A DNA stretch of 64,000 nt from contig NZ_CP042163.1 in the NCBI RefSeq assembly GCF_007725405.1, forward strand, positions 4,030,001 through 4,094,000. Direction: 5' to 3'. Under the pieces are notes generated by a model that saw only the letters and a program-made list of their open reading frames with translations, made no database searches and had not been told where the DNA came from. Position numbers and translations under genes: made by a program. Origin of the DNA: Shouchella miscanthi. Its GTDB lineage: Bacteria; Bacillota; Bacilli; Bacillales; Bacillaceae_D. This document shows positions 1 to 64,000 of this stretch, in pieces (the stretch's first letter is position 1; every line of letters begins with the position of its first letter).

Positions 1-262
1 ATCCAATCAAGCTGTTGATGTATGGTACGACGGTGAAGACTTCCACCTACTCGAATCAGATGAAATTAACACAACGTATACCCACGGTGCAGGCTGCACA
101 TTCGCGGCTGCGATCGCCGCTTCATTAGCGAAAGGACACGATGTAAAAGAAGCGATTTATACAGCAAAAGCTTTCGTTACAGCTGCTATTAAACATGGTA
201 GCCGATTAAATGACTACGTTGGCTCCGTTGCCCACGGTGCTTATAACGTTGAAAATAAGTAA
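1..262 (+). CDS. pdxK: Pyridoxine/hydroxymethylpyrimidine kinase, C-terminal part
   Basis: The reading frame is open from base 2 and ends with TAA at 260-262; the start lies outside the window, so only the last 86 residues are visible. They contain the motif HGAGCTFAAAIAASLAKG, the anion-hole and catalytic region of the ThiD/PdxK ribokinase-like family. The HGAGCT form, rather than the GTGCT more usual in ThiD, favours Bacillus PdxK, which phosphorylates pyridoxal/pyridoxine for vitamin B6 salvage, but ThiD cannot be excluded from this fragment. A bidirectional terminator follows directly. Confidence 0.75.
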   Translation, partial: SNQAVDVWYDGEDFHLLESDEINTTYTHGAGCTFAAAIAASLAKGHDVKEAIYTAKAFVTAAIKHGSRLNDYVGSVAHGAYNVENK

Positions 263-268
263 GAACAG

Positions 269-304
269 AAGAACGCATGATGACACGATTATGCGTTCTT
301 TTCT
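269..304. terminator. Bidirectional terminator between pdxK and hutH
   Basis: A perfect 10-bp stem (AAGAACGCAT at 269-278, ATGCGTTCTT at 291-300) is followed by T-rich sequence. It serves the plus-strand kinase and overlaps the last codons and stop of the convergent hutH. Confidence 0.8.
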
Positions 305-1776
305 TCCTTAAGCCACGTAGCAAGGGCCTCAATATCCTTGGCAAACATACGATCTTTTGTAATGGCGGAAACGATCTTCCTCATTTGAACGTGCCACCCA
401 CTGGTAGCTGTCGCCATTTTCTCCGTACCTCGATAAGAAGTCGCCTCCATTGCGCAAATTGCTTCAATCGCATAAACATGCCTCACATTCGCAACGATTT
501 CCAATGCATGACGAGCTCCAATTGTCCCCATACTCACATGGTCTTCTTGATTTCCCGAGGATGGGATTGAATCGACACTTGCAGGATGGGAGAGCGTTTT
601 GTTCTCCGACACCAAGGCTGCCGCCACATACTGCATAATCATCGCACCAGACTGCAACCCAGGCTCTGGACTTAAAAATGGAGGCAAATCACTAAGCTGC
701 GGATTCACTAACCGTTCAATTCGTCGTTCAGAAATATTCCCAAGCTCTGCCATCGCAATTGCCATAAAATCCATTGCCAATGCAATCGGCTGACCATGAA
801 AATTCCCTCCTGAAATGACTTTTTTTCCACCTTCAAAAATAAGAGGATTATCAGTTGCTGCATTCATTTCAATGATGAGCTTCTCTTTTACATAGCCTAG
901 AGTCTGCCATGTTGCCCCATGTACTTGCGGAATACAGCGTAATGAATAGGCGTCTTGAACCCGCTTTTTCCCTTGAGTGGTCACTAACTGACTATCCTTT
1001 AAATACGCTCTTATACGAGCTGCACAAGCCATTTGCTCTGGATACCCTCTAGCTCTATGAATAGATTCATCAAACGCATCCATAATTCCTTCTAATCCTT
1101 CTAAAGTTAAAGAAGCGATCTTCTCTGCATCATAAGCTAGCTTTTCTGCTTCTAAGTACGCTATAACACCTGTTGCAGTCATTGCTTGAGTACCATTAAT
1201 GAGCGCCAATCCTTCTTTTGCTTGTAAACGAATCGGTGCCATACCAAGCATTTGCAAGACCTCAAGAGTCGGTCTCTTTACACCTCTATACCACACGTCC
1301 CCTTCACCAATTAATGGCAGGGATAAATGAGCGAGCGGTGCTAAATCCCCACTAGCTCCAAGGGAACCTTTCTGAGGCACGCACGGATAGACATCCATAT
1401 TAACAAAATCAAGGAGCCGCTGTATCACCTCTATTCGAATGCCAGAGTACCCTTTTACAAGTGCATTTGCCCGTAACAGCATCATCGTCTTTGTTACAGC
1501 CTTCTCAAAGAACGGACCGACTCCACACGCATGGGACACTAACAAATTACGTTGTAACTCTTCTACATCCTCTTTGTCAATTCGGACATCACTAAACTTA
1601 CCAAAACCAGTATTGATTCCGTAAACCGTCCGTTGTTGATCCACAATTTCCTCGACAGCCGCCCGACTGTTATCAATGGATGGGATACATGAAGAATCAA
1701 TCGCCACTTGTTCGCTTTGCCGTAAAACCTTTTGCACATCTTCCATTCCTAATGTTTTTCCAGTTAAATAAATCAT
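289..1776 (-). CDS. hutH: Histidine ammonia-lyase
   Basis: This 495-residue protein deaminates L-histidine to trans-urocanate, the first step of histidine use, in the cytosol. The MIO prosthetic-group motif [15 protein letters not shown] (Ala-Ser-Gly cyclisation) is intact near residue 140, and the length fits the family (about 500). The ATG at 1776 is preceded by GAGGGGTG. It is a solo gene: no hutU, hutI, hutG, hutM or hutP lies beside it, unlike the Bacillus subtilis hutPHUIGM operon. Its 5' leader carries a promoter, a short upstream reading frame and a terminator hairpin, so expression is probably set by attenuation. Confidence 0.95.
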
Positions 1777-1805
1777 AGCTTCACCCCTCTAGTTCATTAA
1801 AGCTA

Positions 1806-1855
1806 TAAAAAAGAAGCTGCCCGCTGAAATGAACTTCATTTCAAAGCGAACAGCT
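1806..1855 (-). terminator. Attenuator-type terminator in the hutH leader
   Basis: On the minus strand an imperfect long hairpin (arms AGCTG/CAGCT at 1815-1855, inner palindrome GAAATGAA/TTCATTTC) is followed by TTCTTTTTT just 30 bases before the hutH ribosome-binding site. Since the hutH promoter lies upstream, this terminator would stop transcription before hutH unless it is prevented from folding. The upstream reading frame overlaps its first arm. Confidence 0.7.
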
Positions 1856-1897
1856 CCTGTTCCTTATAACGAGATACCGACAAGATCGAACATTCAT
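1841..1897 (-). CDS. Putative leader peptide upstream of hutH
   Basis: An 18-codon frame, MNVRSCRYLVIRNRSCSL, starts at an ATG (1897) preceded by GGAGTG and ends with TGA at 1841. It lies between the hutH promoter and the attenuator, and its last five codons form the 5' arm of the terminator hairpin. A ribosome finishing this peptide would open the hairpin. It holds four Arg and two Cys and no His, so it would not directly sense histidine supply. Whether it is translated is inference. Confidence 0.45.
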   Translation of the reverse strand: MNVRSCRYLVIRNRSCSL

Positions 1898-1932
1898 GTC
1901 TTTCACTCCATTTCGATCATTCTAATAACTAA

Positions 1933-1961
1933 AGTGTAGGGTTTCATGCTACAATTGTCAA
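1933..1961 (-). promoter_or_regulatory. Sigma-A promoter of hutH
   Basis: On the minus strand a perfect -35 TTGACA (1956-1961) and a -10 TACACT (1933-1938) are separated by 17 bases. Transcription should start near 1926, giving a leader of about 150 nt that contains the leader peptide and the attenuator. Confidence 0.75.
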
Positions 1962-1988
1962 CGACTGACATGAAAGGGAGAACAACTG

Positions 1989-2816
1989 ATGACTCATCCT
2001 AAAAGACGAATTGCACAGCATCATCCACACCAATTAACAAAACAAATTCTTTCAATTGATTCTGCTTTACTCATTGCCTCTGCGACAATCCTCGGTTACT
2101 TAGTTGCCTACCGTTATCAAATGGGGCAATTTGACTATTACCAAATCAATGAAATCCTTTTTGGACAAATTTATTTAAATCATATCATCATCGCCATGAC
2201 TGCGGTTTTTATTTTTATTATTGCCATTCTGGTCATTCAAATTGTACTAAACTGGTATTATAAACAGCTACCTTATTTTTGGTCAAAAGTAGCGCGACAC
2301 ATTTTTCCTTGGTTTCTTTTTTATCCAGCTATTGCGTTTTTGTACGACCAATCGATCTTTTACTTTATTCCTTTTGCCATTGCTGCTTATTATTTCATCG
2401 TTCCTTTATTTTATGGACGCATAAAGAATTATAAAACCATTTTTTTAGAAAAATTAATCATCCCATATGACGATTGGAATTGGCGCGATTATGTGCCAGC
2501 CTTTATAAAAGATACAAAACTAGAGAAACAGCTCTTATTTAGCATCGTTATTCTAATCCTTCTCCCGCAACTTTCTTTTTTTATTGGTCATTATCTAGCT
2601 AGTAATCAGACAGACTACTTGTTATTTAATCATGAAGAGAGAACTCATATCGTTTTGACGACAACGAACGATTCTCTTATTGTCGCACCTTTTAATGCAG
2701 AGGACCTTACATTCGAGCAAGAATACACCATTGTTCCGTATAACGGCGTATCAGCGTCTTTGTATTCGTTTGATCCTGTCTCCTTACCATCCGGAATTAA
2801 GCCTCAGAGCGAATAA
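1989..2816 (+). CDS. Hypothetical multi-pass membrane protein
   Basis: I do not recognise a family for this 275-residue protein. It has about five hydrophobic segments (near residues 22-40, 63-85, 100-120, 122-145 and 182-205) and a C-terminal soluble tail of about 70 residues after the last segment. The start ATG follows AAGGGAG (1974-1980). It is divergent from hutH, with promoters back to back, and stands alone before a bidirectional terminator shared with the glutamine synthetase gene. Confidence 0.6.
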   Translation: MTHPKRRIAQHHPHQLTKQILSIDSALLIASATILGYLVAYRYQMGQFDYYQINEILFGQIYLNHIIIAMTAVFIFIIAILVIQIVLNWYYKQLPYFWSKVARHIFPWFLFYPAIAFLYDQSIFYFIPFAIAAYYFIVPLFYGRIKNYKTIFLEKLIIPYDDWNWRDYVPAFIKDTKLEKQLLFSIVILILLPQLSFFIGHYLASNQTDYLLFNHEERTHIVLTTTNDSLIVAPFNAEDLTFEQEYTIVPYNGVSASLYSFDPVSLPSGIKPQSE

Positions 2817-2817
2817 A

Positions 2818-2844
2818 AAAACCACTGACTCGTGTCAGTGGTTT
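2818..2844. terminator. Bidirectional terminator
   Basis: Perfect stem AAACCACTGAC / GTCAGTGGTTT with a 4-base loop, flanked by A-run and T-rich ends, between the convergent membrane protein and glutamine synthetase genes. Confidence 0.85.
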
Positions 2845-2856
2845 CGTTAGGCTGTC

Positions 2857-4215
2857 TTAAAACTTGCTTTGGTAAGCTGTAAGCTCCCATGCATGAACAC
2901 TTGTGCGGAAATCATCCCACTCGCCACGTTTTAACTCAATATACTCGCCAAACGCATGCTCACCAAATGTTTCGCGCCCAATAGAACCTGCTTCGAAGCG
3001 GTCGATAGCTGATTCCAAGCTTGTTGGTAGGTTTTCAATCCCACGCTCACTAATTTCCGCTAGTGACATGTTAAAAATATCTGCGTCAACAGAAGCCGGA
3101 CATTCTTTTTCATTTTCCACACCGTCTAAACCAGCTGCAGCCACAACGGCAAATGCAAGATATGGATTTGCAGATGGATCTGGACAACGAATTTCTACTC
3201 TCGTCCCTGCTCCTCTTGTCGCTGGAATACGCACAAGCGCTGAACGGTTTGAAGCAGACCAAGCAATATAACAAGGCGCTTCGTAACCAGGAACAAGACG
3301 CTTATAGGAGTTAACAAGCGGATTTGTCACCGCAACAAAGTCTTTTACGTTATCAAGCAATCCAGCAATAAAGTGATACGCTGTTTTGGATAGTGCGATC
3401 TTGTCGTCTTCGTTATAGAAGCTGTTCTCTTGCTTCTCGATATCAAATAGAGACATGTTCACGTGCATGCCATTTCCATTTTCCCCACCAAGTGGTTTAG
3501 GCATAAACGTTGCATGTAAGCCGAACTGCTTTGCTACAGTTTTTACGACCCATTTATAAGTTGTCGCTGCATCGGCAGAGCCAAGAGCGTCAGAATATTT
3601 AAAATTAATTTCGTGCTGTCCAATCGCTACTTCGTGGTGAGACGCTTCAATTGTGAAGCCCATCATACGTAGAGCTTTATAAATGGCTAAACGAACTTTC
3701 TCCCCATCATCTTTAGGTGACGGTTCAAAATAACCACCGACATCCTGTGTGCGAAGCGTTGGTTGACCAAATTCATCTGTATCAAATAAGAAAAACTCTA
3801 GCTCAGGCCCGACACTGATTGAATATCCTTTGTCTGCTGCACGCTTAACCGTCTTCTTTAAAATGTTACGAGGATCTCCATCAAAGTCAGAGCCATCAGG
3901 CTTTTTTACACTACACAAAAATCTCGCTTCTGAATAGCCTTCTTCCTCTGTCCAAGGTAACACAGCAAATGTCGATAAATCAGGGTTTAAATAAAGATCT
4001 GACTGATTGATTGGTGTGAAACCCGTAATAGAAGAACCATCAAACATGGTTTGCCCATTTACAGCTTGGTCCAACTGATCCGCTGTAATGGTTACATGCT
4101 TTAGCATGCCTTCAATATCAACGAATTGCATATGAAGTAGCTCAACATTCTTCTTTTCAATTGTCTCCCGAATCGTCTCTAACAAACTTTCTCTCGTCGG
4201 CGCTTGAGTTGCCAT
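2857..4215 (-). CDS. Type I glutamine synthetase (solo paralogue)
   Basis: This 452-residue enzyme would make glutamine from glutamate, ammonia and ATP as a dodecamer. Visible family motifs are DGSSITGF (59-66), GPELEFFLF, the ATP-binding NGNGMHVNMSLF and the glutamate-loop GYEAPCYIAW. The start is placed at ATG 4215 (MATQAPTRE), eight bases after AGGGGAG; a longer frame reaches 4254 but lacks a ribosome-binding site. There is no glnR upstream, unlike the usual glnRA operon. At the position of Arg62 of Bacillus subtilis GlnA, a residue tied to glutamine feedback inhibition, this protein has Pro68. A TnrA/GlnR box lies upstream. It may therefore be a second, differently controlled glutamine synthetase or a gamma-glutamyl ligase-like enzyme. 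Confidence 0.85.
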   Translation of the reverse strand: MATQAPTRESLLETIRETIEKKNVELLHMQFVDIEGMLKHVTITADQLDQAVNGQTMFDGSSITGFTPINQSDLYLNPDLSTFAVLPWTEEEGYSEARFLCSVKKPDGSDFDGDPRNILKKTVKRAADKGYSISVGPELEFFLFDTDEFGQPTLRTQDVGGYFEPSPKDDGEKVRLAIYKALRMMGFTIEASHHEVAIGQHEINFKYSDALGSADAATTYKWVVKTVAKQFGLHATFMPKPLGGENGNGMHVNMSLFDIEKQENSFYNEDDKIALSKTAYHFIAGLLDNVKDFVAVTNPLVNSYKRLVPGYEAPCYIAWSASNRSALVRIPATRGAGTRVEIRCPDPSANPYLAFAVVAAAGLDGVENEKECPASVDADIFNMSLAEISERGIENLPTSLESAIDRFEAGSIGRETFGEHAFGEYIELKRGEWDDFRTSVHAWELTAYQSKF

Positions 4216-4269
4216 CTCGAAACACTCCCCTAGATTAGTAGATGTTATGCTCATCTTTTTCTTACTACT

Positions 4270-4298
4270 ACTCTATGACGGATATGACATGCGCGCAA
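4270..4298 (-). promoter_or_regulatory. Promoter of the glutamine synthetase gene
   Basis: Minus-strand -35 TTGCGC (4293-4298) and -10 TAGAGT (4270-4275) with a 17-base spacer; start near 4263. Both hexamers are imperfect, as expected for an activated promoter. Confidence 0.5.
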
Positions 4299-4304
4299 TC
4301 GTTT

Positions 4305-4321
4305 TGTTAGATAATCTGACA
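4305..4321. promoter_or_regulatory. TnrA/GlnR box
   Basis: TGTTAGATAATCTGACA matches every defined base of the TnrA/GlnR consensus TGTNA-N7-TNACA. Its centre lies about 50 bases before the predicted start of the glutamine synthetase transcript, which is the position typical of TnrA-activated promoters in Bacillus. The rest of the 4322-4520 gap shows no gene. Confidence 0.75.
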
Positions 4322-4520
4322 CATTATTCACTCTGTTAAGGTAAAGGATCGCTATTTAAAAAATTTATTCAATGCCCGTCATTAACGTTTTATTTAGACA
4401 ATTTCATAGCTCGTGAACCTATGAATAAAGCCGAACGTTTCAAAAGGAAGAAATAAATATAAATAATCGTTCGTTCAAATCAGTTTTATGACTACTTATA
4501 AAGTTGACTCCTTTGCATTC

Positions 4521-4579
4521 AAAAAACGCTATAAGCCATTGGATTTTCAAAAAATCACCCGAGCTTATAGCGCTTTTTT
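4521..4579. terminator. Terminator after the DUF4064 gene
   Basis: Arms AAAAAACGCTATAAGC (4521-4536) and GCTTATAGCGCTTTTTT (4563-4579) form a strong stem with T-runs on both strands. Confidence 0.8.
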
Positions 4580-4585
4580 CAAATA

Positions 4586-5065
4586 TTAAACTTGATCTAC
4601 TGGCTCTAACGGTTCTTTCGGCTTACGCACAAGCGCCATAATGCCGGCAATTAAATAGAGGATTAATGGCACTGCTGGAATAAGTACCAAAAATAGCATG
4701 AAGCTCGTCGCTCCATAAAAAATTGCCGATCCTAAAAACAAAATACTGGCAACGATGGGCTTTTTCTTCACCATCACGACCGCTACAATACCAGCGATTG
4801 CTGGGATAAGAGATCCTGCCGTTAACAATCCGAAGTTCACCATTTCAAGCATTTCAATCGCTGCATTGGCTTCCTCTTCGGTTAGCGGCTCAGTGCCAGA
4901 CTCCACAAACTCACTATTTTCATCTGTCATTTCAAATAGAAATTCCTCAAATAATCCCTGATCAGCTCCAACAGCTAGCGCACCCAAAAACAATGTACCT
5001 AGAAAAAATAAAACGATCCCTATAATACCAAGAACTCTTTCACCTGTTCGTTTAATCACTGTCAT
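4586..5065 (-). CDS. DUF4064-like membrane protein
   Basis: The 159-residue product has a hydrophobic N-terminal segment (about residues 8-30), an acidic extracellular stretch rich in Glu and Asp (about 35-65), then three further hydrophobic segments. This layout resembles DUF4064 proteins of Firmicutes, whose role is unknown. The start is ATG 5065 (MTVIKRTGE), right after AAAAGGAGAG; an upstream ATG at 5086 lacks a ribosome-binding site. It is a single gene with terminators on both sides. Confidence 0.6.
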   Translation of the reverse strand: MTVIKRTGERVLGIIGIVLFFLGTLFLGALAVGADQGLFEEFLFEMTDENSEFVESGTEPLTEEEANAAIEMLEMVNFGLLTAGSLIPAIAGIVAVVMVKKKPIVASILFLGSAIFYGATSFMLFLVLIPAVPLILYLIAGIMALVRKPKEPLEPVDQV

Positions 5066-5147
5066 CTCTCCTTTTTCGATCCCCATGCTTATGTATGATA
5101 TAAATTATGCTTTTATGATCGTATCATAATTCTCTATTGCTATACAG

Positions 5148-5179
5148 AAAAAACCTGCCGAAAAGCGACAGGTTTTTTT
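5148..5179. terminator. Terminator of cshA
   Basis: Stem CCTGTCG/CGGCAGG on the minus strand followed by a T-run, directly after the helicase stop codon. Confidence 0.8.
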
Positions 5180-5186
5180 CATACTG

Positions 5187-6674
5187 TTAAGACGAGCGCT
5201 TTGCCCATTGGCGCTTTTGACCGCCTTTTGGCTGATCGCTTCTGCTACGCTTCTGGTTAAAAGCGTTACGACGATCTTTGCTACGTCCATCACGACGACG
5301 GTTTCCACCGTTTCCGCCATTTCCACCACGGCCATCATGACGCTTTTTCGAACGAAGTGGTGCTTCACTTGTTAGTGCAACAGGCGTTTCATTCGGCTCT
5401 TTTGTTAAAAGCTTCAATGCTGCCGATAAGGCAGTAACTGCGTCTGTTTCTTGTAATATTTCTTTTGCTTCCACACGGTAATGGTCCTGATCGCCTTCCG
5501 TTGTTAACTCACGAAGCTGGTTGAGTACAAGTTGTTTCTGTCCAGCTAACGCTTCATCGTACGTAGGTTTCGGACGTGCCGTCATACGCTTTTTGGAAAC
5601 TTTTTCAATTAATTTTACGTGGTCACGCTCTGGCTTCGTTGAAAGAGTAATCGCAATTCCTGATCTTCCAGCACGACCTGTACGTCCAATTCTGTGTACG
5701 TAACTCTCAGGATCCTGTGGTAAATCAAAGTTAAATACGTGGGTTACACCGCTAATATCTAATCCACGGGCAGCCACATCTGTTGCAACTAAGATGTCAA
5801 TTAAGCCACTCTTAAATTTACGCAAGACGCTGTTACGCTTCGCTTGATTTAAATCACCATGTAAGCCCTCTGCACGGTAGCCACGCTTGATAAGTGCTTC
5901 TGAAAGCTCATCTACACGACGCTTCGTACGACCAAAAACGATTGAAAGTTCAGGTGTTTCTAAGTCAAGTAAACGACAGAACACATCAAACTTCTCACGC
6001 TCATGCACTTCAACATATTGCTGAGCAATATTTTCCATTGTTACTTCTTTTGCTTTAACCGCAATACGTTTCGGGTTTTTCATAAATTTGCTTGCTAGTG
6101 ACTCCATACGGCGAGGCATTGTCGCTGAAAACAAAAGCGTTTGTCTTGTATCTTGTGGCGTTTCCGCTAAGATTGTTTCGATATCTTCAATGAAGCCCAT
6201 GTTTAGCATTTCGTCTGCTTCGTCAAGCACAACCGTCTCAATCGTTTGCAAACGAACCGTACCTCTGCGCATATGGTCCATTAAACGACCTGGCGTTGCA
6301 ACAATGACATGCGGCTTTGCTTTTAATGCGCGAATTTGCTTCCCAAAGTCTTCTCCACCGTATACAACAACGGTACGAACCCCTTTTTCACGTCCAAACT
6401 GACGAATCGACTGCTCTACTTGATTCGCAAGTTCACGAGTAGGTGCTAGAACAAGCCCTTGTAAAACTGGTTGCGATGCATCAATACGATCCACCATTGG
6501 AATACCGAATGCGCCTGTCTTCCCTGTTCCGGTTTGCGCTTGCCCGATGACATCCTCACCGTCTTTTACAAGTTCTATTGTTTGCTGTTGGATAGGCGTA
6601 GGCTCTGTAAAGCCCATATTTGTGATGGCTTGAACAACACGTGTGTCCAGACCAAATTGATCAAACTGTGTCAA
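5187..6674 (-). CDS. cshA: DEAD-box ATP-dependent RNA helicase
   Basis: A 495-residue RNA helicase that unwinds structured RNA during mRNA decay and ribosome assembly. Motifs in order: Q motif ([11 protein letters not shown]), Walker A AQTGTGKT (44-51), PTRELA, DEAD, SAT, and motif [12 protein letters not shown] near 325. The C-terminal 60 residues are rich in Arg, Lys, Gly and Asn, as in Bacillus CshA (about 494 residues), and probably bind RNA and degradosome partners. The start codon is TTG at 6674 with GAGGAG ten bases upstream, a modest initiation site. A long hairpin sits in the leader. Confidence 0.9.
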
Positions 6675-6725
6675 GTGTTAAAAACTCCTCATTTTTTTAT
6701 ATTTAAGCGCCTTAAACGCATCGAA

Positions 6726-6786
6726 AAGGCTGTCTTGATGCAAAAAGCCAGTGAAGTCGGCTCGCTTTGAACATCGAGACAGCCTT
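6726..6786 (-). other. Long hairpin in the cshA leader
   Basis: Two 15-base arms (AAGGCTGTCTTGATG at 6726-6740 and CATCGAGACAGCCTT at 6772-6786) pair with a single wobble. On the minus strand the hairpin is followed by TTTTCG and lies about 50 bases before the cshA start. It could be a weak attenuator, an RNA-stability element or a cold-sensitive structure. The 6787-7095 stretch beyond it has no gene; it probably holds the cshA promoter. Confidence 0.45.
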
Positions 6787-7095
6787 AAAGCTCTCTTGAT
6801 TGCTTAAAATCTACAACTATACATCATAGGCGCTCATCTGTACTCAAGCAAATATCTTACCATACTATTTAAATATCCGCAATAGCTGCTTTCCTTTTAA
6901 CAGTCAACATTCATCCACTGACTGACTTACGTATCGCTCGTAACAGCGGTCCCTACACTTAGTTTAACCAATTTTAAAAAATAATAACACGGTTTTTTCT
7001 GCCCAATGGCTACCCATACATCTTACGACCAGCATGGACTTTACCACATTCGCCGCCTCTTGCTGCAGTTACCAACTGCGTCCGCTCATAAAAGA

Positions 7096-7122
7096 AAGCA
7101 TGCGCAACGGCAGCGCATGCTT
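7096..7122 (-). terminator. Terminator after the thioredoxin-like gene
   Basis: Perfect stem AAGCATGCGC/GCGCATGCTT with a 7-base loop, followed on the minus strand by TCTTTT. Confidence 0.85.
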
Positions 7123-7131
7123 ATTATGTTC

Positions 7132-7605
7132 TTATGAACTAGGGACTTCTTCACCATTTAAAAAGGCTCTGAATGTCTCTGGCGGCTGGTTTCCAACAAC
7201 ACGACGGACTTCTTCACCATTTTCAAACGCAATTAACGTAGGCGTTGATTGGATGTTATACGTTGCTGAATCGTATTCTAGCACGTTGTATTGGTCAACC
7301 GTTATCTCTTCATCACCTGCAACATCCATTAAAACCGGTGTCGCTTCTTTACAATAGCTACACACAGGAGAAAAGAAATAAACAATGGCATCTTCGCCAT
7401 TTGCAAGTTTTTCTTCTAAATCGTCCGGCATAATAATATTTTGATAGTTTGGATCATCAAGCTGATCAATCGTTGCTGAATCCAAATCATCTGTGTCGTA
7501 CTGTGTATTATTTTCAAGCTGCTGACTTTGCCCCATATTCTGTATCACAATCAAAATAATAAAAACGGCAACAACAGCGCCACCAATCCAAAGTAATTTC
7601 TTCAC
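7132..7605 (-). CDS. Membrane-anchored thioredoxin-like thiol oxidoreductase
   Basis: A 157-residue protein with an N-terminal membrane anchor (about 4-22), an acidic linker, and a thioredoxin fold with the active-site motif CSYC (near 83-86) and a cis-Pro context STPTL. It faces outside the membrane and likely forms or shuffles disulfides in exported proteins, with the adjacent BdbC-like protein as its oxidising partner. The GTG start (7605) overlaps the bdbC stop as GTGA, with AAGGAGG upstream, so the two genes are translationally coupled. Confidence 0.8.
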   Translation of the reverse strand: MKKLLWIGGAVVAVFIILIVIQNMGQSQQLENNTQYDTDDLDSATIDQLDDPNYQNIIMPDDLEEKLANGEDAIVYFFSPVCSYCKEATPVLMDVAGDEEITVDQYNVLEYDSATYNIQSTPTLIAFENGEEVRRVVGNQPPETFRAFLNGEEVPSS

Positions 7606-8036
7606 GCAACTTCCTCCTTACGCTTTTTAATCGTGTATAGACTTGTAATAAAAATAAGAATAAATGCGGTTCCTGCAAGAAATGGAATCGTAATAAATCC
7701 TAACCAGTTTATATATTCTCCTGAACAAGAGACAAGGCCACAACCAAGCACATCATCTTCATTTACCGGAAGCTTTTGAATAGCGTAATGGTAAATAGAA
7801 ATGACCATACCAATTCCTGATAAAATAGCTGAATAGATGGCGACGCCTGTATCTTTACGAATAATACCGACTCCAATTAGAAGAACAAGTGGATACATAA
7901 AAATTCGCTGGTACCAACAAAGCGCACAAGGCTCGAATCCTTTAATTTCAGAAAAATAAAGCGATCCAAGTGTTGCGACGAGCGATACAAGCCATGCAAA
8001 CAAAAGACTGTTTTCAATCTTCTTACTCACAAACAT
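7602..8036 (-). CDS. bdbC: DsbB-family disulfide bond formation protein
   Basis: A four-helix quinone-linked thiol oxidase of 144 residues. The first redox pair is CALCWYQR (CxxC) in the first extracytoplasmic loop and the second is GCGLVSC in the other. These are the hallmarks of BdbC, which reoxidises its thioredoxin-like partner. The family motif INWLGFITIPFL is present near the last helix. The start is placed at ATG 8036 after GGGAGG; the alternative GTG two codons later has a more usual spacing. It is the first gene of a two-gene operon. Confidence 0.85.
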   Translation of the reverse strand: MFVSKKIENSLLFAWLVSLVATLGSLYFSEIKGFEPCALCWYQRIFMYPLVLLIGVGIIRKDTGVAIYSAILSGIGMVISIYHYAIQKLPVNEDDVLGCGLVSCSGEYINWLGFITIPFLAGTAFILIFITSLYTIKKRKEEVA

Positions 8037-8216
8037 TTCGCCTCCCACGAACCAAACTTTCGTACAATTGTACTCCAATTAAAGCTACTATAACATGTCA
8101 ATATCTCGAACATTCGATTAGAATTCTCTTTCCTCTCCTGTTTTTCTTCTGTTTCATGTCTAAAAATTGCCAGACTGGTCAATTGTAATAAGAGAAAAAA
8201 CTTTGGAGGCTCGAAT

Positions 8217-9734
8217 ATGAGTGAAATGAAACAACCATTAACATCCATTTGGCAACTGTCTTCTCACGATAAGTCTTACCCCCATTTAACCCAAGATATC
8301 GACGTTGATATCGCTATTGTCGGCGGTGGTATAACCGGTTTAACCTCAGCTTATTTACTTGCTGAATCTGGAAAACAAGTGGCGGTTCTAGATGCCACAT
8401 CATTCGGACGAGGTACCACAGGTCATAGCACAGCCAAGTTAACCGTTCAACACGATTTTATTTACGATGAACTTCTTTCTCATGTAGGAAAAGAAAAAGC
8501 ACAGCAATACTACCAATCTCAAAACGATGCACTTGCTTACGTACGTAAGCTTGTGAAAGACAAGCAAATAGAGTGCGGATTCTCAGATGAAGACACCTAC
8601 CTTTATGCAACCACACATCACGGCGAACACCGGTTAAAGCGTGAAAAAAAGGCATATGAACAGTTAGCCATCCCACACGAATGGGTGACAGAACTACCAA
8701 TCAATCTTACCATACGTGCAGCTTTAAAAGTACCAAATCAAGCGCAGTTTCACCCACTCGCATACATATCCTTCCTATGCGATGAGTTAAACAAAAAAGG
8801 TGCCCAACTGTTTGAACACACCGTTTGTCAAAAAGTGAGTCATGACAACGGTTCCGCTATCGTACACACGAAAGACGGTCATACGGTCACTGCCAAAAAA
8901 GTCATTGCTGCTACACATTTTCCGTTCATTGATGGCGGCGGGCTTTATATGACACGATTAAAAGCGGACCGCTCATACGTTGTTGCTGGCACAACGAGTG
9001 AAGCATGGGCTGGTGGCATGTACCTGAGTGCTGAACAGCCAAAACGATCGCTTCGTAGCGCAGAAATGAATGGAAAAACCTACATTCTAGTAGGAGGGGA
9101 TCACCACAAAGCCGGACAAGGAATGGATGCTCGAAATCATTACGACGCCTTGCGCACTTTTGCAGATGAACAATTTAGCAATTTTACAGCCGAACAGGAG
9201 TGGTCTGCACAGGATTTAACGACTCTAGATAATATTCCATACATTGGACCACTCTCCTCCTTACAAAAGAATGTATTTATCGCAACTGGCTATCGAAAAT
9301 GGGGGATGACAGGTGGCATATGCGCAGCACAAGTACTCACTGATTTAATTGTCGATGGAAATAGCCTGTATTCAGACTTATACAAACCAATGCGCTTCCA
9401 TTCCGACCCAAGCATTAAACATTTTCTGACTGAAAACGCAGACGTTGCCAAACACTTGATACAAGGGAAAGTACAAAATGATTATGAAGACGTCACTGAA
9501 CTAGAAAATGGTCAAGGAGCAGTTGTTAAACACGACGGCAAACGAGCTGGAGCGTTTAAAGATGAGCGAGGGAACCTTCACCTAGTTGATACAACTTGTA
9601 CCCATATGGGGTGCGAATGCAACTGGAATCATGCCGACCTCACATGGGATTGCCCATGCCACGGCTCCCGCTTTTCCTATAAAGGAGAGGTCATTGAAGG
9701 CCCCGCAAAGGAACCACTTAAAAAACTAGATTAA
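8217..9734 (+). CDS. yhfW: FAD-dependent oxidoreductase with C-terminal Rieske domain (YhfW-like)
   Basis: This 505-residue fusion has an N-terminal FAD-binding D-amino-acid-oxidase fold (dinucleotide motif IAIVGGGITGL near 31-41) and a C-terminal Rieske [2Fe-2S] domain with the ligands CTHMGCECNW and CPCHGSRF (about 461-487). The order and length match the Bacillus YhfW family, whose substrate is unknown. It is a single gene with GGAGG before the ATG, divergent from bdbC. Confidence 0.85.
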   Translation: MSEMKQPLTSIWQLSSHDKSYPHLTQDIDVDIAIVGGGITGLTSAYLLAESGKQVAVLDATSFGRGTTGHSTAKLTVQHDFIYDELLSHVGKEKAQQYYQSQNDALAYVRKLVKDKQIECGFSDEDTYLYATTHHGEHRLKREKKAYEQLAIPHEWVTELPINLTIRAALKVPNQAQFHPLAYISFLCDELNKKGAQLFEHTVCQKVSHDNGSAIVHTKDGHTVTAKKVIAATHFPFIDGGGLYMTRLKADRSYVVAGTTSEAWAGGMYLSAEQPKRSLRSAEMNGKTYILVGGDHHKAGQGMDARNHYDALRTFADEQFSNFTAEQEWSAQDLTTLDNIPYIGPLSSLQKNVFIATGYRKWGMTGGICAAQVLTDLIVDGNSLYSDLYKPMRFHSDPSIKHFLTENADVAKHLIQGKVQNDYEDVTELENGQGAVVKHDGKRAGAFKDERGNLHLVDTTCTHMGCECNWNHADLTWDCPCHGSRFSYKGEVIEGPAKEPLKKLD

Positions 9735-9767
9735 GCTGTGTTGCCATAAGCACACAGTTTTTTCTTT
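9735..9767 (+). terminator. Terminator after the FAD-Rieske gene
   Basis: Stem CTGTGT/ACACAG with a 10-base loop followed by TTTTTTCTTTTTT. Confidence 0.75.
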
Positions 9768-9831
9768 TTTGCTTTTATTTACAGCCAAAGAAGGGTATGG
9801 AAAACTACAACTAAAAAGGAAGGTGTTCTAA

Positions 9832-9999
9832 ATGGCCATTGGCGCTATAATGCTATCATTACTATACTGGACTTGGATGATCGCCTTGGCGATTACCGTC
9901 ATTGCAGTAGGTGTTTACGTTGGCATGCAGACCCATTACCGAAAAGTTAAAAAGATCGAAGCGCAAGAGCGCCACACATCACGTTTGCGTGAAAGGTGA
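9832..9999 (+). CDS. Small membrane protein, 55 residues
   Basis: A short frame from ATG 9832 to TGA 9997-9999, with AAGGAAGGTG eight bases upstream. It encodes MAIGAIMLSLLYW, one long hydrophobic segment (about residues 2-33), then a basic, charged tail (KVKKIEAQERH). The strong ribosome-binding site and single-pass layout support a real gene. No family is recognised. Confidence 0.6.
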   Translation: MAIGAIMLSLLYWTWMIALAITVIAVGVYVGMQTHYRKVKKIEAQERHTSRLRER

Positions 10000-10068
10000 G
10001 GAAACGAAAAGTTGAAATAAAAAAACGGCTGCTTAGCTTGTCGATAAAGTTTCATAGGAGTGTTAATT

Positions 10069-10644
10069 TTGGAAACGCGTATTTACATGATAAGACATTG
10101 TGAATCACCAAAACTGGGTGGTAGTGAAGAACGAAGAGGTCTAACTCGAAAAGGAAAAATTGATGCGAGTAAGTTAACTACATTGTTAAGGAATGAAGAT
10201 ATAGAGGTTTTTATTTCAAGTCCTTATACTCGTGCTCTTCTTTCAATAGAGGAATTAGCTACTGAATCTGGAAAGGAAATACTACTATGCGAAAACTTTA
10301 AAGAGTGTACATTTTCAAAAGGGGACAAAGTTGTACCTAATGAGCAAGTTTACCCTCTTGTAAAAAAAATGTTCTCGAACCATGAATACGCAATACTAGG
10401 CGGCGAAACGTATAATCAGTGTCTAGATAGAGCGATATTTGGATTAGAAAGAGTACTAAGAAACTTTAAAGGAAAAAGAATTGCGATTAGTACTCATGGA
10501 TTTGTAATGACAATAATGATTCGCAATTTCATTAAACATATCGGTTTTGACTTTCTAATGGAGACTACAAAGCCTGATGTCTTTCTATTGAAATTCGATG
10601 GAATGACAGTAACTGAGTTTACTAGAATTTGGCGAGAAGTTTAA
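10069..10644 (+). CDS. Histidine phosphatase family protein
   Basis: A 191-residue member of the phosphoglycerate mutase-like superfamily. The catalytic motif is IRHCES (RHG motif with Cys in place of Gly) near residue 8, with the partner Arg in SSPYTRA and the second His in STHGF near 143. The start is taken as TTG 10069, eight bases after AGGAG; the upstream GTG at 10060 lies inside that site. Its substrate cannot be inferred. It opens an AT-rich accessory stretch. Confidence 0.7.
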   Translation: METRIYMIRHCESPKLGGSEERRGLTRKGKIDASKLTTLLRNEDIEVFISSPYTRALLSIEELATESGKEILLCENFKECTFSKGDKVVPNEQVYPLVKKMFSNHEYAILGGETYNQCLDRAIFGLERVLRNFKGKRIAISTHGFVMTIMIRNFIKHIGFDFLMETTKPDVFLLKFDGMTVTEFTRIWREV

Positions 10645-10770
10645 TTGAGCGGTAACTGTTTTTAAAAAATTATTAAATTTATTTTTGGTCTAGTCTCACA
10701 TAAACGATTCCAGTTATTGGTTCATGAGGCATGATAGAATAGTTTTATCACAAATGAAAGGTTGGATTAG

Positions 10771-11700
10771 ATGAGAAAGTTCTTGGTTTTATCTTTTGCA
10801 TGCGGCTTTTTAGTTGCTTGCGGGGGCAATGCAAGTGAAGAAACAAGCAGCGACAATGAAGAGCACTCCAATTCTACTGTTCATGAATCAGAGGAAGAAG
10901 AGGTTACAAACAATTCAAATCAAGCAGACTCACAAACAACGACCGAAGGTGATGAGAAAGAACCTACAGATACATCAAATGAAGAGCTTAGTGAGAGCGA
11001 ATTGGAAGCGCTTCGAATTCCAACCGTACCGATGGAGTCCCCTTACGACGATGATGGGAACATTAAACACGCGCATACTCAAATTGAGATTGTAGATGAG
11101 TATATGGACGAGGACGGTCGTATTTATTTTGGTTTAGACGAAGATCCGGTACGAAACATTACAAACCCAGAAGACGAGAATATCGTCCATGTCACCAATT
11201 ATTCAGATGTTTTTATAAATATAGTAGAAGCAGAGGCTTTTCAACTGGATGAGGACTTGCGTGAAGAAGCCTACAAATTCGTCATGCTTTCACCGCCACA
11301 AGAGCTTGAAGGAAAAGATCCCTCAGAATACCGAACATGGGAGGAAGCCACAAACTTAGAAAGAGGCGTCATGCAAATGATTTACCTCACCACTGCACCT
11401 ATTCATAACATAGACTATATTGTTCACGAAGATCTGTATAACCATGATGCCCTCCCCATTCTATTAGAAGAATTTGAAAAGCTTGGCTCTCCGATGGTTC
11501 TCTTCCCTGCACCTCAAACGGTGTATGACATGCAATTATTTGAACTTATACAAGACCTGCATCAAATGTGGGGACAATTAGGGCAATTCGAAAACCCAGC
11601 AGAGAATAAAGAAGAATTTGAAGAGCTTTACTTTCAAGTTAGACAAGAAACGAACGACTTAATTGTCCGAATGAATTTCTTACTGAGTGAAGAGATGTAA
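10771..11700 (+). CDS. Acidic lipoprotein
   Basis: The 309-residue product begins with a lipoprotein signal peptide ending in the lipobox LVAC (Cys17), followed by an 80-residue Ser/Glu/Asn/Thr-rich acidic linker and a folded domain. The C-terminus carries NDLIVRMNFLLSEEM, similar to the NDxxF-type lipoproteins of alkaliphilic Bacillaceae. It would be anchored on the outer face of the membrane. Its function is unknown. It is a single gene with AAAGG before the ATG. Confidence 0.65.
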   Translation: MRKFLVLSFACGFLVACGGNASEETSSDNEEHSNSTVHESEEEEVTNNSNQADSQTTTEGDEKEPTDTSNEELSESELEALRIPTVPMESPYDDDGNIKHAHTQIEIVDEYMDEDGRIYFGLDEDPVRNITNPEDENIVHVTNYSDVFINIVEAEAFQLDEDLREEAYKFVMLSPPQELEGKDPSEYRTWEEATNLERGVMQMIYLTTAPIHNIDYIVHEDLYNHDALPILLEEFEKLGSPMVLFPAPQTVYDMQLFELIQDLHQMWGQLGQFENPAENKEEFEELYFQVRQETNDLIVRMNFLLSEEM

Positions 11701-11842
11701 GACAACGACTCATGTATTGTCGCTCGCTTTTTACATATATCGAGTTTTCTTTTTCATCGTAAGTTAAATCTTCGAGTAGGAATCAAAAAGGGGGTTTTGC
11801 TTTTGATGAGGAATAGAAAAGAAAGAAGGGGGTTTTCAATAT

Positions 11843-12856
11843 ATGTCTTTACTATCGCGGAACAACTTCTTGATCGTTCGAAATTCAGTAAAAAAATCAT
11901 TTAAAAAGCTTGATTGCACTGGGGCTGCCCTTATGATTCTACACAATAATGAGCTAGTTGTAGAAGAATACTGGGGAACACACTCTAAACAAGAGAACGC
12001 TCGATTAATTCAAGCAGATTCAAAGTTCCACCTTGCATCATGTAGAAAAAGTTACATAGGCTTTGCAGTTGCTTATGCTGCTCATCATGGTTATATTCAA
12101 TCTATTGATGAAGAAATCACTTGTTATCTTCCTACTTCACAACAAAAAGCTGTGTTTGAAGGAACGACGATTCGTCACCTATTAACGCATTCACATGGTT
12201 TAATACAACGAAATAACCAGATAGATCGTGAATTTCCAGCTGGCACTGGGTGGGCATATCGAGGAATCAATATTGAATTATTATCTACAATCGTTAACTA
12301 TACTACAGGGAAAACAATTGCAGCTATTGTAAATGATGAAGTTTTTCGACCATTAAACCTAACAGAAACAAATTGGTATAATCAATTTGACAACACTTTC
12401 GTAGAAGTCATACGTAAACCTAAAGATAAAAACTGGTCCGCAGATAAGCATATAGATGGCAGTAAAATGAATATGTATGCTTCTGTTCGTGAACTAGCAA
12501 CATGGGGACAATTGCACTTGAATAAAGGAGTTGTAAAAGGGAAACAACTTGTAAACCCTAACATACTTGAATTAGCTACATCGTTGCAAAGCCCAAGGTT
12601 TAAAAATCAAGATCTCCCTCAAAATGGCTTTTTATGGTTTGTCAAAGACTCATCAGCAAAACATTCAGAAATAGGCCCGTTAGTACCTAAGGGAGCGTTT
12701 CAAATTCTAGGGTATACAGGTGTTACCTTACTAGCTATACCAGAAGAGAAGATTGTGGCTGTACGAGCATTTAATAGTTTTGGGTCCCCTGAAGGATATC
12801 ATTACTTGGAGGATGTTAGAGATTTCGGAAATGCTATTATGCAATCCTTCAATTGA
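11843..12856 (+). CDS. Serine hydrolase of the beta-lactamase/class C family
   Basis: This 337-residue protein has the catalytic SxxK motif as SCRK (within LASCRKSY, near 71-76) and a tyrosine-box candidate YRG near 141. There is no signal peptide, so it is probably cytosolic, like many Bacillus esterase or aminohydrolase members, rather than a true beta-lactamase. AAGGGGG precedes the ATG by about ten bases. It is a single gene followed by a strong terminator. Confidence 0.7.
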   Translation: MSLLSRNNFLIVRNSVKKSFKKLDCTGAALMILHNNELVVEEYWGTHSKQENARLIQADSKFHLASCRKSYIGFAVAYAAHHGYIQSIDEEITCYLPTSQQKAVFEGTTIRHLLTHSHGLIQRNNQIDREFPAGTGWAYRGINIELLSTIVNYTTGKTIAAIVNDEVFRPLNLTETNWYNQFDNTFVEVIRKPKDKNWSADKHIDGSKMNMYASVRELATWGQLHLNKGVVKGKQLVNPNILELATSLQSPRFKNQDLPQNGFLWFVKDSSAKHSEIGPLVPKGAFQILGYTGVTLLAIPEEKIVAVRAFNSFGSPEGYHYLEDVRDFGNAIMQSFN

Positions 12857-12872
12857 TAAAACAAAACCAGCT

Positions 12873-12905
12873 AAGCCCGATTGAACGGAAACGTCAATCG
12901 GGTTT
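12873..12905. terminator. Bidirectional terminator
   Basis: Stem AAGCCCGATTGA / TCAATCGGGTTT between the convergent serine hydrolase gene and the YciI/RraA/dehydrogenase operon. Confidence 0.8.
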
Positions 12906-12928
12906 ATTATGGCTGCTCTTTTAATTCA

Positions 12929-13192
12929 TTACAAACCGACCATAGCCCATTCATGGATTTCGAAACCTCTTGCTCCTTTCAATACATAGGGATCGTTCTG
13001 AACAATCTCTTTCACTTCTTCTAAAGAACTTACTTGATAGATAACCAATCCACCGGTTCCATCAACAAAAGGACCGTTTACAAAAATCTTGCCTTCATCT
13101 CTTTTTTGCTCTAGATAATCAAGATGCTGCGGTCGATATTTTTGACTTTTTTCCAAATCAAGTAAAGGTAAAAACACCGCATAGTAAATCAT
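12929..13192 (-). CDS. YciI-like protein
   Basis: An 87-residue dimeric alpha/beta-barrel protein of the YciI family. Visible conserved features are the His-Leu-Asp of HLDYLEQKR near 23-31, GPFVDGTGG, and DPYVLKG. Family members are often small lyases or dehalogenase-like proteins in catabolic operons. It is the last gene of the operon, 48 bases after the RraA-like gene, so it probably helps in the same pathway; the exact reaction is unknown. Confidence 0.75.
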   Translation of the reverse strand: MIYYAVFLPLLDLEKSQKYRPQHLDYLEQKRDEGKIFVNGPFVDGTGGLVIYQVSSLEEVKEIVQNDPYVLKGARGFEIHEWAMVGL

Positions 13193-13240
13193 CCGTATTC
13201 GTCCCCCTTCTTTATGATTTAGTAAATTGATTATTCCATA

Positions 13241-13930
13241 TTAATGAATAAATGTATATCCATTCTCTTCAAGGGTTTTTTCAATATTTTTTGCAAGCGT
13301 ACTCTCTTTCCAATTGCCACTTTGTATGATTTCCATTGATTCATTCTCATTTTTAATTAACGTTTCAACTTTTGCCAAGATACCTTCAGCCTCTAAAGGT
13401 GGAATAACTACAATGCCATCTTCATCCCCTAGTATGATGTCTCCGGGATGTACAACCTGACCCCCACAAGAAATATCTACATTTACTTCACCGGGGCCAT
13501 TTTTATAAGGTCCTCTTCCTGTTACACCGGCAGCAAACACAGGGAAATCTTCCTTTTGAAGGTAATCAACATCACGAATACACCCATCAACAACGAATCC
13601 GGCAATGTTCTTACTTTTTGCAATCGAATACATAATATCTCCACATATACTATGATTCATATCTCTTCCAGCCTCCACTACAATGACATCACCAGGCTGC
13701 GCCATAAGGAGTGCTTGGTGAAATAACATATTATCAGCAATGGATGCTTTGACAGTTAAAGCCTGACCTAATAGCCTTTTTTGTTTGCCGAATGGCTTGA
13801 TATAGGCATTCATGCTATACAACCGTTCCATACAATCAGATACATTTGCTGAAGGATATTCCCTAAAGCGATCCACTAAAGCCGGATTCAAATTCTCTCT
13901 ATTTGTGTAAATTCGCTTCCCTACGCTCAT
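13241..13930 (-). CDS. RraA-family aldolase/decarboxylase
   Basis: A 229-residue RraA/HMG-aldolase family protein. The conserved metal- and substrate-binding region reads GFVVDGCIRDVDYL (near 113-126) and GDEDGIVVIP follows. Enzymatic members cleave 4-hydroxy-4-methyl-2-oxoglutarate or decarboxylate oxaloacetate to pyruvate. The start is ATG 13930 (MSVGKR), seven bases after GGAG; an ATG two codons earlier overlaps the site. It lies 14 bases after the hydroxyacid dehydrogenase gene, so the two probably act in sequence on one 2-hydroxy or 2-keto acid. Confidence 0.8.
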   Translation of the reverse strand: MSVGKRIYTNRENLNPALVDRFREYPSANVSDCMERLYSMNAYIKPFGKQKRLLGQALTVKASIADNMLFHQALLMAQPGDVIVVEAGRDMNHSICGDIMYSIAKSKNIAGFVVDGCIRDVDYLQKEDFPVFAAGVTGRGPYKNGPGEVNVDISCGGQVVHPGDIILGDEDGIVVIPPLEAEGILAKVETLIKNENESMEIIQSGNWKESTLAKNIEKTLEENGYTFIH

Positions 13931-13944
13931 AAACATTCTCCTTT

Positions 13945-14874
13945 TTAAAGAACACTATAATTTGGTTTTTCATCCCTCAATACAAGAAGCACTTCGTTCA
14001 CTACGGTAGACCCCATAAGAGCCATTGCTTCATGGGTGTTGGCTCCAATATGAGGTGTAGCAACAAAATTTTCCAAGCTTAAAAGCTTGTTCTCACTCGT
14101 TGGTGGTTCTTTTACAAAAACATCACTTGCTGCAGCGTAAATATGTTTATGAATTAAAGCGTTATAAAGAGCTTCCTCGTCCACTACTCCACCCCTAGAT
14201 GTGTTGATAAGAATTGCACTTGGTTTCATTAATTGAAGCTTCGATTCATTTATTAAGTGCTTTGTATTCTCCGTCAATGGAACACTAATCGAAACGAAAT
14301 CTGCTGAAGTCATCAATAAATCTAAATCAACTTTTTGAATGCCTAATTGATCACACTCTTCTCTAGAAATGTATGGATCATAGGCAAGGACTTCCATATT
14401 AAATCCTTGTTTTGCAATCGTAGCTGCTATTCTACTAATTTTTCCCGCACCCACAATACCAAATGTTTTTTTACTTAATTGATACCCCGTTAGTTCTTTT
14501 GGCGCGATTGTTTTATTTTTGTCTTGCTTTCCTCTTTCGAAGCTCAAACTCACATTACGAGCCATGTTCATGGCTAACGCAATAATTAATTCACCTACAG
14601 ATTGAATATTCGCTTGTGGGGTGTATACAACGTTGATGCCATATTCTTTTGCTGCTTTAATGTCAATGGAATCGTATCCAACACCATGTTTTCCAATGAC
14701 TTTTAAGTTTTTTGCTTTGGCAATCATATCCCGAGTGACTTTTTCAGCTCTAATAATCATACCGTCAACAACATCAATCTCATTAACATCCTGTGTAATG
14801 GTACAGTATTCTTCAAGTGTTTTCATTGCGTTTACGTCAATATGCTCCGTTAAGAGAATTTTAAATGGTTTCAC
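13945..14874 (-). CDS. D-isomer-specific 2-hydroxyacid dehydrogenase
   Basis: This 309-residue NAD-dependent enzyme is related to phosphoglycerate dehydrogenase but lacks its C-terminal ACT domain. The nucleotide motif is GIVGAGKIS (near 142-150, with Ser where Gly is usual), the catalytic Arg lies in NTSRGG, and the His in PHIGANTHE. The start codon is GTG 14874 after GAGGTG. It is the first gene of a three-gene operon with an RraA-like aldolase and a YciI protein, divergent from a LysR regulator. A cre site lies right at the predicted transcription start. The substrate is probably a D-2-hydroxy acid brought in by the nearby transporter. Confidence 0.85.
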   Translation of the reverse strand: MKPFKILLTEHIDVNAMKTLEEYCTITQDVNEIDVVDGMIIRAEKVTRDMIAKAKNLKVIGKHGVGYDSIDIKAAKEYGINVVYTPQANIQSVGELIIALAMNMARNVSLSFERGKQDKNKTIAPKELTGYQLSKKTFGIVGAGKISRIAATIAKQGFNMEVLAYDPYISREECDQLGIQKVDLDLLMTSADFVSISVPLTENTKHLINESKLQLMKPSAILINTSRGGVVDEEALYNALIHKHIYAAASDVFVKEPPTSENKLLSLENFVATPHIGANTHEAMALMGSTVVNEVLLVLRDEKPNYSVL

Positions 14875-14892
14875 CTGTACACCTCGTCATCT

Positions 14893-14906
14893 TGATAGCG
14901 TTATCA
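14893..14906. promoter_or_regulatory. CcpA-type cre site before the dehydrogenase operon
   Basis: TGATAGCGTTATCA agrees with 13 of 14 positions of TGWAANCGNTNWCA and is nearly palindromic. It lies just downstream of the predicted start (-35 TTTACA at 14938-14943, -10 TAAACT at 14915-14920, minus strand), a position typical for repression by CcpA. Confidence 0.65.
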
Positions 14907-14914
14907 TTGTATTA

Positions 14915-14943
14915 AGTTTATCTAGTAGGTTTATTAATGTAAA
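14915..14943 (-). promoter_or_regulatory. Promoter of the hydroxyacid dehydrogenase operon
   Basis: -35 TTTACA and -10 TAAACT with a 17-base spacer on the minus strand. The sequence towards lysR (14910-14990) contains ATTAAG/TTTAAT-type short inverted repeats that could bind the LysR protein. Confidence 0.5.
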
Positions 14944-14995
14944 ATAGGTATTAAGCTTATTAAATAACGATAAATATGTTATAAGGTGGTCTGTT

Positions 14996-15886
14996 ATGAA
15001 TTTAAATTTTATAGAAACATTTTTAGCAGTTGTTAAAAAGAAGTCATTAAGTGCGGCAGCAAAAGAGCTGCATATCGCACAAACCACCATTAGCCAAAGA
15101 CTTATGATCGCTGAGACAGAATTAGGATTTAAGTTAATAGAACGAGGAAAAGGCGTTAAAGAGATTAAGCTAACGCCTGCTGGAGAGGAATTCCTGAGAT
15201 TAGCAGAACAATGGGATCACATTGATAAAGAAATGGATTTATTAAAGAAGCGTGGTCCTAAATCGGTTTTAAGCGTAGGTTCAGTTGATAGCTTTAATAC
15301 TTTTTTTCTTCCAGAAGTTTATAAAGAGATTAGTACCCTCACATCTTCCTTGTTTTTATCAACACATACCTTACATTCAAAAGAACTCTACGATGAAATT
15401 GAAAACCGTTCCATTGATATTGGTTTTTCTCTCGCCATTAGAAACAGCCCGAACGTCAATGTAAGTAAATATTTTGAATCACCACTTGTTGTTATAAGCG
15501 CGAAGAAATACCTAGGTGGGAAAAGTTTAAATATTAGCGAGCTAGATTCAAAATATGAACTCTATATGCCATGGGGAGAAGACTATAGAATGTGGCACGA
15601 ATATTGGTGCGGGGAAATGATTCACCAGCAGTTCAAATTAGATAACATGAACATCCTACTCGGTGTACTGGAAAACTCAAAATATTGGGCGGTTGTTCCT
15701 GAATGGATAGCCCATAAGATCGCTATGGAAAGAAAGCTTTATAGCTATCAGTTGGAAAACACTCCGCCACCCTACATTTGTTATCAATTAACTCACAAAA
15801 AACCGTTCATCTCTAAAAAACACTCTCTTGAGCTATTTACTTATGTGTCTAAAAAAAACCTTGAAGAAACGAACATTCACAGGTAA
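14996..15886 (+). CDS. LysR-family transcriptional regulator
   Basis: A 296-residue regulator with an N-terminal winged helix-turn-helix (residues 1-60, SLSAAAKELHIAQTTISQRL) and a C-terminal ligand-binding domain. It is transcribed away from the hydroxyacid dehydrogenase operon across a 121-bp AT-rich gap and is convergent with the 2-hydroxycarboxylate transporter gene. By the usual LysR pattern it controls the divergent operon, and perhaps the transporter, in response to a pathway acid. AAGGTGG precedes the ATG. Confidence 0.85.
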   Translation: MNLNFIETFLAVVKKKSLSAAAKELHIAQTTISQRLMIAETELGFKLIERGKGVKEIKLTPAGEEFLRLAEQWDHIDKEMDLLKKRGPKSVLSVGSVDSFNTFFLPEVYKEISTLTSSLFLSTHTLHSKELYDEIENRSIDIGFSLAIRNSPNVNVSKYFESPLVVISAKKYLGGKSLNISELDSKYELYMPWGEDYRMWHEYWCGEMIHQQFKLDNMNILLGVLENSKYWAVVPEWIAHKIAMERKLYSYQLENTPPPYICYQLTHKKPFISKKHSLELFTYVSKKNLEETNIHR

Positions 15887-15888
15887 AA

Positions 15889-15923
15889 TAACACCCCCTG
15901 TCACAAAACAGGGGGTGTTTATT
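15889..15923. terminator. Bidirectional terminator
   Basis: Perfect stem AACACCCCCTG/CAGGGGGTGTT between the convergent lysR and transporter genes. Confidence 0.9.
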
Positions 15924-15926
15924 AAA

Positions 15927-17246
15927 CTACGTTGCAGATAATAGACTCATAACGACAATGGTGAGAACGCCACCTATTCTCGTGGTAATCTGAAGAAATG
16001 GGAAGAGCTGCATTCGTTCACTTGCTTTTAACACTGCTACATCTCCTACTCCACCCATGTCTGCTAAAGCTAATCCTGAGATAATGGACGATTCCACGAA
16101 GTAGAAACCAATAATCCACCCTGCAAAACCTGCAATGGTTGCAATAATTACCACGACCATTACCGTTACAAACATATTTGTTGGATTCGTTATTAAATCT
16201 AGTACACGATTTACGTCTATTAGGCTGGCACTTATCGCTACAAGGACGGCAGGAACCCATACTCTACTAATAAAATTAAACCACACTTCGGCCCCACTAT
16301 TAATTTGATTCGGTAGCAGGTTCGTCAGTTTTAAAATGGCAGCTAAAACAATTAACCATACAAAGGTATGGAAGAAAGGAAAAAGCCCGTTTAGTAGGAC
16401 ACCTGACATGTAAAGACCGCCAGCTACCATTATGCCTATTCCTATATTTTTAATGGATTCAACTAAACGATTTCCTTCTTCCACTTTAAAAGAATCGTTT
16501 TTTACTCTTAATGGATTACCATTTCCTGAGAAACCTTTAAAAGGTGTTTTCTTTCTTTTTCCGAGGAAATTAAGAATGGATGCTAATAGAATACAAATAA
16601 TATTGGAGACCATGACGGCAGGTGCCAGAATATCAAAGAAATCAGAAGGTACACCACCCATATTGTCTGCATATATTTGCGATAATGGAATGGCACCCGT
16701 CGTTAAACCACTTGCCATAATGGGAGCGACAATCAATAATATTGTGTATTTAAAACCTAAACCAAATAACTGACCTAATAACCCACCTACTAATGCACCT
16801 AATAAAATGGTTGTCATAAGAGGAATAAGCATCTTCAAACCAACTGTAATCAGAACTTCTCTTTTAATACTTAAAATACTCCCAACAATTAATCCAGCTA
16901 CGATAAAATCTTGAAATCCAAATCCACTATAAAAATTTTGAGCAATCTCTGACATTGATTCTGGCAAGACCCCAACAAATATGAGCACCGCAGGTAAAAA
17001 AATGCAGAGTAATGTACCTCCCCCAAACTCTGAAAATTTAGGAATCGAATCTCCAATCCATAGAAACAGCCCACCTAATCCCATGGTAATCATTAATCCT
17101 GTAATAATATTTATTGGTAAAATATTTAAATACAAACAAAGAATTGCTGGAATCAATAGAGCCAAATATAAAGGCAACCTTATACCATAGATCTCATCCG
17201 TTAAGAATCGATTCCGTCCTGTTTCTTTTAATTTCAAATCACTCAT
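15927..17246 (-). CDS. 2-hydroxycarboxylate transporter (2HCT family)
   Basis: A 439-residue membrane carrier of the CitS/CimH/MaeN family, which takes up citrate, malate or lactate-type acids with Na+ or H+. About eleven hydrophobic segments are visible. The two re-entrant-loop motifs of the family are present as FGGGTL-type and ADMGGVGDVAVL, and the C-terminal signature SERMQLFPFLQITTRIGG is well conserved. A cre site lies 18 bases upstream. Its neighbours, a D-hydroxyacid dehydrogenase and an RraA-like enzyme, suggest it imports their substrate. A second member of the family is at the right end of the window. Confidence 0.85.
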   Translation of the reverse strand: MSDLKLKETGRNRFLTDEIYGIRLPLYLALLIPAILCLYLNILPINIITGLMITMGLGGLFLWIGDSIPKFSEFGGGTLLCIFLPAVLIFVGVLPESMSEIAQNFYSGFGFQDFIVAGLIVGSILSIKREVLITVGLKMLIPLMTTILLGALVGGLLGQLFGLGFKYTILLIVAPIMASGLTTGAIPLSQIYADNMGGVPSDFFDILAPAVMVSNIICILLASILNFLGKRKKTPFKGFSGNGNPLRVKNDSFKVEEGNRLVESIKNIGIGIMVAGGLYMSGVLLNGLFPFFHTFVWLIVLAAILKLTNLLPNQINSGAEVWFNFISRVWVPAVLVAISASLIDVNRVLDLITNPTNMFVTVMVVVIIATIAGFAGWIIGFYFVESSIISGLALADMGGVGDVAVLKASERMQLFPFLQITTRIGGVLTIVVMSLLSAT

Positions 17247-17263
17247 TCCATATTCCCCCTGAT

Positions 17264-17277
17264 TGATAGCGCTTTCT
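17264..17277. promoter_or_regulatory. CcpA-type cre site before the 2HCT transporter gene
   Basis: TGATAGCGCTTTCT; on the minus strand AGAAAGCGCTATCA, matching 13 of 14 positions of TGWAANCGNTNWCA. It lies between the start codon and the AT-rich promoter region. Confidence 0.65.
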
Positions 17278-17403
17278 TTATTGATAACTTATTCTAAGGA
17301 TAATATTATTTTTCTTATTGTAAAGTAGCAAATTCACCTATTAAATAGCACAAATATACATATTAAATGGATTTATTCCACTCTACGTATACATGATCAA
17401 AAC

Positions 17404-17428
17404 CAAAAAAGCAGCCCTAATGGCTGCT
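17404..17428 (-). terminator. Second terminator downstream of phr
   Basis: Stem AGCAGCC/GGCTGCT with a 5-base loop followed on the minus strand by TTTTTTGG. Nothing coding was seen between it and the first terminator at 17538-17577. Confidence 0.7.
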
Positions 17429-17537
17429 CTCCTTTAATGATTCTCACGCCTATCATGGCTACATTATAACTACAAAAAGAAAAGGACTCTAACAAGTTAG
17501 CAAACACAAGAAAGTATCCTAAGCGCCTATTTTTACA

Positions 17538-17577
17538 TCAAAAAAAGACTGAAGCCTTTTACAAGGTGCAGTCTTTA
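17538..17577 (-). terminator. Terminator of rap-phr
   Basis: Stem AAAGACTG/CAGTCTTT with inner ACCTT/AAGG pairing, followed by a 7-T run on the minus strand, 27 bases after the phr stop. Confidence 0.8.
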
Positions 17578-17603
17578 AATGTAAGTCTTTGTGATAGTTA
17601 ATG

Positions 17604-17723
17604 TTAATAACCGCCAATTGGGTGTACATATGTTTGGATATCACCATCGGCTATTGGTTGATTCGTTGATGATAATAAAGCAATAGATCCCACCAGCATC
17701 AAAGCTATTAGAAATTTTTTCAA
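17604..17723 (-). CDS. Phr signalling peptide precursor
   Basis: A 39-codon frame starts at TTG 17723, overlapping the rap stop codon (TTGA), with AGGAG ten bases upstream, and ends with TAA at 17604. It begins MKKFLIALMLVGSIALL, a typical Sec signal peptide, followed by a polar stretch and ends in DIQTYVHPIGGY. Size, signal peptide and position right after rap are those of Phr precursors, which are exported, cut to a 5-6 residue peptide, re-imported by Opp and bound by the partner Rap. The mature peptide cannot be fixed from sequence; it probably comes from the last dozen residues. Confidence 0.85.
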   Translation of the reverse strand: MKKFLIALMLVGSIALLSSTNQPIADGDIQTYVHPIGGY

Positions 17724-18820
17724 TTTGATCCAACTCCTAACGTTAACGATTTTTGTTTGGCACGGTAAGCACGTTTCATGAAATAAAGCGCCTTTTCCAT
17801 ATCCTGCTGTTCCTGAAACATAGCCGATAACTCCTGAGCAAGTTCTTCGCAGGCATATAACATTTTCCGATCTTCTAATAAATCAAACTCATGTTCCAAA
17901 TCCTTATAATTTTTTTCCACGTATATCTTTTGCAGGATTTTACATCTAATGAGAAATTCTTCGTTGTTATGTTTAGTTACTTCTTGGAAAGCTTTATCTA
18001 GTTCTGTTCCTGCTTCTTTATGATTACCTAGTACAAACAGAACTCTTGCTAAACAATAGTGTGCTTGTGCGACTACAAAATAACCAGTAAATTCATCAGA
18101 GGAGATATTCTGCTCAAAATAACTTTTTGCCTTCTCGTAATCTTTCTCTCGATAAGCGTTAATGCCCATCGTATTAATAACTAATTGTTTAGCATACGGA
18201 TAATCATTACTTAAAGATACATTTTCATTCATGATTTCCTTTGCCTGTTCGTGCATATCTGATATTGAATAGATACCTGCTAAAATGTTAGTTGAGAAAA
18301 TAATTCGCTCTGTATACCCTAATCGCTTAAATGTCACAATGGCTTCTTCTAAGTATGAGCAGGCATAAGCGTTGTGATTTATTTTCATCAGTGCCATACC
18401 CATGAAATATTGAAATTCAGCCTCTTCGGCCTCATCTTTCACATATTCGAGCAAACGTTCTGCTTTACGAAATAAGCGAATGGCAGAACGATAACGATGG
18501 TGCATAAACTCATGTTGACCGCTCACAAAGTAGTACATATACCGTAGCATATGATCGAGGGATTCACTTACTGCTGGAGATACACGTTCAATCATCTCAT
18601 CTCCAGCTTTTTCATCAGTTGTTTGATCTCTCATCATCGTATACCGGTACTCTACAAGCGAGTAATAAGCTAAGATGCTGTCACTAGGCTCCATTCTTTT
18701 AAGCATCTGCTTAATTTCCTCATGTAATAGAATGGCTTCATCCGATGACCTTGAAATAATGCAACTATACCATTCTACAATTTTGGCACCGACTTCCTCT
18801 GATGGTATCGTTATTTGCAT
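17720..18820 (-). CDS. Rap-family tetratricopeptide regulator
   Basis: The 366-residue protein has the Rap N-terminal three-helix bundle (IPSEEVGAKIVEWY at 5-18, AYYSLVEYRYTMM near 51-63) followed by about six TPR repeats, the Phr-binding region. Rap proteins dephosphorylate Spo0F or block ComA and similar regulators. At the catalytic Gln47 of the RapH-type Spo0F phosphatases this protein has Asp47 (MEPSDSIL at 43-50), so phosphatase activity is doubtful. GGAGGTGG precedes the ATG. The phr gene overlaps its stop codon. A palindrome covers its promoter. Confidence 0.85.
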   Translation of the reverse strand: MQITIPSEEVGAKIVEWYSCIISRSSDEAILLHEEIKQMLKRMEPSDSILAYYSLVEYRYTMMRDQTTDEKAGDEMIERVSPAVSESLDHMLRYMYYFVSGQHEFMHHRYRSAIRLFRKAERLLEYVKDEAEEAEFQYFMGMALMKINHNAYACSYLEEAIVTFKRLGYTERIIFSTNILAGIYSISDMHEQAKEIMNENVSLSNDYPYAKQLVINTMGINAYREKDYEKAKSYFEQNISSDEFTGYFVVAQAHYCLARVLFVLGNHKEAGTELDKAFQEVTKHNNEEFLIRCKILQKIYVEKNYKDLEHEFDLLEDRKMLYACEELAQELSAMFQEQQDMEKALYFMKRAYRAKQKSLTLGVGSN

Positions 18821-18846
18821 CCTACCACCTCCTTTTTGTTATTATG

Positions 18847-18872
18847 GTTCTATTTTACTGGTAAAATAGAAC
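18847..18872. promoter_or_regulatory. 26-bp palindromic operator over the rap promoter
   Basis: Arms GTTCTATTTTAC and GTAAAATAGAAC are perfectly complementary around a 2-base centre. On the minus strand they span the spacer and the -10 (TAAAAT, 18852-18857) of a promoter whose -35 is TTACAT (18875-18880, 17-base spacer). This is the layout of a repressor site. The rest of the 18881-19104 gap is AT-rich with no gene seen. Confidence 0.6.
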
Positions 18873-19104
18873 AAATGTAAGATAAGTTAGATATTTCCCA
18901 ATATACATTTTGTTAATTTTTGTAACTATTTATGTTAATCTGCTCTTCTACTTTTTCTATTCGTCAAGTTTCTACAGAATCCCTGTTTTTTCTAGTTATC
19001 TTTTGCACTCGTTCGTAAGAAGATTACTTTTCATCAATTTAAACCAGTTCAAATAACGTATATAACTAAAGAACCCCTAAAAAACCAAACATTAAAACAA
19101 CTAC

Positions 19105-19133
19105 TTGAATATAATGTTCGTTTAAGTTAATAT
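19105..19133 (+). promoter_or_regulatory. Promoter of the PP-loop/Nudix/EamA/HAD operon
   Basis: -35 TTGAAT (19105-19110) and -10 TAATAT (19128-19133) with a 17-base spacer, 33 bases before the first start codon. Confidence 0.6.
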
Positions 19134-19166
19134 TTGGTTATATTACAAAAAGAAGGAGTTGGGTTT

Positions 19167-19877
19167 GTGGAGAAGAAAAATAGTAAGGTTGCCGTACTGT
19201 TTACGGGTGGCAAAGATTCAACTTTAGTCGCAAGTTTAGAGGCGCTTAAGGGAAATGAAGTTCACTTATTAACATGTAATAGTGGTATTGGTATTAAAAG
19301 TGAGTTGTCGGAATTAAGGGTTAAAGAATTAAAAGAAAGGTTCCCCAATCAAATCCATAGCCGTACAATTTTACCTACCTATGGTTTATTAAGAGAAATC
19401 GCAATATTGAATATTGAGGAAGATTTCAAAAAATGGGGTGTGAATTTAGTTCTTTTAGGAGATAAATTGGCTATTCACGCTGCTGCAACTGTTTATTGTT
19501 TGGAGAAAAACATAACAAATATAGTAGACGGTTGCGTTGGCTACCAGGAGGAATTGGCTGAACAAAAGGAAGTAGCCATATCTCTTTTTTCGGATTTTGA
19601 AAGAGAATACGGGATTCGTTATCAATGTCCAATTTATAATTACGGAAGTAAAATGGATGTAAAATACTCACTTATGAAATTAGGTTTATCCACAAAATCA
19701 TTAGAGGGTGTTTCCATTTTTGGAGATGCTTTTAGTGAACCTACTAACCAAATAGTTGAGGAGTATATAAAAGAAAAATTACCCATCTGCCACGAGCATG
19801 TTAATTTTATGACAAGGACAAGAGAAAATGCTTCTAGTTATTCACTAATTTTTAAACAGGAGAACCATTTGGTATGA
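19167..19877 (+). CDS. PP-loop (N-type) ATP pyrophosphatase
   Basis: A 236-residue protein with the PP-loop VLFTGGKDSTLVASL near residue 12. This motif binds ATP and adenylates a substrate in enzymes such as QueC, TtcA and diphthine-ammonia ligase, so it probably forms an amide, nitrile or thio product. The C-terminal half matches none of these closely; Cys and His residues near the end (ICHEHVNF) are notable. The start is GTG 19167 after AAGGAG; a longer frame from 19134 lacks a site. It is the first gene of a tight AT-rich operon and overlaps the Nudix gene by 4 bases. Confidence 0.7.
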   Translation: MEKKNSKVAVLFTGGKDSTLVASLEALKGNEVHLLTCNSGIGIKSELSELRVKELKERFPNQIHSRTILPTYGLLREIAILNIEEDFKKWGVNLVLLGDKLAIHAAATVYCLEKNITNIVDGCVGYQEELAEQKEVAISLFSDFEREYGIRYQCPIYNYGSKMDVKYSLMKLGLSTKSLEGVSIFGDAFSEPTNQIVEEYIKEKLPICHEHVNFMTRTRENASSYSLIFKQENHLV

Positions 19878-20266
19878 TTCGAAAAATTGGAGCGGCTATT
19901 GTCGAGGGTGGGAAATTATTAGCTGTAAGTAAGGATGGTTCATCGAAATTCTTCATGTTACCAGGAGGTAAAATAGAAGAAGGTGAATCTGAGATAGATG
20001 CTTTAAAGCGTGAGTTAAAAGAAGAAGTTTCAGTTGAACTCCAATCCTACGAACACCTTGGAAATTATTCAACAATTGTATTGGATGGTAAAGAGGAAAT
20101 TGAATTAAGTATCTATGAAGCCACATACACAGGAAATCTCCAGGTAGATAATGAAATAGTTGCAATGAAATGGTTACCATTAGATACCAAAAAGTCACCG
20201 TATATTGGAACTGGCATCACTGAATTTACACTCCCAGCACTACGAAAAAAATATCATGCAGAATAA
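19874..20266 (+). CDS. Nudix hydrolase
   Basis: A 130-residue enzyme with a complete Nudix box (GGKIEEGES..REL.EE.., residues about 35-57), which hydrolyses nucleoside diphosphates linked to another group. It overlaps the PP-loop gene before it (ATGA) and the EamA gene after it by 11 bases, so the three are probably translated together. Its substrate is unknown but may be a product or by-product of the PP-loop enzyme. Confidence 0.8.
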   Translation: MIRKIGAAIVEGGKLLAVSKDGSSKFFMLPGGKIEEGESEIDALKRELKEEVSVELQSYEHLGNYSTIVLDGKEEIELSIYEATYTGNLQVDNEIVAMKWLPLDTKKSPYIGTGITEFTLPALRKKYHAE

Positions 20267-21161
20267 AAAATATACTTTGGGTGCATGGGCAGCTTTCCTA
20301 GCGGGATTAACATTTGGTATTAATTCAATTGTAGTCAAATCTGCCAACAACGTTGGATTACACACGTTCGAATTATTAGCTTACCAGATGATTATTCCAC
20401 TAATATACTTTGCTATACGTTCTATTATTAAGAAAGACAATCAAGTTGACACAAATAAAAAGTCAATCGTAAAAAATATCTATAATTGGATTGCTGGAAT
20501 AAGCGTTGTAATGACTAGTTTGTTTTATTATATAGCTATTCAGGAAATGGACCCTAGTTTAGCGTCAATTGGATTGTTTCAATATCCATGGTTGTTTATT
20601 TTATTTGGCTATTTAATTTACGGATTTAAGATAAGAAAAATTCAATTGATAGCTATATTTATATTATGGGTGGGCTCCATGTTATTAGTTAGCGCATCTT
20701 TACAAGAAATAACATTTTTAGGATCTCTTACAGGTATTTTAGCTGGCATATCGTTTGCGGCGTACCTTTTCAGCCTTAGATATGTGAGTCATCATAAATA
20801 TACAAAGCCTTTTGTATTTCTTATTGCGACAATGATTGCATTACTAATAATTATCTTCAATAGATCGAGCATTAATATTCTGAGTTTAGAAGCGCTTTTA
20901 TTCGGAATGATTACTGCTACATTAGGACAAATTATTACTTTTGAATTATTGTCATTCGCAGCAAAGAATAGTCGTCCAGTCATAATGGCAGCATTAACAA
21001 CTGTTGAATTGCCAGTGGCCATGGTTGTTACGTGGATTATTTGGGGACCCTTTCCTTCACTAATTAAATACATTGGATTAATTATTATGGTTGTCTCAGT
21101 AATATGGTTGAAGTTAGATGAGAAGGCACCAAAAAAAGCTAAACTTAAAAAAGCGATTTAG
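20256..21161 (+). CDS. EamA/DMT-family transporter
   Basis: A 301-residue carrier of the drug/metabolite transporter superfamily with ten hydrophobic segments in two EamA repeats. The start is ATG 20256 (MQNKKYTLG), inside the end of the Nudix gene. Carriers of this type usually export amino acids, nucleosides or small toxic metabolites. In this operon it is a good candidate to move the product made by the PP-loop enzyme. Confidence 0.8.
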   Translation: MQNKKYTLGAWAAFLAGLTFGINSIVVKSANNVGLHTFELLAYQMIIPLIYFAIRSIIKKDNQVDTNKKSIVKNIYNWIAGISVVMTSLFYYIAIQEMDPSLASIGLFQYPWLFILFGYLIYGFKIRKIQLIAIFILWVGSMLLVSASLQEITFLGSLTGILAGISFAAYLFSLRYVSHHKYTKPFVFLIATMIALLIIIFNRSSINILSLEALLFGMITATLGQIITFELLSFAAKNSRPVIMAALTTVELPVAMVVTWIIWGPFPSLIKYIGLIIMVVSVIWLKLDEKAPKKAKLKKAI

Positions 21162-21172
21162 GAGGTATAAAT

Positions 21173-21901
21173 GTGTTAAAGGACATACAATTAATCTTAT
21201 TTGATCTTGATAACACACTTTATGATTTTAATGAAAAATGGAATAAAGGAACCTATATTACATTTAATAACTCCAAATTGACAAAAGGTCTCAAATACGA
21301 GGAATTTATTACTCAATATAGAGCGAACGACCTTCATTATTGGAATTTGCACCACAAAGGTCAAATTGGATTAGATGATGTAAGGAGATTTAGACTGATT
21401 GATACCTTGAGTTATTTTGAAAGAAATGTAACTTTAGAGCAAGCTGACCAATACTTCAATCAGTTTATTCGAGAAGTTTTTAATCTAATTAAGCCCGACT
21501 CTAAAGTAAATTCATTCCTTTTAGATTTAAATAGGCGCTACAAAATTGGATTAATAACAAATGGAAAAGTATCTGAACAAAGATCTAAGATCAGTAAATT
21601 AGATATAGATAAGATCATACCTTATGAGGATATATTTATATCTGACGCTATTGGTCATGCTAAGCCGCATCCCCAAATCTTTCTTTCTGCGTTAGCCCAC
21701 TTTAACACGAATCCTGAGAAAACGATTTATGTTGGTGATTCATGGGAAAATGATGTTATTGGGAGCGAAGCTGTAGGAATTAACCCTATATGGATTAATT
21801 CTGAGCAACAAGTTTCTAAGAAACTAGAAAAATCCTGGACTTATAAAAATATATATAGCTTGATAGAGGATTGGCAAAGTAATACGATGAGCCTAAACTA
21901 A
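21173..21901 (+). CDS. HAD-family hydrolase (YjjG-like)
   Basis: A 242-residue HAD superfamily IA phosphatase. Motif I is LFDLDNTLYDF (near 8-18), motif II ITNG, motif III with Lys in GHAKPHP, and motif IV GDSWEND. The start is GTG 21173, seven bases after AGGAGG. Related enzymes dephosphorylate nucleotides or sugar phosphates. It ends the four-gene operon and is followed by a long inverted repeat. Confidence 0.8.
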   Translation: MLKDIQLILFDLDNTLYDFNEKWNKGTYITFNNSKLTKGLKYEEFITQYRANDLHYWNLHHKGQIGLDDVRRFRLIDTLSYFERNVTLEQADQYFNQFIREVFNLIKPDSKVNSFLLDLNRRYKIGLITNGKVSEQRSKISKLDIDKIIPYEDIFISDAIGHAKPHPQIFLSALAHFNTNPEKTIYVGDSWENDVIGSEAVGINPIWINSEQQVSKKLEKSWTYKNIYSLIEDWQSNTMSLN

Positions 21902-21908
21902 CCAATTC

Positions 21909-21963
21909 ACAAGAAATTTACCAACCTTTTAACGGTAAAATAAAAGGTTGGTAAAATTTCTTG
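21909..21963. terminator. Long inverted repeat after the HAD gene
   Basis: Arms of about 23 bases (CAAGAAATTTACCAACC.. and ..GGTTGGTAAAATTTCTTG) pair almost perfectly around a 9-base loop. It probably ends the operon transcript and protects its 3' end, although no clean T-run follows. The 21964-22172 stretch has no convincing gene. Confidence 0.55.
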
Positions 21964-22111
21964 TCCTCAATAAAAAACAGGGTTTATTCGGCAAGTTATT
22001 TTGGGATACCTTTATGTAAAGAAAGAAGTATACCCTCGCACACCCCCTCTTTAAATATCTTTATACCTTTTATGAACGAATCCGTACTTCTCCACAATTT
22101 TTTCATTTTCT

Positions 22112-22139
22112 TGAAACTTCTTGCCCTCCTGGAGGCGTA
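22112..22139 (+). promoter_or_regulatory. ECF (sigma-W-like) promoter candidate of yuaF-floT
   Basis: TGAAAC (22112-22117) and CGTA (22136-22139), the two hallmarks of sigma-W promoters, precede yuaF, which is a sigma-W gene in Bacillus subtilis. The spacer is 18 bases rather than the usual 16, so the assignment is uncertain. Confidence 0.4.
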
Positions 22140-22172
22140 TATAAAGTAGACTTAGGTAAAGGAGGAATTTAT

Positions 22173-22691
22173 ATGGAGCTCACAACGATTTACTTCACAA
22201 TCCTTCTAGTTAGTGGTGGGTTGACCGTTTTATATGTCTTGTTGTCAGACGTATTGGATGGCATTTTTGACATCTTTGATGGCTGGCTCTCACCGACGTT
22301 AATCCTTTCTACACTTGCTTTCTTTGGTGCTTCTGCTTACATATTGGAGCGATTTTCACCGTTTGATAGCCTTGTAGCCGGTCTTATTGCTGCTGCAATT
22401 GCGTTAGGTTTGGCGACATTATTTAATTTGTTTATTTTGACGCCTTTGCAGCATACAGAAGAGTCTGTTGCTTATAGTGATGAGGACTTGGAAGGAAAGC
22501 AAGGCGAGGTGATCTTGACGGTTCCAGCAGATGGTTTCGGAGAGGTTGTCATTCGTAGCGACAGCGGAACCATTGCGAAAACAGCGGCCTGTCTGGATAA
22601 TCAAGTTATTCCATCAGGTACTGAAGTTGTCATTGTCAAGATGGAGAATGGGATTGCCTATGTCACGATGTTGGCACTCGATGATCTTTAA
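22173..22691 (+). CDS. yuaF: NfeD-like membrane protein
   Basis: This 172-residue protein has three hydrophobic segments (about 5-25, 42-58, 65-90) and a C-terminal OB-fold domain (about 100-170) typical of NfeD/YuaF proteins, which work with flotillins in membrane microdomains. AAAGGAGG precedes the ATG. It lies 19 bases before floT and is co-transcribed with it. Confidence 0.85.
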   Translation: MELTTIYFTILLVSGGLTVLYVLLSDVLDGIFDIFDGWLSPTLILSTLAFFGASAYILERFSPFDSLVAGLIAAAIALGLATLFNLFILTPLQHTEESVAYSDEDLEGKQGEVILTVPADGFGEVVIRSDSGTIAKTAACLDNQVIPSGTEVVIVKMENGIAYVTMLALDDL

Positions 22692-22710
22692 TTTTTAAGG
22701 GGGAATTGTT

Positions 22711-24165
22711 TTGGGTATGGAAATTATTATTATTGTTGGAATTGTCGTTGTCATTCTAGCCGTACTCGTAGGGGTGTTTGTCACAAGATACCGTACGGCA
22801 GGACCAGATGAAGCACTTATTGTAACAGGAAGTTATTTAGGCGGTAAAAATGTAAACATGGACGATGCAGGTAACCGTATCAAAATCGTTCGTGGTGGCG
22901 GTACGTTTGTTATGCCGGTTTTTCAACAAGCAAAGCCATTATCGTTGCTATCAAGTAAATTGGATGTACAAACACCTGAAGTGTACACAGAGCAAGGTGT
23001 TCCGGTTATTGCCGATGGTACAGCTATCATTAAAATTGGTGGTTCCATTGGTGAAATCGCGACAGCGGCAGAGCAATTTTTAGGAAAATCAAGAGAAGAT
23101 CGGGAACAAGAAGCGAAAGAAGTGCTAGAAGGTCATCTTCGTTCGATTCTCGGCTCTATGACAGTAGAAGAAATTTACAAAAACCGTGAGCGCTTTTCTC
23201 AAGAGGTACAAAAAGTGGCTTCACAAGATTTAGCAAAAATGGGTCTTGTCATTGTTTCCTTTACCATTAAAGATTTACGAGATACGAATGGATACTTAGA
23301 ATCTCTTGGTAAGCCAAGAATTGCGCAAGTAAAACGTGACGCAGATATTGCCACAGCGGAAGCAGAAAAAGAAACGCGTATTCGCCAAGCGGATGCGAAC
23401 ACGCAAGCGAAACGTTCTGAAATTGAGCGGGCTACAGAAATTGCTGAATCAGAAAAGAATAATCAGTTAAAAGTAGCGGCTTATCGTAGTGAGCAAGAAC
23501 AAGCGAAAGCCCAAGCTGACCAAGCGTACCACTTACAAGAAGCACGCTCGAAACAAGAAGTAACTGAACAACAAATGCAAATTCAAATTATCGAGCGTCA
23601 AAAGCAAATTGAATTAGAAGAAAAAGAAATTGCGCGTCGTGAGCGTCAATACGATGCAGAAGTGAAAAAGAAAGCCGATGCGGATCGTTACTCTGTTGAA
23701 CAATCAGCGGAAGCAGAGAAAAGCAGACACTTCGCAGAAGCCGATGCAGATAAATACCGTGTGGAAGCGATGGCAAAAGCGGAAGCGGAGAAAGTTCGTG
23801 TTGATGGTCTTGCTGAAGCCGAAGCGGTTCGTGCCCGCGGGGAATCAGAAGCGGATGTTATTCGTCTGAAAGGTCTTGCCGAAGCAGAGGCAAAAGAAAA
23901 GATTGCCGAAGCATTCGAGAAATACGGCGAAGCAGCCAAGCTTAGCATGATTATCGACATGCTACCTGAGTACGCAAGAGAAGTTTCTTCTCCATTATCA
24001 AATATTGATAAAATTACCGTTGTGGATACTGGATCTGGTGAAAATGGTGGTGCGAATCGTGTCACTGGTTACGCAACAGATCTCATGGCTGGCTTGCAAG
24101 AATCATTAAAGGCATCTAGCGGCATTGATATTAAAGAGCTTGTTGAAAATATATCGAAAAAATAA
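22711..24165 (+). CDS. floT: Flotillin-like protein
   Basis: A 484-residue flotillin that organises membrane microdomains. An N-terminal hydrophobic hairpin (about 4-24) precedes the SPFH domain (YRTAGPDEALIVTGSY near 28-43) and a long Ala/Glu-rich coiled coil (about 200-400). Sequence and order follow Bacillus FloT closely. The start is TTG 22711, seven bases after GGGGG; an ATG two codons later is possible. Confidence 0.93.
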   Translation: MGMEIIIIVGIVVVILAVLVGVFVTRYRTAGPDEALIVTGSYLGGKNVNMDDAGNRIKIVRGGGTFVMPVFQQAKPLSLLSSKLDVQTPEVYTEQGVPVIADGTAIIKIGGSIGEIATAAEQFLGKSREDREQEAKEVLEGHLRSILGSMTVEEIYKNRERFSQEVQKVASQDLAKMGLVIVSFTIKDLRDTNGYLESLGKPRIAQVKRDADIATAEAEKETRIRQADANTQAKRSEIERATEIAESEKNNQLKVAAYRSEQEQAKAQADQAYHLQEARSKQEVTEQQMQIQIIERQKQIELEEKEIARRERQYDAEVKKKADADRYSVEQSAEAEKSRHFAEADADKYRVEAMAKAEAEKVRVDGLAEAEAVRARGESEADVIRLKGLAEAEAKEKIAEAFEKYGEAAKLSMIIDMLPEYAREVSSPLSNIDKITVVDTGSGENGGANRVTGYATDLMAGLQESLKASSGIDIKELVENISKK

Positions 24166-24170
24166 TGTTG

Positions 24171-24204
24171 AAAACCGCCTCTTCTTAACAGAAAGGCGGT
24201 TTCT
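24171..24204. terminator. Bidirectional terminator
   Basis: Stem AAACCGCCT/AAGGCGGTTT between the convergent floT and alkaline phosphatase genes, with T-rich flanks. Confidence 0.85.
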
Positions 24205-24209
24205 TTCAC

Positions 24210-25541
24210 TTAAAGTCCAGATAGACCAAGCGCTTCAAGCATTTTTTTCGGAACATCGGTGTTGTCCATTGTGCCGTTGAACGACTCTGCTCCTGCCCCA
24301 TAAGCGAAAAGTGGTACATCAATACCAGTGTGATCGTAGGAAGACCAACCAAAGCCTGTCTTCTCGCTGATTGCCCCGTTAATGGCAAGCTTTAACGATT
24401 CCGCTTCTTTTAAGTCATCCATTTCTTCTTCCGTCCATTCAAACGATGTTTTCTCTTTAAGAACGTCCTCTAGATTAGCGTAATCATGGGTAACTGCTTC
24501 AGCAATATCCATACCTAATGCATGGACTTGGTTTAACATCGTTGGGTGTGCTTCTTCAGAGGCATGAACAGCCATTCCACCTGTATCGTGATCGCCTACC
24601 ATGACAACTAACGTATCTTCATGGGTGTCTGCATAGTCTACCGCTATCTTTACGGCTTCTTCAAAGGCTTCTGTATCCGTCATCGCATAGAGAGGATCGT
24701 TGTCGTGACCAGCCCAGTCAATTTGGCTGCCTTCCACCATTAAGAAGAACCCCTCCTCCTCTTTTGATAAGAAATCAATGGCTGTGTGCGTCATCTCCGC
24801 TAAGCTTGGCTCGTCCGTTCGTTGGTTAAGAGACGGCTCTAATGCTTCCTCTGCAAATAATCCGAGTACTTTATCACCTTCGCCCTCCCATTGCCTAAGC
24901 TGTCTTCGGGTTTCTAAGTATGTATAGCCACTTTCCTCTGCATATGTCACTAAGTTTCGATCATCGTCACGAATACCCCCTTCGCTCTCCGGTAAAAATT
25001 CGGTTCTCCCCCCACCGAATAGTAAATCAACGTTTTCGTTTTCCATCATTTGTTTCGCAATCTCTGTGTAGCTTCCTCGAGATTCTACTTTTGCTGCAAA
25101 GGCAGCGGGGGTCGCATGGGTAATCGTTGATGTTGCTACTAGACCTGTACGTTTTCCATTTTCCTTTGCTCTATCGAGAATGGTCGGGAATGACTCGCCA
25201 TTTGGCCCTAACCCGATCACACCATTATCTGTTTTATGACCTGTTGCTAAAGCTGTTCCTGCTGCAGCAGAATCTGTAATGGCCGCATTATTAGAACCCG
25301 TTTTTACCATAGCAGCAAACATCTCTTTTTCTTCCCATATTGGAAGAGCATCTTCTTTATAGAACCTGTAGCTGCTTGCATAACTTTGGGAGAAACCATC
25401 GGGTATTAAGAAAATGACATTTTTGGCGGGTCCGTGACTTGGTATACTTCCATCGTCACTGGCAGAAACACCTGTTGTTGTAGCGATTAACCCGATTGTC
25501 ATTGCGCCAACTAAACCATATGTAATGAACTGTTTTTTCAT
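24210..25541 (-). CDS. Secreted alkaline phosphatase
   Basis: A 443-residue metal-dependent phosphomonoesterase. It has a Sec signal peptide (about 1-27, ending VSASD), the first metal-binding Asp in IPDGF, the catalytic Ser in TDSAAAGTALATGHKT, the VEGSQIDWAGHDND metal site and GDHDTGG. It would free phosphate from organic esters outside the cell. Two TTTACA-like repeats 11 bp apart upstream suggest PhoP control. It is a single gene. Confidence 0.9.
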   Translation of the reverse strand: MKKQFITYGLVGAMTIGLIATTTGVSASDDGSIPSHGPAKNVIFLIPDGFSQSYASSYRFYKEDALPIWEEKEMFAAMVKTGSNNAAITDSAAAGTALATGHKTDNGVIGLGPNGESFPTILDRAKENGKRTGLVATSTITHATPAAFAAKVESRGSYTEIAKQMMENENVDLLFGGGRTEFLPESEGGIRDDDRNLVTYAEESGYTYLETRRQLRQWEGEGDKVLGLFAEEALEPSLNQRTDEPSLAEMTHTAIDFLSKEEEGFFLMVEGSQIDWAGHDNDPLYAMTDTEAFEEAVKIAVDYADTHEDTLVVMVGDHDTGGMAVHASEEAHPTMLNQVHALGMDIAEAVTHDYANLEDVLKEKTSFEWTEEEMDDLKEAESLKLAINGAISEKTGFGWSSYDHTGIDVPLFAYGAGAESFNGTMDNTDVPKKMLEALGLSGL

Positions 25542-25629
25542 TTATCCTCCACCCCTTGTCCAATTTTATTTCCTACACTTTTACCTTATAGGAAAATTGT
25601 AAAGCGCACATTATGCTCCGATGAAGGTT

Positions 25630-25646
25630 TATAAACAAAATGTAAA
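25630..25646 (-). promoter_or_regulatory. Candidate PhoP box
   Basis: On the minus strand TTTACA-N5-TTTATA forms a direct repeat with 11-bp periodicity, like the TT(A/C)ACA repeats bound by PhoP, about 90 bp upstream of the alkaline phosphatase start. A further TTTACA is at 25598-25603. The -35 region is otherwise poor. Confidence 0.4.
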
Positions 25647-25651
25647 CGGCG

Positions 25652-25680
25652 CAAAAAGCCCACTGATGTGAATCAGTGGA
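25652..25680 (-). terminator. Terminator of topB
   Basis: Stem CCACTGAT/ATCAGTGG with a 4-base loop and TTTTT on the minus strand, directly after the topB stop codon. Confidence 0.85.
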
Positions 25681-25687
25681 CTGTGAC

Positions 25688-27868
25688 CTACTTCTCTTTA
25701 TTTAACCCTAATTTCGCTAATTGATCTGCTAGTGCAGAGTTTGCAAAATCGTCTTGCTTGTTTTGTTTCTTCATATAATTATTTACTTCACGCTTCGAAA
25801 CATTTTTGTTTTTACTTTGTTTACGGCGTTCCTCAAATTGAGCTTTCTTTTCTCGATGGCCACACACACAAGCGAAAACTTGAGCATCTCCTTGCCCTCG
25901 TAGTTCCAGTTTCTTTTTACATTTCGGACAGCGTGCATTTGTTGTCATCGCAATATTTTTGCGGTAGCCGCATTCACGATCTTGGCAGACACGCATTTTG
26001 CCTTTTTTCCCGTTCACTTCAAGCAAGAATTTACCACACTCTGGACACTTCTCTCCAGTTTTGTTGTCATGACGGAACTTGGTTGTGTCGGCTTTTACTT
26101 GTCCAACAACAGAATGAGCATATTTCTTCATGTCGGCAATAAACGCACTCTTCTGCTCTTTCCCTTGCACAATTTTCTCTAGACGTTGCTCCCATTCAGC
26201 GGTTAGTGCTGGCGACTTGAGCTCTTCTGGTACAAGATCAAGCAGCTGCTTCCCTTTTGACGTCACAAAAAGGTCTTTGCCTTTTTTCTCAATTAAGAAG
26301 CTAGAAAAGAGCTTCTCAATGATATCTGCTCGAGTTGCTACCGTACCAATTCCACCTGCTTCCGCAAGTGTTTTAGAGATCGTTGCATCCTTTTCTTCCA
26401 TAAATTGAGCTGGCTTTTCCATTGCTGTCAACAAGGTTGCTTCATTAAAACGGGCAGGTGGCGTTGTTTCGCCTCGCTTTAGTTCTGTATGATTGACCGA
26501 CAGCCTCTCCCCTTCTGTTAATTTAGGGAGCTTGCTTTCTTTTGCTTGATCCTCATCTTCATTTTGACGCCAGCCAAGAGAAATCATTCGCTCTCCTTTT
26601 GTACGGAGTGCTTCGCTTGCAATCTCTGCTTCTACAACCGTTTGCTCTGATTCACTTGCCGGGAAAAAGTTTGCTAAAAAGCGTCGCACAATCAAGTAAT
26701 AAAGCTTCGTTTCTTTATCATTCATAGCGCTTATTGGTGGTGCTTGTTCGGTTGGAATTAAAGCGTGGTGATCCGATACTTTCGCATCGTTAACCATTTG
26801 TTTTTTCGCATGATGTACACCTAGCTTTGATGCTTCAAGCACTGTTTTGCGGAATGGCTGCACATCAATGGCTTTTAAACGGTCTTTGAATGTATCAACA
26901 AGATCAGAAGAAAGAAAGCGCGAATCGGTTCTTGGGTACGTGACCGCTTTATGCTGTTCGTACAGCTTCTGCAAAGCACCGAGGGTTTCTTTTGCTGAGT
27001 AACCGTAACGTTTATTCGCTTCACGCTGCAACTCTGTTAAATCGTAGAGCTGAGGTGCAGGGGTAAATTTTTTCTTCGCTTTCACGCTTGTAATAGCGAT
27101 GGCTTTTCCTTTTATCCTCTCTTTCAAGGCTTTCGCTGCTTCTTCATCGAAAATCCGCCCATCACCAGATTTTCGATTATACCAGCGAAACGTTGCGCCA
27201 GCGTCCACACTTACTTGCAGCGTGTGATAAGGCACCGGCTTAAAGGATTGAATGGCTTTTTCTCGTGCCGCCAGAATCGCCAGGGTTGGCGTCTGCACAC
27301 GACCACAAGAGAGCTGGGCATTATGCTTTGTTGTGAGCGCACGGGTACCGTTAATACCTACATACCAGTCGGCTTCTGCTCGGGCTTCCGCTGCGGCAAA
27401 TAAGTTTTCATACTCGCGACCATCTTTTAGCTTCTTAAAGCCGTCTTTTATCGCTTTATCTGTAACAGATGAAATCCATAATCGCTTGATTGGCTTTTTT
27501 ACATGGGCTTTTGCAAGAATCCAACGAGCTACAAGCTCTCCTTCTCTTCCTGCATCCGTTGCGATAATCACTTCCCCAACATCTTGACGATTCAGTACTT
27601 TTTTCACGGTATGAAATTGCTTAGAGGTTTGTTTAATGACAACGAGATCAAGGCGCTTTGGTAGCATTGGTAGCTCCTCTAACCGCCACGTTTTATACTG
27701 TTCTCCGTAATGCTCAGGATCAGCATGCGTGACAAGATGCCCTAGTCCCCACGTCACAATAACGTCTTTGCCTTCAAAAAATCCGTTTCCTTTTTGGTTT
27801 GCGCCTAGAACGCGGGCAATGTCGCGACCAACAGACGGCTTTTCTGCTAAAATTGCTTTTTTCTTCAT
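25688..27868 (-). CDS. topB: DNA topoisomerase III
   Basis: A 726-residue type IA topoisomerase that decatenates DNA. It has an N-terminal TOPRIM domain (LAEKPSVGRDIARVLG), the active-site Tyr in AVTYPRTDSRFL near 310, and two C-terminal zinc fingers (CPECGKF..CQDRECG and CPKCKKK..CVCGH). The length matches Bacillus TopB (727). It is followed by a terminator, and the rlmI-like gene lies 15 bases upstream, so the two probably form an operon. Confidence 0.93.
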   Translation of the reverse strand: MKKKAILAEKPSVGRDIARVLGANQKGNGFFEGKDVIVTWGLGHLVTHADPEHYGEQYKTWRLEELPMLPKRLDLVVIKQTSKQFHTVKKVLNRQDVGEVIIATDAGREGELVARWILAKAHVKKPIKRLWISSVTDKAIKDGFKKLKDGREYENLFAAAEARAEADWYVGINGTRALTTKHNAQLSCGRVQTPTLAILAAREKAIQSFKPVPYHTLQVSVDAGATFRWYNRKSGDGRIFDEEAAKALKERIKGKAIAITSVKAKKKFTPAPQLYDLTELQREANKRYGYSAKETLGALQKLYEQHKAVTYPRTDSRFLSSDLVDTFKDRLKAIDVQPFRKTVLEASKLGVHHAKKQMVNDAKVSDHHALIPTEQAPPISAMNDKETKLYYLIVRRFLANFFPASESEQTVVEAEIASEALRTKGERMISLGWRQNEDEDQAKESKLPKLTEGERLSVNHTELKRGETTPPARFNEATLLTAMEKPAQFMEEKDATISKTLAEAGGIGTVATRADIIEKLFSSFLIEKKGKDLFVTSKGKQLLDLVPEELKSPALTAEWEQRLEKIVQGKEQKSAFIADMKKYAHSVVGQVKADTTKFRHDNKTGEKCPECGKFLLEVNGKKGKMRVCQDRECGYRKNIAMTTNARCPKCKKKLELRGQGDAQVFACVCGHREKKAQFEERRKQSKNKNVSKREVNNYMKKQNKQDDFANSALADQLAKLGLNKEK

Positions 27869-27882
27869 CTAATCACCCTTTT

Positions 27883-29079
27883 TTATTTACGTACTTGTAT
27901 CATTAAGACCTTTAAATAGCTTCCTTTTGGGTAGGCACGGGTTGTTGCAAAGTCTGCTGGTACCCGGTGCTCTTCTACCACCTCATAGTGAACACCCGTC
28001 GCTTCAAACGCCTCTTCTACAAAACGCTTAAATTGCTTCGTTGAAACAGTTGCAGCATTGGTAGAAGCGATAATCACACCGTCTTTACTTACTAACGGAA
28101 TGGCTTCTTCTAAAAGCTTCGAATAGTCTTTTGCTGCACGGAACGTTATCTTTTTAGACCGTGCAAAGCTTGGTGGGTCTAACACGATTAAGTCATATTC
28201 TAGCTCTTTCTTTTTCGCATAAGAAAAGTAGCGAAACGCATCCATTACAACGATACGCTGTTCTGTTGGATCGAGTCCATTCACCGCAAATTGTTCTTCT
28301 GTTTTTTCCCTACTGCGGTTGGCTAGATCAACACTTGTTGTTTCACTTGCGCCTCCCATTGCCGCTGCAACTGAAAACGCACCAGTGTAGGAAAAAAGAT
28401 TTAATACACGTTTTCCAACAGCATACTGATCCATAATTCGTTTACGCACGAGACGTTGATCTAAAAAGATTCCAGTCATTGGACCATCATTCAAGTAAGT
28501 AGCATATGTGATTCCATTCTCTTTAATAAGAAGCGGAAACTCGCCTCGTTTTCCTTCCACGTAATCGTCTTCACCTGTATAAGAACCATCTTCTGCGAAT
28601 CGCTTCTTTTCATATATGCCTTCATAAGACACTAGCTTCCTAACACTGTCTAACACCCATTCTCGAAACGTATAAATACCCTCACTATACCAAGTAATGA
28701 CAATGTAACCAGCATAATAATCGATTTGTAATCCACCTATTCCATCACCTTCACTATTAAATAAACGAAAAGCTGTCGTATCTTCTGACCGAAAATAAGC
28801 CTGACGTTTTTCAATAGCCTTTGTCAGCTTTCCCTTAAAAAAAGCAAGATCAATTGGCTCTTGTTGATCTGTTGATAGAACCCAACCGTTTCCTACATTT
28901 TGCTTACCAACATACGCCTTGGCAATAAAACGATTTGATTGATCCTCTATGGTTAAAAGTGTCCCTTCTTGCAAGTCTTCTGTTGAAAACCAGTCTTTTT
29001 CAAGAAGAGGATAGCCGTTCTTTAGTTGTTTGGAGACTTTCTCATTTACTACTTGTTTGCTTTCCGTACGATTGTGCAT
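27883..29079 (-). CDS. Class I SAM-dependent rRNA methyltransferase (RlmI/YwbD-like)
   Basis: A 398-residue enzyme with an N-terminal PUA-like domain (about 10-90) and a C-terminal Rossmann methyltransferase with RVLNLFSYTGAFSVAAA (SAM motif I) and the catalytic LDPPSFARSK. Family members methylate a cytosine of 23S rRNA to m5C. The length agrees with Bacillus YwbD (396). GAGGTG precedes the ATG. Confidence 0.85.
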   Translation of the reverse strand: MHNRTESKQVVNEKVSKQLKNGYPLLEKDWFSTEDLQEGTLLTIEDQSNRFIAKAYVGKQNVGNGWVLSTDQQEPIDLAFFKGKLTKAIEKRQAYFRSEDTTAFRLFNSEGDGIGGLQIDYYAGYIVITWYSEGIYTFREWVLDSVRKLVSYEGIYEKKRFAEDGSYTGEDDYVEGKRGEFPLLIKENGITYATYLNDGPMTGIFLDQRLVRKRIMDQYAVGKRVLNLFSYTGAFSVAAAMGGASETTSVDLANRSREKTEEQFAVNGLDPTEQRIVVMDAFRYFSYAKKKELEYDLIVLDPPSFARSKKITFRAAKDYSKLLEEAIPLVSKDGVIIASTNAATVSTKQFKRFVEEAFEATGVHYEVVEEHRVPADFATTRAYPKGSYLKVLMIQVRK

Positions 29080-29227
29080 GCTTTCACCTCAACAGTAGTA
29101 TAGCATATCGTTTTTTCAACAGTGAAATGAGCTACGTACGAGTATTTAAGGAGCGAGCAGATGAAATCCCTATCTATTTATTTATAAAAAGCGCATAATA
29201 AAAAAAAAGCTCCTTAGGAGTGATGAC

Positions 29228-29398
29228 ATGTATAAACTGATCTGCACAATAAACGGAATAACGAAAACACTTAAAGACGTAAATCGCGATAAAGTGGTCA
29301 TTTTCAACGATTTATTTGAAGCTGAACTGTACGCAGAGCAATTAAATAAAGATCGCTCCTATTCCTGTCATTGGGTACCCGAACCACTATCACCATAA
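29228..29398 (+). CDS. Small hypothetical protein, 56 residues
   Basis: A short frame from ATG 29228 to TAA 29396-29398 with TAGGAG eight bases upstream. The product starts MYKLICTINGITKTL, is soluble, has mixed charge, and has a Cys near each end. Good codon use and the ribosome-binding site support a real gene. No family is recognised. Confidence 0.55.
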   Translation: MYKLICTINGITKTLKDVNRDKVVIFNDLFEAELYAEQLNKDRSYSCHWVPEPLSP

Positions 29399-29506
29399 CA
29401 AATGTGAAGAACCTTTGACTTTTGCTTTTAATGATCTGAAAATGTTCTCCTCCCCCACATATTGTCCAGAAAGATTGCTATACTAGAGAAGGAAGGTGGG
29501 ATAAGA

Positions 29507-29794
29507 ATGTTTAAATGGGTTAGCTATATTGAGGGGATTTCTTTACTATTATTGCTTTTCCTTGCGATGCCGCTCAAGTATATCTGGAACATTCCAGAGT
29601 TTGTCAGCGTGATTGGCATGGCGCATGGTGTACTCTTTATTATGTACATGCTTTTCGTTGCAAATTTCTTCTTTAGTAAACAGTGGAATTTAAAAACATC
29701 GATTTTTGCTACACTTGCATCAATCGTACCATTCGGACCATTTATTTTGGAGAAACGCATCATTAACCAAAACGAACGCCCTCCAGCTGTTTAA
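29507..29794 (+). CDS. DUF3817 membrane protein
   Basis: A 95-residue protein with three hydrophobic segments and the family pattern of DUF3817: FKWVSYIEGISLLLLL, MPLKYIWNIPE and GMAHGVLFI. Such proteins are small integral membrane proteins of unknown role. The start is ATG 29507 after GGAAGGTGGG; an upstream start at 29462 lacks a site. Confidence 0.75.
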   Translation: MFKWVSYIEGISLLLLLFLAMPLKYIWNIPEFVSVIGMAHGVLFIMYMLFVANFFFSKQWNLKTSIFATLASIVPFGPFILEKRIINQNERPPAV

Positions 29795-29885
29795 TAGGCT
29801 TGGGGCTTTTTTTATAGGAATGGGACAGCTACTTATTCTATTTTGGATTGAGACTTTTTTGATTCTTATGACCTATTTATTGGAT

Positions 29886-29911
29886 GTTTCATTCAAAATT
29901 GTCGAGGGTAC
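29886..29911 (+). promoter_or_regulatory. Sigma-B promoter of the YflT-like stress gene
   Basis: GTTTCA (29886-29891), 14-base spacer, GGGTAC (29906-29911), a close match to the sigma-B consensus GTTTAA-N13-15-GGGTAT, 25 bases before the start codon. Confidence 0.65.
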
Positions 29912-29935
29912 TTAAGTACACAGGAGGCGATATCA

Positions 29936-30280
29936 ATGAAACCTGTATACAGAGAATTTTATAACGATGAAGAAGTCGTGAATGTAGTGAAGGCATTAAA
30001 GCAAAAGAACATCATGGAAGACGACATTTACGTTATCACCCACGATGATGATCGTACAGATCGTGTGGCTGATAATGCAGACGCTAATACGATTACAGCA
30101 TCCGAAACAGGTCTTGGTACATCCATAAAGAACACGTTCCGCAGTAAAGGGGACGAGCTTCGTTCGAAGTTTGAGGAAATAGGATTCTCCGAGCCTGAAG
30201 CAGAACAGCTCGAAGAAGAACTAGACCAAGGAAAAATCATAGTCGCTGTTACAAACCAAAATGAAAGCTTTACATTTTAA
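29936..30280 (+). CDS. General stress protein of the YflT/GSP17M family
   Basis: This 114-residue soluble protein shows the heat-induced YflT domain: VVNVVKALKQKNIMEDDIYV, then a loop, a short helix around FRSKGDELRSKFEEIGFSEPE and a strand IIVAV. Related proteins respond to general stress through sigma-B, which fits the promoter seen upstream. AGGAGGCGA precedes the ATG. A terminator follows. Confidence 0.75.
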   Translation: MKPVYREFYNDEEVVNVVKALKQKNIMEDDIYVITHDDDRTDRVADNADANTITASETGLGTSIKNTFRSKGDELRSKFEEIGFSEPEAEQLEEELDQGKIIVAVTNQNESFTF

Positions 30281-30290
30281 TGATCTGATT

Positions 30291-30910
<620 letters not shown>

Positions 30911-30913
30911 AAA

Positions 30914-30944
30914 GAAAAAGCTCACGTTACGCATGAGCTTTTTC
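30914..30944. terminator. Bidirectional terminator
   Basis: Stem GAAAAAGCTCA/TGAGCTTTTTC between the convergent UPF0302 gene and the end of mntD. Confidence 0.85.
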
Positions 30945-31820
30945 ATCGTTTTTCTTCTTATTTGGTCGAATCCATTTCGCCACCAATCCATGTGTAGGCG
31001 AGAAAAGGAAACTAAGCAGAAATACAACACCAGTCATCATTGCCATTGACCCCGAAATCGAACTATCGATCCAATATGCTACATAATAGCCACTAATTGC
31101 TGAAAGGGCACCAAATAATGCACTTAGCACGATCATAACTGATAGTCGTTCCGTCCATAAATAAGCTGAAGCGGCTGGCGTTACTAACATCGCTACGACC
31201 ATAATGGCTCCAACAGCGTCGAATGAGGCAACCGTAGTAATGGAGACTAGCCCCATAAACAAATAATGGAGAAATAACACTGGCAATCCAAGGCTTAAAG
31301 CGAGTCCTGCATCAAAGGCTAGTAGCTTCCATTCTTTATATAGAAGCAAAATAAATCCAAGTACAATGACAAAGACAACAACCAACATGAATGTAGCCAC
31401 TGGTATTTCTAAACCAAAAAGATTGGTTGTATTAAAAGGAATAAACGCAATTTCACCCATTAAGGTATGCTGGACATCTAAATGAACATTTCCGACTGAA
31501 GTAGAGATTAAAATAACACCAATCGCGAAAAGTGAAGTGAAGACGACCCCGATGGAAGCATCATGCTGCACACCTTTTGAATGAAACCATTGAACGAGGA
31601 ATGTTGTTAATAAGCCTGCAAGCGCAGCACCAATTAGCATATGAATGCCATCTAATCGTTGAGTGACGAGAAATGCAAGCACGATTCCTAATAAAACCGT
31701 ATGGCTGATCGCATCAGCCATCATCGCCATCCGCCGCAAAATTAAATAAGCACCTACAATTCCACAGGTCATACCAACTAACGCACCCGTTATGAGAATC
31801 CAACCTTCGTATGAAATCAT
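30927..31820 (-). CDS. mntD: Manganese ABC transporter permease
   Basis: A 297-residue metal ABC permease with about eight hydrophobic segments and the family motif RRMAMMADAISHTVLLGI near 29-46. It forms the membrane channel with the other permease. It overlaps mntC by 4 bases and is the last gene of mntABCD. Assignment to manganese rather than zinc rests on the MntR-like operator upstream of mntA and on operon order. Confidence 0.82.
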   Translation of the reverse strand: MISYEGWILITGALVGMTCGIVGAYLILRRMAMMADAISHTVLLGIVLAFLVTQRLDGIHMLIGAALAGLLTTFLVQWFHSKGVQHDASIGVVFTSLFAIGVILISTSVGNVHLDVQHTLMGEIAFIPFNTTNLFGLEIPVATFMLVVVFVIVLGFILLLYKEWKLLAFDAGLALSLGLPVLFLHYLFMGLVSITTVASFDAVGAIMVVAMLVTPAASAYLWTERLSVMIVLSALFGALSAISGYYVAYWIDSSISGSMAMMTGVVFLLSFLFSPTHGLVAKWIRPNKKKNDEKAHA

Positions 31821-32740
31821 TTATGGCCACCTTCTTTCAGTACACCAGGCGCTTCATTCTCACTAAGTGCTTGCCGTTGCTGAGCACGAAACTCCATTTT
31901 CTCTGCAATAAACCCTTTTTCTTTCCCAAAAAACAAAGAAAAAACGAAAAAGATAGACGCAGATAAAACGATAAACGGCCCAGTAGGCCAACCTGCACCT
32001 TGTGCACTTAAGAATGTGCCAATGGCGCCAGACAATCCGCCGAATATCCCTGACAAGAGCAACATAACTTTGAAAGATTGTGTCCAGTATCTTGCACTCA
32101 CAGCAGGAATAATTAACAATGCCGCCATTAAGATGACACCTACAGCTTGAATACCGATAACAATTGTCGTCACAAGGCCGATCATATAGGCAATATCCAT
32201 CCCTTTAGAGGATAAGCCAATGCCTCTTGCAAATTCAGGGTCAAATAAAAACAGTTTCCATTCTTTATACGCAAGTGTAATGAGGATAATGATGGCAATC
32301 GCAAGTACCACCATTGTATACACATCTAACCGAACCATGCTTGCCGCTTGACCAAAGATAAACGTGTCTAACCCACTTTGGCTTCCACTACCAGATCGAT
32401 TAACAAGAGTGAGCAGTACAATTCCCGCACCAAAAAAGACAGAAAGAATAATTCCCATTGCTGTATCTTCTTTAATCCTAGACGAAGAACGGATTACATG
32501 AATAAACCACGCACCTAATAGTGCACTAAGAGCAGCTCCTATAATAAGGATAAAGAAATTTTTCTCATTTATGACCATAAACGCAACCACAACACCAGGG
32601 AGAGCGGCGTGGGAGAGTGCGTCACTCATAAGGCTCTGTCGTTTCCAATATGCAAGGGTACCAAACATTCCAGCTGCTATTCCTAAGAACGTCGCACTTA
32701 GGAGCACCCACTGGAAGTTAATCGACGCTAGAATCGCCAT
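31817..32740 (-). CDS. mntC: Manganese ABC transporter permease
   Basis: The 307-residue paralogue of MntD with the same metal-permease layout (RQSLMSDALSHAALPGVVVA near 29-48). The start is ATG 32740 nine bases after GGAGG. It overlaps the ATPase gene by 23 bases and mntD by 4, indicating coupled translation. Confidence 0.82.
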   Translation of the reverse strand: MAILASINFQWVLLSATFLGIAAGMFGTLAYWKRQSLMSDALSHAALPGVVVAFMVINEKNFFILIIGAALSALLGAWFIHVIRSSSRIKEDTAMGIILSVFFGAGIVLLTLVNRSGSGSQSGLDTFIFGQAASMVRLDVYTMVVLAIAIIILITLAYKEWKLFLFDPEFARGIGLSSKGMDIAYMIGLVTTIVIGIQAVGVILMAALLIIPAVSARYWTQSFKVMLLLSGIFGGLSGAIGTFLSAQGAGWPTGPFIVLSASIFFVFSLFFGKEKGFIAEKMEFRAQQRQALSENEAPGVLKEGGHK

Positions 32741-33476
32741 CGACAAGTGCCTCCTCTTTTATGATGTGCACTGCTCCCCCGTACGCTTTCGTAATGTTAC
32801 TGGCAATAAAGATTTCTTCCGTTTTACCATGCGCAATAATGGTTTTGTTTAGAAATAGTACATGGTCGAAATAATCCTTAACCGTCTGCAAATCATGGTG
32901 CACAACAAGAACGGTTTTTCCATCTGCACGTAATTGCTTTAAAATCGTCATGATCGCTCTCTCTGTTGCAGCATCTACTCCGGCAAACGGCTCATCCATA
33001 AAATAAAGGTCTGCATCCTGCACTAGTGCACGTGCTAGAAAAACACGCTGTTGTTGCCCACCGGAAAGTTGGCTAATCTGTCTTTTCGCATAGCCTTCCA
33101 TACCGACTTTTCTTAAAGCATCCATTGCTTTTTCTTTATGTTTCTTTTTCGGCCACTTAAGCCAGCCGATGCGGCGGTAAAGTCCCATTAAAACAACATC
33201 TAGCGCATTTGTTGGAAAATCCCAATCGACCGATCCTCTTTGTGGTACATAGCCTACGCGAGATTTTTGCCTTTTCAAGGTTGAATTAAAAAAATGTACC
33301 TGCCCATTTAAAGGGGGATGCAAGTTAAGCAATGTTTTGATTAACGTTGACTTACCTGCACCGTTTGGTCCAACAATACCTGTTAATGAACCCTTTTCTA
33401 CAGTAAAGCTGACATTTTTTAAAACTGTATTTCTGCGATAGGCTGCACTGATGTTTTCGACATGCAGTACGCTCAT
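32718..33476 (-). CDS. mntB: Manganese ABC transporter ATP-binding protein
   Basis: A 252-residue ABC ATPase: Walker A GPNGAGKST, signature LSGGQQQRVFLARAL, Walker B DLYFMDEPFAG and the switch His in VVHHDL. It powers metal import through MntCD. The start is ATG 33476 (MSVLHVEN); an ATG two codons earlier is closer to the GGAG. A short gap separates it from mntA. Confidence 0.85.
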   Translation of the reverse strand: MSVLHVENISAAYRRNTVLKNVSFTVEKGSLTGIVGPNGAGKSTLIKTLLNLHPPLNGQVHFFNSTLKRQKSRVGYVPQRGSVDWDFPTNALDVVLMGLYRRIGWLKWPKKKHKEKAMDALRKVGMEGYAKRQISQLSGGQQQRVFLARALVQDADLYFMDEPFAGVDAATERAIMTILKQLRADGKTVLVVHHDLQTVKDYFDHVLFLNKTIIAHGKTEEIFIASNITKAYGGAVHIIKEEALVDGDSSVD

Positions 33477-33516
33477 GATCATTCATCTCCTTGTTCTGCC
33501 CAACACATCATAGAAG

Positions 33517-34458
33517 TTATTCGGAGGCTGTTAATGCTGAGTAGATCGTATCAACATTATGTCGATACATCCCAATGTACGTTCCTTCTTCTGTACCTGC
33601 TTCACCCATTGCGTCTGAATACAGCTCACCGCCTAGTTCAATGGAATGTCCGGCTTGATTTGCACCTTCAATGACTGCTTGAACCGTTGAGTCGTTCACA
33701 CTACTTTCGACAAAGACAGCTGGAACTTCTTTTTCAACAATGGTATCAATCGTCGATTGGATATCTGAGATTCCTGCTTCAGACTCTGTACTTAAACCTT
33801 GTATTCCCATTACATCAATATTGTTCATTTCTCCAAAATATTGGAATGCATCATGTGCCGTTACTAAAATACGCTGTTCTTCTGGAATTTGTGCTAACGT
33901 ATCAATGGCATACGTGTGCAATTCTTCTAATTCAGCAAAATAGGCTTGTTTATTTTCTTCTAACTCATCTGCATGATCAGGAAGTAATTCTTTTAATTCT
34001 TCAACCGCAGCATCTAATGCTTGTTCCCATAATACTACATCAAACCAGATATGTGGATCATCCATACCTGCATCTTCTTCATCTTCTAATAAGTTGCCTG
34101 CGTCGATTCTTTCACCGATCGCATGAGCATTTGTATCTACACTGTTAAACACATCTGAAAGCTGTGCTTCTAAGTGTAATCCGTTGTAAAAGATGATATC
34201 TGCCTGTTGAAATAAGCGAATATCTCCTTGAGATGCTTCGTAAATATGGGGGTCCACGCCTGGCCCCATTAACGTCTCAACATTGGCAAAGTCGCCAGCG
34301 ATAACAGATAGAGGCTCCCCAATTTGAGCAATGGTTGCTACAACGTCAATCGACCCATCGGTTGAATCTCCTCCACCTGTTTCATTCCCGCTGTCATTAC
34401 AGGCAGCGAGTAAAACAGCTACAGATACAGCTGTCAATCCGAGAGTATGCTTTTTCAT
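33517..34458 (-). CDS. mntA: Manganese-binding lipoprotein
   Basis: A 313-residue cluster A-I solute-binding protein. It has a lipoprotein signal with lipobox LLAAC (Cys19) and the metal ligands expected of the family: His in VDPHIYEAS and HLEAQLSD, and others at DPHIWFD and the C-terminal domain. The start is ATG 34458 after AAGGAGG; the longer frame to 34530 has no signal peptide at its start. It is the first gene of mntABCD, preceded by a strong promoter with an MntR-type operator. Confidence 0.87.
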   Translation of the reverse strand: MKKHTLGLTAVSVAVLLAACNDSGNETGGGDSTDGSIDVVATIAQIGEPLSVIAGDFANVETLMGPGVDPHIYEASQGDIRLFQQADIIFYNGLHLEAQLSDVFNSVDTNAHAIGERIDAGNLLEDEEDAGMDDPHIWFDVVLWEQALDAAVEELKELLPDHADELEENKQAYFAELEELHTYAIDTLAQIPEEQRILVTAHDAFQYFGEMNNIDVMGIQGLSTESEAGISDIQSTIDTIVEKEVPAVFVESSVNDSTVQAVIEGANQAGHSIELGGELYSDAMGEAGTEEGTYIGMYRHNVDTIYSALTASE

Positions 34459-34531
34459 TCTTTGTTCCTCCTTCATCCACTCATTATCTTTATTTGTATG
34501 CTTAAAACAGAATTTATTTCCTGTCCACAAT

Positions 34532-34553
34532 AAAGTTTCTCTAATGCAACTTT
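34532..34553. promoter_or_regulatory. MntR-type operator of mntABCD
   Basis: On the minus strand the site begins AAAGTTGCATTAG and ends AGAAACTTT, a 22-bp imperfect palindrome closely resembling the MntR boxes of Bacillus mntA and mntH. It overlaps the -10, so Mn-bound MntR would block transcription. Confidence 0.75.
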
Positions 34554-34577
34554 AATTCCCTTGTCCAATATTGTCAA
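34549..34577 (-). promoter_or_regulatory. Promoter of mntABCD
   Basis: -35 TTGACA (34572-34577) and -10 TAAAGT (34549-34554) with a 17-base spacer on the minus strand. Confidence 0.75.
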
Positions 34578-34652
34578 GAATTTTTGTCTTCGTTCTTTTT
34601 TACGTACCTATTCCCTCTCTTATCTTTCCGAATCGATCTGGCATTTATGTAA

Positions 34653-34695
34653 ATAAAAACGCCGCGCTAAAGGATTAGCGTGGCGTTTTATTTAT
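34653..34695. terminator. Terminator after the Cof-type hydrolase gene
   Basis: Stem AAAACGCCGCGCTAA / TTAGCGTGGCGTTTT with a 4-base loop (one mismatch), T-rich on both sides. Confidence 0.8.
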
Positions 34696-34696
34696 T

Positions 34697-35491
34697 CTAC
34701 ATACCAGTTTCGTTTGTCTTGTCTCTCGTTCCTTCTTTTCTCGGCAATATGACCCATCGGTGAATGGCTGCAGCAACGCCGTCATTTGCATTCGTCGCTG
34801 TAATCCAGTCTGCTTTACGCTTCACAAGATCTTGTGCATTCCCCATGGCAACACCTAATCCCGCTTCTTGAATCATTGCGATATCATTCAAGCTATCTCC
34901 AACAGCCATTACATGCTTCATCTCAATTTCTAGTTCATCACAAACCATCTTTATCGCATTTGCTTTATTAATTCCAATTGCATTAACTTCGATGTTTGTT
35001 GGACTAGAATTCGTAATTTCTGTAAGACCACGTTCTGTTAGCTCCGCAACAATGTCTTTACGCACTTGATCGTCAGTTGTATCAAAACCAAATTTTAGCC
35101 AATTGTAATTGTGACGATCCTCTGGCAAATCACCACGAAAAAGTCCGTTTGAAGAAGCTGCCCATACATGAGCGCCATAACGTTCCCTTAATTCATAAAC
35201 ATGGTCTACAGCATCTTCATGTAAGTGGGTTGCGTGTATTAACACACCATCTTTATTATAAATTTCTCCACCATTTGCAGTTACTAAAAAAGTCTGTAAA
35301 CCTAACGACTGCGCGTAACTTCCGCATGTTGCGCGCGTTCGCCCTGTCGCAATCATAACAGGAACATTTAATTCCCTTGCTTCCATAATGGCTTCTCGAT
35401 TCCCTGCAGATATCTCGTGATTTTCGTTTAATAATGTACCGTCCATATCAAGAGCAATTAACTTAATGACTGGTCTTTCTACCGTTGACAT
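34697..35491 (-). CDS. Cof-type HAD-IIB phosphatase
   Basis: A 264-residue HAD phosphatase with motif I LDMDGTLLN (14-22), motif II TGRT, the large IIB cap domain and motif IV GDSLNDIAMIQEAG. Enzymes of this group dephosphorylate sugar phosphates or flavin and pyridoxal phosphates; the substrate here is unknown. It is a single gene. Confidence 0.85.
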   Translation of the reverse strand: MSTVERPVIKLIALDMDGTLLNENHEISAGNREAIMEARELNVPVMIATGRTRATCGSYAQSLGLQTFLVTANGGEIYNKDGVLIHATHLHEDAVDHVYELRERYGAHVWAASSNGLFRGDLPEDRHNYNWLKFGFDTTDDQVRKDIVAELTERGLTEITNSSPTNIEVNAIGINKANAIKMVCDELEIEMKHVMAVGDSLNDIAMIQEAGLGVAMGNAQDLVKRKADWITATNANDGVAAAIHRWVILPRKEGTRDKTNETGM

Positions 35492-35607
35492 GATACCTGA
35501 CCCCTTCCAGAATGCACTCTTTCCTTCCTTAGTGTACTACAAAATGAAATGAATTGTCGTGCCATGAACATCCGGCTTCCATTCCTATATTTGTCAAACC
35601 AAAGATA

Positions 35608-35640
35608 AAAAAATGGACGGGTCCCACCCCATCCACTTTT
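35608..35640. terminator. Terminator of the dipeptidase gene
   Basis: Stem around ATGGACGGG/CCCCATCCA with an A/T-run on either side, directly after the stop codon. Confidence 0.75.
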
Positions 35641-35641
35641 A

Positions 35642-37024
35642 TTAGCTTAATTTACTGTATTCTTGCCAAAAAGCCAAAATCGTTTCAAGTCCCTTATCAA
35701 AATTTTCTAGATGAAAATGTTCATTAGGTGCGTGGAAGTTTTCGCTTGGCAAACCAAAGCCCATTAGCACAATCGGAACATGTAGCTGCGCATCAAATGT
35801 TTCCACAACTGGAATCGATCCTCCCATACGCGTATAAGCTACTTCTGTTTTATACACCTTTTCATACGCTCGTGCAGCGGCGGCAAAGGCTGGATCTGTA
35901 ACCGGAGCCGCAAAAGGTTTTCCTGTGTCATGACGATGAGTTGTTACCGTCACTCCTTTTGGTGTATGCGTGTTAATGTGCTGCTCGATTTTGTTTAAAA
36001 TATCATCAGGATCTTGCCCTGGGACGAGACGACAAGAAATCTTCGCCGTAGCTTCAGCCGGAATGACTGTTTTGACACCTTCTCCTTGGAATCCTCCAAA
36101 TACACCATTCAACTCAAGAGTTGGACGAATCCATGTTCGTTCACGAGATGAATAACCTTCTTCCCCTACAAGAGCGGATACACCGGTTTCCGACTTCATG
36201 CTGTCATCGCCGCTTCCAAGAGCCGCTAAGCTTTCTTTCTCTTCATCAGCTAGTGCTTCAATTCCATCATAAAAGCCCGAAATCGCAATTTCACCAGCTT
36301 CATTTCGAAAGCTAGCTAATAGCTCAACTAACGCGTGAAGCGAATTCGGGACAGCACCCCCATATAAACCGGAATGCAAGTCACCTTTTGCTCCCTTTAC
36401 TGTTAGTTCCATTGCAGCAAGCCCTCTTAAACCAGTACAGATAGCAGGTCGTCCAGCTTCGAGCATCGGTGTATCTGAAATGACAAGTACATCCGCTGCC
36501 AATCGCTCTTTTTCTTTCTCGACAAACGCATCTAAATTAGGCGAACCAATTTCCTCTTCACCTTCAATAAGGAATTTAATATTAAACGGCAATGCACCTT
36601 CTGACTTAAGCATTGCTTCCACTGCTTTAATATGCATGAAGGTTTGACCTTTATCGTCACTCGCGCCTCTTGCGTAAAGCTTGTTCTCTCGGATTGTCGG
36701 TTCAAATGGGTCCGTTTCCCATAAATGAAGCGGATCTACAGGCTGCACGTCATAATGACCATAGACTAAAATCGTTTTTGCTTCGTCTCCAGCCTTTAAC
36801 CACTCTCCATACACGACTGGATGTTTTGCAGTCGGGATGATTTCTACTTTTTCTAACCCAGCATGAAGCAACTGACGCTCTAGCCAGCTTGCCGCTTCTG
36901 CAACATCTTGCTTATGTTCAGAAAGGGAACTAATGCTTTTAATTGTCAAAAACTCATTTAATTCATCTAACATTGCCTCTCGGTGAGCTTGTACATAATC
37001 AACCGCTTTACTCGTCAACTTCAT
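35642..37024 (-). CDS. M20-family dipeptidase
   Basis: A 460-residue co-catalytic metallopeptidase. The metal ligands are visible in YGHYDVQPVDP (His and Asp), ASDDKG, EGEEEIGS and a C-terminal His (NEHFHLENF). The length and layout fit CNDP-type dipeptidases, which cut dipeptides in the cytosol. The start could be ATG 37024 or TTG 37018; the TTG has the better spacing from GGAG. Confidence 0.85.
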   Translation of the reverse strand: MKLTSKAVDYVQAHREAMLDELNEFLTIKSISSLSEHKQDVAEAASWLERQLLHAGLEKVEIIPTAKHPVVYGEWLKAGDEAKTILVYGHYDVQPVDPLHLWETDPFEPTIRENKLYARGASDDKGQTFMHIKAVEAMLKSEGALPFNIKFLIEGEEEIGSPNLDAFVEKEKERLAADVLVISDTPMLEAGRPAICTGLRGLAAMELTVKGAKGDLHSGLYGGAVPNSLHALVELLASFRNEAGEIAISGFYDGIEALADEEKESLAALGSGDDSMKSETGVSALVGEEGYSSRERTWIRPTLELNGVFGGFQGEGVKTVIPAEATAKISCRLVPGQDPDDILNKIEQHINTHTPKGVTVTTHRHDTGKPFAAPVTDPAFAAAARAYEKVYKTEVAYTRMGGSIPVVETFDAQLHVPIVLMGFGLPSENFHAPNEHFHLENFDKGLETILAFWQEYSKLS

Positions 37025-37115
37025 CACTCCAACTTATTCTTTTTTTGATTGTATCATAGTCTCCTATTCATCACGACTCATGGTACACTTAATAGAAAAA
37101 AAGGGAGGGATTTAA

Positions 37116-38270
37116 TTGGTCATTAAGACATTGGACGCTCGTCATTTTGATGAGGCGTTCGCATTAAGCTGTTACGCCTTTCAAGCAACACCAACTGATG
37201 AACAGACGGAAGCGGCTCGAACAACGTGGTCACATCATAACGCTACGCATTTTGCTTTAATGGACGAGAACCAACTCACATCGAAACTAACGTTACTGTC
37301 TTTATCTATTCAGTTATATGGTAGGACTGTACCTATGGGTGGAATTGCTAGCGTTGCCTCTTATCCTGAAGCGAGACGCCAAGGCGGTGTTCGCAAACTG
37401 CTCCACCATAGTTTAGAGACTATGAAAGAAAACGGACAACTCCTTTCTTATTTGGCTCCCTTTTCGGTATCCTTTTATCGGAAATTCGGCTGGGAAATCG
37501 TATTTGATGAAGTGCATTATAATGTTGAAAAAAATCAACTTCCCCGTCCTCTAGCAACGCTTGAAGGAACATTAACCCGTGTCCCCTATCAAGATAACCG
37601 CATAAAAGATGTCTATAAAAAATGTTTATGTCACGGGATGCTAGAACGAGATGAAGTATGGTGGGAGAGAAAGCAAGAAGAAAACAAAGAGTATCACACA
37701 GTACTTTACGAAGATGCTGAAGGTACTCCAAAAGCGTATATGGTTTATCGCTTTTCTGAATCAAAATGGACAACCAAAGAAATGATTTATCATGATGGAT
37801 CTGCATTAAAAGCATTGCTCCACTTTATTGGACAACATGATTCTATGCTGAACGAAGCAACCATAACGGTTCCTGGGTCTAGTGCCCTTCATTACTTCTT
37901 GCCAGATCCACTCACAAAAGCGACAACAAAACCCTATTTCATGGCGCGGATTGTTGATTTTCAAGCCTTTATTGAAACGCTTCCTTTCCTAGCAGATGGA
38001 CAGTTTACGATCCGCATTCAAGATGACTTCGCAACGTGGAATGATACAACATTCGCGTTAACAATTGAAGCTGGTCATGCCCGATGTATCCCAACAACGG
38101 AGCCCCCTTCTATGTATATGACGATTCAGACAGCCTCAAGCTTGTTAATGGGGTATAAACGCCCGACTTTTTATAAGCAGGCTGACCTTGTGACTGGAAG
38201 CGAAGAAGCAATTGATAGGTTCTTCAGGACACTACCTGATCAAGAGCCTGCGCTACATGACTTTTTCTAA
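37116..38270 (+). CDS. Eis-like GNAT N-acetyltransferase
   Basis: A 384-residue protein with an N-terminal GNAT domain (acetyl-CoA loop ARRQGGVRKLL near 89-99), a second GNAT-like fold, and a C-terminal SCP2-like domain, as in Eis-type acetyltransferases. Such enzymes acetylate amines on aminoglycosides or peptides; the substrate here is unknown. The start is TTG 37116 after GGGAGGG. Confidence 0.8.
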   Translation: MVIKTLDARHFDEAFALSCYAFQATPTDEQTEAARTTWSHHNATHFALMDENQLTSKLTLLSLSIQLYGRTVPMGGIASVASYPEARRQGGVRKLLHHSLETMKENGQLLSYLAPFSVSFYRKFGWEIVFDEVHYNVEKNQLPRPLATLEGTLTRVPYQDNRIKDVYKKCLCHGMLERDEVWWERKQEENKEYHTVLYEDAEGTPKAYMVYRFSESKWTTKEMIYHDGSALKALLHFIGQHDSMLNEATITVPGSSALHYFLPDPLTKATTKPYFMARIVDFQAFIETLPFLADGQFTIRIQDDFATWNDTTFALTIEAGHARCIPTTEPPSMYMTIQTASSLLMGYKRPTFYKQADLVTGSEEAIDRFFRTLPDQEPALHDFF

Positions 38271-38275
38271 AACAA

Positions 38276-38310
38276 AAACCCGTAAACCTTAAGGGTCACG
38301 GGTTTTTTGT
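38276..38310. terminator. Bidirectional terminator
   Basis: Stem ACCCGT..ACC / GGGT.ACGGGT followed by TTTTTTG, between two convergent genes. Confidence 0.8.
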
Positions 38311-38317
38311 TTCTGAT

Positions 38318-38602
38318 TCATTTTACTCGCTTCTTCAAAACGCGAACAACATTTTCCTGTTGTTCTCCTTTTAAGGTAATGTCTCGAATGTATGTGTGAG
38401 GTTCTTCTCCATCCACTGGTTCAAGCTTTAACGTAATATGAGGCTCGTTCTTTTCTTTTGCTTCAACTTTAAACTCGTCAAATTCAGCTGCAATGGCTTC
38501 AAACGTCGTATTATTATCTTCGTCGCTTGCTTCTCCACCAACCCAAATCTCCTTCGGCTGGGTTAATTCTTCATCTTTGTACACAAGCACTAGTTTATTC
38601 AT
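38318..38602 (-). CDS. Hypothetical protein, 94 residues
   Basis: I do not recognise this family. The protein is acidic, soluble and beta-rich, starting MNKLVLVYKDEELTQPKEIW and ending in a basic KKRVK. ACGAGGTACG precedes the ATG. It stands between an Eis-like gene and a chemoreceptor gene, without obvious link to either. Confidence 0.6.
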   Translation of the reverse strand: MNKLVLVYKDEELTQPKEIWVGGEASDEDNNTTFEAIAAEFDEFKVEAKEKNEPHITLKLEPVDGEEPHTYIRDITLKGEQQENVVRVLKKRVK

Positions 38603-38687
38603 TGTCTACGTACCTCGTTTCAAAAGGATATAGGGTACCATTCCTTTTTCAACGACTCCTTAAACGTCATAACAATGTCAAACGTGA

Positions 38688-40688
38688 CTAGTCGTTCCAT
38701 TCAAACTTCGCAATCATTTCTTCTAATTCATCAGCAAGTTGCGCAAGATTTGTTGTTGAGCTTAAGATTTCTTCCATAGATGCGAGTTGTTCCTCGGTCG
38801 ATGCCGATACATTTTGAATACTAGCAGATGTCGTTTCACTTGCAGTGGCAATCTGTTCATAAGAAAGCATAAATTGCTCGGTTTGATTGGCCATTGCTTT
38901 CACTTCATCTGTGACAAGATGTATTTTTTCGGTTACTTGATTCATGTGATTCTGAATGAAAGCGAAGGATTGGCCAGTTTCTTCAATAATATGAACGCCT
39001 TTTCTTACTTCTCCTTCTCCCGCATTCATTTCCTGCACAACGACTTTCGTTTCGTTCTGAACGGTATTGATTTGGTCCTGCACGGTTTTTGCAGCATTAT
39101 TCGATTGCTCTGCAAGCTTTCGTACTTCATCCGCAACGACAGCAAATCCTCGACCATTTTCTCCAGCTCTAGCCGCTTCAATAGAAGCATTTAGTGCCAG
39201 TAGATTCGTTTGTTCCGCTATATCGGAAATCATTTGACTGACCTGGTTAATCGTTGCTGCCTGTTTCTCTAGGTTCTCCACCGTTGTGGCGATAGAAGAT
39301 ACTTTATGTTGAATCGCATTCATTTGTTGAACACTGCTTTTAATCCCTTGTTGACCAGTTTGTACAGCAACAACAGCGTCATTTATTGCTTTTGTTACTT
39401 GTTGAGTCGACTGCTGCACATCCATAATTCCTCTAGAAACCGTCGTCGCAGCTGCTTTTCCTTGATCCATACTCGTCGTTTGCTCATCCACACTGCCCGA
39501 TACTTCTTGAATGGCTAATGTAATTTGTTCAGTTGCCTGCATATTCTGCTCGGTACTTGCCTGTAATTGTTCAGACGACGCAGCTAAATAGGTTGATTTA
39601 TCTCGAATTCCTCTAATGGTTTGAATGAGAGATTGTCGCATGTCTTCAAACGAATCAGCTAACTGTCCGACTTCATCTTTGAAGGTAGACTTTACGCTGT
39701 ACGTTGAACTTAAGTTCCCTTGACTAATAACCGTTGCAACGTTTGATAGTCCGGAAATAGGGCGTACAATCGCACGAACGATAGCGAAAATAATAACGGA
39801 TCCAATCAGTAATGTGACAATGATTACGATTAACATTGAGTAAAGAATTGGCTGTACCAGTTGACTCACTTCATTTGGTAACATCGCTCCGGCAAGCACC
39901 CAATTCGTTGGTAAAACGGTATCATATGTGATTTGCCGTGGATCTTCACCATCTACTTGAAACTCAAACTGTCCTGATTCTCCACCCTCTACAAACTGAG
40001 CACTGAGGGTTGCTGGGACGTACTCGCCAGAATTTAATACAGGATGATAGACAACTCTCGAAAGGTGGTCTACTAAAAACAAGTAGCCTGTACTTCCAAT
40101 CGAAGCATCTGCTACATAGGATAGAATTGGGTTGAAATCGACTCGCATTGCTAAAACGTTTCCTCGATCGCTTGTCAAGGATGCAAAAAGAATATCTGTC
40201 TCGTCTTCATTTGAAAAAATTGGTTCACTTACCGCTACATCGGTTTGCCTCCCAAAAAGATCTCGTAACCAAGTGAATTCTAATACACCATACTGTTCAG
40301 AAAGTTCTTCTGTATTTGCTACTGATTCAATGGAGCCATCTGCTTGGTAAACGGTTCCCTCACCCTTGTTGTTGACAATGTATACTTCACGCAGACGATT
40401 ATCTTCTCCAAATAAAACTTCTAATTGATTTGCTATGTCGTCAGATGAAGCATTTGCATCGATGGTATCGCCAGTAAAAGCAGCTAATTCGGTTTGCAAA
40501 CCCATGTATTGTTGCAAGGATGCATGAACATTGGCTGTCATTTGCTCTGCTTGAGCATTCATTGTACTTTCAACATTTTCCCTTGTTGATAAATAAGAAA
40601 ATACCCCAATGACTAAACTCGGTATGACAAGCATTAAACCAAAAGCCAGCATTAATTTCCATTTTAAGCTTACCTTTTTTTGTTTCAT
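38688..40688 (-). CDS. Methyl-accepting chemotaxis protein
   Basis: A 666-residue chemoreceptor: N-terminal membrane segment (about 11-32), extracellular dCache-type ligand domain (about 35-275), second membrane segment (about 283-306), HAMP domain, and a long cytoplasmic coiled coil with the conserved hairpin tip [18 protein letters not shown] near 515. It would pass ligand signals to CheA. A sigma-D-type promoter upstream ties it to motility genes. The ligand cannot be told from sequence. Confidence 0.92.
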
Positions 40689-40716
40689 CTATTTTCACCT
40701 CAATCTTCTACTTTTT

Positions 40717-40742
40717 ATTTCGGCTAGTTGATCGCTTTTCTA
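40717..40742 (-). promoter_or_regulatory. Sigma-D promoter of the chemoreceptor gene
   Basis: Minus strand TAGA (40739-40742), 14-base spacer, GCCGAAAT (40717-40724), a 7/8 match to the sigma-D -10 GCCGATAT. Confidence 0.6.
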
Positions 40743-40824
40743 AAGACTCTAGATTGATATTTGAAGAATTGTGCGAAAAAAGTTATCATTTTACCTAAAC
40801 AGAAAATGAAAGGGTGACTTTTTT

Positions 40825-42588
40825 ATGCAGCTTACTGACTTTTTAAAAGTGGATACAGCAACAAACCCGCACTTTCACCCACATCACCTAACGAAGCTTG
40901 TCTATCTAAATAATGCTACTGGGCTTCCGCAAGCTTATGAGTACGATATTGAATCGCAACAAACGACTCGCCTAGTTGAAACATCAGAACGAATGATGCT
41001 CGCTACATATATTGAGAATGACCTCCTCATTGGAATGGATTATGGGGTAAATGAAAAGCAACAATTGTATTTATGGAAACATAAAGAGGACCTTGTTCCG
41101 CTAACAAACGACCCTTCGCATATTCATCATTTCGGAGGGGTATCCCCAAATAAAGAATGGATTGCCTGGAGTAGCAATCGCAGGCATGAACAATTTTTCG
41201 ACGTGTATATTCAACATGTATCGACACTTGCCATTCAGTGTGTGTATGAAGATGATGCTCGTCATGACCCTGTCTGTTTTCATCCAGATGGCCACCATTT
41301 GTTAATAAAGAAAACGAATACGAATTTAGATAATGACTTAGGTCTATTACATTTAGAAACAAAAGAAATAGAATGGTTAACGCCACATGACAATGAAGCC
41401 TCTTTTACAGATGCGGCTTTTAGCCATGATGGCAAGTTTCTTTATCTTTTGACGAACGTCGGACGGGAATATAGTGGCATTGCTCGCTTACATCTTCAAT
41501 CGAAAGAGTTGGAATGGCTCTATACAGGCAATTGGGATTACGAAGCCTTAACACTTAGTCATGACGGTACCTATATGGCTTATGCAGTAAATGAAGGAGG
41601 CGTATCACATGCTTATCTTACTCACCTCCCGTCACAAACAGAGAAAAAGCTTCCAATTAAAACAGGGGTTGTTACAAGTTTCACTTTTTCTAATGACGTA
41701 ACTCAACTCGTTTTCTCTCTCGATGGCGCTGCAAACCCTGCTGCACTATGGTGCTACCACCTAGAGGAGCAGACTGTAACAAAGCTCGAAAACAGCACAC
41801 GGAAACATACTGTCCAAGAGATACTACGAGAGCCTGAACAACTTTCATTCACCAGCTCTGATGGGGAGACCATTCCATCTTTTTACTACAAACCAGACGG
41901 GAATGGTCCTTACCCAACCGTCATTTTTGTACATGGCGGTCCTGAAAGCCAAATTCGTTCTGTCTACAATCCATTTTTACAGTACTTTGTTTCGAAGGGA
42001 TTCGCCGTATGCACACCGAATGTGCGCGGCAGCACAGGCTATGGGAAACGCTACCATCACTTAGATGATAAGCGAAAACGTATGGATGCTGTAAGGGATT
42101 TACATGAGCTTGCAGAATGGTTAAAAACAGAAGGATTTGCTCACCCTGACAAGATCGCTGTAATGGGCAGAAGCTACGGAGGGTTTATGGTGCTTGCTGC
42201 TATTACCCATTATCCAACACAGTGGGCGGCTGCCATTGATATTGTTGGCATTTCCAGCTTTAAATCGTTTCTCGAAAACACAAGTATTTGGCGACGAAAA
42301 GTACGGGAAGATGAGTACGGTTCCCTTGAAGAAGATCGTGACTTTTTCGATGCGATTGATCCCATTCATAAAGTAGATGACATTAAGGCTCCCCTTCTTG
42401 TGCTGCATGGACGGAACGATCCACGTGTACCCATTTCAGAAGCCGAGCAAATCGTTGAACAGCTAAAGCATCGTCATCATCCCGTCGATTCGCTTTACTT
42501 TGAAAATGAAGGGCACTTCTTCGTTCGCTACGAAAACAACGTCGCTGCATATGAGAAGTCGTTTGCATTTTTAACGGAGTGGCTTTGA
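40825..42588 (+). CDS. S9-family prolyl oligopeptidase-like peptidase
   Basis: A 587-residue serine peptidase with an N-terminal beta-propeller (about 1-340) and a C-terminal alpha/beta-hydrolase. The catalytic Ser is in GRSYGG, the Asp in LHGRNDPRVP and the His in NEGHFF. It lacks a signal peptide, so it probably cuts short peptides in the cytosol. AAAGGGTGA precedes the ATG. Confidence 0.88.
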   Translation: MQLTDFLKVDTATNPHFHPHHLTKLVYLNNATGLPQAYEYDIESQQTTRLVETSERMMLATYIENDLLIGMDYGVNEKQQLYLWKHKEDLVPLTNDPSHIHHFGGVSPNKEWIAWSSNRRHEQFFDVYIQHVSTLAIQCVYEDDARHDPVCFHPDGHHLLIKKTNTNLDNDLGLLHLETKEIEWLTPHDNEASFTDAAFSHDGKFLYLLTNVGREYSGIARLHLQSKELEWLYTGNWDYEALTLSHDGTYMAYAVNEGGVSHAYLTHLPSQTEKKLPIKTGVVTSFTFSNDVTQLVFSLDGAANPAALWCYHLEEQTVTKLENSTRKHTVQEILREPEQLSFTSSDGETIPSFYYKPDGNGPYPTVIFVHGGPESQIRSVYNPFLQYFVSKGFAVCTPNVRGSTGYGKRYHHLDDKRKRMDAVRDLHELAEWLKTEGFAHPDKIAVMGRSYGGFMVLAAITHYPTQWAAAIDIVGISSFKSFLENTSIWRRKVREDEYGSLEEDRDFFDAIDPIHKVDDIKAPLLVLHGRNDPRVPISEAEQIVEQLKHRHHPVDSLYFENEGHFFVRYENNVAAYEKSFAFLTEWL

Positions 42589-42595
42589 AAAAGGA

Positions 42596-42632
42596 AAACA
42601 CCTCCACCTTAATTAAGGCGGAGGTGTTTGGT
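42596..42632. terminator. Bidirectional terminator
   Basis: Stem AAACACCTCCACCTTAA / TTAAGGCGGAGGTGTTT between the convergent peptidase and nicotinate phosphoribosyltransferase genes. Confidence 0.85.
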
Positions 42633-44300
42633 TTATCCTTCCCGTTTCTCATGAATCAGCTGGTTTTTCATATCTGTCAAGTCGTCTGATAAAGAGACAG
42701 GATAGACTTCTGGTACTTCTAAACGTAAATATTCTTCCCAAAACGATTGCTTTTGATACGCATGGTAGTCTCGCACTTCTTTCAAAGAAGGCACATCGTA
42801 GACAAGTTCCCCATTCTCAAATATCGGTTTTAGCAATTCAACCGCTTTAAAATCCCGAATTCGTTTCGCTTTTAGTGGGTTGCGTGGGTGCTTCAAAAGT
42901 ATTTCATTTTTTCCATCCAACGTTTCATGATCCAAGCAGACATAATCGCCCTTTGCCATCCCATCGTCGCCAAAAAGACGGTACACTTTTTTGCGTCCAG
43001 GATTTAAAATCTTTTCAATACTTTCCGAGATTTTAATCAGAGCGACCCAATCTTCTTTCTGATAGCTACCAGATTCAATCTCTGAATCGAGGGGGCGTCT
43101 TGCTACAATTTTATGAACGCCTCCTAATGCTGGGTTATCGTAGGCCGTAATAAATTTTGTGCCAACACCCCAGATATCTACTTTTGCCCCTTGTTGCTTT
43201 AGAGAAGCAATTGTATATTCATCGAGATCGTTCGTCGCAGCAATCTTCACATGCTCTAAACCTTCTTCATCAAGACGCTTACGTACTTTTTTCGATAAGT
43301 AGGCTAAGTCTCCGCTGTCTAATCGGACAGCCGTCATTTCATAGCCTTTTTCCTTAAGGCGATGCGCTGTTTCAATCGCATGAGGCAGTCCGCTTCCAAG
43401 TGTATCCGTTGTATCAAGAAGGGGAATGGTCTTTTGCGGGAAAACATCTGCATACGCAAGAAACGCTTCTAACTCAGATGGATGGAACATAATAAACACA
43501 TGCGCTTGCGTACCTGTAATAGGCATAGAAAATTTCTTTCCTGCCTTCACGTTACTGGTAGCGTCAAACCCAGCAATATAAGCCATTTTTGCTCCATACA
43601 CACTCGCATCTCTTCCTTGGGCACGTCTTTTTCCCATTTCAAGCAAACCATCTTCCCCTGCGATGGTTTTAATACGGGCTCCCTTTGTCAGAACTAGAGA
43701 CTCCGCATTCACAATGTTTAACAACATCGCTTCAATCCAAATACATTCCCAAACAGGGGCTTCAATGCGAATAAGAGGCGTATTAGGAAAGACCAAGTTT
43801 CCCTCTTCAACCGCATGCAAATTCCCACTAAAGCGCAAAGAACGTAAGTCATCTAGAAACGCTTCGTCAAAGCCCTCTGATTGTTCTCTTAAATAACGGA
43901 TATCACTTTCATTAAAGTATAAGTTCTGTATCGTATCAATCAAATGGCCAAGCCCACCAAACGCGACATAACCGCCTAATTCCGTGCTAAATTCACCAAC
44001 ACCGCGAACAAAAGGGGCTTTCCGATAGAAATCATCAAAAACAACTTGAGTTTGATGAAGTCCTTCTTTCCATAAGGCATACATCATCGTAATGGCATAA
44101 TAATCCACATCAAGCCCATAATCCTCTGAAGGATTGTAGTATGGGGTCACATGATGAGCGTTTCCGCCACATCGAATGCACACTTCTTCACTGGAAGACT
44201 CGTTTGAAAAACTTGGTTGGTCACACTCTTTACATATATGTACATAGCGATAACGAGTAGGCTTTACAAAATCAAAGATTGTTTTCATATGTTCAGACAT
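42633..44300 (-). CDS. Nicotinate phosphoribosyltransferase with N-terminal zinc ribbon
   Basis: A 555-residue enzyme that makes nicotinate mononucleotide from nicotinate and PRPP in NAD salvage. Motifs include YYAITMMYALWKEG, GLLEMGKRRAQG, RLDSGDLAYLSK (PRPP region) and GVGTKF. Unlike the usual 490-residue Bacillus protein it carries an extra N-terminal segment with Cys23, Cys26, Cys41 and Cys44 (CKEC..CIRC), a rubredoxin-like zinc ribbon. The start is ATG 44300 after AAAGGAG; the frame extends to 44348 without a site. Confidence 0.87.
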   Translation of the reverse strand: MSEHMKTIFDFVKPTRYRYVHICKECDQPSFSNESSSEEVCIRCGGNAHHVTPYYNPSEDYGLDVDYYAITMMYALWKEGLHQTQVVFDDFYRKAPFVRGVGEFSTELGGYVAFGGLGHLIDTIQNLYFNESDIRYLREQSEGFDEAFLDDLRSLRFSGNLHAVEEGNLVFPNTPLIRIEAPVWECIWIEAMLLNIVNAESLVLTKGARIKTIAGEDGLLEMGKRRAQGRDASVYGAKMAYIAGFDATSNVKAGKKFSMPITGTQAHVFIMFHPSELEAFLAYADVFPQKTIPLLDTTDTLGSGLPHAIETAHRLKEKGYEMTAVRLDSGDLAYLSKKVRKRLDEEGLEHVKIAATNDLDEYTIASLKQQGAKVDIWGVGTKFITAYDNPALGGVHKIVARRPLDSEIESGSYQKEDWVALIKISESIEKILNPGRKKVYRLFGDDGMAKGDYVCLDHETLDGKNEILLKHPRNPLKAKRIRDFKAVELLKPIFENGELVYDVPSLKEVRDYHAYQKQSFWEEYLRLEVPEVYPVSLSDDLTDMKNQLIHEKREG

Positions 44301-44406
44301 CTTTCTGCTCCTTTGTGATCTACGCTTTTCACGCATATAAGTCATCAAAAGTATACTCTTGTTTCCCCTTCATTTCAAATCCATCGTCCCTCTACGTGTT
44401 TATACA

Positions 44407-44440
44407 CAAAAAACGCCCTGCATTCTGCTAGGGCGTTTCC
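44407..44440 (-). terminator. Terminator of rocD
   Basis: Stem AAACGCCCT/AGGGCGTTT with a TTTTTT run on the minus strand. Confidence 0.85.
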
Positions 44441-44449
44441 TCATGACAA

Positions 44450-45643
44450 TTAAGCAGAGAGAACGTCTTTTATTTGTTCGAGTGCTTGATCAAGCTCTTC
44501 CTTCGTAATGATTAAAGGCGGTGCGAAGCGAATGACATTCTCATGTGTTTCTTTACACAATAACCCCCGTTCCTTTAATTGTTCACAATAAGGACGGGCT
44601 GATTCTGTTAATTCAATTCCAATAAATAAACCGCGTCCACGCACCTCTTTAATTGAAGGGTGTGTTAATGTTTGTAACTCATTAATAAAATAATCACCGA
44701 GTTCTTGAGCATTTTTTACTAACGCTTCTTCTTCTAAAATTTCTAATGCAGCAACAGAGACTGCACAAGCAAGTGGATTTCCGCCAAACGTTGAGCCGTG
44801 GGAGCCAGGCTCAAAGACACCTAACACATCTTTATTCGCCGCAACAGCTGAGATAGGTAAAATCCCTCCACCAAGAGCCTTACCGAGAATGTACATATCT
44901 GGTTCCACGTTTTCATGGTCGCATGCAAACCACTTGCCCGTTCGGCCAAGTCCCGCTTGTATCTCGTCTGCTATAAAGAGAATCGTATTGTCTGTACAGA
45001 TGTCTCGTACTTGCTGCAAGTACCCATTAGGAGGTATGAGTATCCCAGCCTCTCCTTGAATAGGTTCGACAAGAAAGGCCACCGTATATTCGGAAATGGC
45101 TTCTTTTAGTGCCTCTGCGTCACCATACGGAATGACTTTTATGCCTGGTAGCAATGGTCCAAAACCTCGCTTATATTCTTCACTTGAAGAAAGGGAGACA
45201 GCAGCTAATGTTCGTCCGTGAAAATTATTTGAGCAGACAATGATTTCAGCTTTATTGGTTACAATTTTTTTGTTTTCATATCCCCACCGCCGCGCGGCTT
45301 TTAAAGCGGTTTCAACAGCTTCCGCACCTGTATTCATTGGTAAAATCATTTCTTTATTCGTAAGTGAAGCCACTTTTTCATAAAAAGGCGCCAGCTGATC
45401 ATTGTGAAATGCCCGCGAGGTTAACGTGACTCGCTCCGCTTGGTCTTTTAATGTTTGGATTAATTTCGGATGGCAATGACCTTGATTTAAGGCGGAATAG
45501 GCACTTAACATATCAAGATAGCGATTACCCTCTGCATCCCATACCCATACACCCTCTGCTTTAGAAATGACGATTGGCAATGGATGATAGTTATTTGCAC
45601 CGTATTGCTCTGTTTTCTTAATAATCTCTGTTGACTTAGACAT
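44450..45643 (-). CDS. rocD: Ornithine aminotransferase
   Basis: A 397-residue PLP enzyme that transfers the delta-amino group of ornithine to 2-oxoglutarate in arginine use. It shows [17 protein letters not shown] (near 98-114), the Asp of the pyridine-N pair in [14 protein letters not shown], and the PLP Lys in LGKALGGG. The length fits RocD (about 400). The start is ATG 45643 six bases after GGAGG; the ATG at 45649 overlaps that site. No other roc gene is adjacent. Confidence 0.92.
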
Positions 45644-45761
45644 AGTCATCCTCCTTCAGTACTGTGCTTCCACTTATGTCTCTTCGCTTTAAAGAAATGA
45701 ATTCCTGCTACATTTGTCAGGAAAAAAGGTGTTAAGATGAGATGAGTAGGAGGTACAGCGT

Positions 45762-46985
45762 ATGAATTCTGATATAAGACGCGTGCACCATGTCATTTTT
45801 TTGGCATCGGTTTTTTGTTTTTGGCTTGCTACGTATAGTTACGTACCGATCTTTAGCCTTTATTTAGAATCCATTCCATTCAGCTACGGGTCGATTGGGA
45901 TCATTTTAGGAAGTTACGGTGTAACACAAGTGCTACTTCGCTTTCCTTTAGGTGTTTTACTCGATAAACTTACCACGCTACGCAAGCATTTTTACGTTGG
46001 TGGGTTTGTTGTAGCCATTGTGAGTGGCTTTATCCTGTTGTTCTCAAGCTCTTTTTTATGGATTTTAACTGGTCGCCTCCTCGCAGGTGTCACTGCTGCC
46101 ATGTGGGTAATGGCAACCATCATGTACGCAGAGTATTTTCAGTCGAACCATACGAGTAAAGCGATGGGCTTGCTACAATTTTCAACAGTCATGCCCCAGT
46201 TTCTTAGCATGTTAACAGCGGGATTACTCGTTGAATGGATGGGCTTTGCTCTTCCATTTTGGTCTGGTATTGCGGCTGCATCCGTCGGTCTCTTACTCGC
46301 TTTGTCAATAAAGGTTGTACCTAGTCATATTGAAAAAAGACAACGGTTATCGATCGCTCTCATCATCCGTTCTACCGTTACAATGAGGTCATTACTACCG
46401 ATTACGCTCGTCTCTCTTTTTGCACATGCCTTGCTCTTTATTTCCATATTTGGCTTTACCCCTGTATATGCCGGTTCTCATGGCATAGGTGAAGGTGCAA
46501 TGGTTTGGATTATGACTGCCTTTTTCGTTCCTCATGCAGCTGCATCCATCTTTATCGCTCTTATAAATTTGCCGCCTAAATTAGAGCAACTACTAATGAT
46601 TAGCAGTTTAATGGTTACAACCATTACATTCCTATTCCTACCGTTGGCTACTGGAATACTTTCCATTAGTCTCCTGCACGCCATTATTGGCTTAACCATT
46701 GGGATTCTCTTGCCCCTTTTATTATCACAAATTGCAAGCTTACCACCGGCTTCATTAAAGACATCTGTCATGGGATTTTATCAATCTGTTTACGCTATTG
46801 GCATCTTTATTGGTCCCTATCTAGCTGGTTTTGCTGCAGAACAGTTTGGTCTAAAGCACGTGTTTACTTTGGCAGCCATCATTAGCTTCATCGCATTAGC
46901 CATTGCGGTCCTTACTAGATTAAGAGAAGGAAAACGACAATCAGCAGAGGCTGCTTCTAAAAACAAAAAGCTGAATCAGCTTTAA
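45762..46985 (+). CDS. MFS transporter
   Basis: A 407-residue major facilitator with twelve hydrophobic segments and the loop 2-3 signature PLGVLLDKL..RKH near 67-80. The substrate is unknown. AGGAGG precedes the ATG. It is convergent with the tail cassette, from which it is separated by a shared terminator. Confidence 0.85.
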   Translation: MNSDIRRVHHVIFLASVFCFWLATYSYVPIFSLYLESIPFSYGSIGIILGSYGVTQVLLRFPLGVLLDKLTTLRKHFYVGGFVVAIVSGFILLFSSSFLWILTGRLLAGVTAAMWVMATIMYAEYFQSNHTSKAMGLLQFSTVMPQFLSMLTAGLLVEWMGFALPFWSGIAAASVGLLLALSIKVVPSHIEKRQRLSIALIIRSTVTMRSLLPITLVSLFAHALLFISIFGFTPVYAGSHGIGEGAMVWIMTAFFVPHAAASIFIALINLPPKLEQLLMISSLMVTTITFLFLPLATGILSISLLHAIIGLTIGILLPLLLSQIASLPPASLKTSVMGFYQSVYAIGIFIGPYLAGFAAEQFGLKHVFTLAAIISFIALAIAVLTRLREGKRQSAEAASKNKKLNQL

Positions 46986-47004
46986 GGCATGATTCAGCTT
47001 TTCC
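46965..47004. terminator. Terminator shared by the MFS gene and the tail cassette
   Basis: Stem AAAAGCTGAATCA / TGATTCAGCTTTT with an 11-base loop; it overlaps the MFS stop codon and ends the long minus-strand tail operon. Confidence 0.85.
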
Positions 47005-47005
47005 T

Positions 47006-48058
47006 TTATCCTGTTATTAACCACGGTGAAGCATAGAAATCTCTTCTAAAAAGCTCACCTGATTCTGGGAAGGAAGTAGGCATTTGCCCATAAGGAATAT
47101 TGGTTGCTCGATAGCCGCCAAAGACCGTATGAGGATTAGGACGCTCTGCTAAATTTCGTAAAAACACTTCTCCATTGAATCGTACGATAGGAATAACACT
47201 TCTTTGATGAAATCCATTCCAATAGGCAGTGCCACGATCATGACGCGCAATCCAATATAAACCTTCTTCAAGTTCTTCATCAAGGGTTACATATCCCCAG
47301 CCACCGTTTGAAGAAATCTCAATATCCTCTGATTCAAAGAGTAAGTCTTTTGGTCTTCCCGTGCCATCGTCTGAATAAATCCCTACTTTTGCTGCTACTG
47401 TATTCCCTGCGCTCCCTAAGCTCATCCCTGCACGTACAACTTTTGTTTTTCTTGTAACAGGAAACGGAAACGCATCTAATGTATCTCCATAGACAAGGAT
47501 ACTAAATGCAGGTACATGACTATTCACGTTGTATCCTTCTGCTGTAAAAGGATTGTAATCTCGTCGAAAATGAGATAAATAGGTCCCTGCCGTTGGATAA
47601 AATGGCTCTACTCCCCCGCCAGCACTTGCCATAGCGTCAATTTTATCTTTTAAGTCCTCAAGGCTTTGTTTTGTTTGAAGGACATCATCCGATAGCTGAG
47701 CTGTATTGGCTACCGCTTCATAGTCTGCAGTAATGACTGAATCGGCATGTTGTTGTGCTGCAAATACTACCGCTCCATAGGCAGGATACAATTCGTACTC
47801 GCCTGCATCAATTAACGCCCCGTCACGATAAAGAACAGGCACAGGTTGGTCTAGCCAGTTTCGCTCTTCCCCTTCATAAATACGAAAGCGAAGGGTTGGG
47901 TCTGTTTGATCGCTAACTGGAATTAAAGGTGCATTGCTTCTTACAGTCGACTTCATGTTCAGAACTTGTTGAATTTTATTAATATCCTGCTGCACTCCTG
48001 ATAGATGCGCAGATAATATTGCTTCGCTTTTTAAATCCTTATAAGGCGTTTGTGCCAT
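47006..48058 (-). CDS. Putative tail receptor-binding/accessory protein
   Basis: The 350-residue product is the last gene of the tail operon, where receptor-binding or fibre proteins usually lie. It has an N-terminal helical part (residues about 1-45), a middle coiled coil (about 125-150, TKQSLEDLKDKIDAM) and a C-terminal beta-rich domain of 200 residues with repeated Tyr/Trp/Gly, as in host-binding domains. No named family is recognised. The start is ATG 48058 after AAAGGA; a GTG three codons earlier is too close to it. Confidence 0.6.
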   Translation of the reverse strand: MAQTPYKDLKSEAILSAHLSGVQQDINKIQQVLNMKSTVRSNAPLIPVSDQTDPTLRFRIYEGEERNWLDQPVPVLYRDGALIDAGEYELYPAYGAVVFAAQQHADSVITADYEAVANTAQLSDDVLQTKQSLEDLKDKIDAMASAGGGVEPFYPTAGTYLSHFRRDYNPFTAEGYNVNSHVPAFSILVYGDTLDAFPFPVTRKTKVVRAGMSLGSAGNTVAAKVGIYSDDGTGRPKDLLFESEDIEISSNGGWGYVTLDEELEEGLYWIARHDRGTAYWNGFHQRSVIPIVRFNGEVFLRNLAERPNPHTVFGGYRATNIPYGQMPTSFPESGELFRRDFYASPWLITG

Positions 48059-48082
48059 TTTTTTCACATCCTTTTTTGTTTT

Positions 48083-50932
48083 TTACGCTCGCGGTAAATA
48101 CGTAAATACCGTTGGATCTTCTTGCCCTAACGTCCACATCGCCACACCTTTACACTCCGCCTCTTCGATTAGTTGCAGTGTCGTAATAAACCCTTCAATA
48201 TCACTATTCCATGCAAGGGAATAGCCTTCGGCATCGCCAATATAAAAGTTTCTTAGCCAAACACCTGCATCCACCACACGAAGCTGAATCGTCTTAGCGC
48301 CTTCCCATGAGTCCACAACTGCAACAGTTAAATTCTCGTAGTCATTGCTTATGCCATAAGAAGTACCAGCGTCAGGGTTCAGCCCCGCATACGTCAAATA
48401 CCCAAACTCATCGTACTCATAGGGACGGTCTTCCTCTAATGCAATTGGTTGAGGTTCTCCATCTACAATCGCTTGCACCTTCTCCATAGGTTCATAACGA
48501 TTAAGCGTTGCAATATGAAGACGATGGCACCTCACTCTAGCTCCTTGTGCAAAGACGCCATGTGCGCCTTGCGCTCTGTTTCCTTGTACCCTGTGACTGA
48601 TCACTTGTGTTGTGCCATTAAAGCAAAGAATCTGCCCTTCAAAAAAACGTACCCTGAGGGAATACCTTGTACCTAAATAGATAGTAGCTGGAACAGAAGC
48701 CAACACTTGTCTTTCCCCATTTTCCTCTGATAGTAGTAGAAACTGTTGTTGGGTTGCGTCTAGTAAAAACAAGTACCCATCGTTCGTTGATCCTACATTC
48801 GATGCCATGAACCGAATGCCGGCACTTCCTCGATCCCATAATGAAAGGTCTGCTTCAAGATGAGGGAAGAAGTGTAGCCGCTTATTTAACAGCAATTGAT
48901 TTTGTCTTCCTCTGGCGTCTGTTTCGACGAAATTTTCTCGTGACGGTACCCATTCTCCAGAAGAGTAACCGACCGCTCTTCTACTAGATATACATTGCCT
49001 ATTATCATAGTTTCCACCATGCACGACCTGGGTTCCCGCTTGTAAATAATAATTCGTTTCTGCTAGATTCACTCTCTCTTGATTTCCGCTTTCATCGTAC
49101 ACAACATGAGAGCCAAATAGGTCTTCCCAAAAAATCGCAGGACGAGGGGGTCTACGCAGCAATTCAGCTGTTAAGGCCATTTTCTTAGGCATTTTAGCAT
49201 CCACTTGATTGACAATACCCTCTGTTACTGTTCCTCTTTTTTTAGGTGGCTGTAAATTCACATTGTACTCCACCATCCCACCGCTCATATTGTGAGAAAA
49301 GCCCGTACCTACAACCAAACCTAGTAGTTGTGCAGAATCTTCTGTTCCTGTAACAACGATTTCATTCTCCCCTTCTTTAAACGAGAATGTCCCACAATGG
49401 TAAAAATGTCGATCTGGGTTTACTAAGAACGGGTACCAACTTGGGATCCCTTCTCCTATCACATAAGGTGTACCGTTAACGAGCAAATGAATTTTCGGAT
49501 TCAAATAAGGGAAATAAACAGGTGCAATTAATTCATAGGTTCCTGCTGCTGGCAGTGAAAAACGATAAACCGCTCTTCCAGCGTCAACATCTTTTACACA
49601 ACGCTCCAAATCATGGTCTGCCAGATATTGAGCGCCTCCAACCGCCACTCCTTGAAACGTTTGTGGAAATTGTTCCGCACGCCAGGTCGTATTGGTTCTC
49701 GTTGCATTTCCTGTTAACTGGGTAGGTTGATGTAGAACGGCGTGTACGTGTTCAAAAGTTGCTCGCTGATGCTTACTATAGCTTGTAATATACTCTGTCC
49801 CTTGGTAGGTTGAACGATAAATAACAGGACGATTATTGTACGGTAGCAAGTGGGCATACGCCACGCGAAAGCGATCATAACAATGGGAGAATGTTTGCTG
49901 GTAGCCAGACTCTTCATCATGTAAACCTGTGTAGGGAACGTAAGATTGATCGACCCATGTAAATGCATCCGTCTCTGGATCTCGCCCAATATGGTGTTTA
50001 AAAATGCCGTTTTGCCACATAAGCATTTGCCAGTATCGAACCGCAGTACCAGATCGTTTGCTTTCAAGTGGCCAACGTCGTCCATAAGCCGCATTCCCTA
50101 TCCAAACCGATTCGGACGGAAACACATCTTGAACGTGGGCTAAGACTTGTTTTAGCCACCAAACAGGTGTGGATGGACCTGGAGCAGAATTGTTATGTGC
50201 GAAATCATAGGACATAATTTGCCATTCATCACAGATCATTTGCCCTCTTTCGTCTCTTCCTTGAGCAAGCGTACGGTAATCAGTCCATTGATACCAATAT
50301 GGCGCAAAATCACCGGTCATAGCATGCAAATTAACACGCACTTTTAATTGGAGAGGGATCGCAATTTCATTTTTCACTCGCGTTAAAAAATCTCGGTATT
50401 TCTCAGCTTCCCGAGCCTCTCTTGGCCGAGAACTCGATTTCTCAAAATCAATTTCAATTCCTTTTATCCTCCCGGGAAAACGCGTCATGTATTGAGAGAC
50501 AATCGATCGGAATTGCCGAATAAAAGTCGATTGATTTTCCTCTTGATCGAGCATGGTTTCAACAGGACTTCCAAAACAGATAGCTTGTAAAAACCATTCC
50601 ACGTTTGGATAGTGGTCCATTAAATAGAGAAGACTATTCCGTGCCCAATACTGAATGGCGCCATCTTGATTCAAAACAGGATATGATGTTCCTGCTTTAT
50701 AGTGATAAACCGTACCATTTTCGCGCACACCAAAATCATGTAGACCAAATGAAGCGATTTTTTCATTGTGTTGCTGAAACGCCGTCCAAAAGTTCCGCTG
50801 ATCACCTGGCCAATCTAAGTATGCATCGCGATTGATGATCGTCCATTCACCAGGCGCATCTTCTTTTGCAAACTCAAGAAATTGTGCGTTGGAGGGCTCG
50901 TTTAAACTCCACGACATAAACTGCATGCTCAC
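48083..50932 (-). CDS. Large tail-associated GH18-like glycosidase
   Basis: A 949-residue protein whose first 360 residues resemble a GH18 TIM barrel: the catalytic loop reads GIEIDFE (158-164), keeping the Asp162 and acid Glu164 of the DxxDxDxE motif while the first two Asp are Lys and Glu. The last 120 residues end with VAMWTLGQED (930-939), a typical final-strand GH18 motif, so the barrel appears split by a 450-residue insert of beta-sandwich type that likely binds carbohydrate. GTG 50932 overlaps the previous stop (GTGA) with GGGAGG eight bases upstream. In a tail operon it probably digests a cell-surface polysaccharide. Confidence 0.7.
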   Translation of the reverse strand: MSMQFMSWSLNEPSNAQFLEFAKEDAPGEWTIINRDAYLDWPGDQRNFWTAFQQHNEKIASFGLHDFGVRENGTVYHYKAGTSYPVLNQDGAIQYWARNSLLYLMDHYPNVEWFLQAICFGSPVETMLDQEENQSTFIRQFRSIVSQYMTRFPGRIKGIEIDFEKSSSRPREAREAEKYRDFLTRVKNEIAIPLQLKVRVNLHAMTGDFAPYWYQWTDYRTLAQGRDERGQMICDEWQIMSYDFAHNNSAPGPSTPVWWLKQVLAHVQDVFPSESVWIGNAAYGRRWPLESKRSGTAVRYWQMLMWQNGIFKHHIGRDPETDAFTWVDQSYVPYTGLHDEESGYQQTFSHCYDRFRVAYAHLLPYNNRPVIYRSTYQGTEYITSYSKHQRATFEHVHAVLHQPTQLTGNATRTNTTWRAEQFPQTFQGVAVGGAQYLADHDLERCVKDVDAGRAVYRFSLPAAGTYELIAPVYFPYLNPKIHLLVNGTPYVIGEGIPSWYPFLVNPDRHFYHCGTFSFKEGENEIVVTGTEDSAQLLGLVVGTGFSHNMSGGMVEYNVNLQPPKKRGTVTEGIVNQVDAKMPKKMALTAELLRRPPRPAIFWEDLFGSHVVYDESGNQERVNLAETNYYLQAGTQVVHGGNYDNRQCISSRRAVGYSSGEWVPSRENFVETDARGRQNQLLLNKRLHFFPHLEADLSLWDRGSAGIRFMASNVGSTNDGYLFLLDATQQQFLLLSEENGERQVLASVPATIYLGTRYSLRVRFFEGQILCFNGTTQVISHRVQGNRAQGAHGVFAQGARVRCHRLHIATLNRYEPMEKVQAIVDGEPQPIALEEDRPYEYDEFGYLTYAGLNPDAGTSYGISNDYENLTVAVVDSWEGAKTIQLRVVDAGVWLRNFYIGDAEGYSLAWNSDIEGFITTLQLIEEAECKGVAMWTLGQEDPTVFTYLPRA

Positions 50933-51774
50933 AACAACGACCTCCCTTCTTTCCAGCGTATAAGCTCAGCTATGCCATAATAGCCAATACCGACATCTTG
51001 AAGTGTGTCGATTACTTCTATTTCACCGAATTCATTCTGTTGCCGCATTTGTACAAATTTATACCATTCCAATCGAATCCTTCCTGAACCCATTGGAATA
51101 CCGAATAGTCGCTGTTTTCCTGTTTGAATGTGAATTGAACCAATTGTTAATGTCCGCGCTTTTCGGTCTAACGGAATTTCGTTTTTTGTTGCTTTATTTA
51201 GCGAGGCATGAAGATGAATGTTGTCACCCGCTCTACCACCCTGAATATAAAATTCTCTCGTATATGTTTTGTTTAATGGGTGCTCTTCTTCATTCGGAAA
51301 CGGCATTGTAAAGGCGTCTCTCTTTTCCCCTATATTTGTAGATACACGCAATAAATCAAAATCATCTTTTGGGATCAGTGTTAAATCAACAGGTGTTACA
51401 AACGTTTGTCGATCAAATCGTTTTTCGTCAAGATTGGGAATCGTGATAATCTCGTTTCCACGACCTACTAGATTGTAAAAGCGATTTTTTAACTCAGGGA
51501 ACCTTCTCGGTTGATCACCTTTTACAAGCAAAGGTTCAGCAACGCCTTCAGTTGAATCTCGTTCATCCAACTCTCTTAACACCGGAGACAGCCACTCACT
51601 CGTGTGAGCCACTGTCCCTGTCACCTGTTCACCGCCCTGAAGCTGTAGATCAGTTATATTTAATTGCCCGCTGATCTTTTCAGCGATTACATGAAGATCC
51701 ACTTGTTTCACTTTTTTCGTTTGATCTTTCTGTATTGGTTGTGCAACGAAGCGAGACCAGTCTAACTTACTCAT
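50929..51774 (-). CDS. Tail structural protein (281 residues)
   Basis: No named family is recognised. The protein is soluble and beta-rich. Residues 30-65 (ISGQLNITDLQLQGG..TGTVAHTSEW) resemble most of the small protein encoded just before it, suggesting duplication. The start is ATG 51774, whose ATGAGTAA overlap with the upstream stop means translational coupling; a longer frame to 51843 overlaps the upstream gene entirely. Position between the tail endopeptidase and the glycosidase suggests a baseplate role. Confidence 0.6.
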   Translation of the reverse strand: MSKLDWSRFVAQPIQKDQTKKVKQVDLHVIAEKISGQLNITDLQLQGGEQVTGTVAHTSEWLSPVLRELDERDSTEGVAEPLLVKGDQPRRFPELKNRFYNLVGRGNEIITIPNLDEKRFDRQTFVTPVDLTLIPKDDFDLLRVSTNIGEKRDAFTMPFPNEEEHPLNKTYTREFYIQGGRAGDNIHLHASLNKATKNEIPLDRKARTLTIGSIHIQTGKQRLFGIPMGSGRIRLEWYKFVQMRQQNEFGEIEVIDTLQDVGIGYYGIAELIRWKEGRSLL

Positions 51775-51952
51775 TAGACCAGCGATGCTCACTTGGATGG
51801 CCTGTCCAGTTGGTACTTGTCGTGCCACCTTGCAACATGGCATCGGTTATTGAAGCTTGCCCTGAAAAGTTGGACGCTACAAACCGTACCTCTACCTCAG
51901 AAACCGACTTTGACGAGTCGGTTTCAACCAAAACTGACTTTGCAGAAAACAT
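51767..51952 (-). CDS. Small tail protein (61 residues)
   Basis: A 61-residue product starting MFSAKSVLVETDSSKS, with GGGAGG seven bases before ATG 51952. Its middle, FSGQASITDAMLQGG..TGHPSEHRW, resembles residues 30-65 of the next protein. The stop codon overlaps the next start. It is probably a baseplate or connector component in the tail operon. Confidence 0.6.
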   Translation of the reverse strand: MFSAKSVLVETDSSKSVSEVEVRFVASNFSGQASITDAMLQGGTTSTNWTGHPSEHRWSNE

Positions 51953-51983
51953 ACGCACCCCTCCCTTCGTCTTGAATAAAACA

Positions 51984-53477
51984 TTAGGTTAACGATATAA
52001 AGGTCGGTTCTTCTTCTGTACCATCTTCATAACGAACGATCACTTCCACACCGACCCTACCGTCTTCATTCACAGCAAAATTTTGGACTGCACTACGAAA
52101 AGAGAGAACATAATGGTCACGATTTGCCGGATAGACGGTTTGACTTAAACGTTTTACACCTGAAGTCGTTTCTGCTTTAAACGATGCGCTACCGCTAAAA
52201 CCATTAACTGGATCCACTTCCCATCCACTATTCGACCAATAGCGAAAACCGTCATCTGCTCTGCTGTTGAGCAATAAGTTAAATACAGAAAGCTCTAGCA
52301 TATCGCTTGAATCAATCGTATCTTCTGATCGCAAGAAACTTGTCCCATCTTGTACGCCTGTAAGCAGGTCAGAAAGTGTAGGTGCCTTAGATTCTAGTAC
52401 AATCTCTGTCTCCCAAGGTTCAACTAGGTTATAGCGCCAAGCGAGAATGCGCGTTTGCCGATCAATACCAAGCTCTTTATCGTACACTCTGACAAGATCG
52501 CCAAGTTTAAATTGTTCATGTTCCATTCCTGATAATATCGATAAATCGGATGCTTTAATTTGATAGGATGTACGCGGTAAACTAAGGTTTTCCAATGCAG
52601 CTTGCGCTTGCTCTTTTAAATGAAATGGATTCGTAAACCGGTCATCCTTTAGCACCTTTGCTCGCAGTTTCGTCGTGAATGTGTAGTTGGGATCGTCTCG
52701 AATATCTAAATAGGGAACTTGGTCATTCACTGAATCAATGGAAAGATTCTCTCTCCCATAAGGATACAGTCGTGTAATGAGTTCATCTGTATCATACGTA
52801 GCTTCAATCGATTGGATGTTCTTCTCATAGACAATAGCTGCTCCAGATATTCGACCAATCGGTTCAATGAAATCAATGGTCATCGTATCGGAGTGGTAGA
52901 CTAATTCGCCCCCATACACATCTGGTAATTGTGTTAACGCCTGCAGCCTGTTCGTTAGTCCAGATTCAACACTAACGTTACGTGTAGGAAAATTTGAAAC
53001 GACCCCTAGCCGCCAATCTGTTCCTTGCAAGATATCCGACAAAACCACAACAACACTCTTGTCTTCCCATTCTGAAACAGATAAAGGGTCGGAAAATTGC
53101 AAATCATACCAAAGTGCTTCAGCAAACACTTCTGTTTCAGGAACACCACTTCCTCCGCGACTATACGTAATGCGTCGAATGATATAAAGCTCATCAACAA
53201 TTTGAATTAAATGTTCATTTTGCAAGTGCTCGTTTTTTTGGTCAGAGAAAGGCAAGACAAACGAAAGTGTATCGATACCGTTAACTTCCTGTTCAAGCAA
53301 AATATCATAGGCATTATCTAACACAGCTAGCTGCTCTCTTTCAGGTGAAAGAACGACTGGCCGAGCCCCTGGTAAACGGGAGAAAATGGCTCTCTGCATT
53401 CGACTGTAAGAATGGTTATAAAAAACCGTATGCAACTGGTTATACTGGGATTCATTCACATTATTATATTGAATCAT
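51984..53477 (-). CDS. Tail-associated protein (Tal/prophage endopeptidase-like)
   Basis: This 497-residue protein follows Dit and matches the layout of siphophage minor structural proteins (Gp37-like/prophage tail endopeptidase): an N-terminal hub region with LEQEVNGIDTLSFVLPF and YIIRRITYSRG, a gp27-like middle, and a C-terminal carbohydrate-binding-like domain from about 385. It would form the tip hub of the tail. GGGTGG precedes the ATG. Confidence 0.75.
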   Translation of the reverse strand: MIQYNNVNESQYNQLHTVFYNHSYSRMQRAIFSRLPGARPVVLSPEREQLAVLDNAYDILLEQEVNGIDTLSFVLPFSDQKNEHLQNEHLIQIVDELYIIRRITYSRGGSGVPETEVFAEALWYDLQFSDPLSVSEWEDKSVVVVLSDILQGTDWRLGVVSNFPTRNVSVESGLTNRLQALTQLPDVYGGELVYHSDTMTIDFIEPIGRISGAAIVYEKNIQSIEATYDTDELITRLYPYGRENLSIDSVNDQVPYLDIRDDPNYTFTTKLRAKVLKDDRFTNPFHLKEQAQAALENLSLPRTSYQIKASDLSILSGMEHEQFKLGDLVRVYDKELGIDRQTRILAWRYNLVEPWETEIVLESKAPTLSDLLTGVQDGTSFLRSEDTIDSSDMLELSVFNLLLNSRADDGFRYWSNSGWEVDPVNGFSGSASFKAETTSGVKRLSQTVYPANRDHYVLSFRSAVQNFAVNEDGRVGVEVIVRYEDGTEEEPTFISLT

Positions 53478-53486
53478 ACAACCACC

Positions 53487-54236
53487 CTATACCCAGCGAC
53501 TTCTTGCTTGTATTGTTAGTTCTTCCACTTCACCAGTTCCTTCAAATGCAAGAGATAATTGATTCGCACCAGGTTGTAAAACAGGAAATTCAATACTATT
53601 TAAATGGTTCAGTGCTGATACTCGTTCACCATTCGGCTTTACTGTATACGCCGTCACATATTGGCTATCCAAACGTAACTGCTCCCCTGATTCAAGTGTT
53701 CCATCGTAGACCATTTCCGTGTCGTTAAGAGTTAGTCGAATGAAACCGTTTTGTAACTGCCCTTTTACTTGTATTAAAGGAAATGAATGAATACTGCCTT
53801 TTTCTCTTGTGAAATGATGGGTTCCTTCTGAATGGTAGATAAAAAATTCATCTTCAATCGCATAATAATAAGGATCTGGACAATAGAAGATTAAATCGCC
53901 TCTACCCGAAGCTGCTAATTCGTCTAACTCTGATTCTTCTGCCAAAAGCCCGTATATCACCTTGTCTCGTTCATCATGAAAAATAAGAGGCTTAGGCTCA
54001 GCACGATTGAGTAAACGCGCAATCTCCCTTACCTTTTCACGAAAATCCGAACGATTTGCACCAGCAATTGTAACCGAAATGGTAATCATCAACGCTGCAT
54101 CTTGTTTTCCGAAAAAAAAGGAGCCATTTCTTCCGAATATAGACATGGAACGAATTTCGCGAGCTGGCAAAATAGGCCTTTGAATGTGATGAACGATTAA
54201 AGATTGACTAAAATCAAATCCGTCATACGTGAACAT
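53487..54236 (-). CDS. Distal tail protein (Dit)
   Basis: A 249-residue Dit-family protein: MFTYDGFDFSQSLIVHHI at the start, the family motif GRNGSFFFGKQ near 35-45, the N-terminal ring domain, and the C-terminal galectin-like domain with FYCPDPYYYAIEDE. Dit forms the ring between tail tube and tip. It lies one base after the tape measure gene with AAAGGAGG upstream. Confidence 0.82.
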   Translation of the reverse strand: MFTYDGFDFSQSLIVHHIQRPILPAREIRSMSIFGRNGSFFFGKQDAALMITISVTIAGANRSDFREKVREIARLLNRAEPKPLIFHDERDKVIYGLLAEESELDELAASGRGDLIFYCPDPYYYAIEDEFFIYHSEGTHHFTREKGSIHSFPLIQVKGQLQNGFIRLTLNDTEMVYDGTLESGEQLRLDSQYVTAYTVKPNGERVSALNHLNSIEFPVLQPGANQLSLAFEGTGEVEELTIQARSRWV

Positions 54237-54237
54237 A

Positions 54238-56022
54238 TTATCGGCCTCCTTTTGCTCTCATCGTAGACACATGTCTCCGACCAAGTTCTGTGTCCATAAA
54301 TGGAGCTGTAATTCTTGCAATTTGTTTTCCTTCTAGGTGTACCGGAACCTCGACAGTTAACCGATCTTGTAAAGAGGATCGACTCAGAAAATCTGGCTGT
54401 TGACGGGCCATTAAATGTTGTTCTAACCGGTCAACTCCACGACCTAAGAAATTCCCCCCTTGAATCGTAGGCAACGACAACGCATTCGTTAACGCCCGCT
54501 CAATAACAGGTAAGTCCCCTTCTACAGAGTCTTTAATCGGCCCTCCGAAATTTAAGCGGTGAATGTCTTGCAGTGGCCCTTCCTTTGCTGGAGAAAACGG
54601 GAGAAAATCACGAATCTTTCCTGCCACATTTGAAATGGCACTCGTGACCGACCCAATTGCACTGGTAATACCTTGAGCAATACTTGTGACGATGTTACGG
54701 CCTGCATCTCGGAACCGACCGATAAAGCCCATAACCGTTTGGAATGCACGTTGAATGCCATTTGAGATTGCGCTTCGTATCGCTGTCATGGCTGTCGTTA
54801 CACTCGTACGAACTGCATTAAAAATGGACAGAAAGGTCGTTCTAATTGCATTAAGACCCGCTGACACTGCAGAGCTTGCAGCCGAAATACCTGTTGTAAT
54901 GAAGTTTCGAATAAACGAAATAACTGACGTCACGACTGAGCGAACTGCATTGAATACCGTCATGAAGATCGTTCGAATCGTGTTTAAGATTGTCGTGACA
55001 ACCGTTTGAACAGCTGTCATCCCAGTCGATATAAGATTCCGTATAAATGTCATTACGGTTGTAACAACTAATCGAATAGCATTGAATTGCTCTTGGAAGT
55101 ATGATTGGATACCTACTAAAGCTGTCAAGAAAAGTGTCGATATCCATGTCCACATGCTTTTAAACACACCTTGCAAACTTTTAAATAACGTACTGGCTAC
55201 CTTTACAATTTTCCCAATTAGTACGAGCTGCACTAAATTCCAAATCGCTTCTAACGCACCGAAGAATAATTGTTTTATCCCTTCCCACATTAAGGAGAAA
55301 TCCCCCGTAAATAAGCCAGCAAAGGTTTTAATTAATCCCATAATGATGTCGAGTGCACCAGAGATTACGCCTTTAATATTTCCCCACACTTGCTGAATCA
55401 ACGCAGCCACAAACGGCCACACAAACTTCATTAAGGCTAAAATCCCGTTCATAATAGGCTCAATAATACTGAGTATAAAGTTAAATACATTTGAAACAGC
55501 TTCCATGACTTGTGCGCCATGCTCATCCCAAAACTGCTTAATTGTCGCCAGTTTTTCAGCTACAAATGAAGCAATCACGCTAACGACCGTTTGAATAACA
55601 GACTGAATCGTCTGCCACACTTGAATGACGCCGTTTTTAAATGTTTCATTCGTATTCCATAGATACATGAAGCCTGCTGCAAGAGCGGCAATGGCGGCGG
55701 TGACTGCAAGGACTGGCCCTATAAAAGAGGCTACAGATGTTCCTAAAGTTATAAAGGCAACCTTTATAAAGTCAATGACTGCTTTAAAACTTGTAAAAGC
55801 TTCCTTTACTGCCACAATACTTAATAATAATCCACCAAAACCTGTCAAAAGACTAGCCAAGAATCCTCCCCAATCAGCCTCTCCTATTTTTTGAGTAATT
55901 GTTCCAAAGGACTCTGCAATTTTAGTTAAATTCTTTTGTAAATCTTCTAAAGCCTTACCATGTTTTTTAACGTCATCAAAGTCTAGTGTTAAGCCTGCAG
56001 ATTGTCCAATTTGAACTGCCAT
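54238..56022 (-). CDS. Tail tape measure protein
   Basis: A 594-residue tape measure protein: short N-terminal helix, several hydrophobic stretches (about 60-125), and a long helical part with repeated units of type FNAVRSVVTSVISFIRN and SAVSAGLNAIRT between about 310 and 440. By the usual rule of about 0.15 nm per residue the tail would be short, near 90 nm. ATG 56022 overlaps the stop of the frameshifted tail chaperone (TAATG) with GGAAAGGAGG upstream. Confidence 0.85.
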   Translation of the reverse strand: MAVQIGQSAGLTLDFDDVKKHGKALEDLQKNLTKIAESFGTITQKIGEADWGGFLASLLTGFGGLLLSIVAVKEAFTSFKAVIDFIKVAFITLGTSVASFIGPVLAVTAAIAALAAGFMYLWNTNETFKNGVIQVWQTIQSVIQTVVSVIASFVAEKLATIKQFWDEHGAQVMEAVSNVFNFILSIIEPIMNGILALMKFVWPFVAALIQQVWGNIKGVISGALDIIMGLIKTFAGLFTGDFSLMWEGIKQLFFGALEAIWNLVQLVLIGKIVKVASTLFKSLQGVFKSMWTWISTLFLTALVGIQSYFQEQFNAIRLVVTTVMTFIRNLISTGMTAVQTVVTTILNTIRTIFMTVFNAVRSVVTSVISFIRNFITTGISAASSAVSAGLNAIRTTFLSIFNAVRTSVTTAMTAIRSAISNGIQRAFQTVMGFIGRFRDAGRNIVTSIAQGITSAIGSVTSAISNVAGKIRDFLPFSPAKEGPLQDIHRLNFGGPIKDSVEGDLPVIERALTNALSLPTIQGGNFLGRGVDRLEQHLMARQQPDFLSRSSLQDRLTVEVPVHLEGKQIARITAPFMDTELGRRHVSTMRAKGGR

Positions 56023-56707
56023 TATATTCCTCCTTTCCATTTTTTCGATTCTTCATTCATTTTGTCTTGATCCCATTCAGCCATGCTTCGATTCTTTTTA
56101 TCTTGTAAGAACCGTTGAAATGCACTATCTTCAGGTAATCCTCTAACAAACACTAAGAACCGTCTCCATGAGAGACGGTTCTCAAATCCCTCTTGAGTTA
56201 AATGAATGCGATAAAACCTGTAAAAGTCAGCCTCTAATGCGGCCCACCCCCAAATAATTATCCGTGAATCTTGGTTTTTTTTTGTGTTTTTGATGATTGA
56301 GCACTTGTACCTTTAACGTCATAACCCCATAGTTTCATAATGTCTGGAACGATATGTTGAAACACAAAATTCACTCCAGCTTTTGATTGTTCTAAGTGGC
56401 TGAGAAAAGCTTTTCCTAGCATTAGTTCAATAAACTCATACATCTTTTCTTCTGGTACCGACATTTGTGTTTTTCCTTTTACCTTCTGCACACAATGTCG
56501 GAAATAGAAGGTAGCAAATTGGAAAGGCATTTCAGTTGGAATCTCAAAATACTCACCAGCAAATTTGACGTATTGATGCTTTTGTTCATTTAACTGTTCA
56601 GCCAGTGCATCGTCATAGTCAGCTACTAATTGCTCTTGTTGGATTTCCGCTAGCTCTTCCACCTTTTGATCTAGAAGTTCTAAACGTTCTTCTCTATTAT
56701 TCGCCAC
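56022..56707 (-). CDS. Tail assembly chaperone gpGT, made by -1 frameshift
   Basis: A -1 slip at the A9 run near 56275-56283 would join the first 144 residues of the chaperone gpG to a further 84 residues in the -1 frame, ending at TAA 56022-56024. That second frame, starting NQDSRIIIWGWAALEADFYR, has no start of its own near its beginning but is coding-like, with W/R/F-rich helices (NRLSWRRFLVFVRG). A shifted chaperone before the tape measure gene is one of the most conserved traits of long-tailed phages. The G:GT ratio sets tail assembly. Confidence 0.8.
56258..56707 (-). CDS. Tail assembly chaperone gpG
   Basis: The unshifted product is about 149 residues, helical and acidic at first (EERLELLDQKVEELAEIQQEQ), and ends right after the slippery run with TKIHG. 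A GTG at 56707 is taken as start because it sits 10-12 bases after GGAGGAG; the longer frame to 56716 starts inside that site. It overlaps the end of the tail tube gene. Confidence 0.75.
   Translation of the reverse strand: MANNREERLELLDQKVEELAEIQQEQLVADYDDALAEQLNEQKHQYVKFAGEYFEIPTEMPFQFATFYFRHCVQKVKGKTQMSVPEEKMYEFIELMLGKAFLSHLEQSKAGVNFVFQHIVPDIMKLWGYDVKGTSAQSSKTQKKTKIHG
56275..56283 (-). other. -1 ribosomal frameshift site
   Basis: Minus-strand sequence CAC-A9-CC; in the gpG frame it reads CAA AAA AAA ACC, so the heptamer A AAA AAA is in the right phase for a -1 slip. Nine A in a row also fits known tail-chaperone slip sites. Confidence 0.75.
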
Positions 56708-57125
56708 CAGGAGCACTCTCCTCCGTAATCGCTTCTTTTGTATTTACACGGAATTCGCCTGAAAAAGTATATACCCCCTCAGACACTGAACCCTCTTCTT
56801 CATAGGTAGTAAAAAATCCAGTAAGCGCATAGCCTGAACCAGTAGAGTCAGTGTGCTTAATAACCGCTTCTTGACCTAGTTCCGAGACGCGTTTTAATTC
56901 CGATTGTCCATCATCATCTAGAAGAGCAATCCCTTCCATTGATACGGTTTCACCTACAGACGCGGCAATAAATTTTTGACGAAAAACGCCCCCACCATCA
57001 ACCGTGTCACCTAAACCGGTCACATCCGCTTCTTCAACTTCTAGTGAATGTGTAAAGGACGTTAGCTTTGCCACCACTTGTTCATTTACTTCTACTCGTG
57101 TTCCTGCAAACTTCTTTTCAGCCAT
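56697..57125 (-). CDS. Major tail (tube) protein
   Basis: A 142-residue phage tail tube protein: FAGTRVEVNEQVVAKLTSFT, then EVEEADVTGLGD and a C-terminal beta-strand region YTFSGEFRVNT. Size, order and the Gly-rich middle fit siphophage major tail proteins. It is the first gene of the operon, with GGAGGAG before the ATG, and it is preceded by the leader and SOS box region. Confidence 0.75.
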   Translation of the reverse strand: MAEKKFAGTRVEVNEQVVAKLTSFTHSLEVEEADVTGLGDTVDGGGVFRQKFIAASVGETVSMEGIALLDDDGQSELKRVSELGQEAVIKHTDSTGSGYALTGFFTTYEEEGSVSEGVYTFSGEFRVNTKEAITEESAPGGE

Positions 57126-57153
57126 GTTAACTCCTCCATAATAAGTGAAATAC

Positions 57154-57200
57154 TATTCGTTATTGTTGGTGTGCCGGCACGAACGTATATTTAACGAATA
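57154..57200 (-). other. Inverted repeats in the tail operon leader
   Basis: TATTCGTTA (57154-57162) pairs with TAACGAATA (57192-57200), enclosing the palindrome GTGCCGGCAC (57171-57180). On the minus strand this lies 30 bases before the first tail gene and could form an RNA structure or an operator. Confidence 0.4.
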
Positions 57201-57246
57201 ATGTAGCTAGATACTAGATGTTTTGCTACAACTCTACTTTAATATA

Positions 57247-57260
57247 AGAACACACGTTCT
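57247..57260. promoter_or_regulatory. LexA (SOS) box between the tail operon and a DUF4429 gene
   Basis: AGAACACACGTTCT contains the full GAAC-N4-GTTC core of the Bacillus LexA site (CGAACRNRYGTTYC) with matching inner bases R-N-R-Y. On the minus strand it lies just before a -10-like TATATT for the tail operon. Confidence 0.6.
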
Positions 57261-57264
57261 GTTT

Positions 57265-57291
57265 TGCCGATTTTCTGCCACGTTTATGCCA
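57265..57291. promoter_or_regulatory. Three 11-bp-spaced direct repeats
   Basis: TGCC(A/G) occurs at 57265, 57276 and 57287, exactly one helical turn apart, each within TT-N-TGCC-type units. Right behind the LexA box and before the tail promoter they look like tandem activator sites, perhaps for the ArpU-type protein. Confidence 0.45.
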
Positions 57292-57342
57292 CTTATCTAT
57301 GTTAAACTCTTAAATAAAGATATTTAGAAAGGACGATTCTTC

Positions 57343-58203
57343 ATGTCACAAACTTTTAAAGGCTCTCGATCGACCCTAACCATTGAGGACGACAAACTAA
57401 TTATTAAACACAATAAAATAAAAAGCTTAGGTGGTGGCGCTCGAAAAGAGATCGTTATTCCCTTTAATGAGCTCGAAAATGTTATCATTAGAAAACCAGG
57501 AATTGTTTCAGGATTTTGTTATCTTCAACGCAAAGGTGCCTCTCCAGATATATCAAGATTTCAAGCAACAAACGATGAATTCTCTATAGTACTTACTTTT
57601 TCTTACCATTACAAACGATTTTTAAAAGCAAAGAAACTTATTGAGACCAAATTAGAAAACGTTGACACCGCTTCAGAGTCAGAGCTTGATCGTATTTACC
57701 ACGCTCTTATTTCGGATCCAGATCAGTCTATTAAATTTGCTGGCTATAATGGAAGCTTAGAAATTACAAGAGACAACGTTACAATTTTATACAATGGATT
57801 TCTTCATAGTGGCGGCCGCGGTCAGAAAACCATTCACATAAAAGAAATTAATAGTATATCAATATCGAGAGAAGCCATCGTTAGCGGGAAAATTCAGCTT
57901 CACTACAATGGGTTTCAAGATAGAAGGAATGGAATACTTGCTTCTGCAGCAAATGAACTAAGTATTACAAACATTAACGAGTACAATCGTTTCTTACAGG
58001 CAAAAGAACTTATTGAACGGATTAAACATTACCATGACTCATATAATGAAACTGGTTATGACAATAGCTACAACCAATATGCCGAACCTGTGCATACTCC
58101 CCGCTCTACCGCAGACGAACTTCGAGAGTTTAAATCGCTTTTAGACGAAGGTATTATTACGGAAGAAGAATTTGAACAAAAGAAAGCGCAGTTACTTCGC
58201 TAA
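57343..58203 (+). CDS. DUF4429-SHOCT protein, copy 1
   Basis: This 286-residue protein has two PH-like DUF4429 domains (about 1-110 and 130-225; SLGGGARKEIVIPFNELENV in the first) and a C-terminal SHOCT domain (STADELREFKSLLDEGII..EEFEQKKAQLLR). It is not a standard phage protein and its function is unknown. It is divergent from the tail operon and shares its intergenic SOS box. A paralogue lies at 60199-61080. Confidence 0.75.
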   Translation: MSQTFKGSRSTLTIEDDKLIIKHNKIKSLGGGARKEIVIPFNELENVIIRKPGIVSGFCYLQRKGASPDISRFQATNDEFSIVLTFSYHYKRFLKAKKLIETKLENVDTASESELDRIYHALISDPDQSIKFAGYNGSLEITRDNVTILYNGFLHSGGRGQKTIHIKEINSISISREAIVSGKIQLHYNGFQDRRNGILASAANELSITNINEYNRFLQAKELIERIKHYHDSYNETGYDNSYNQYAEPVHTPRSTADELREFKSLLDEGIITEEEFEQKKAQLLR

Positions 58204-58211
58204 TGAATTGA

Positions 58212-58487
58212 GAGGCTGGGACATAACTAAAAGTAGTATTTGAAAAGACGAATAGTTTAAAATATGCTGAGTAGCACCGCTACAGGAGAATCGTTCGCTT
58301 TCCGGGGACACGGCCTCAGCCTCCTCCGTGGAAAACCCGCCACTCCAGAGTCTTCAGACACGTGCTGATCCCCCAGGAGTCTTCCGATTCTCCTTCCGCC
58401 AATTTTCATATAAAACAAACGACGAACGTTCCTATTTTCAGGAATGTTCGTCATTTTGGTCTGTCTATCTACTTTTGTCCCAGCCTC
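58212..58487. repeat. 276-bp repeat with terminal inverted repeats (MITE-like)
   Basis: The ends are GAGGCTGGGACATAAC..AAAGTAG and CTACTTTTGTCCCAGCCTC, imperfect inverted repeats of about 19-25 bases. The centre is GC-richer (TTCGCTTTCCGGGGACACGG..) and resembles repeats scattered in Bacillaceae chromosomes, with inner arms GGAGAATCG/CGATTCTCC. Near the right end GACGAACGTTCCT/AGGAATGTTCGTC forms a further hairpin. No protein is convincing in it. Confidence 0.65.
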
Positions 58488-58559
58488 TTTCCTACGTTTA
58501 GTCAATAGGGTTTTTATAATAATTCTGATGATGTTATTTTTAAATCTAGGCATAGGAAA

Positions 58560-60030
58560 TAAACCTTATCCCTGTCTATTTTTAAATAAGGTTCCTATGG
58601 TATACTACAGTTATTGGTCCATTGAGACCGCGTGCGAGTAATCGTACTCTGTATGATTCCTAGCCATGGAATACATACACTTTATGAGCTTGTTCATACA
58701 AGCGACAACGGCAACCTTGTCCTTCTTGGGGGTAGGTTGCTTTTTTAATTTGTAATAATACTCGACAATATGATTAGGAGCTGCTTTCTGCTGGCGGATC
58801 ATGTTCCGAATGATGAGATATAAAATCTTTCTCCCTTTGGGATTTCCACGTTTATTAATATGGTCTTGTCCATGATATTTGCCAGATTGATATCTGCGGA
58901 TATCAATTCCCACGAAGGCGTTCACTTTTTTGTGATTTGAGAAGCGGGACAGATCACCAAGTTCCCCCATCACAAGAGCTGCACTAATTTCTCCAATACC
59001 AGGTACGCTAAGAAATAAATCAAACTCAGGAAGGTTTTTGGCCTCCTCGATCAGTTCTTTAGATACGCGTTCTTTTTCTTCTAAAAGATGAAGAAGCTGA
59101 CGCGCATAGTATCGTACCTTTTGAGTTTGAACACTCTCTGTAGAGACGGCTGGGTAAGAAGAGTGAGCGTAGCTCATGATCTCGACTGCTTTCTGTTTTG
59201 CGCGATTCTGTGAAATGTTTTTTAACGTATGATTGATGAGCTGATTTTTAATTTTTGTGATACTCGACCTTAAAACAAGATCGGGATGAGGAAAGAGCGC
59301 AATCAGACTTAAAGCGTAAGGTGTAATTCGACTCGAGAAAAATTGTTCAAGCTCTGGGAAACTAAGCTGGAGTGCATTGTGTAGATACATACGCATCCGT
59401 TTAATTTCCTCTTCAATCTCTTGATAAAAACGCGAGAGGTCACGCAGATGTTGATAGATGATGGATTGCGTTTGATTTTCCTCTCTTCTGTGAAGGGAAT
59501 GAGACTGAGCTAATAAGTGGGCATCGTGTTTGTCGGTTTTCCAGCTTCTGAGTGTCCCTTGCTCAAGCTGTTTTTTAGCCTCTAACGGATTAAGAATACA
59601 GTAACGTAAAGCATTCCTTTGGCAAAACGTCTCCACTGGTTTAGAATAAATCCCTGTGGCTTCAAAGACAACGGTCACACTACCTGGAAGGGTCTGAATG
59701 TGATCGAATAGCTGTTGAAATCCTAGTTGATTATGAGCAATTTCTTCTTCGTACAAACATCTTTGGTCTTGATAAATGACCGAGTAACTTTTCCCCATTG
59801 ATACATCTAAAGCGACTACAAACTCCATCATTGTTCCTCTTTTCATTTAGCATTGAAAGGTCTTCACTTAATCATTCCGATTCTAATTTCCTCTACACGA
59901 GCTCAATGGCCCCAACATACTTAAACCTGATTCAGTAATGAAAGTGAAGAAGCTCGGTTTTTAATACGGATTCTAGATCCTTGAGGCTTAGGTCGAGCTT
60001 TCTTTCACCTCTCACTATACGCCTAAACGA
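58560..60030 (-). mobile_element. IS110-family insertion sequence (approximate ends)
   Basis: The element consists of the transposase gene, a 5' non-coding part of roughly 190 bases and a short 3' end. IS110 elements often lack clear inverted repeats and target duplications, so the limits given are estimates. Confidence 0.55.
58611..59846 (-). CDS. IS110-family DEDD transposase
   Basis: A 411-residue recombinase: N-terminal RuvC-like DEDD domain with ALDVSMGKSY, FEATGIYSKP and KTDKHDAHLLAQSHS, a central coiled coil, and the C-terminal Tnp20-type domain with LSVPGIGEISAALVMGELGD and FVGIDIRRYQSGKYHG. It looks complete, so the element may be active. In this family the transposase is guided by a bridge RNA encoded in the non-coding end. 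It sits between two DUF4429-SHOCT paralogues. Confidence 0.9.
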   Translation of the reverse strand: MKRGTMMEFVVALDVSMGKSYSVIYQDQRCLYEEEIAHNQLGFQQLFDHIQTLPGSVTVVFEATGIYSKPVETFCQRNALRYCILNPLEAKKQLEQGTLRSWKTDKHDAHLLAQSHSLHRREENQTQSIIYQHLRDLSRFYQEIEEEIKRMRMYLHNALQLSFPELEQFFSSRITPYALSLIALFPHPDLVLRSSITKIKNQLINHTLKNISQNRAKQKAVEIMSYAHSSYPAVSTESVQTQKVRYYARQLLHLLEEKERVSKELIEEAKNLPEFDLFLSVPGIGEISAALVMGELGDLSRFSNHKKVNAFVGIDIRRYQSGKYHGQDHINKRGNPKGRKILYLIIRNMIRQQKAAPNHIVEYYYKLKKQPTPKKDKVAVVACMNKLIKCMYSMARNHTEYDYSHAVSMDQ

Positions 60031-60035
60031 AAAAT
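59870..60035 (-). ncRNA. Candidate IS110 bridge RNA
   Basis: The stretch upstream of the transposase can fold: arms around GTGAAGAAGCTCG (59944-59956) and CGAGCTTTCTTTCAC (59994-60008) enclose a 37-base loop. Known IS110-group bridge RNAs are encoded at this place and have stems with large internal loops that pair with target and donor. Placement and limits are inferred. Confidence 0.4.
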
Positions 60036-60072
60036 AGTGGGTAAGATTCATCCGTCGATGATCTTACCCACT
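60036..60072 (-). terminator. Hairpin/terminator at the IS110 left side
   Basis: Arms AGTGGGTAAGATTCATC and GATGATCTTACCCACT pair with one bulge; on the minus strand ATTTTTCG follows. It would stop read-through from the flank into the transposase. Confidence 0.65.
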
Positions 60073-60198
60073 AATCTTAGTATGTTTTTTACAACAAGTG
60101 TCGAGATGTATTCAAACGCTCTACAGCCTCGTCTTTAAGAGGTTATACTATGTTAAACTACTCTAAACAATCATTTTATTGAGAAAGGACGACTCTTC

Positions 60199-61080
60199 AT
60201 GCCACACGTTTTTAAGGGAGCTCGATCGACTGTTACCGTTCATGATGACAAACTCATAATAAGGCACGGACGATTCAAGACGTTTGGCGGTGGTGCTCGA
60301 AAAGAGGTTATTCTGCCTCTTAATGAACTTGAAGATATGGTTTTTGAGAAGCCCGGTTTTTTTCCTGGTTTTTGCTATTTTCGACGTCTAGGAGCTTCAC
60401 CAAATCGAACGCGGCTTGAAGCAGCGAGTGATGAGTATACGGTTATGCTTCATTCTTCACAACATTATGTGCAACTTCAACAAGCAAAAAAACTCATTGA
60501 TGATAAACAAGCACACATTGAGCCTGCAACAGAGCTTGAAGTTGATCGCATGTTTGATCGTATCGTTATGGACTCCTCTCATTCCGTTGCTTTCGATGGT
60601 ATGTATGCTTCATTAGAATTAACTATGGAGACTGTCACCATTTCCTATAAACGCTTGCTTCCTTCTGGTAAGCCAAACACTACGATAATTTCTATATCGA
60701 CTATCGATTCCATTACATTATCAACTGACAATGCAGGAAACGGGCTTTTTCAAATTCATCACGATAGTCAGTCTTCAAGCAGTTTACATACAGGTACTAC
60801 AGAATTAAGTGAATTTCGTATTGGTAACATTAATGAATCTACTCGCTTCTCAAAAGCTAAAGAACTAATGGAACGACTAAACGTTCATTATAAAGCCAAT
60901 CATAAAATACGTTACGATCCAAACGTTGACACAAATGAAAGAAAGTATATAAATTATCCAAGATCTCCACTCACTCCCCGCTCTACCGCTGATGAACTTC
61001 GCGAGTTTAAAGCCCTTTTAGACGAGGGCATTATTACAGAAGAAGAGTTTGAACAGAAGAAAGCCCAGTTACTTCGCTAA
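60199..61080 (+). CDS. DUF4429-SHOCT protein, copy 2
   Basis: A 293-residue paralogue of the 57343-58203 product: MPHVFKGARSTVTVHDDKLI, two PH-like domains, and a SHOCT tail that is almost identical in the two copies (TPRSTADELREFK.LLDEGI). The upstream sequences are alike too (CTATGTTAAACT and GAAAGGACGA.TCTTCATG), so the pair arose by duplication, with the IS element and repeat now in between. Function unknown. Confidence 0.75.
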   Translation: MPHVFKGARSTVTVHDDKLIIRHGRFKTFGGGARKEVILPLNELEDMVFEKPGFFPGFCYFRRLGASPNRTRLEAASDEYTVMLHSSQHYVQLQQAKKLIDDKQAHIEPATELEVDRMFDRIVMDSSHSVAFDGMYASLELTMETVTISYKRLLPSGKPNTTIISISTIDSITLSTDNAGNGLFQIHHDSQSSSSLHTGTTELSEFRIGNINESTRFSKAKELMERLNVHYKANHKIRYDPNVDTNERKYINYPRSPLTPRSTADELREFKALLDEGIITEEEFEQKKAQLLR

Positions 61081-61086
61081 TGAAAT

Positions 61087-61118
61087 GAGCCCCTCGTTTG
61101 GATACGAGGGGCTTGCTT
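61087..61118. terminator. Bidirectional terminator
   Basis: Stem AGCCCCTCGT/ACGAGGGGCT with TTGCTTTT, between the convergent DUF4429-SHOCT copy 2 and arpU-like gene. Confidence 0.8.
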
Positions 61119-61119
61119 T

Positions 61120-61512
61120 TCACACGATGTAACCAGCTACGCCCATTAAATAATGAAGTTTCGCTAATGCTTTTGTTTTCAACCTGTAATACTGCCTCTC
61201 ACTAATCATCATTTCCATGTATACTTGATAATCAAAACGGTCCTCTTCTAAGTAACGTCGAACGATTAATTCTCTTTCTACTTCGGAAAGTCGGTTAATA
61301 CATTCCTGGATAACATCCAAAAATGCTTGACGTTCTGTTTGTTCTTGCTTCATTTCATCTTCTTGCTGCGTGAAAAAAGGTTTGCTACTCCCTGTTGAAA
61401 GTAGCGTGTACTGTGCAGTCACTTTTGGCATTTCGTCGTATGCAAGCGTAAGCTTATCTAAGTTATATTGTGCTAGCACTTGTTCTACTTTCTGCTTCTC
61501 TTCCTTTTGCAA
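61120..61512 (-). CDS. ArpU-family phage transcriptional regulator
   Basis: A 130-residue protein with a C-terminal sigma-region-4-like helix-turn-helix (ELIVRRYLEEDRFDYQVYMEMMISERQYYRLK). ArpU-type proteins act late in Gram-positive phage cycles to activate structural gene transcription. The start is TTG 61512, six bases after GGGGGG; the frame extends to 61536. It is transcribed in the tail direction but separated from the tail operon by the IS element and DUF4429 genes. Confidence 0.7.
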   Translation of the reverse strand: MQKEEKQKVEQVLAQYNLDKLTLAYDEMPKVTAQYTLLSTGSSKPFFTQQEDEMKQEQTERQAFLDVIQECINRLSEVERELIVRRYLEEDRFDYQVYMEMMISERQYYRLKTKALAKLHYLMGVAGYIV

Positions 61513-61560
61513 CGCAAGCCCCCCTTTACTTAGCAAAGAGAACCAATTCGTTAAAAATCA

Positions 61561-61592
61561 AAAAAGACGAAGTCATCACCTCGTCTTTTTTT
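61561..61592 (-). terminator. Terminator of the amidase gene
   Basis: Stem AAAAAGACGA/TCGTCTTTTT followed by T-run on the minus strand. Confidence 0.8.
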
Positions 61593-62362
61593 TAACTACT
61601 TATCACAACCGCATCATATCCACGCCCACGCAGTTCATTCGCCAATGCATCCGCATTTGCTCTCACAGAAAAAGCACCTGCCTGTACAAGGAAAAGAGAA
61701 CCACTTTGGACAATAATGGATTCATATCCATCTGCACGTAAGCGAGCCTGCTGTTGATCAGCATTGGCACGAACCGAAAACGCACCAACTTGAACACGAT
61801 ATATGGTGCCACCACCACCGCCGCTTCGCTGTAAATTAAACGCTTGCGCCAATCCGTTGACATGGCCTCTTGCTACACGATCCAAGAACGCTGGACTTCT
61901 TAACAAGTCTGCATCTGCAGCTCGATCAATAAATAGGTTTTCTGTTAATATCGCAGGCATAGTAGACGTGCGTAATACTGCGAAGTTGGCTCTTTTTTGG
62001 CCTCGGTTCGTCACGTTTAGTTGCTGCATAATCGCTGGATGGACAATCCCCTGTATACGTGCTGTTTCAGCCCCTGCATTCGTATGAATAAAGGACTCAA
62101 ATCCTGTTCCACCACCTGCATTAATGTGAATAGACATAAAGTAGTTCGCATTCCAAGCATTTGCCTGCTGGGTACGATCACTTAAACTGACAAACACATC
62201 GCTTGTTCGACTCATACGCACTTCTACACCTTGATACTCACTTAGTAAAATGTCGCGAATACGCGTGGCTATTGAAAGGTTTAACGTCTTTTCCTGTAGG
62301 CCATTCCCTACTGCACCTGGGTCACTTCCACCATGTCCTGGATCTAAAAATATTCTTGTCAT
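61592..62362 (-). CDS. N-acetylmuramoyl-L-alanine amidase with two SPOR repeats
   Basis: A 256-residue zinc amidase: Amidase_3 domain with the first His and Glu ligands in FLDPGHGGSDPGA and LQEKTLNLS, SIHINAGG for the second His, and the catalytic Glu in ILTENLFIDRA. A Gly-rich linker leads to two near-identical SPOR repeats (RVQVGAFSVRANAD and LVQAGAFSVRANAD), which bind denuded peptidoglycan. ATG 62362 follows GGGGG; the longer frame to 62425 lacks one. No signal peptide is seen, so it fits a phage endolysin or CwlC-type mother-cell amidase. Confidence 0.85.
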   Translation of the reverse strand: MTRIFLDPGHGGSDPGAVGNGLQEKTLNLSIATRIRDILLSEYQGVEVRMSRTSDVFVSLSDRTQQANAWNANYFMSIHINAGGGTGFESFIHTNAGAETARIQGIVHPAIMQQLNVTNRGQKRANFAVLRTSTMPAILTENLFIDRAADADLLRSPAFLDRVARGHVNGLAQAFNLQRSGGGGGTIYRVQVGAFSVRANADQQQARLRADGYESIIVQSGSLFLVQAGAFSVRANADALANELRGRGYDAVVISS

Positions 62363-62415
62363 TTGTACATCCCCCTTATCAATTAGGTGCTCGTCCACAT
62401 TCTCACTCGAATTGC

Positions 62416-62447
62416 GAAAAAGCATGCAGCGCTATACGCCACATGCT
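62416..62447 (-). terminator. Terminator after the malic enzyme gene
   Basis: Arms AGCATG-GCG-C and GCG-CATGCT pair around TATA; TTTTTCG follows on the minus strand. Confidence 0.7.
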
Positions 62448-62530
62448 ATTCTTATTCAAAATCTATTGATGTGTAAGGGTGTTTGCTAGACTATTCATAA
62501 AAACAGGCATTTCACTGCTAGACTAATAGC

Positions 62531-63694
62531 TTAGTATGAGGGTTGCATCTCTTTAGCCTCGTTAGCAACAGCTTCCGCCACAACGGTTGCAATTCTTTTA
62601 TCAAACACAGAGGGTAGTATCTGTTCGGCTTCTACTGTTTCAACTAATCCTGCGATGGCTGTTGCAGCTGCAAGCTTCATAGACGTCGTAATCGCCCCTG
62701 CCCGGCTATCCAACGCACCACGAAAGATGCCAGGGAAGGCAAGCACATTGTTAATCTGGTTCGCAAAATCTGAACGCCCTGTCCCTACCACCGCCGCCCC
62801 GGCAGCTTTTGCCTCCTCTGGATATATCTCTGGTACTGGATTCGCTAAAGCAAAAACAACAGCATCTGCATTCATCATGCTCACATGATTTTTAGAAAGG
62901 GCCTTTGGTCCAGAAACACCAATAAAGACGTCTGCTCCATTTATGGCTTCATTTAACCCACCAGTTAGCTGCTTTGGATTTGTTTTTTGTGCTACTTCTC
63001 GTTGGCGAGGGTTTAGCCACGTTTCTTCTTGTTGAATAATCCCTTCTAAGCTTACGAGTGTGACATTGCTGTAGCCTGCTTCAAGTAAGAGTGAAGCTAT
63101 GGATAAGCCTGCTGCACCTGCTCCATTAATGACAATCTGAGCTGATGCATCTTTTCGAACATATTGCAGTGCATTTATTACTGCCGCTAGCACAACAATG
63201 GCTGTACCATGCTGATCATCATGAAACACTGGAATGTTCAGCTCATCTTGTAATCTTTTTTCAATCTCAAAGCAGCGCGGTGCAGCAATATCCTCTAAGT
63301 TAATGCCGCCAAATGTTGGGGCAACCGCCTTCACAGTCTGAATAATCTCCTCGACATTCTTTGTATCGAGACAAAGAGGAACAGCATCTACACCAGCAAA
63401 TTCTTTAAACAGAACCGCTTTTCCTTCCATTACAGGTAGCGCTGCTTCAGGGCCAATATCTCCTAAACCAAGGACGGCAGAGCCGTCTGTCACAATAGCC
63501 ACTAAATTTCCTTTAATGGTTTGGTCATATACAGCAGATTTATCTTCTGCAATAAGCTTGCAAGGCTCTGCTACACCAGGTGTATACGCAAGACTCATAT
63601 CGTATTCCGTTGTTAAAGGAACCGTACTCTTTAGCTCCATTTTCCCTTTTCTATGCAAAGCAATGGCTTCTTGCTTTAATTGACGTGTTTCCAT
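62531..63694 (-). CDS. NAD(P)-dependent malic enzyme
   Basis: A 387-residue enzyme that oxidatively decarboxylates malate to pyruvate. It shows [13 protein letters not shown] (catalytic Tyr region), [14 protein letters not shown] (metal site), HDDQHGTA and the nucleotide-binding [10 protein letters not shown]. The length matches short bacterial malic enzymes such as YtsJ. GGAGTGAG precedes the ATG. A 2HCT transporter gene lies 20 bases upstream, so malate uptake and use are probably co-transcribed. Confidence 0.9.
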
Positions 63695-63714
63695 GAAACA
63701 CTCACTCCTTTTCT

Positions 63715-64000
63715 TTATAAACCTAACCAGCGTAAAATAAATGTTGCTAAGATGACCGTACCTGCTCCTCCAAGACGTGTAGCGACTTGGGCAAACGGCA
63801 TAAGACTCATCCGATCAGATGCAGACAAGATCGCCACATCTCCTGTCCCCCCTAGCCCACTGTGGCAACCTGTCACAATAGCCGAGTCAACAGGATGCAT
63901 ATTCATCCATTTTCCAACAATATAACCGGTTGTGACCATCGTCACGACAACGGACGCACATATCAATACATAGGAAACGCTAATGATTCCTGCCACATCT
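63715..64000 (-). CDS. 2-hydroxycarboxylate transporter (malate-type), C-terminal part
   Basis: The last 94 or so residues of a 2HCT-family carrier; the gene continues beyond the window. It carries the family re-entrant-loop motif HSGLGGTGDVAILSASDRM and the closing VATRLGGAGTVI. Its neighbour, a malic enzyme, suggests malate uptake as for MaeN, but CimH-type citrate/malate transport is possible. Confidence 0.8.
   Translation of the reverse strand, partial: DVAGIISVSYVLICASVVVTMVTTGYIVGKWMNMHPVDSAIVTGCHSGLGGTGDVAILSASDRMSLMPFAQVATRLGGAGTVILATFILRWLGL

Follow-up and report, generated by a model that had tools for sequence, protein, structure and literature searches.

What is an apparently complete set of phage tail genes doing in a bacterial chromosome when no head genes are seen beside it? 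The question is raised by an intact siphophage-type tail operon on the minus strand of the Shouchella miscanthi chromosome (NZ_CP042163.1; positions 47006–57125 of a 64-kb window, the whole stretch of DNA analyzed), with genes in the order tube, frameshifted chaperone, tape measure, Dit, Tal, two small proteins, a GH18-domain protein, and a binding protein (Table 1). Beyond the binding protein, where the cluster ends, the next gene encodes an MFS transporter. The host bacterium is a relative of alkali-loving Bacillus species. Searches of an open-access library returned no prior description of the locus. A first-pass annotation of this DNA had listed the tail genes, and we found all of them present with open frames; it had also claimed that capsid, portal, terminase, protease, integrase, and sheath genes were lacking, and none was recognized by a Pfam scan of the main ORFs of the window. 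The integrase, terminase, portal, and capsid expected of a complete temperate prophage thus went unrecognized within these 64 kb. Siphophage-type tail genes with no head or packaging genes seen (in the window, and in relatives mostly read from translations), and a cassette in which profile searches recognized no sheath gene, pointing to a non-contractile tail, are the composition expected of an F-type tailocin. One packaging-like match (TerL_nuclease, 25.4 bits) was set aside, as it sits on a clear 2-hydroxyacid dehydrogenase.

Table 1. Features of the tail locus and its surroundings, in window positions; profile accessions are from Pfam (PF), PHROG (phrog), and TIGRFAM (TIGR).
Feature	Position	Strand	Evidence or remark
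Terminal binding protein (353 a.a.)	47006..48067	-	50–54% to full-prophage proteins
GH18-domain tail protein (949 a.a.)	48083..50932	-	PF00704 E 1.4e-12; phrog_3432 (minor tail protein) E 7.2e-147
Tip protein (281 a.a.)	50929..51774	-	phrog_12827 tail protein E 5.5e-35
Small tip protein (61–63 a.a.)	51767..51958	-	phrog_3473 E 1.3e-15
Tal, tail tip protein	51984..53477	-	PF06605 E 2.9e-69; 51% to phage GBK2
Distal tail protein Dit	53487..54236	-	PF05709 E 8.7e-19; 43% to phage GBK2
Tape measure protein (594 a.a.)	54238..56022	-	phrog_58 E 5e-59
Tail assembly chaperone	56022..56716	-	frame 0 56258–56716, -1 extension ends 56022; phrog_6959 E 0.0025
Major tail tube protein	56697..57125	-	first gene of the operon; weak phrog_158 match E 0.012; tube-like model
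GTGCCGGCAC palindrome in leader	57171..57180		by eye, 10/11 upstream sequences; missing in H. halodurans
-10-like TATATT	57241..57246	-	directly after the operator; TATTAT at sister loci
LexA-type operator (putative) AGAACGTGTGTTCT	57247–57260		core kept in 10/11 upstream sequences and the G037 relict
Three GGCAnAA-type direct repeats, 11-bp spacing	57262..57290	-	possible activator site, in front of the box
Divergent PH/SHOCT-type gene	57343..58203	+	SHOCT PF09851
IS110-type insertion between the two PH/SHOCT genes	58490..60085		PF01548, PF02371; transposase 58611–59846 (-)
Second PH/SHOCT-type gene	60199..61080	+	SHOCT PF09851
ArpU-family regulator, candidate activator	61120..61536	-	TIGR01637 74.4 bits (cut-off 43.1); phrog_248 E 2.2e-21
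Amidase_3 + SPOR enzyme, candidate release enzyme	61592..62425	-	PF01520, PF05036

In the core of the operon, the tube and chaperone gave weak profile matches, so their identity is backed by position, by a -1 slippery site conserved together with its -1 ORF at 10/10 loci, and by the predicted tube-like fold (moderate confidence). With the tube model, Foldseek placed the monocin tube (8qhs, 9j1j) among the better matches (E 0.0055–0.016), a structural comparison that is not specific, and the tube profile had no sequence match to the monocin chains in the PDB. The tube is 89–93% identical to the tubes of six sister loci, and neither tube nor chaperone matched anything in 50,697 phage records. 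Some details of the earlier annotation required correction: the slip run of the chaperone is an A9 tract (56275–56283), its -1 extension ends at 56022, and the likely start of the tape measure is 56022, which gives the 594 a.a. product.

The tip, from Dit to the binding protein, resembles that of Geobacillus phage GBK2, and the module is also shared with prophages in Siminovitchia thermophila (L063) and G051, with identities to the three of 49–51% for Tal, 39–43% for Dit, 37–54% for the GH18 protein, and 32–54% for the binding protein; the small tip proteins are shared as well. All three relatives are complete phages or have that appearance, with head genes that are annotated in GBK2 and were read from translations in the two prophages; the Shouchella tube and chaperone have no match there. 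Homologues of the binding protein in full prophages sit between Dit and Tal, in contrast to the last position seen here. The GH18-domain protein carries a GIEIDFE motif. The larger of the two small tip ORFs, earlier taken as 304 a.a., probably has its real start at 51774, which gives 281 a.a. At six sister loci, a different tip is found upon the same core.

The tube was found in 9 of 13 Shouchella genomes and in Halalkalibacterium halodurans, and the headless gene set occupies two chromosomal places in two genera (10 loci). Gene order in relatives had been named beforehand as a comparison that could refute a tailocin-like interpretation; of the 10 related loci, our own included and mostly read from translations, none showed head genes next to its tail genes. 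A second proposed check, of intact frames and selection, held for the window, where the genes are intact and look to be under purifying selection (dN/dS 0–0.16 for all nine cassette genes versus S. oshimensis, the tube and chaperone values resting on very few changes), but not for every relative: H. halodurans has a split tip gene, several frames are broken in G036, and a 9.8-kb deletion has removed the cassette from G037, leaving the promoter alone with its box core intact. The three remaining Shouchella genomes (G031, G035, and G040) show no tube, and G040, the one inspected, shows no deletion scar. Tail genes of this kind in 9/13 genomes of the genus and in H. halodurans, at these dN/dS values, speak for upkeep by the host lineage, as expected of an F-type tailocin, though not in G037. 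An ordinary prophage remnant, its head half lost and the rest retained by chance while decaying, would account for the split gene in H. halodurans, the bare relict in G037, the lack of both a terminator and a local holin, and a tip so closely related to those of complete phages. We nevertheless regard it as unlikely, given the recurrence of the same headless set at 10 loci, the apparent purifying selection, the conserved frameshift site and operator core, and a tube lineage that is unknown among the 50,697 phage records.

Regulation by the host SOS response was suggested by a LexA-type box that had been reported before the operon, and AGAACGTGTGTTCT does lie upstream of it. Within a single genome this is weak evidence, because the window holds a second copy of the GAAC-N4-GTTC core at 39706 and a stricter box pattern is not enriched genome-wide (6 and 4 matches by strand, versus 9 and 6 for the reversed control); the case is carried instead by position and conservation. 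The box is present in 10 of 11 upstream sequences (two of the 11 are the same locus, and others are close relatives), compared with 10–18 of 4000 single-base shuffles per sequence. The sole miss is H. halodurans, where no LexA-type box was found upstream of the locus. At nine Shouchella loci and in the G037 promoter relict the core is invariant, while its inner four bases take six different forms, and the same core is carried by the lexA promoter of the S. miscanthi genome. The direct-repeat pattern gave 2 overlapping matches in the window, where 0.04 were expected, and was found at the tail promoter in 5/5 genomes searched. Relatives of the ArpU-family regulator occur in 19/41 genomes, some of them without the tube. 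The scan of the window's ORFs recognized neither an HTH repressor nor an M78 peptidase.

The ArpU-type regulator, the IS110 element, and the two PH/SHOCT-type genes were absent from the first-pass annotation. A relative of the divergent PH/SHOCT gene lies beside each tube-bearing locus, PH/SHOCT matches occur in 16/41 genomes (some without the tube), and these genes are fast-evolving (dN/dS 0.24–0.29). The IS110 insertion is absent from a genome of the same species (G030). The amidase, which had been suspected as the release enzyme, shares 72–74% identity with the closing amidase of five sister clusters. As previously remarked, a holin was not found at this locus; four sister loci possess one next to the amidase (the holin family was tested in one). 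The GH18 domain in the tip, the missing obvious holin, and the fast-evolving genes beside the operon, which have no known tailocin role, would also fit a tail-derived device with a non-killing use, such as delivery of proteins or enzymes to other cells or action on the wall of the producer. This seems distinctly improbable to us, since a GH18 tail protein is nothing unusual among related phages (phrog_3432), a cargo or effector gene was not recognized, the sister loci possess holin and amidase, and an SOS box fits lytic release.

A tail-terminator gene was not recognized at any locus, here or in the relatives; DUF3168 is a terminator family. The missing terminator could be borrowed if the operon were a helper module or satellite, giving tails to, or taking heads from, another phage element, and the genome does contain other phage-like regions near 1.31, 3.30, and 3.62 Mb (Tal-like and amidase matches), one with a holin homologue. 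Given that no connector or packaging gene was recognized at any of the loci, and that the phage records searched contain no relative of the tube, we give this very little credence.

The explanation we favor, at a probability of roughly three in four, is that the operon encodes a chromosomal, SOS-controlled, non-contractile phage tail-like particle system (F-type tailocin-like) of Shouchella, with a LexA/ArpU switch, release by the amidase, and killing of relatives. The gene set, the lack of visible head genes, conservation, selection, promoter anatomy, and tip replacement are all read from sequence, and together they support the tailocin-like interpretation first proposed for this DNA. From them we infer LexA and ArpU binding, assembly, release, and killing along the following lines. 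LexA, bound at its site in the promoter spacer, would keep the tail promoter shut until DNA damage inactivates it, upon which the ArpU-type activator, probably acting on the three direct repeats, would drive the single operon. The tube, frameshifted chaperone, and tape measure would build the tail; given a scaling of about 0.15 nm per residue, the 594 a.a. tape measure would set its length near 90 nm. Dit, Tal, the GH18 protein, and the binding protein would form a tip that recognizes, and may digest, the target surface. The Amidase_3-SPOR enzyme would help lyse the producer, and the released particles would open the envelope of related bacteria, killing them.

Known systems offer partial parallels. 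PBSX of Bacillus subtilis has heads and a contractile tail, whereas neither head nor sheath was recognized at the Shouchella locus. It derives from a phage, resides in the chromosome, and has a sigma-like factor, Xpf (PMC4243946), to which ArpU may be comparable in role. Rhizoviticin of Allorhizobium vitis is an F-type tailocin described as headless, non-contractile, and SOS-dependent (PMC10811719), a likeness that the Shouchella locus shows in its genes alone. Rhizoviticin is also described as retaining an integrase and early phage regulators and as requiring a DUF3168 protein gene (PMC10811719); neither an integrase nor a DUF3168-type gene was recognized at the Shouchella locus. Like the Listeria monocin (ftb/mon locus), the present system is, as far as its genes can be read, a chromosomal siphophage-type tail-only locus without heads, kept through most of the genus and SOS-linked. 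The monocin switch is reported to pair a cI-like repressor with the metalloprotease MpaR, and the cluster to end in a holin-lysin cassette (PMC7076858, PMC6872733). By contrast, neither the repressor nor MpaR was recognized among the scanned ORFs of the 64-kb window, and no holin-lysin cassette closes the cluster. A LexA-type box instead sits at the promoter of the tail operon, and an ArpU regulator, PH/SHOCT genes, and an amidase with no holin found nearby complete the picture. The system probably uses the host LexA and an ArpU activator in place of the repressor-protease pair. More tentatively, and with slightly more doubt than conviction, we propose a LexA-controlled, domesticated core that has no known phage relative and is genus-wide, onto which tips may have been swapped as a block from phages, yielding particles without a dedicated terminator gene and a re-aimable chassis distinct from monocins.

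According to a 2024 paper, tailocins are mostly R-type, with F-pyocin and monocin as exceptions, and the F-type rhizoviticin is called a rare example (PMC10811719). Genus-wide loci in easily grown bacteria would add an independent F-type lineage with a regulatory layout legible in the sequence itself, and would illustrate how swapping the entire tip can retarget a tailocin. They also make two questions testable, namely how tails of siphophage type are terminated in the absence of a recognized terminator gene, and how the host LexA gained control of a phage-derived promoter.

The tail cassette of Shouchella miscanthi lies within positions 4,030,001-4,094,000 of the 4.25-Mb chromosome (see table). 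Profile searches gave strong matches for Tal, Dit, the tape measure, and the GH18 tail protein, and weak ones for the tube and chaperone. Elsewhere in the window, profile scans gave the main ORFs a cellular appearance, the exceptions being an ArpU-type regulator, an amidase, an IS110 transposase, and a pair of PH/SHOCT genes. No head genes were recognised among the main ORFs in these scans, which bears out the tail-only cassette described in the first-pass annotation.

Features of the S. miscanthi window and of two other loci
Location	Feature	Details
Window 17720-18820	RapH-type aspartate phosphatase gene	PF18801
Window 47006-57125	Tail cassette, nine same-direction genes	In order: tube; chaperone with -1 frameshift; tape measure; Dit; Tal; two small tip proteins; GH18-domain protein, 949 aa; binding protein
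Window 47303 and 57119	Cassette deletion ends	Equivalent sites joined at a six-base overlap in G037
Window 54238-56022	Tape measure	
Window 57343-58203 and 60199-61080	PH/SHOCT-type genes	
Window 61120-62425	ArpU/amidase	
G000:C1:3390013 (locus L053, own genome)	Box GAACGTGTGTTC, same 12 bases as at the tail promoter	Between two divergent genes, one resembling a Rap-type protein
Halalkalibacterium halodurans, L087 5020-9072	ArpU-like and amidase genes	Away from the tail cassette

The tube is present in 10 of the 41 family genomes, in single copy each, nine of these being among the 13 Shouchella genomes; it was not found in the Shouchella genomes G031, G035, G037, and G040. Across an order-wide sample of 397 genomes, the tube matched four and the GH18 protein six (E 1e-30), the latter comprising four tail-only loci and two prophage-like regions. 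The tube and chaperone had no match at E 0.01 among 50,697 phage records; Tal relatives occurred in 271 phage records, every one under 60% identity. ArpU relatives were found in 19/41 genomes and PH/SHOCT matches in 16/41, including the tube-less G040; the association of these two genes with the tail locus is not exclusive. In another genus of the family, translations revealed a different phage-tail-like cluster (L104, G016 C77), perhaps PBSX-like, with HTH, peptidase-like, and ArpU-like genes.

The same cassette is shared by a second genome of the species (G030; 99.1% DNA identity over 20 kb, with IS110 absent from the region) and by S. oshimensis DSM 18940 (92.4% over 19 kb), which also shares the flanks. 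In H. halodurans DSM 497, it occurs in matching pieces (66-77% DNA identity) at a different chromosomal place, following an HD-domain gene and gyrA (the latter identified by translation), with a DUF4429/SHOCT gene divergent from the tube and one tip gene split over two frames; no head gene was seen on the 42-kb contig, which stops 540 bases beyond the cassette. Using ArpU and PH/SHOCT protein searches, we reached six further Shouchella genomes (G029, G033, G034, G036, G038, and G039) with the window's tube, chaperone, and tape measure and a different Dit. Their Tal spans 1338-1877 aa where the frame is whole, with carbohydrate-binding and S74 domains in both of the two examined by Pfam. The G036 assembly is incomplete (86%); several frames are broken there, some of them cellular, and the sequence runs out before an amidase is reached. 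Pfam placed a transposase, nitroreductase, malic enzyme, transporter, and two-component genes in the G029 flanks; no head genes were seen in the 16-31 kb around each of the six loci (G029 flanks by Pfam, the rest by translations). The proposed comparison of gene order in relatives showed no head genes beside the tail genes in any of 10 loci, the window's own included.

Against the six sister loci, best-segment identity was 89-93% for the tube, 82-85% for the chaperone, and 46-62% for the tape measure (partial in G036), falling to 24-28% for Tal and to 22-26% for Dit in the four loci where it matched. The gradient against Geobacillus phage GBK2 runs opposite: Dit 43%, Tal 51%, GH18 protein 40%, tape measure 26%, and no match for tube or chaperone (about 25% for the tube when alignment was forced). 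We therefore read the locus as a constant tail core bearing exchangeable tips, the one in the window being of GBK2 type. In GBK2, GR1, Siminovitchia, and G051, the homologue of the binding protein sits between Dit and Tal; the window, S. oshimensis, and H. halodurans all have it last. Between the two same-species genomes, dS was 0.20 in the tape measure and 0.28-0.33 in ArpU/amidase, with most tip genes under 0.06; ArpU/amidase differed from S. oshimensis by a dS of only 0.02-0.05. This patchy divergence suggests recombination between species.

The proposed check for intact frames and purifying selection favoured both: dN/dS against S. oshimensis was 0-0.16 across the nine cassette genes (highest in the tape measure), compared with 0.018-0.087 for four upstream flanking genes and 0.020 for malic enzyme. 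Zero values for the tube and chaperone mean little alone, given only three and one synonymous changes, respectively; at greater distance (G000 vs G038), the tube gave 0.022, with dS near-saturated. The slippery site and -1 extension of the chaperone are kept in all 10 loci. Both PH/SHOCT genes change more quickly than the genes around them (dN/dS 0.24 and 0.29; 73% identity to the S. oshimensis copies). Genes of this type accompany the tail loci singly or as tandem sets of up to three; an immunity or regulatory role would be a guess.

Read towards the tube, the upstream region holds three direct repeats spaced 11 bp apart, of which the third is degenerate in the type-B loci, then a LexA-type box, a -10-like hexamer (TATATT or TATTAT), and finally a GTGCCGGCAC palindrome. 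No base of the box core changes among nine Shouchella loci and the G037 relict, and the same core recurs in a box at the lexA promoter of the own genome; the inner four bases take six forms, and 300-bp upstream regions share 56-59% overall identity between types. The repeat-pair pattern gave 28 matches in five genomes (six at the tube promoter) versus seven for the reversed control. H. halodurans keeps the repeats and has no LexA-type box at its tube promoter. Its ArpU-like protein (36%) and Amidase_3-SPOR enzyme (62% identical) adjoin an HTH gene and an M78 (ImmA/IrrE-type) peptidase, a pair that recalls the monocin switch as outlined in PMC6872733.

G037, of the same genus, has the window's flanks joined such that about 9.8 kb is missing. 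What remains is the promoter region, direct repeats and LexA core (GAACGTATGTTC) included, together with the final 98 residues of the binding protein; a stop codon interrupts the neighbouring PH/SHOCT match. The cassette therefore predates the G037 split and is dispensable.

The absence of a terminator gene and of a local holin, the latter already noted as missing, is the main oddity of the window locus. A small protein, a holin (family tested in G029 only), and an Amidase_3-SPOR enzyme follow the tip in G029, G034, G038, and G039; G033 has the amidase and no recognised holin. The amidase, earlier put forward as a possible release enzyme, is 72-74% identical to that of five sister loci, an orthology suggesting that release is kept in another arrangement. 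Given that the repressor-protease pair and terminal holin-lysin cassette of the Listeria monocin are both absent from the window locus, we rejected monocin membership. Taken together, the sequence evidence favours a locus encoding a maintained, SOS-controlled, non-contractile tail particle, which would act in the manner of an F-type tailocin.
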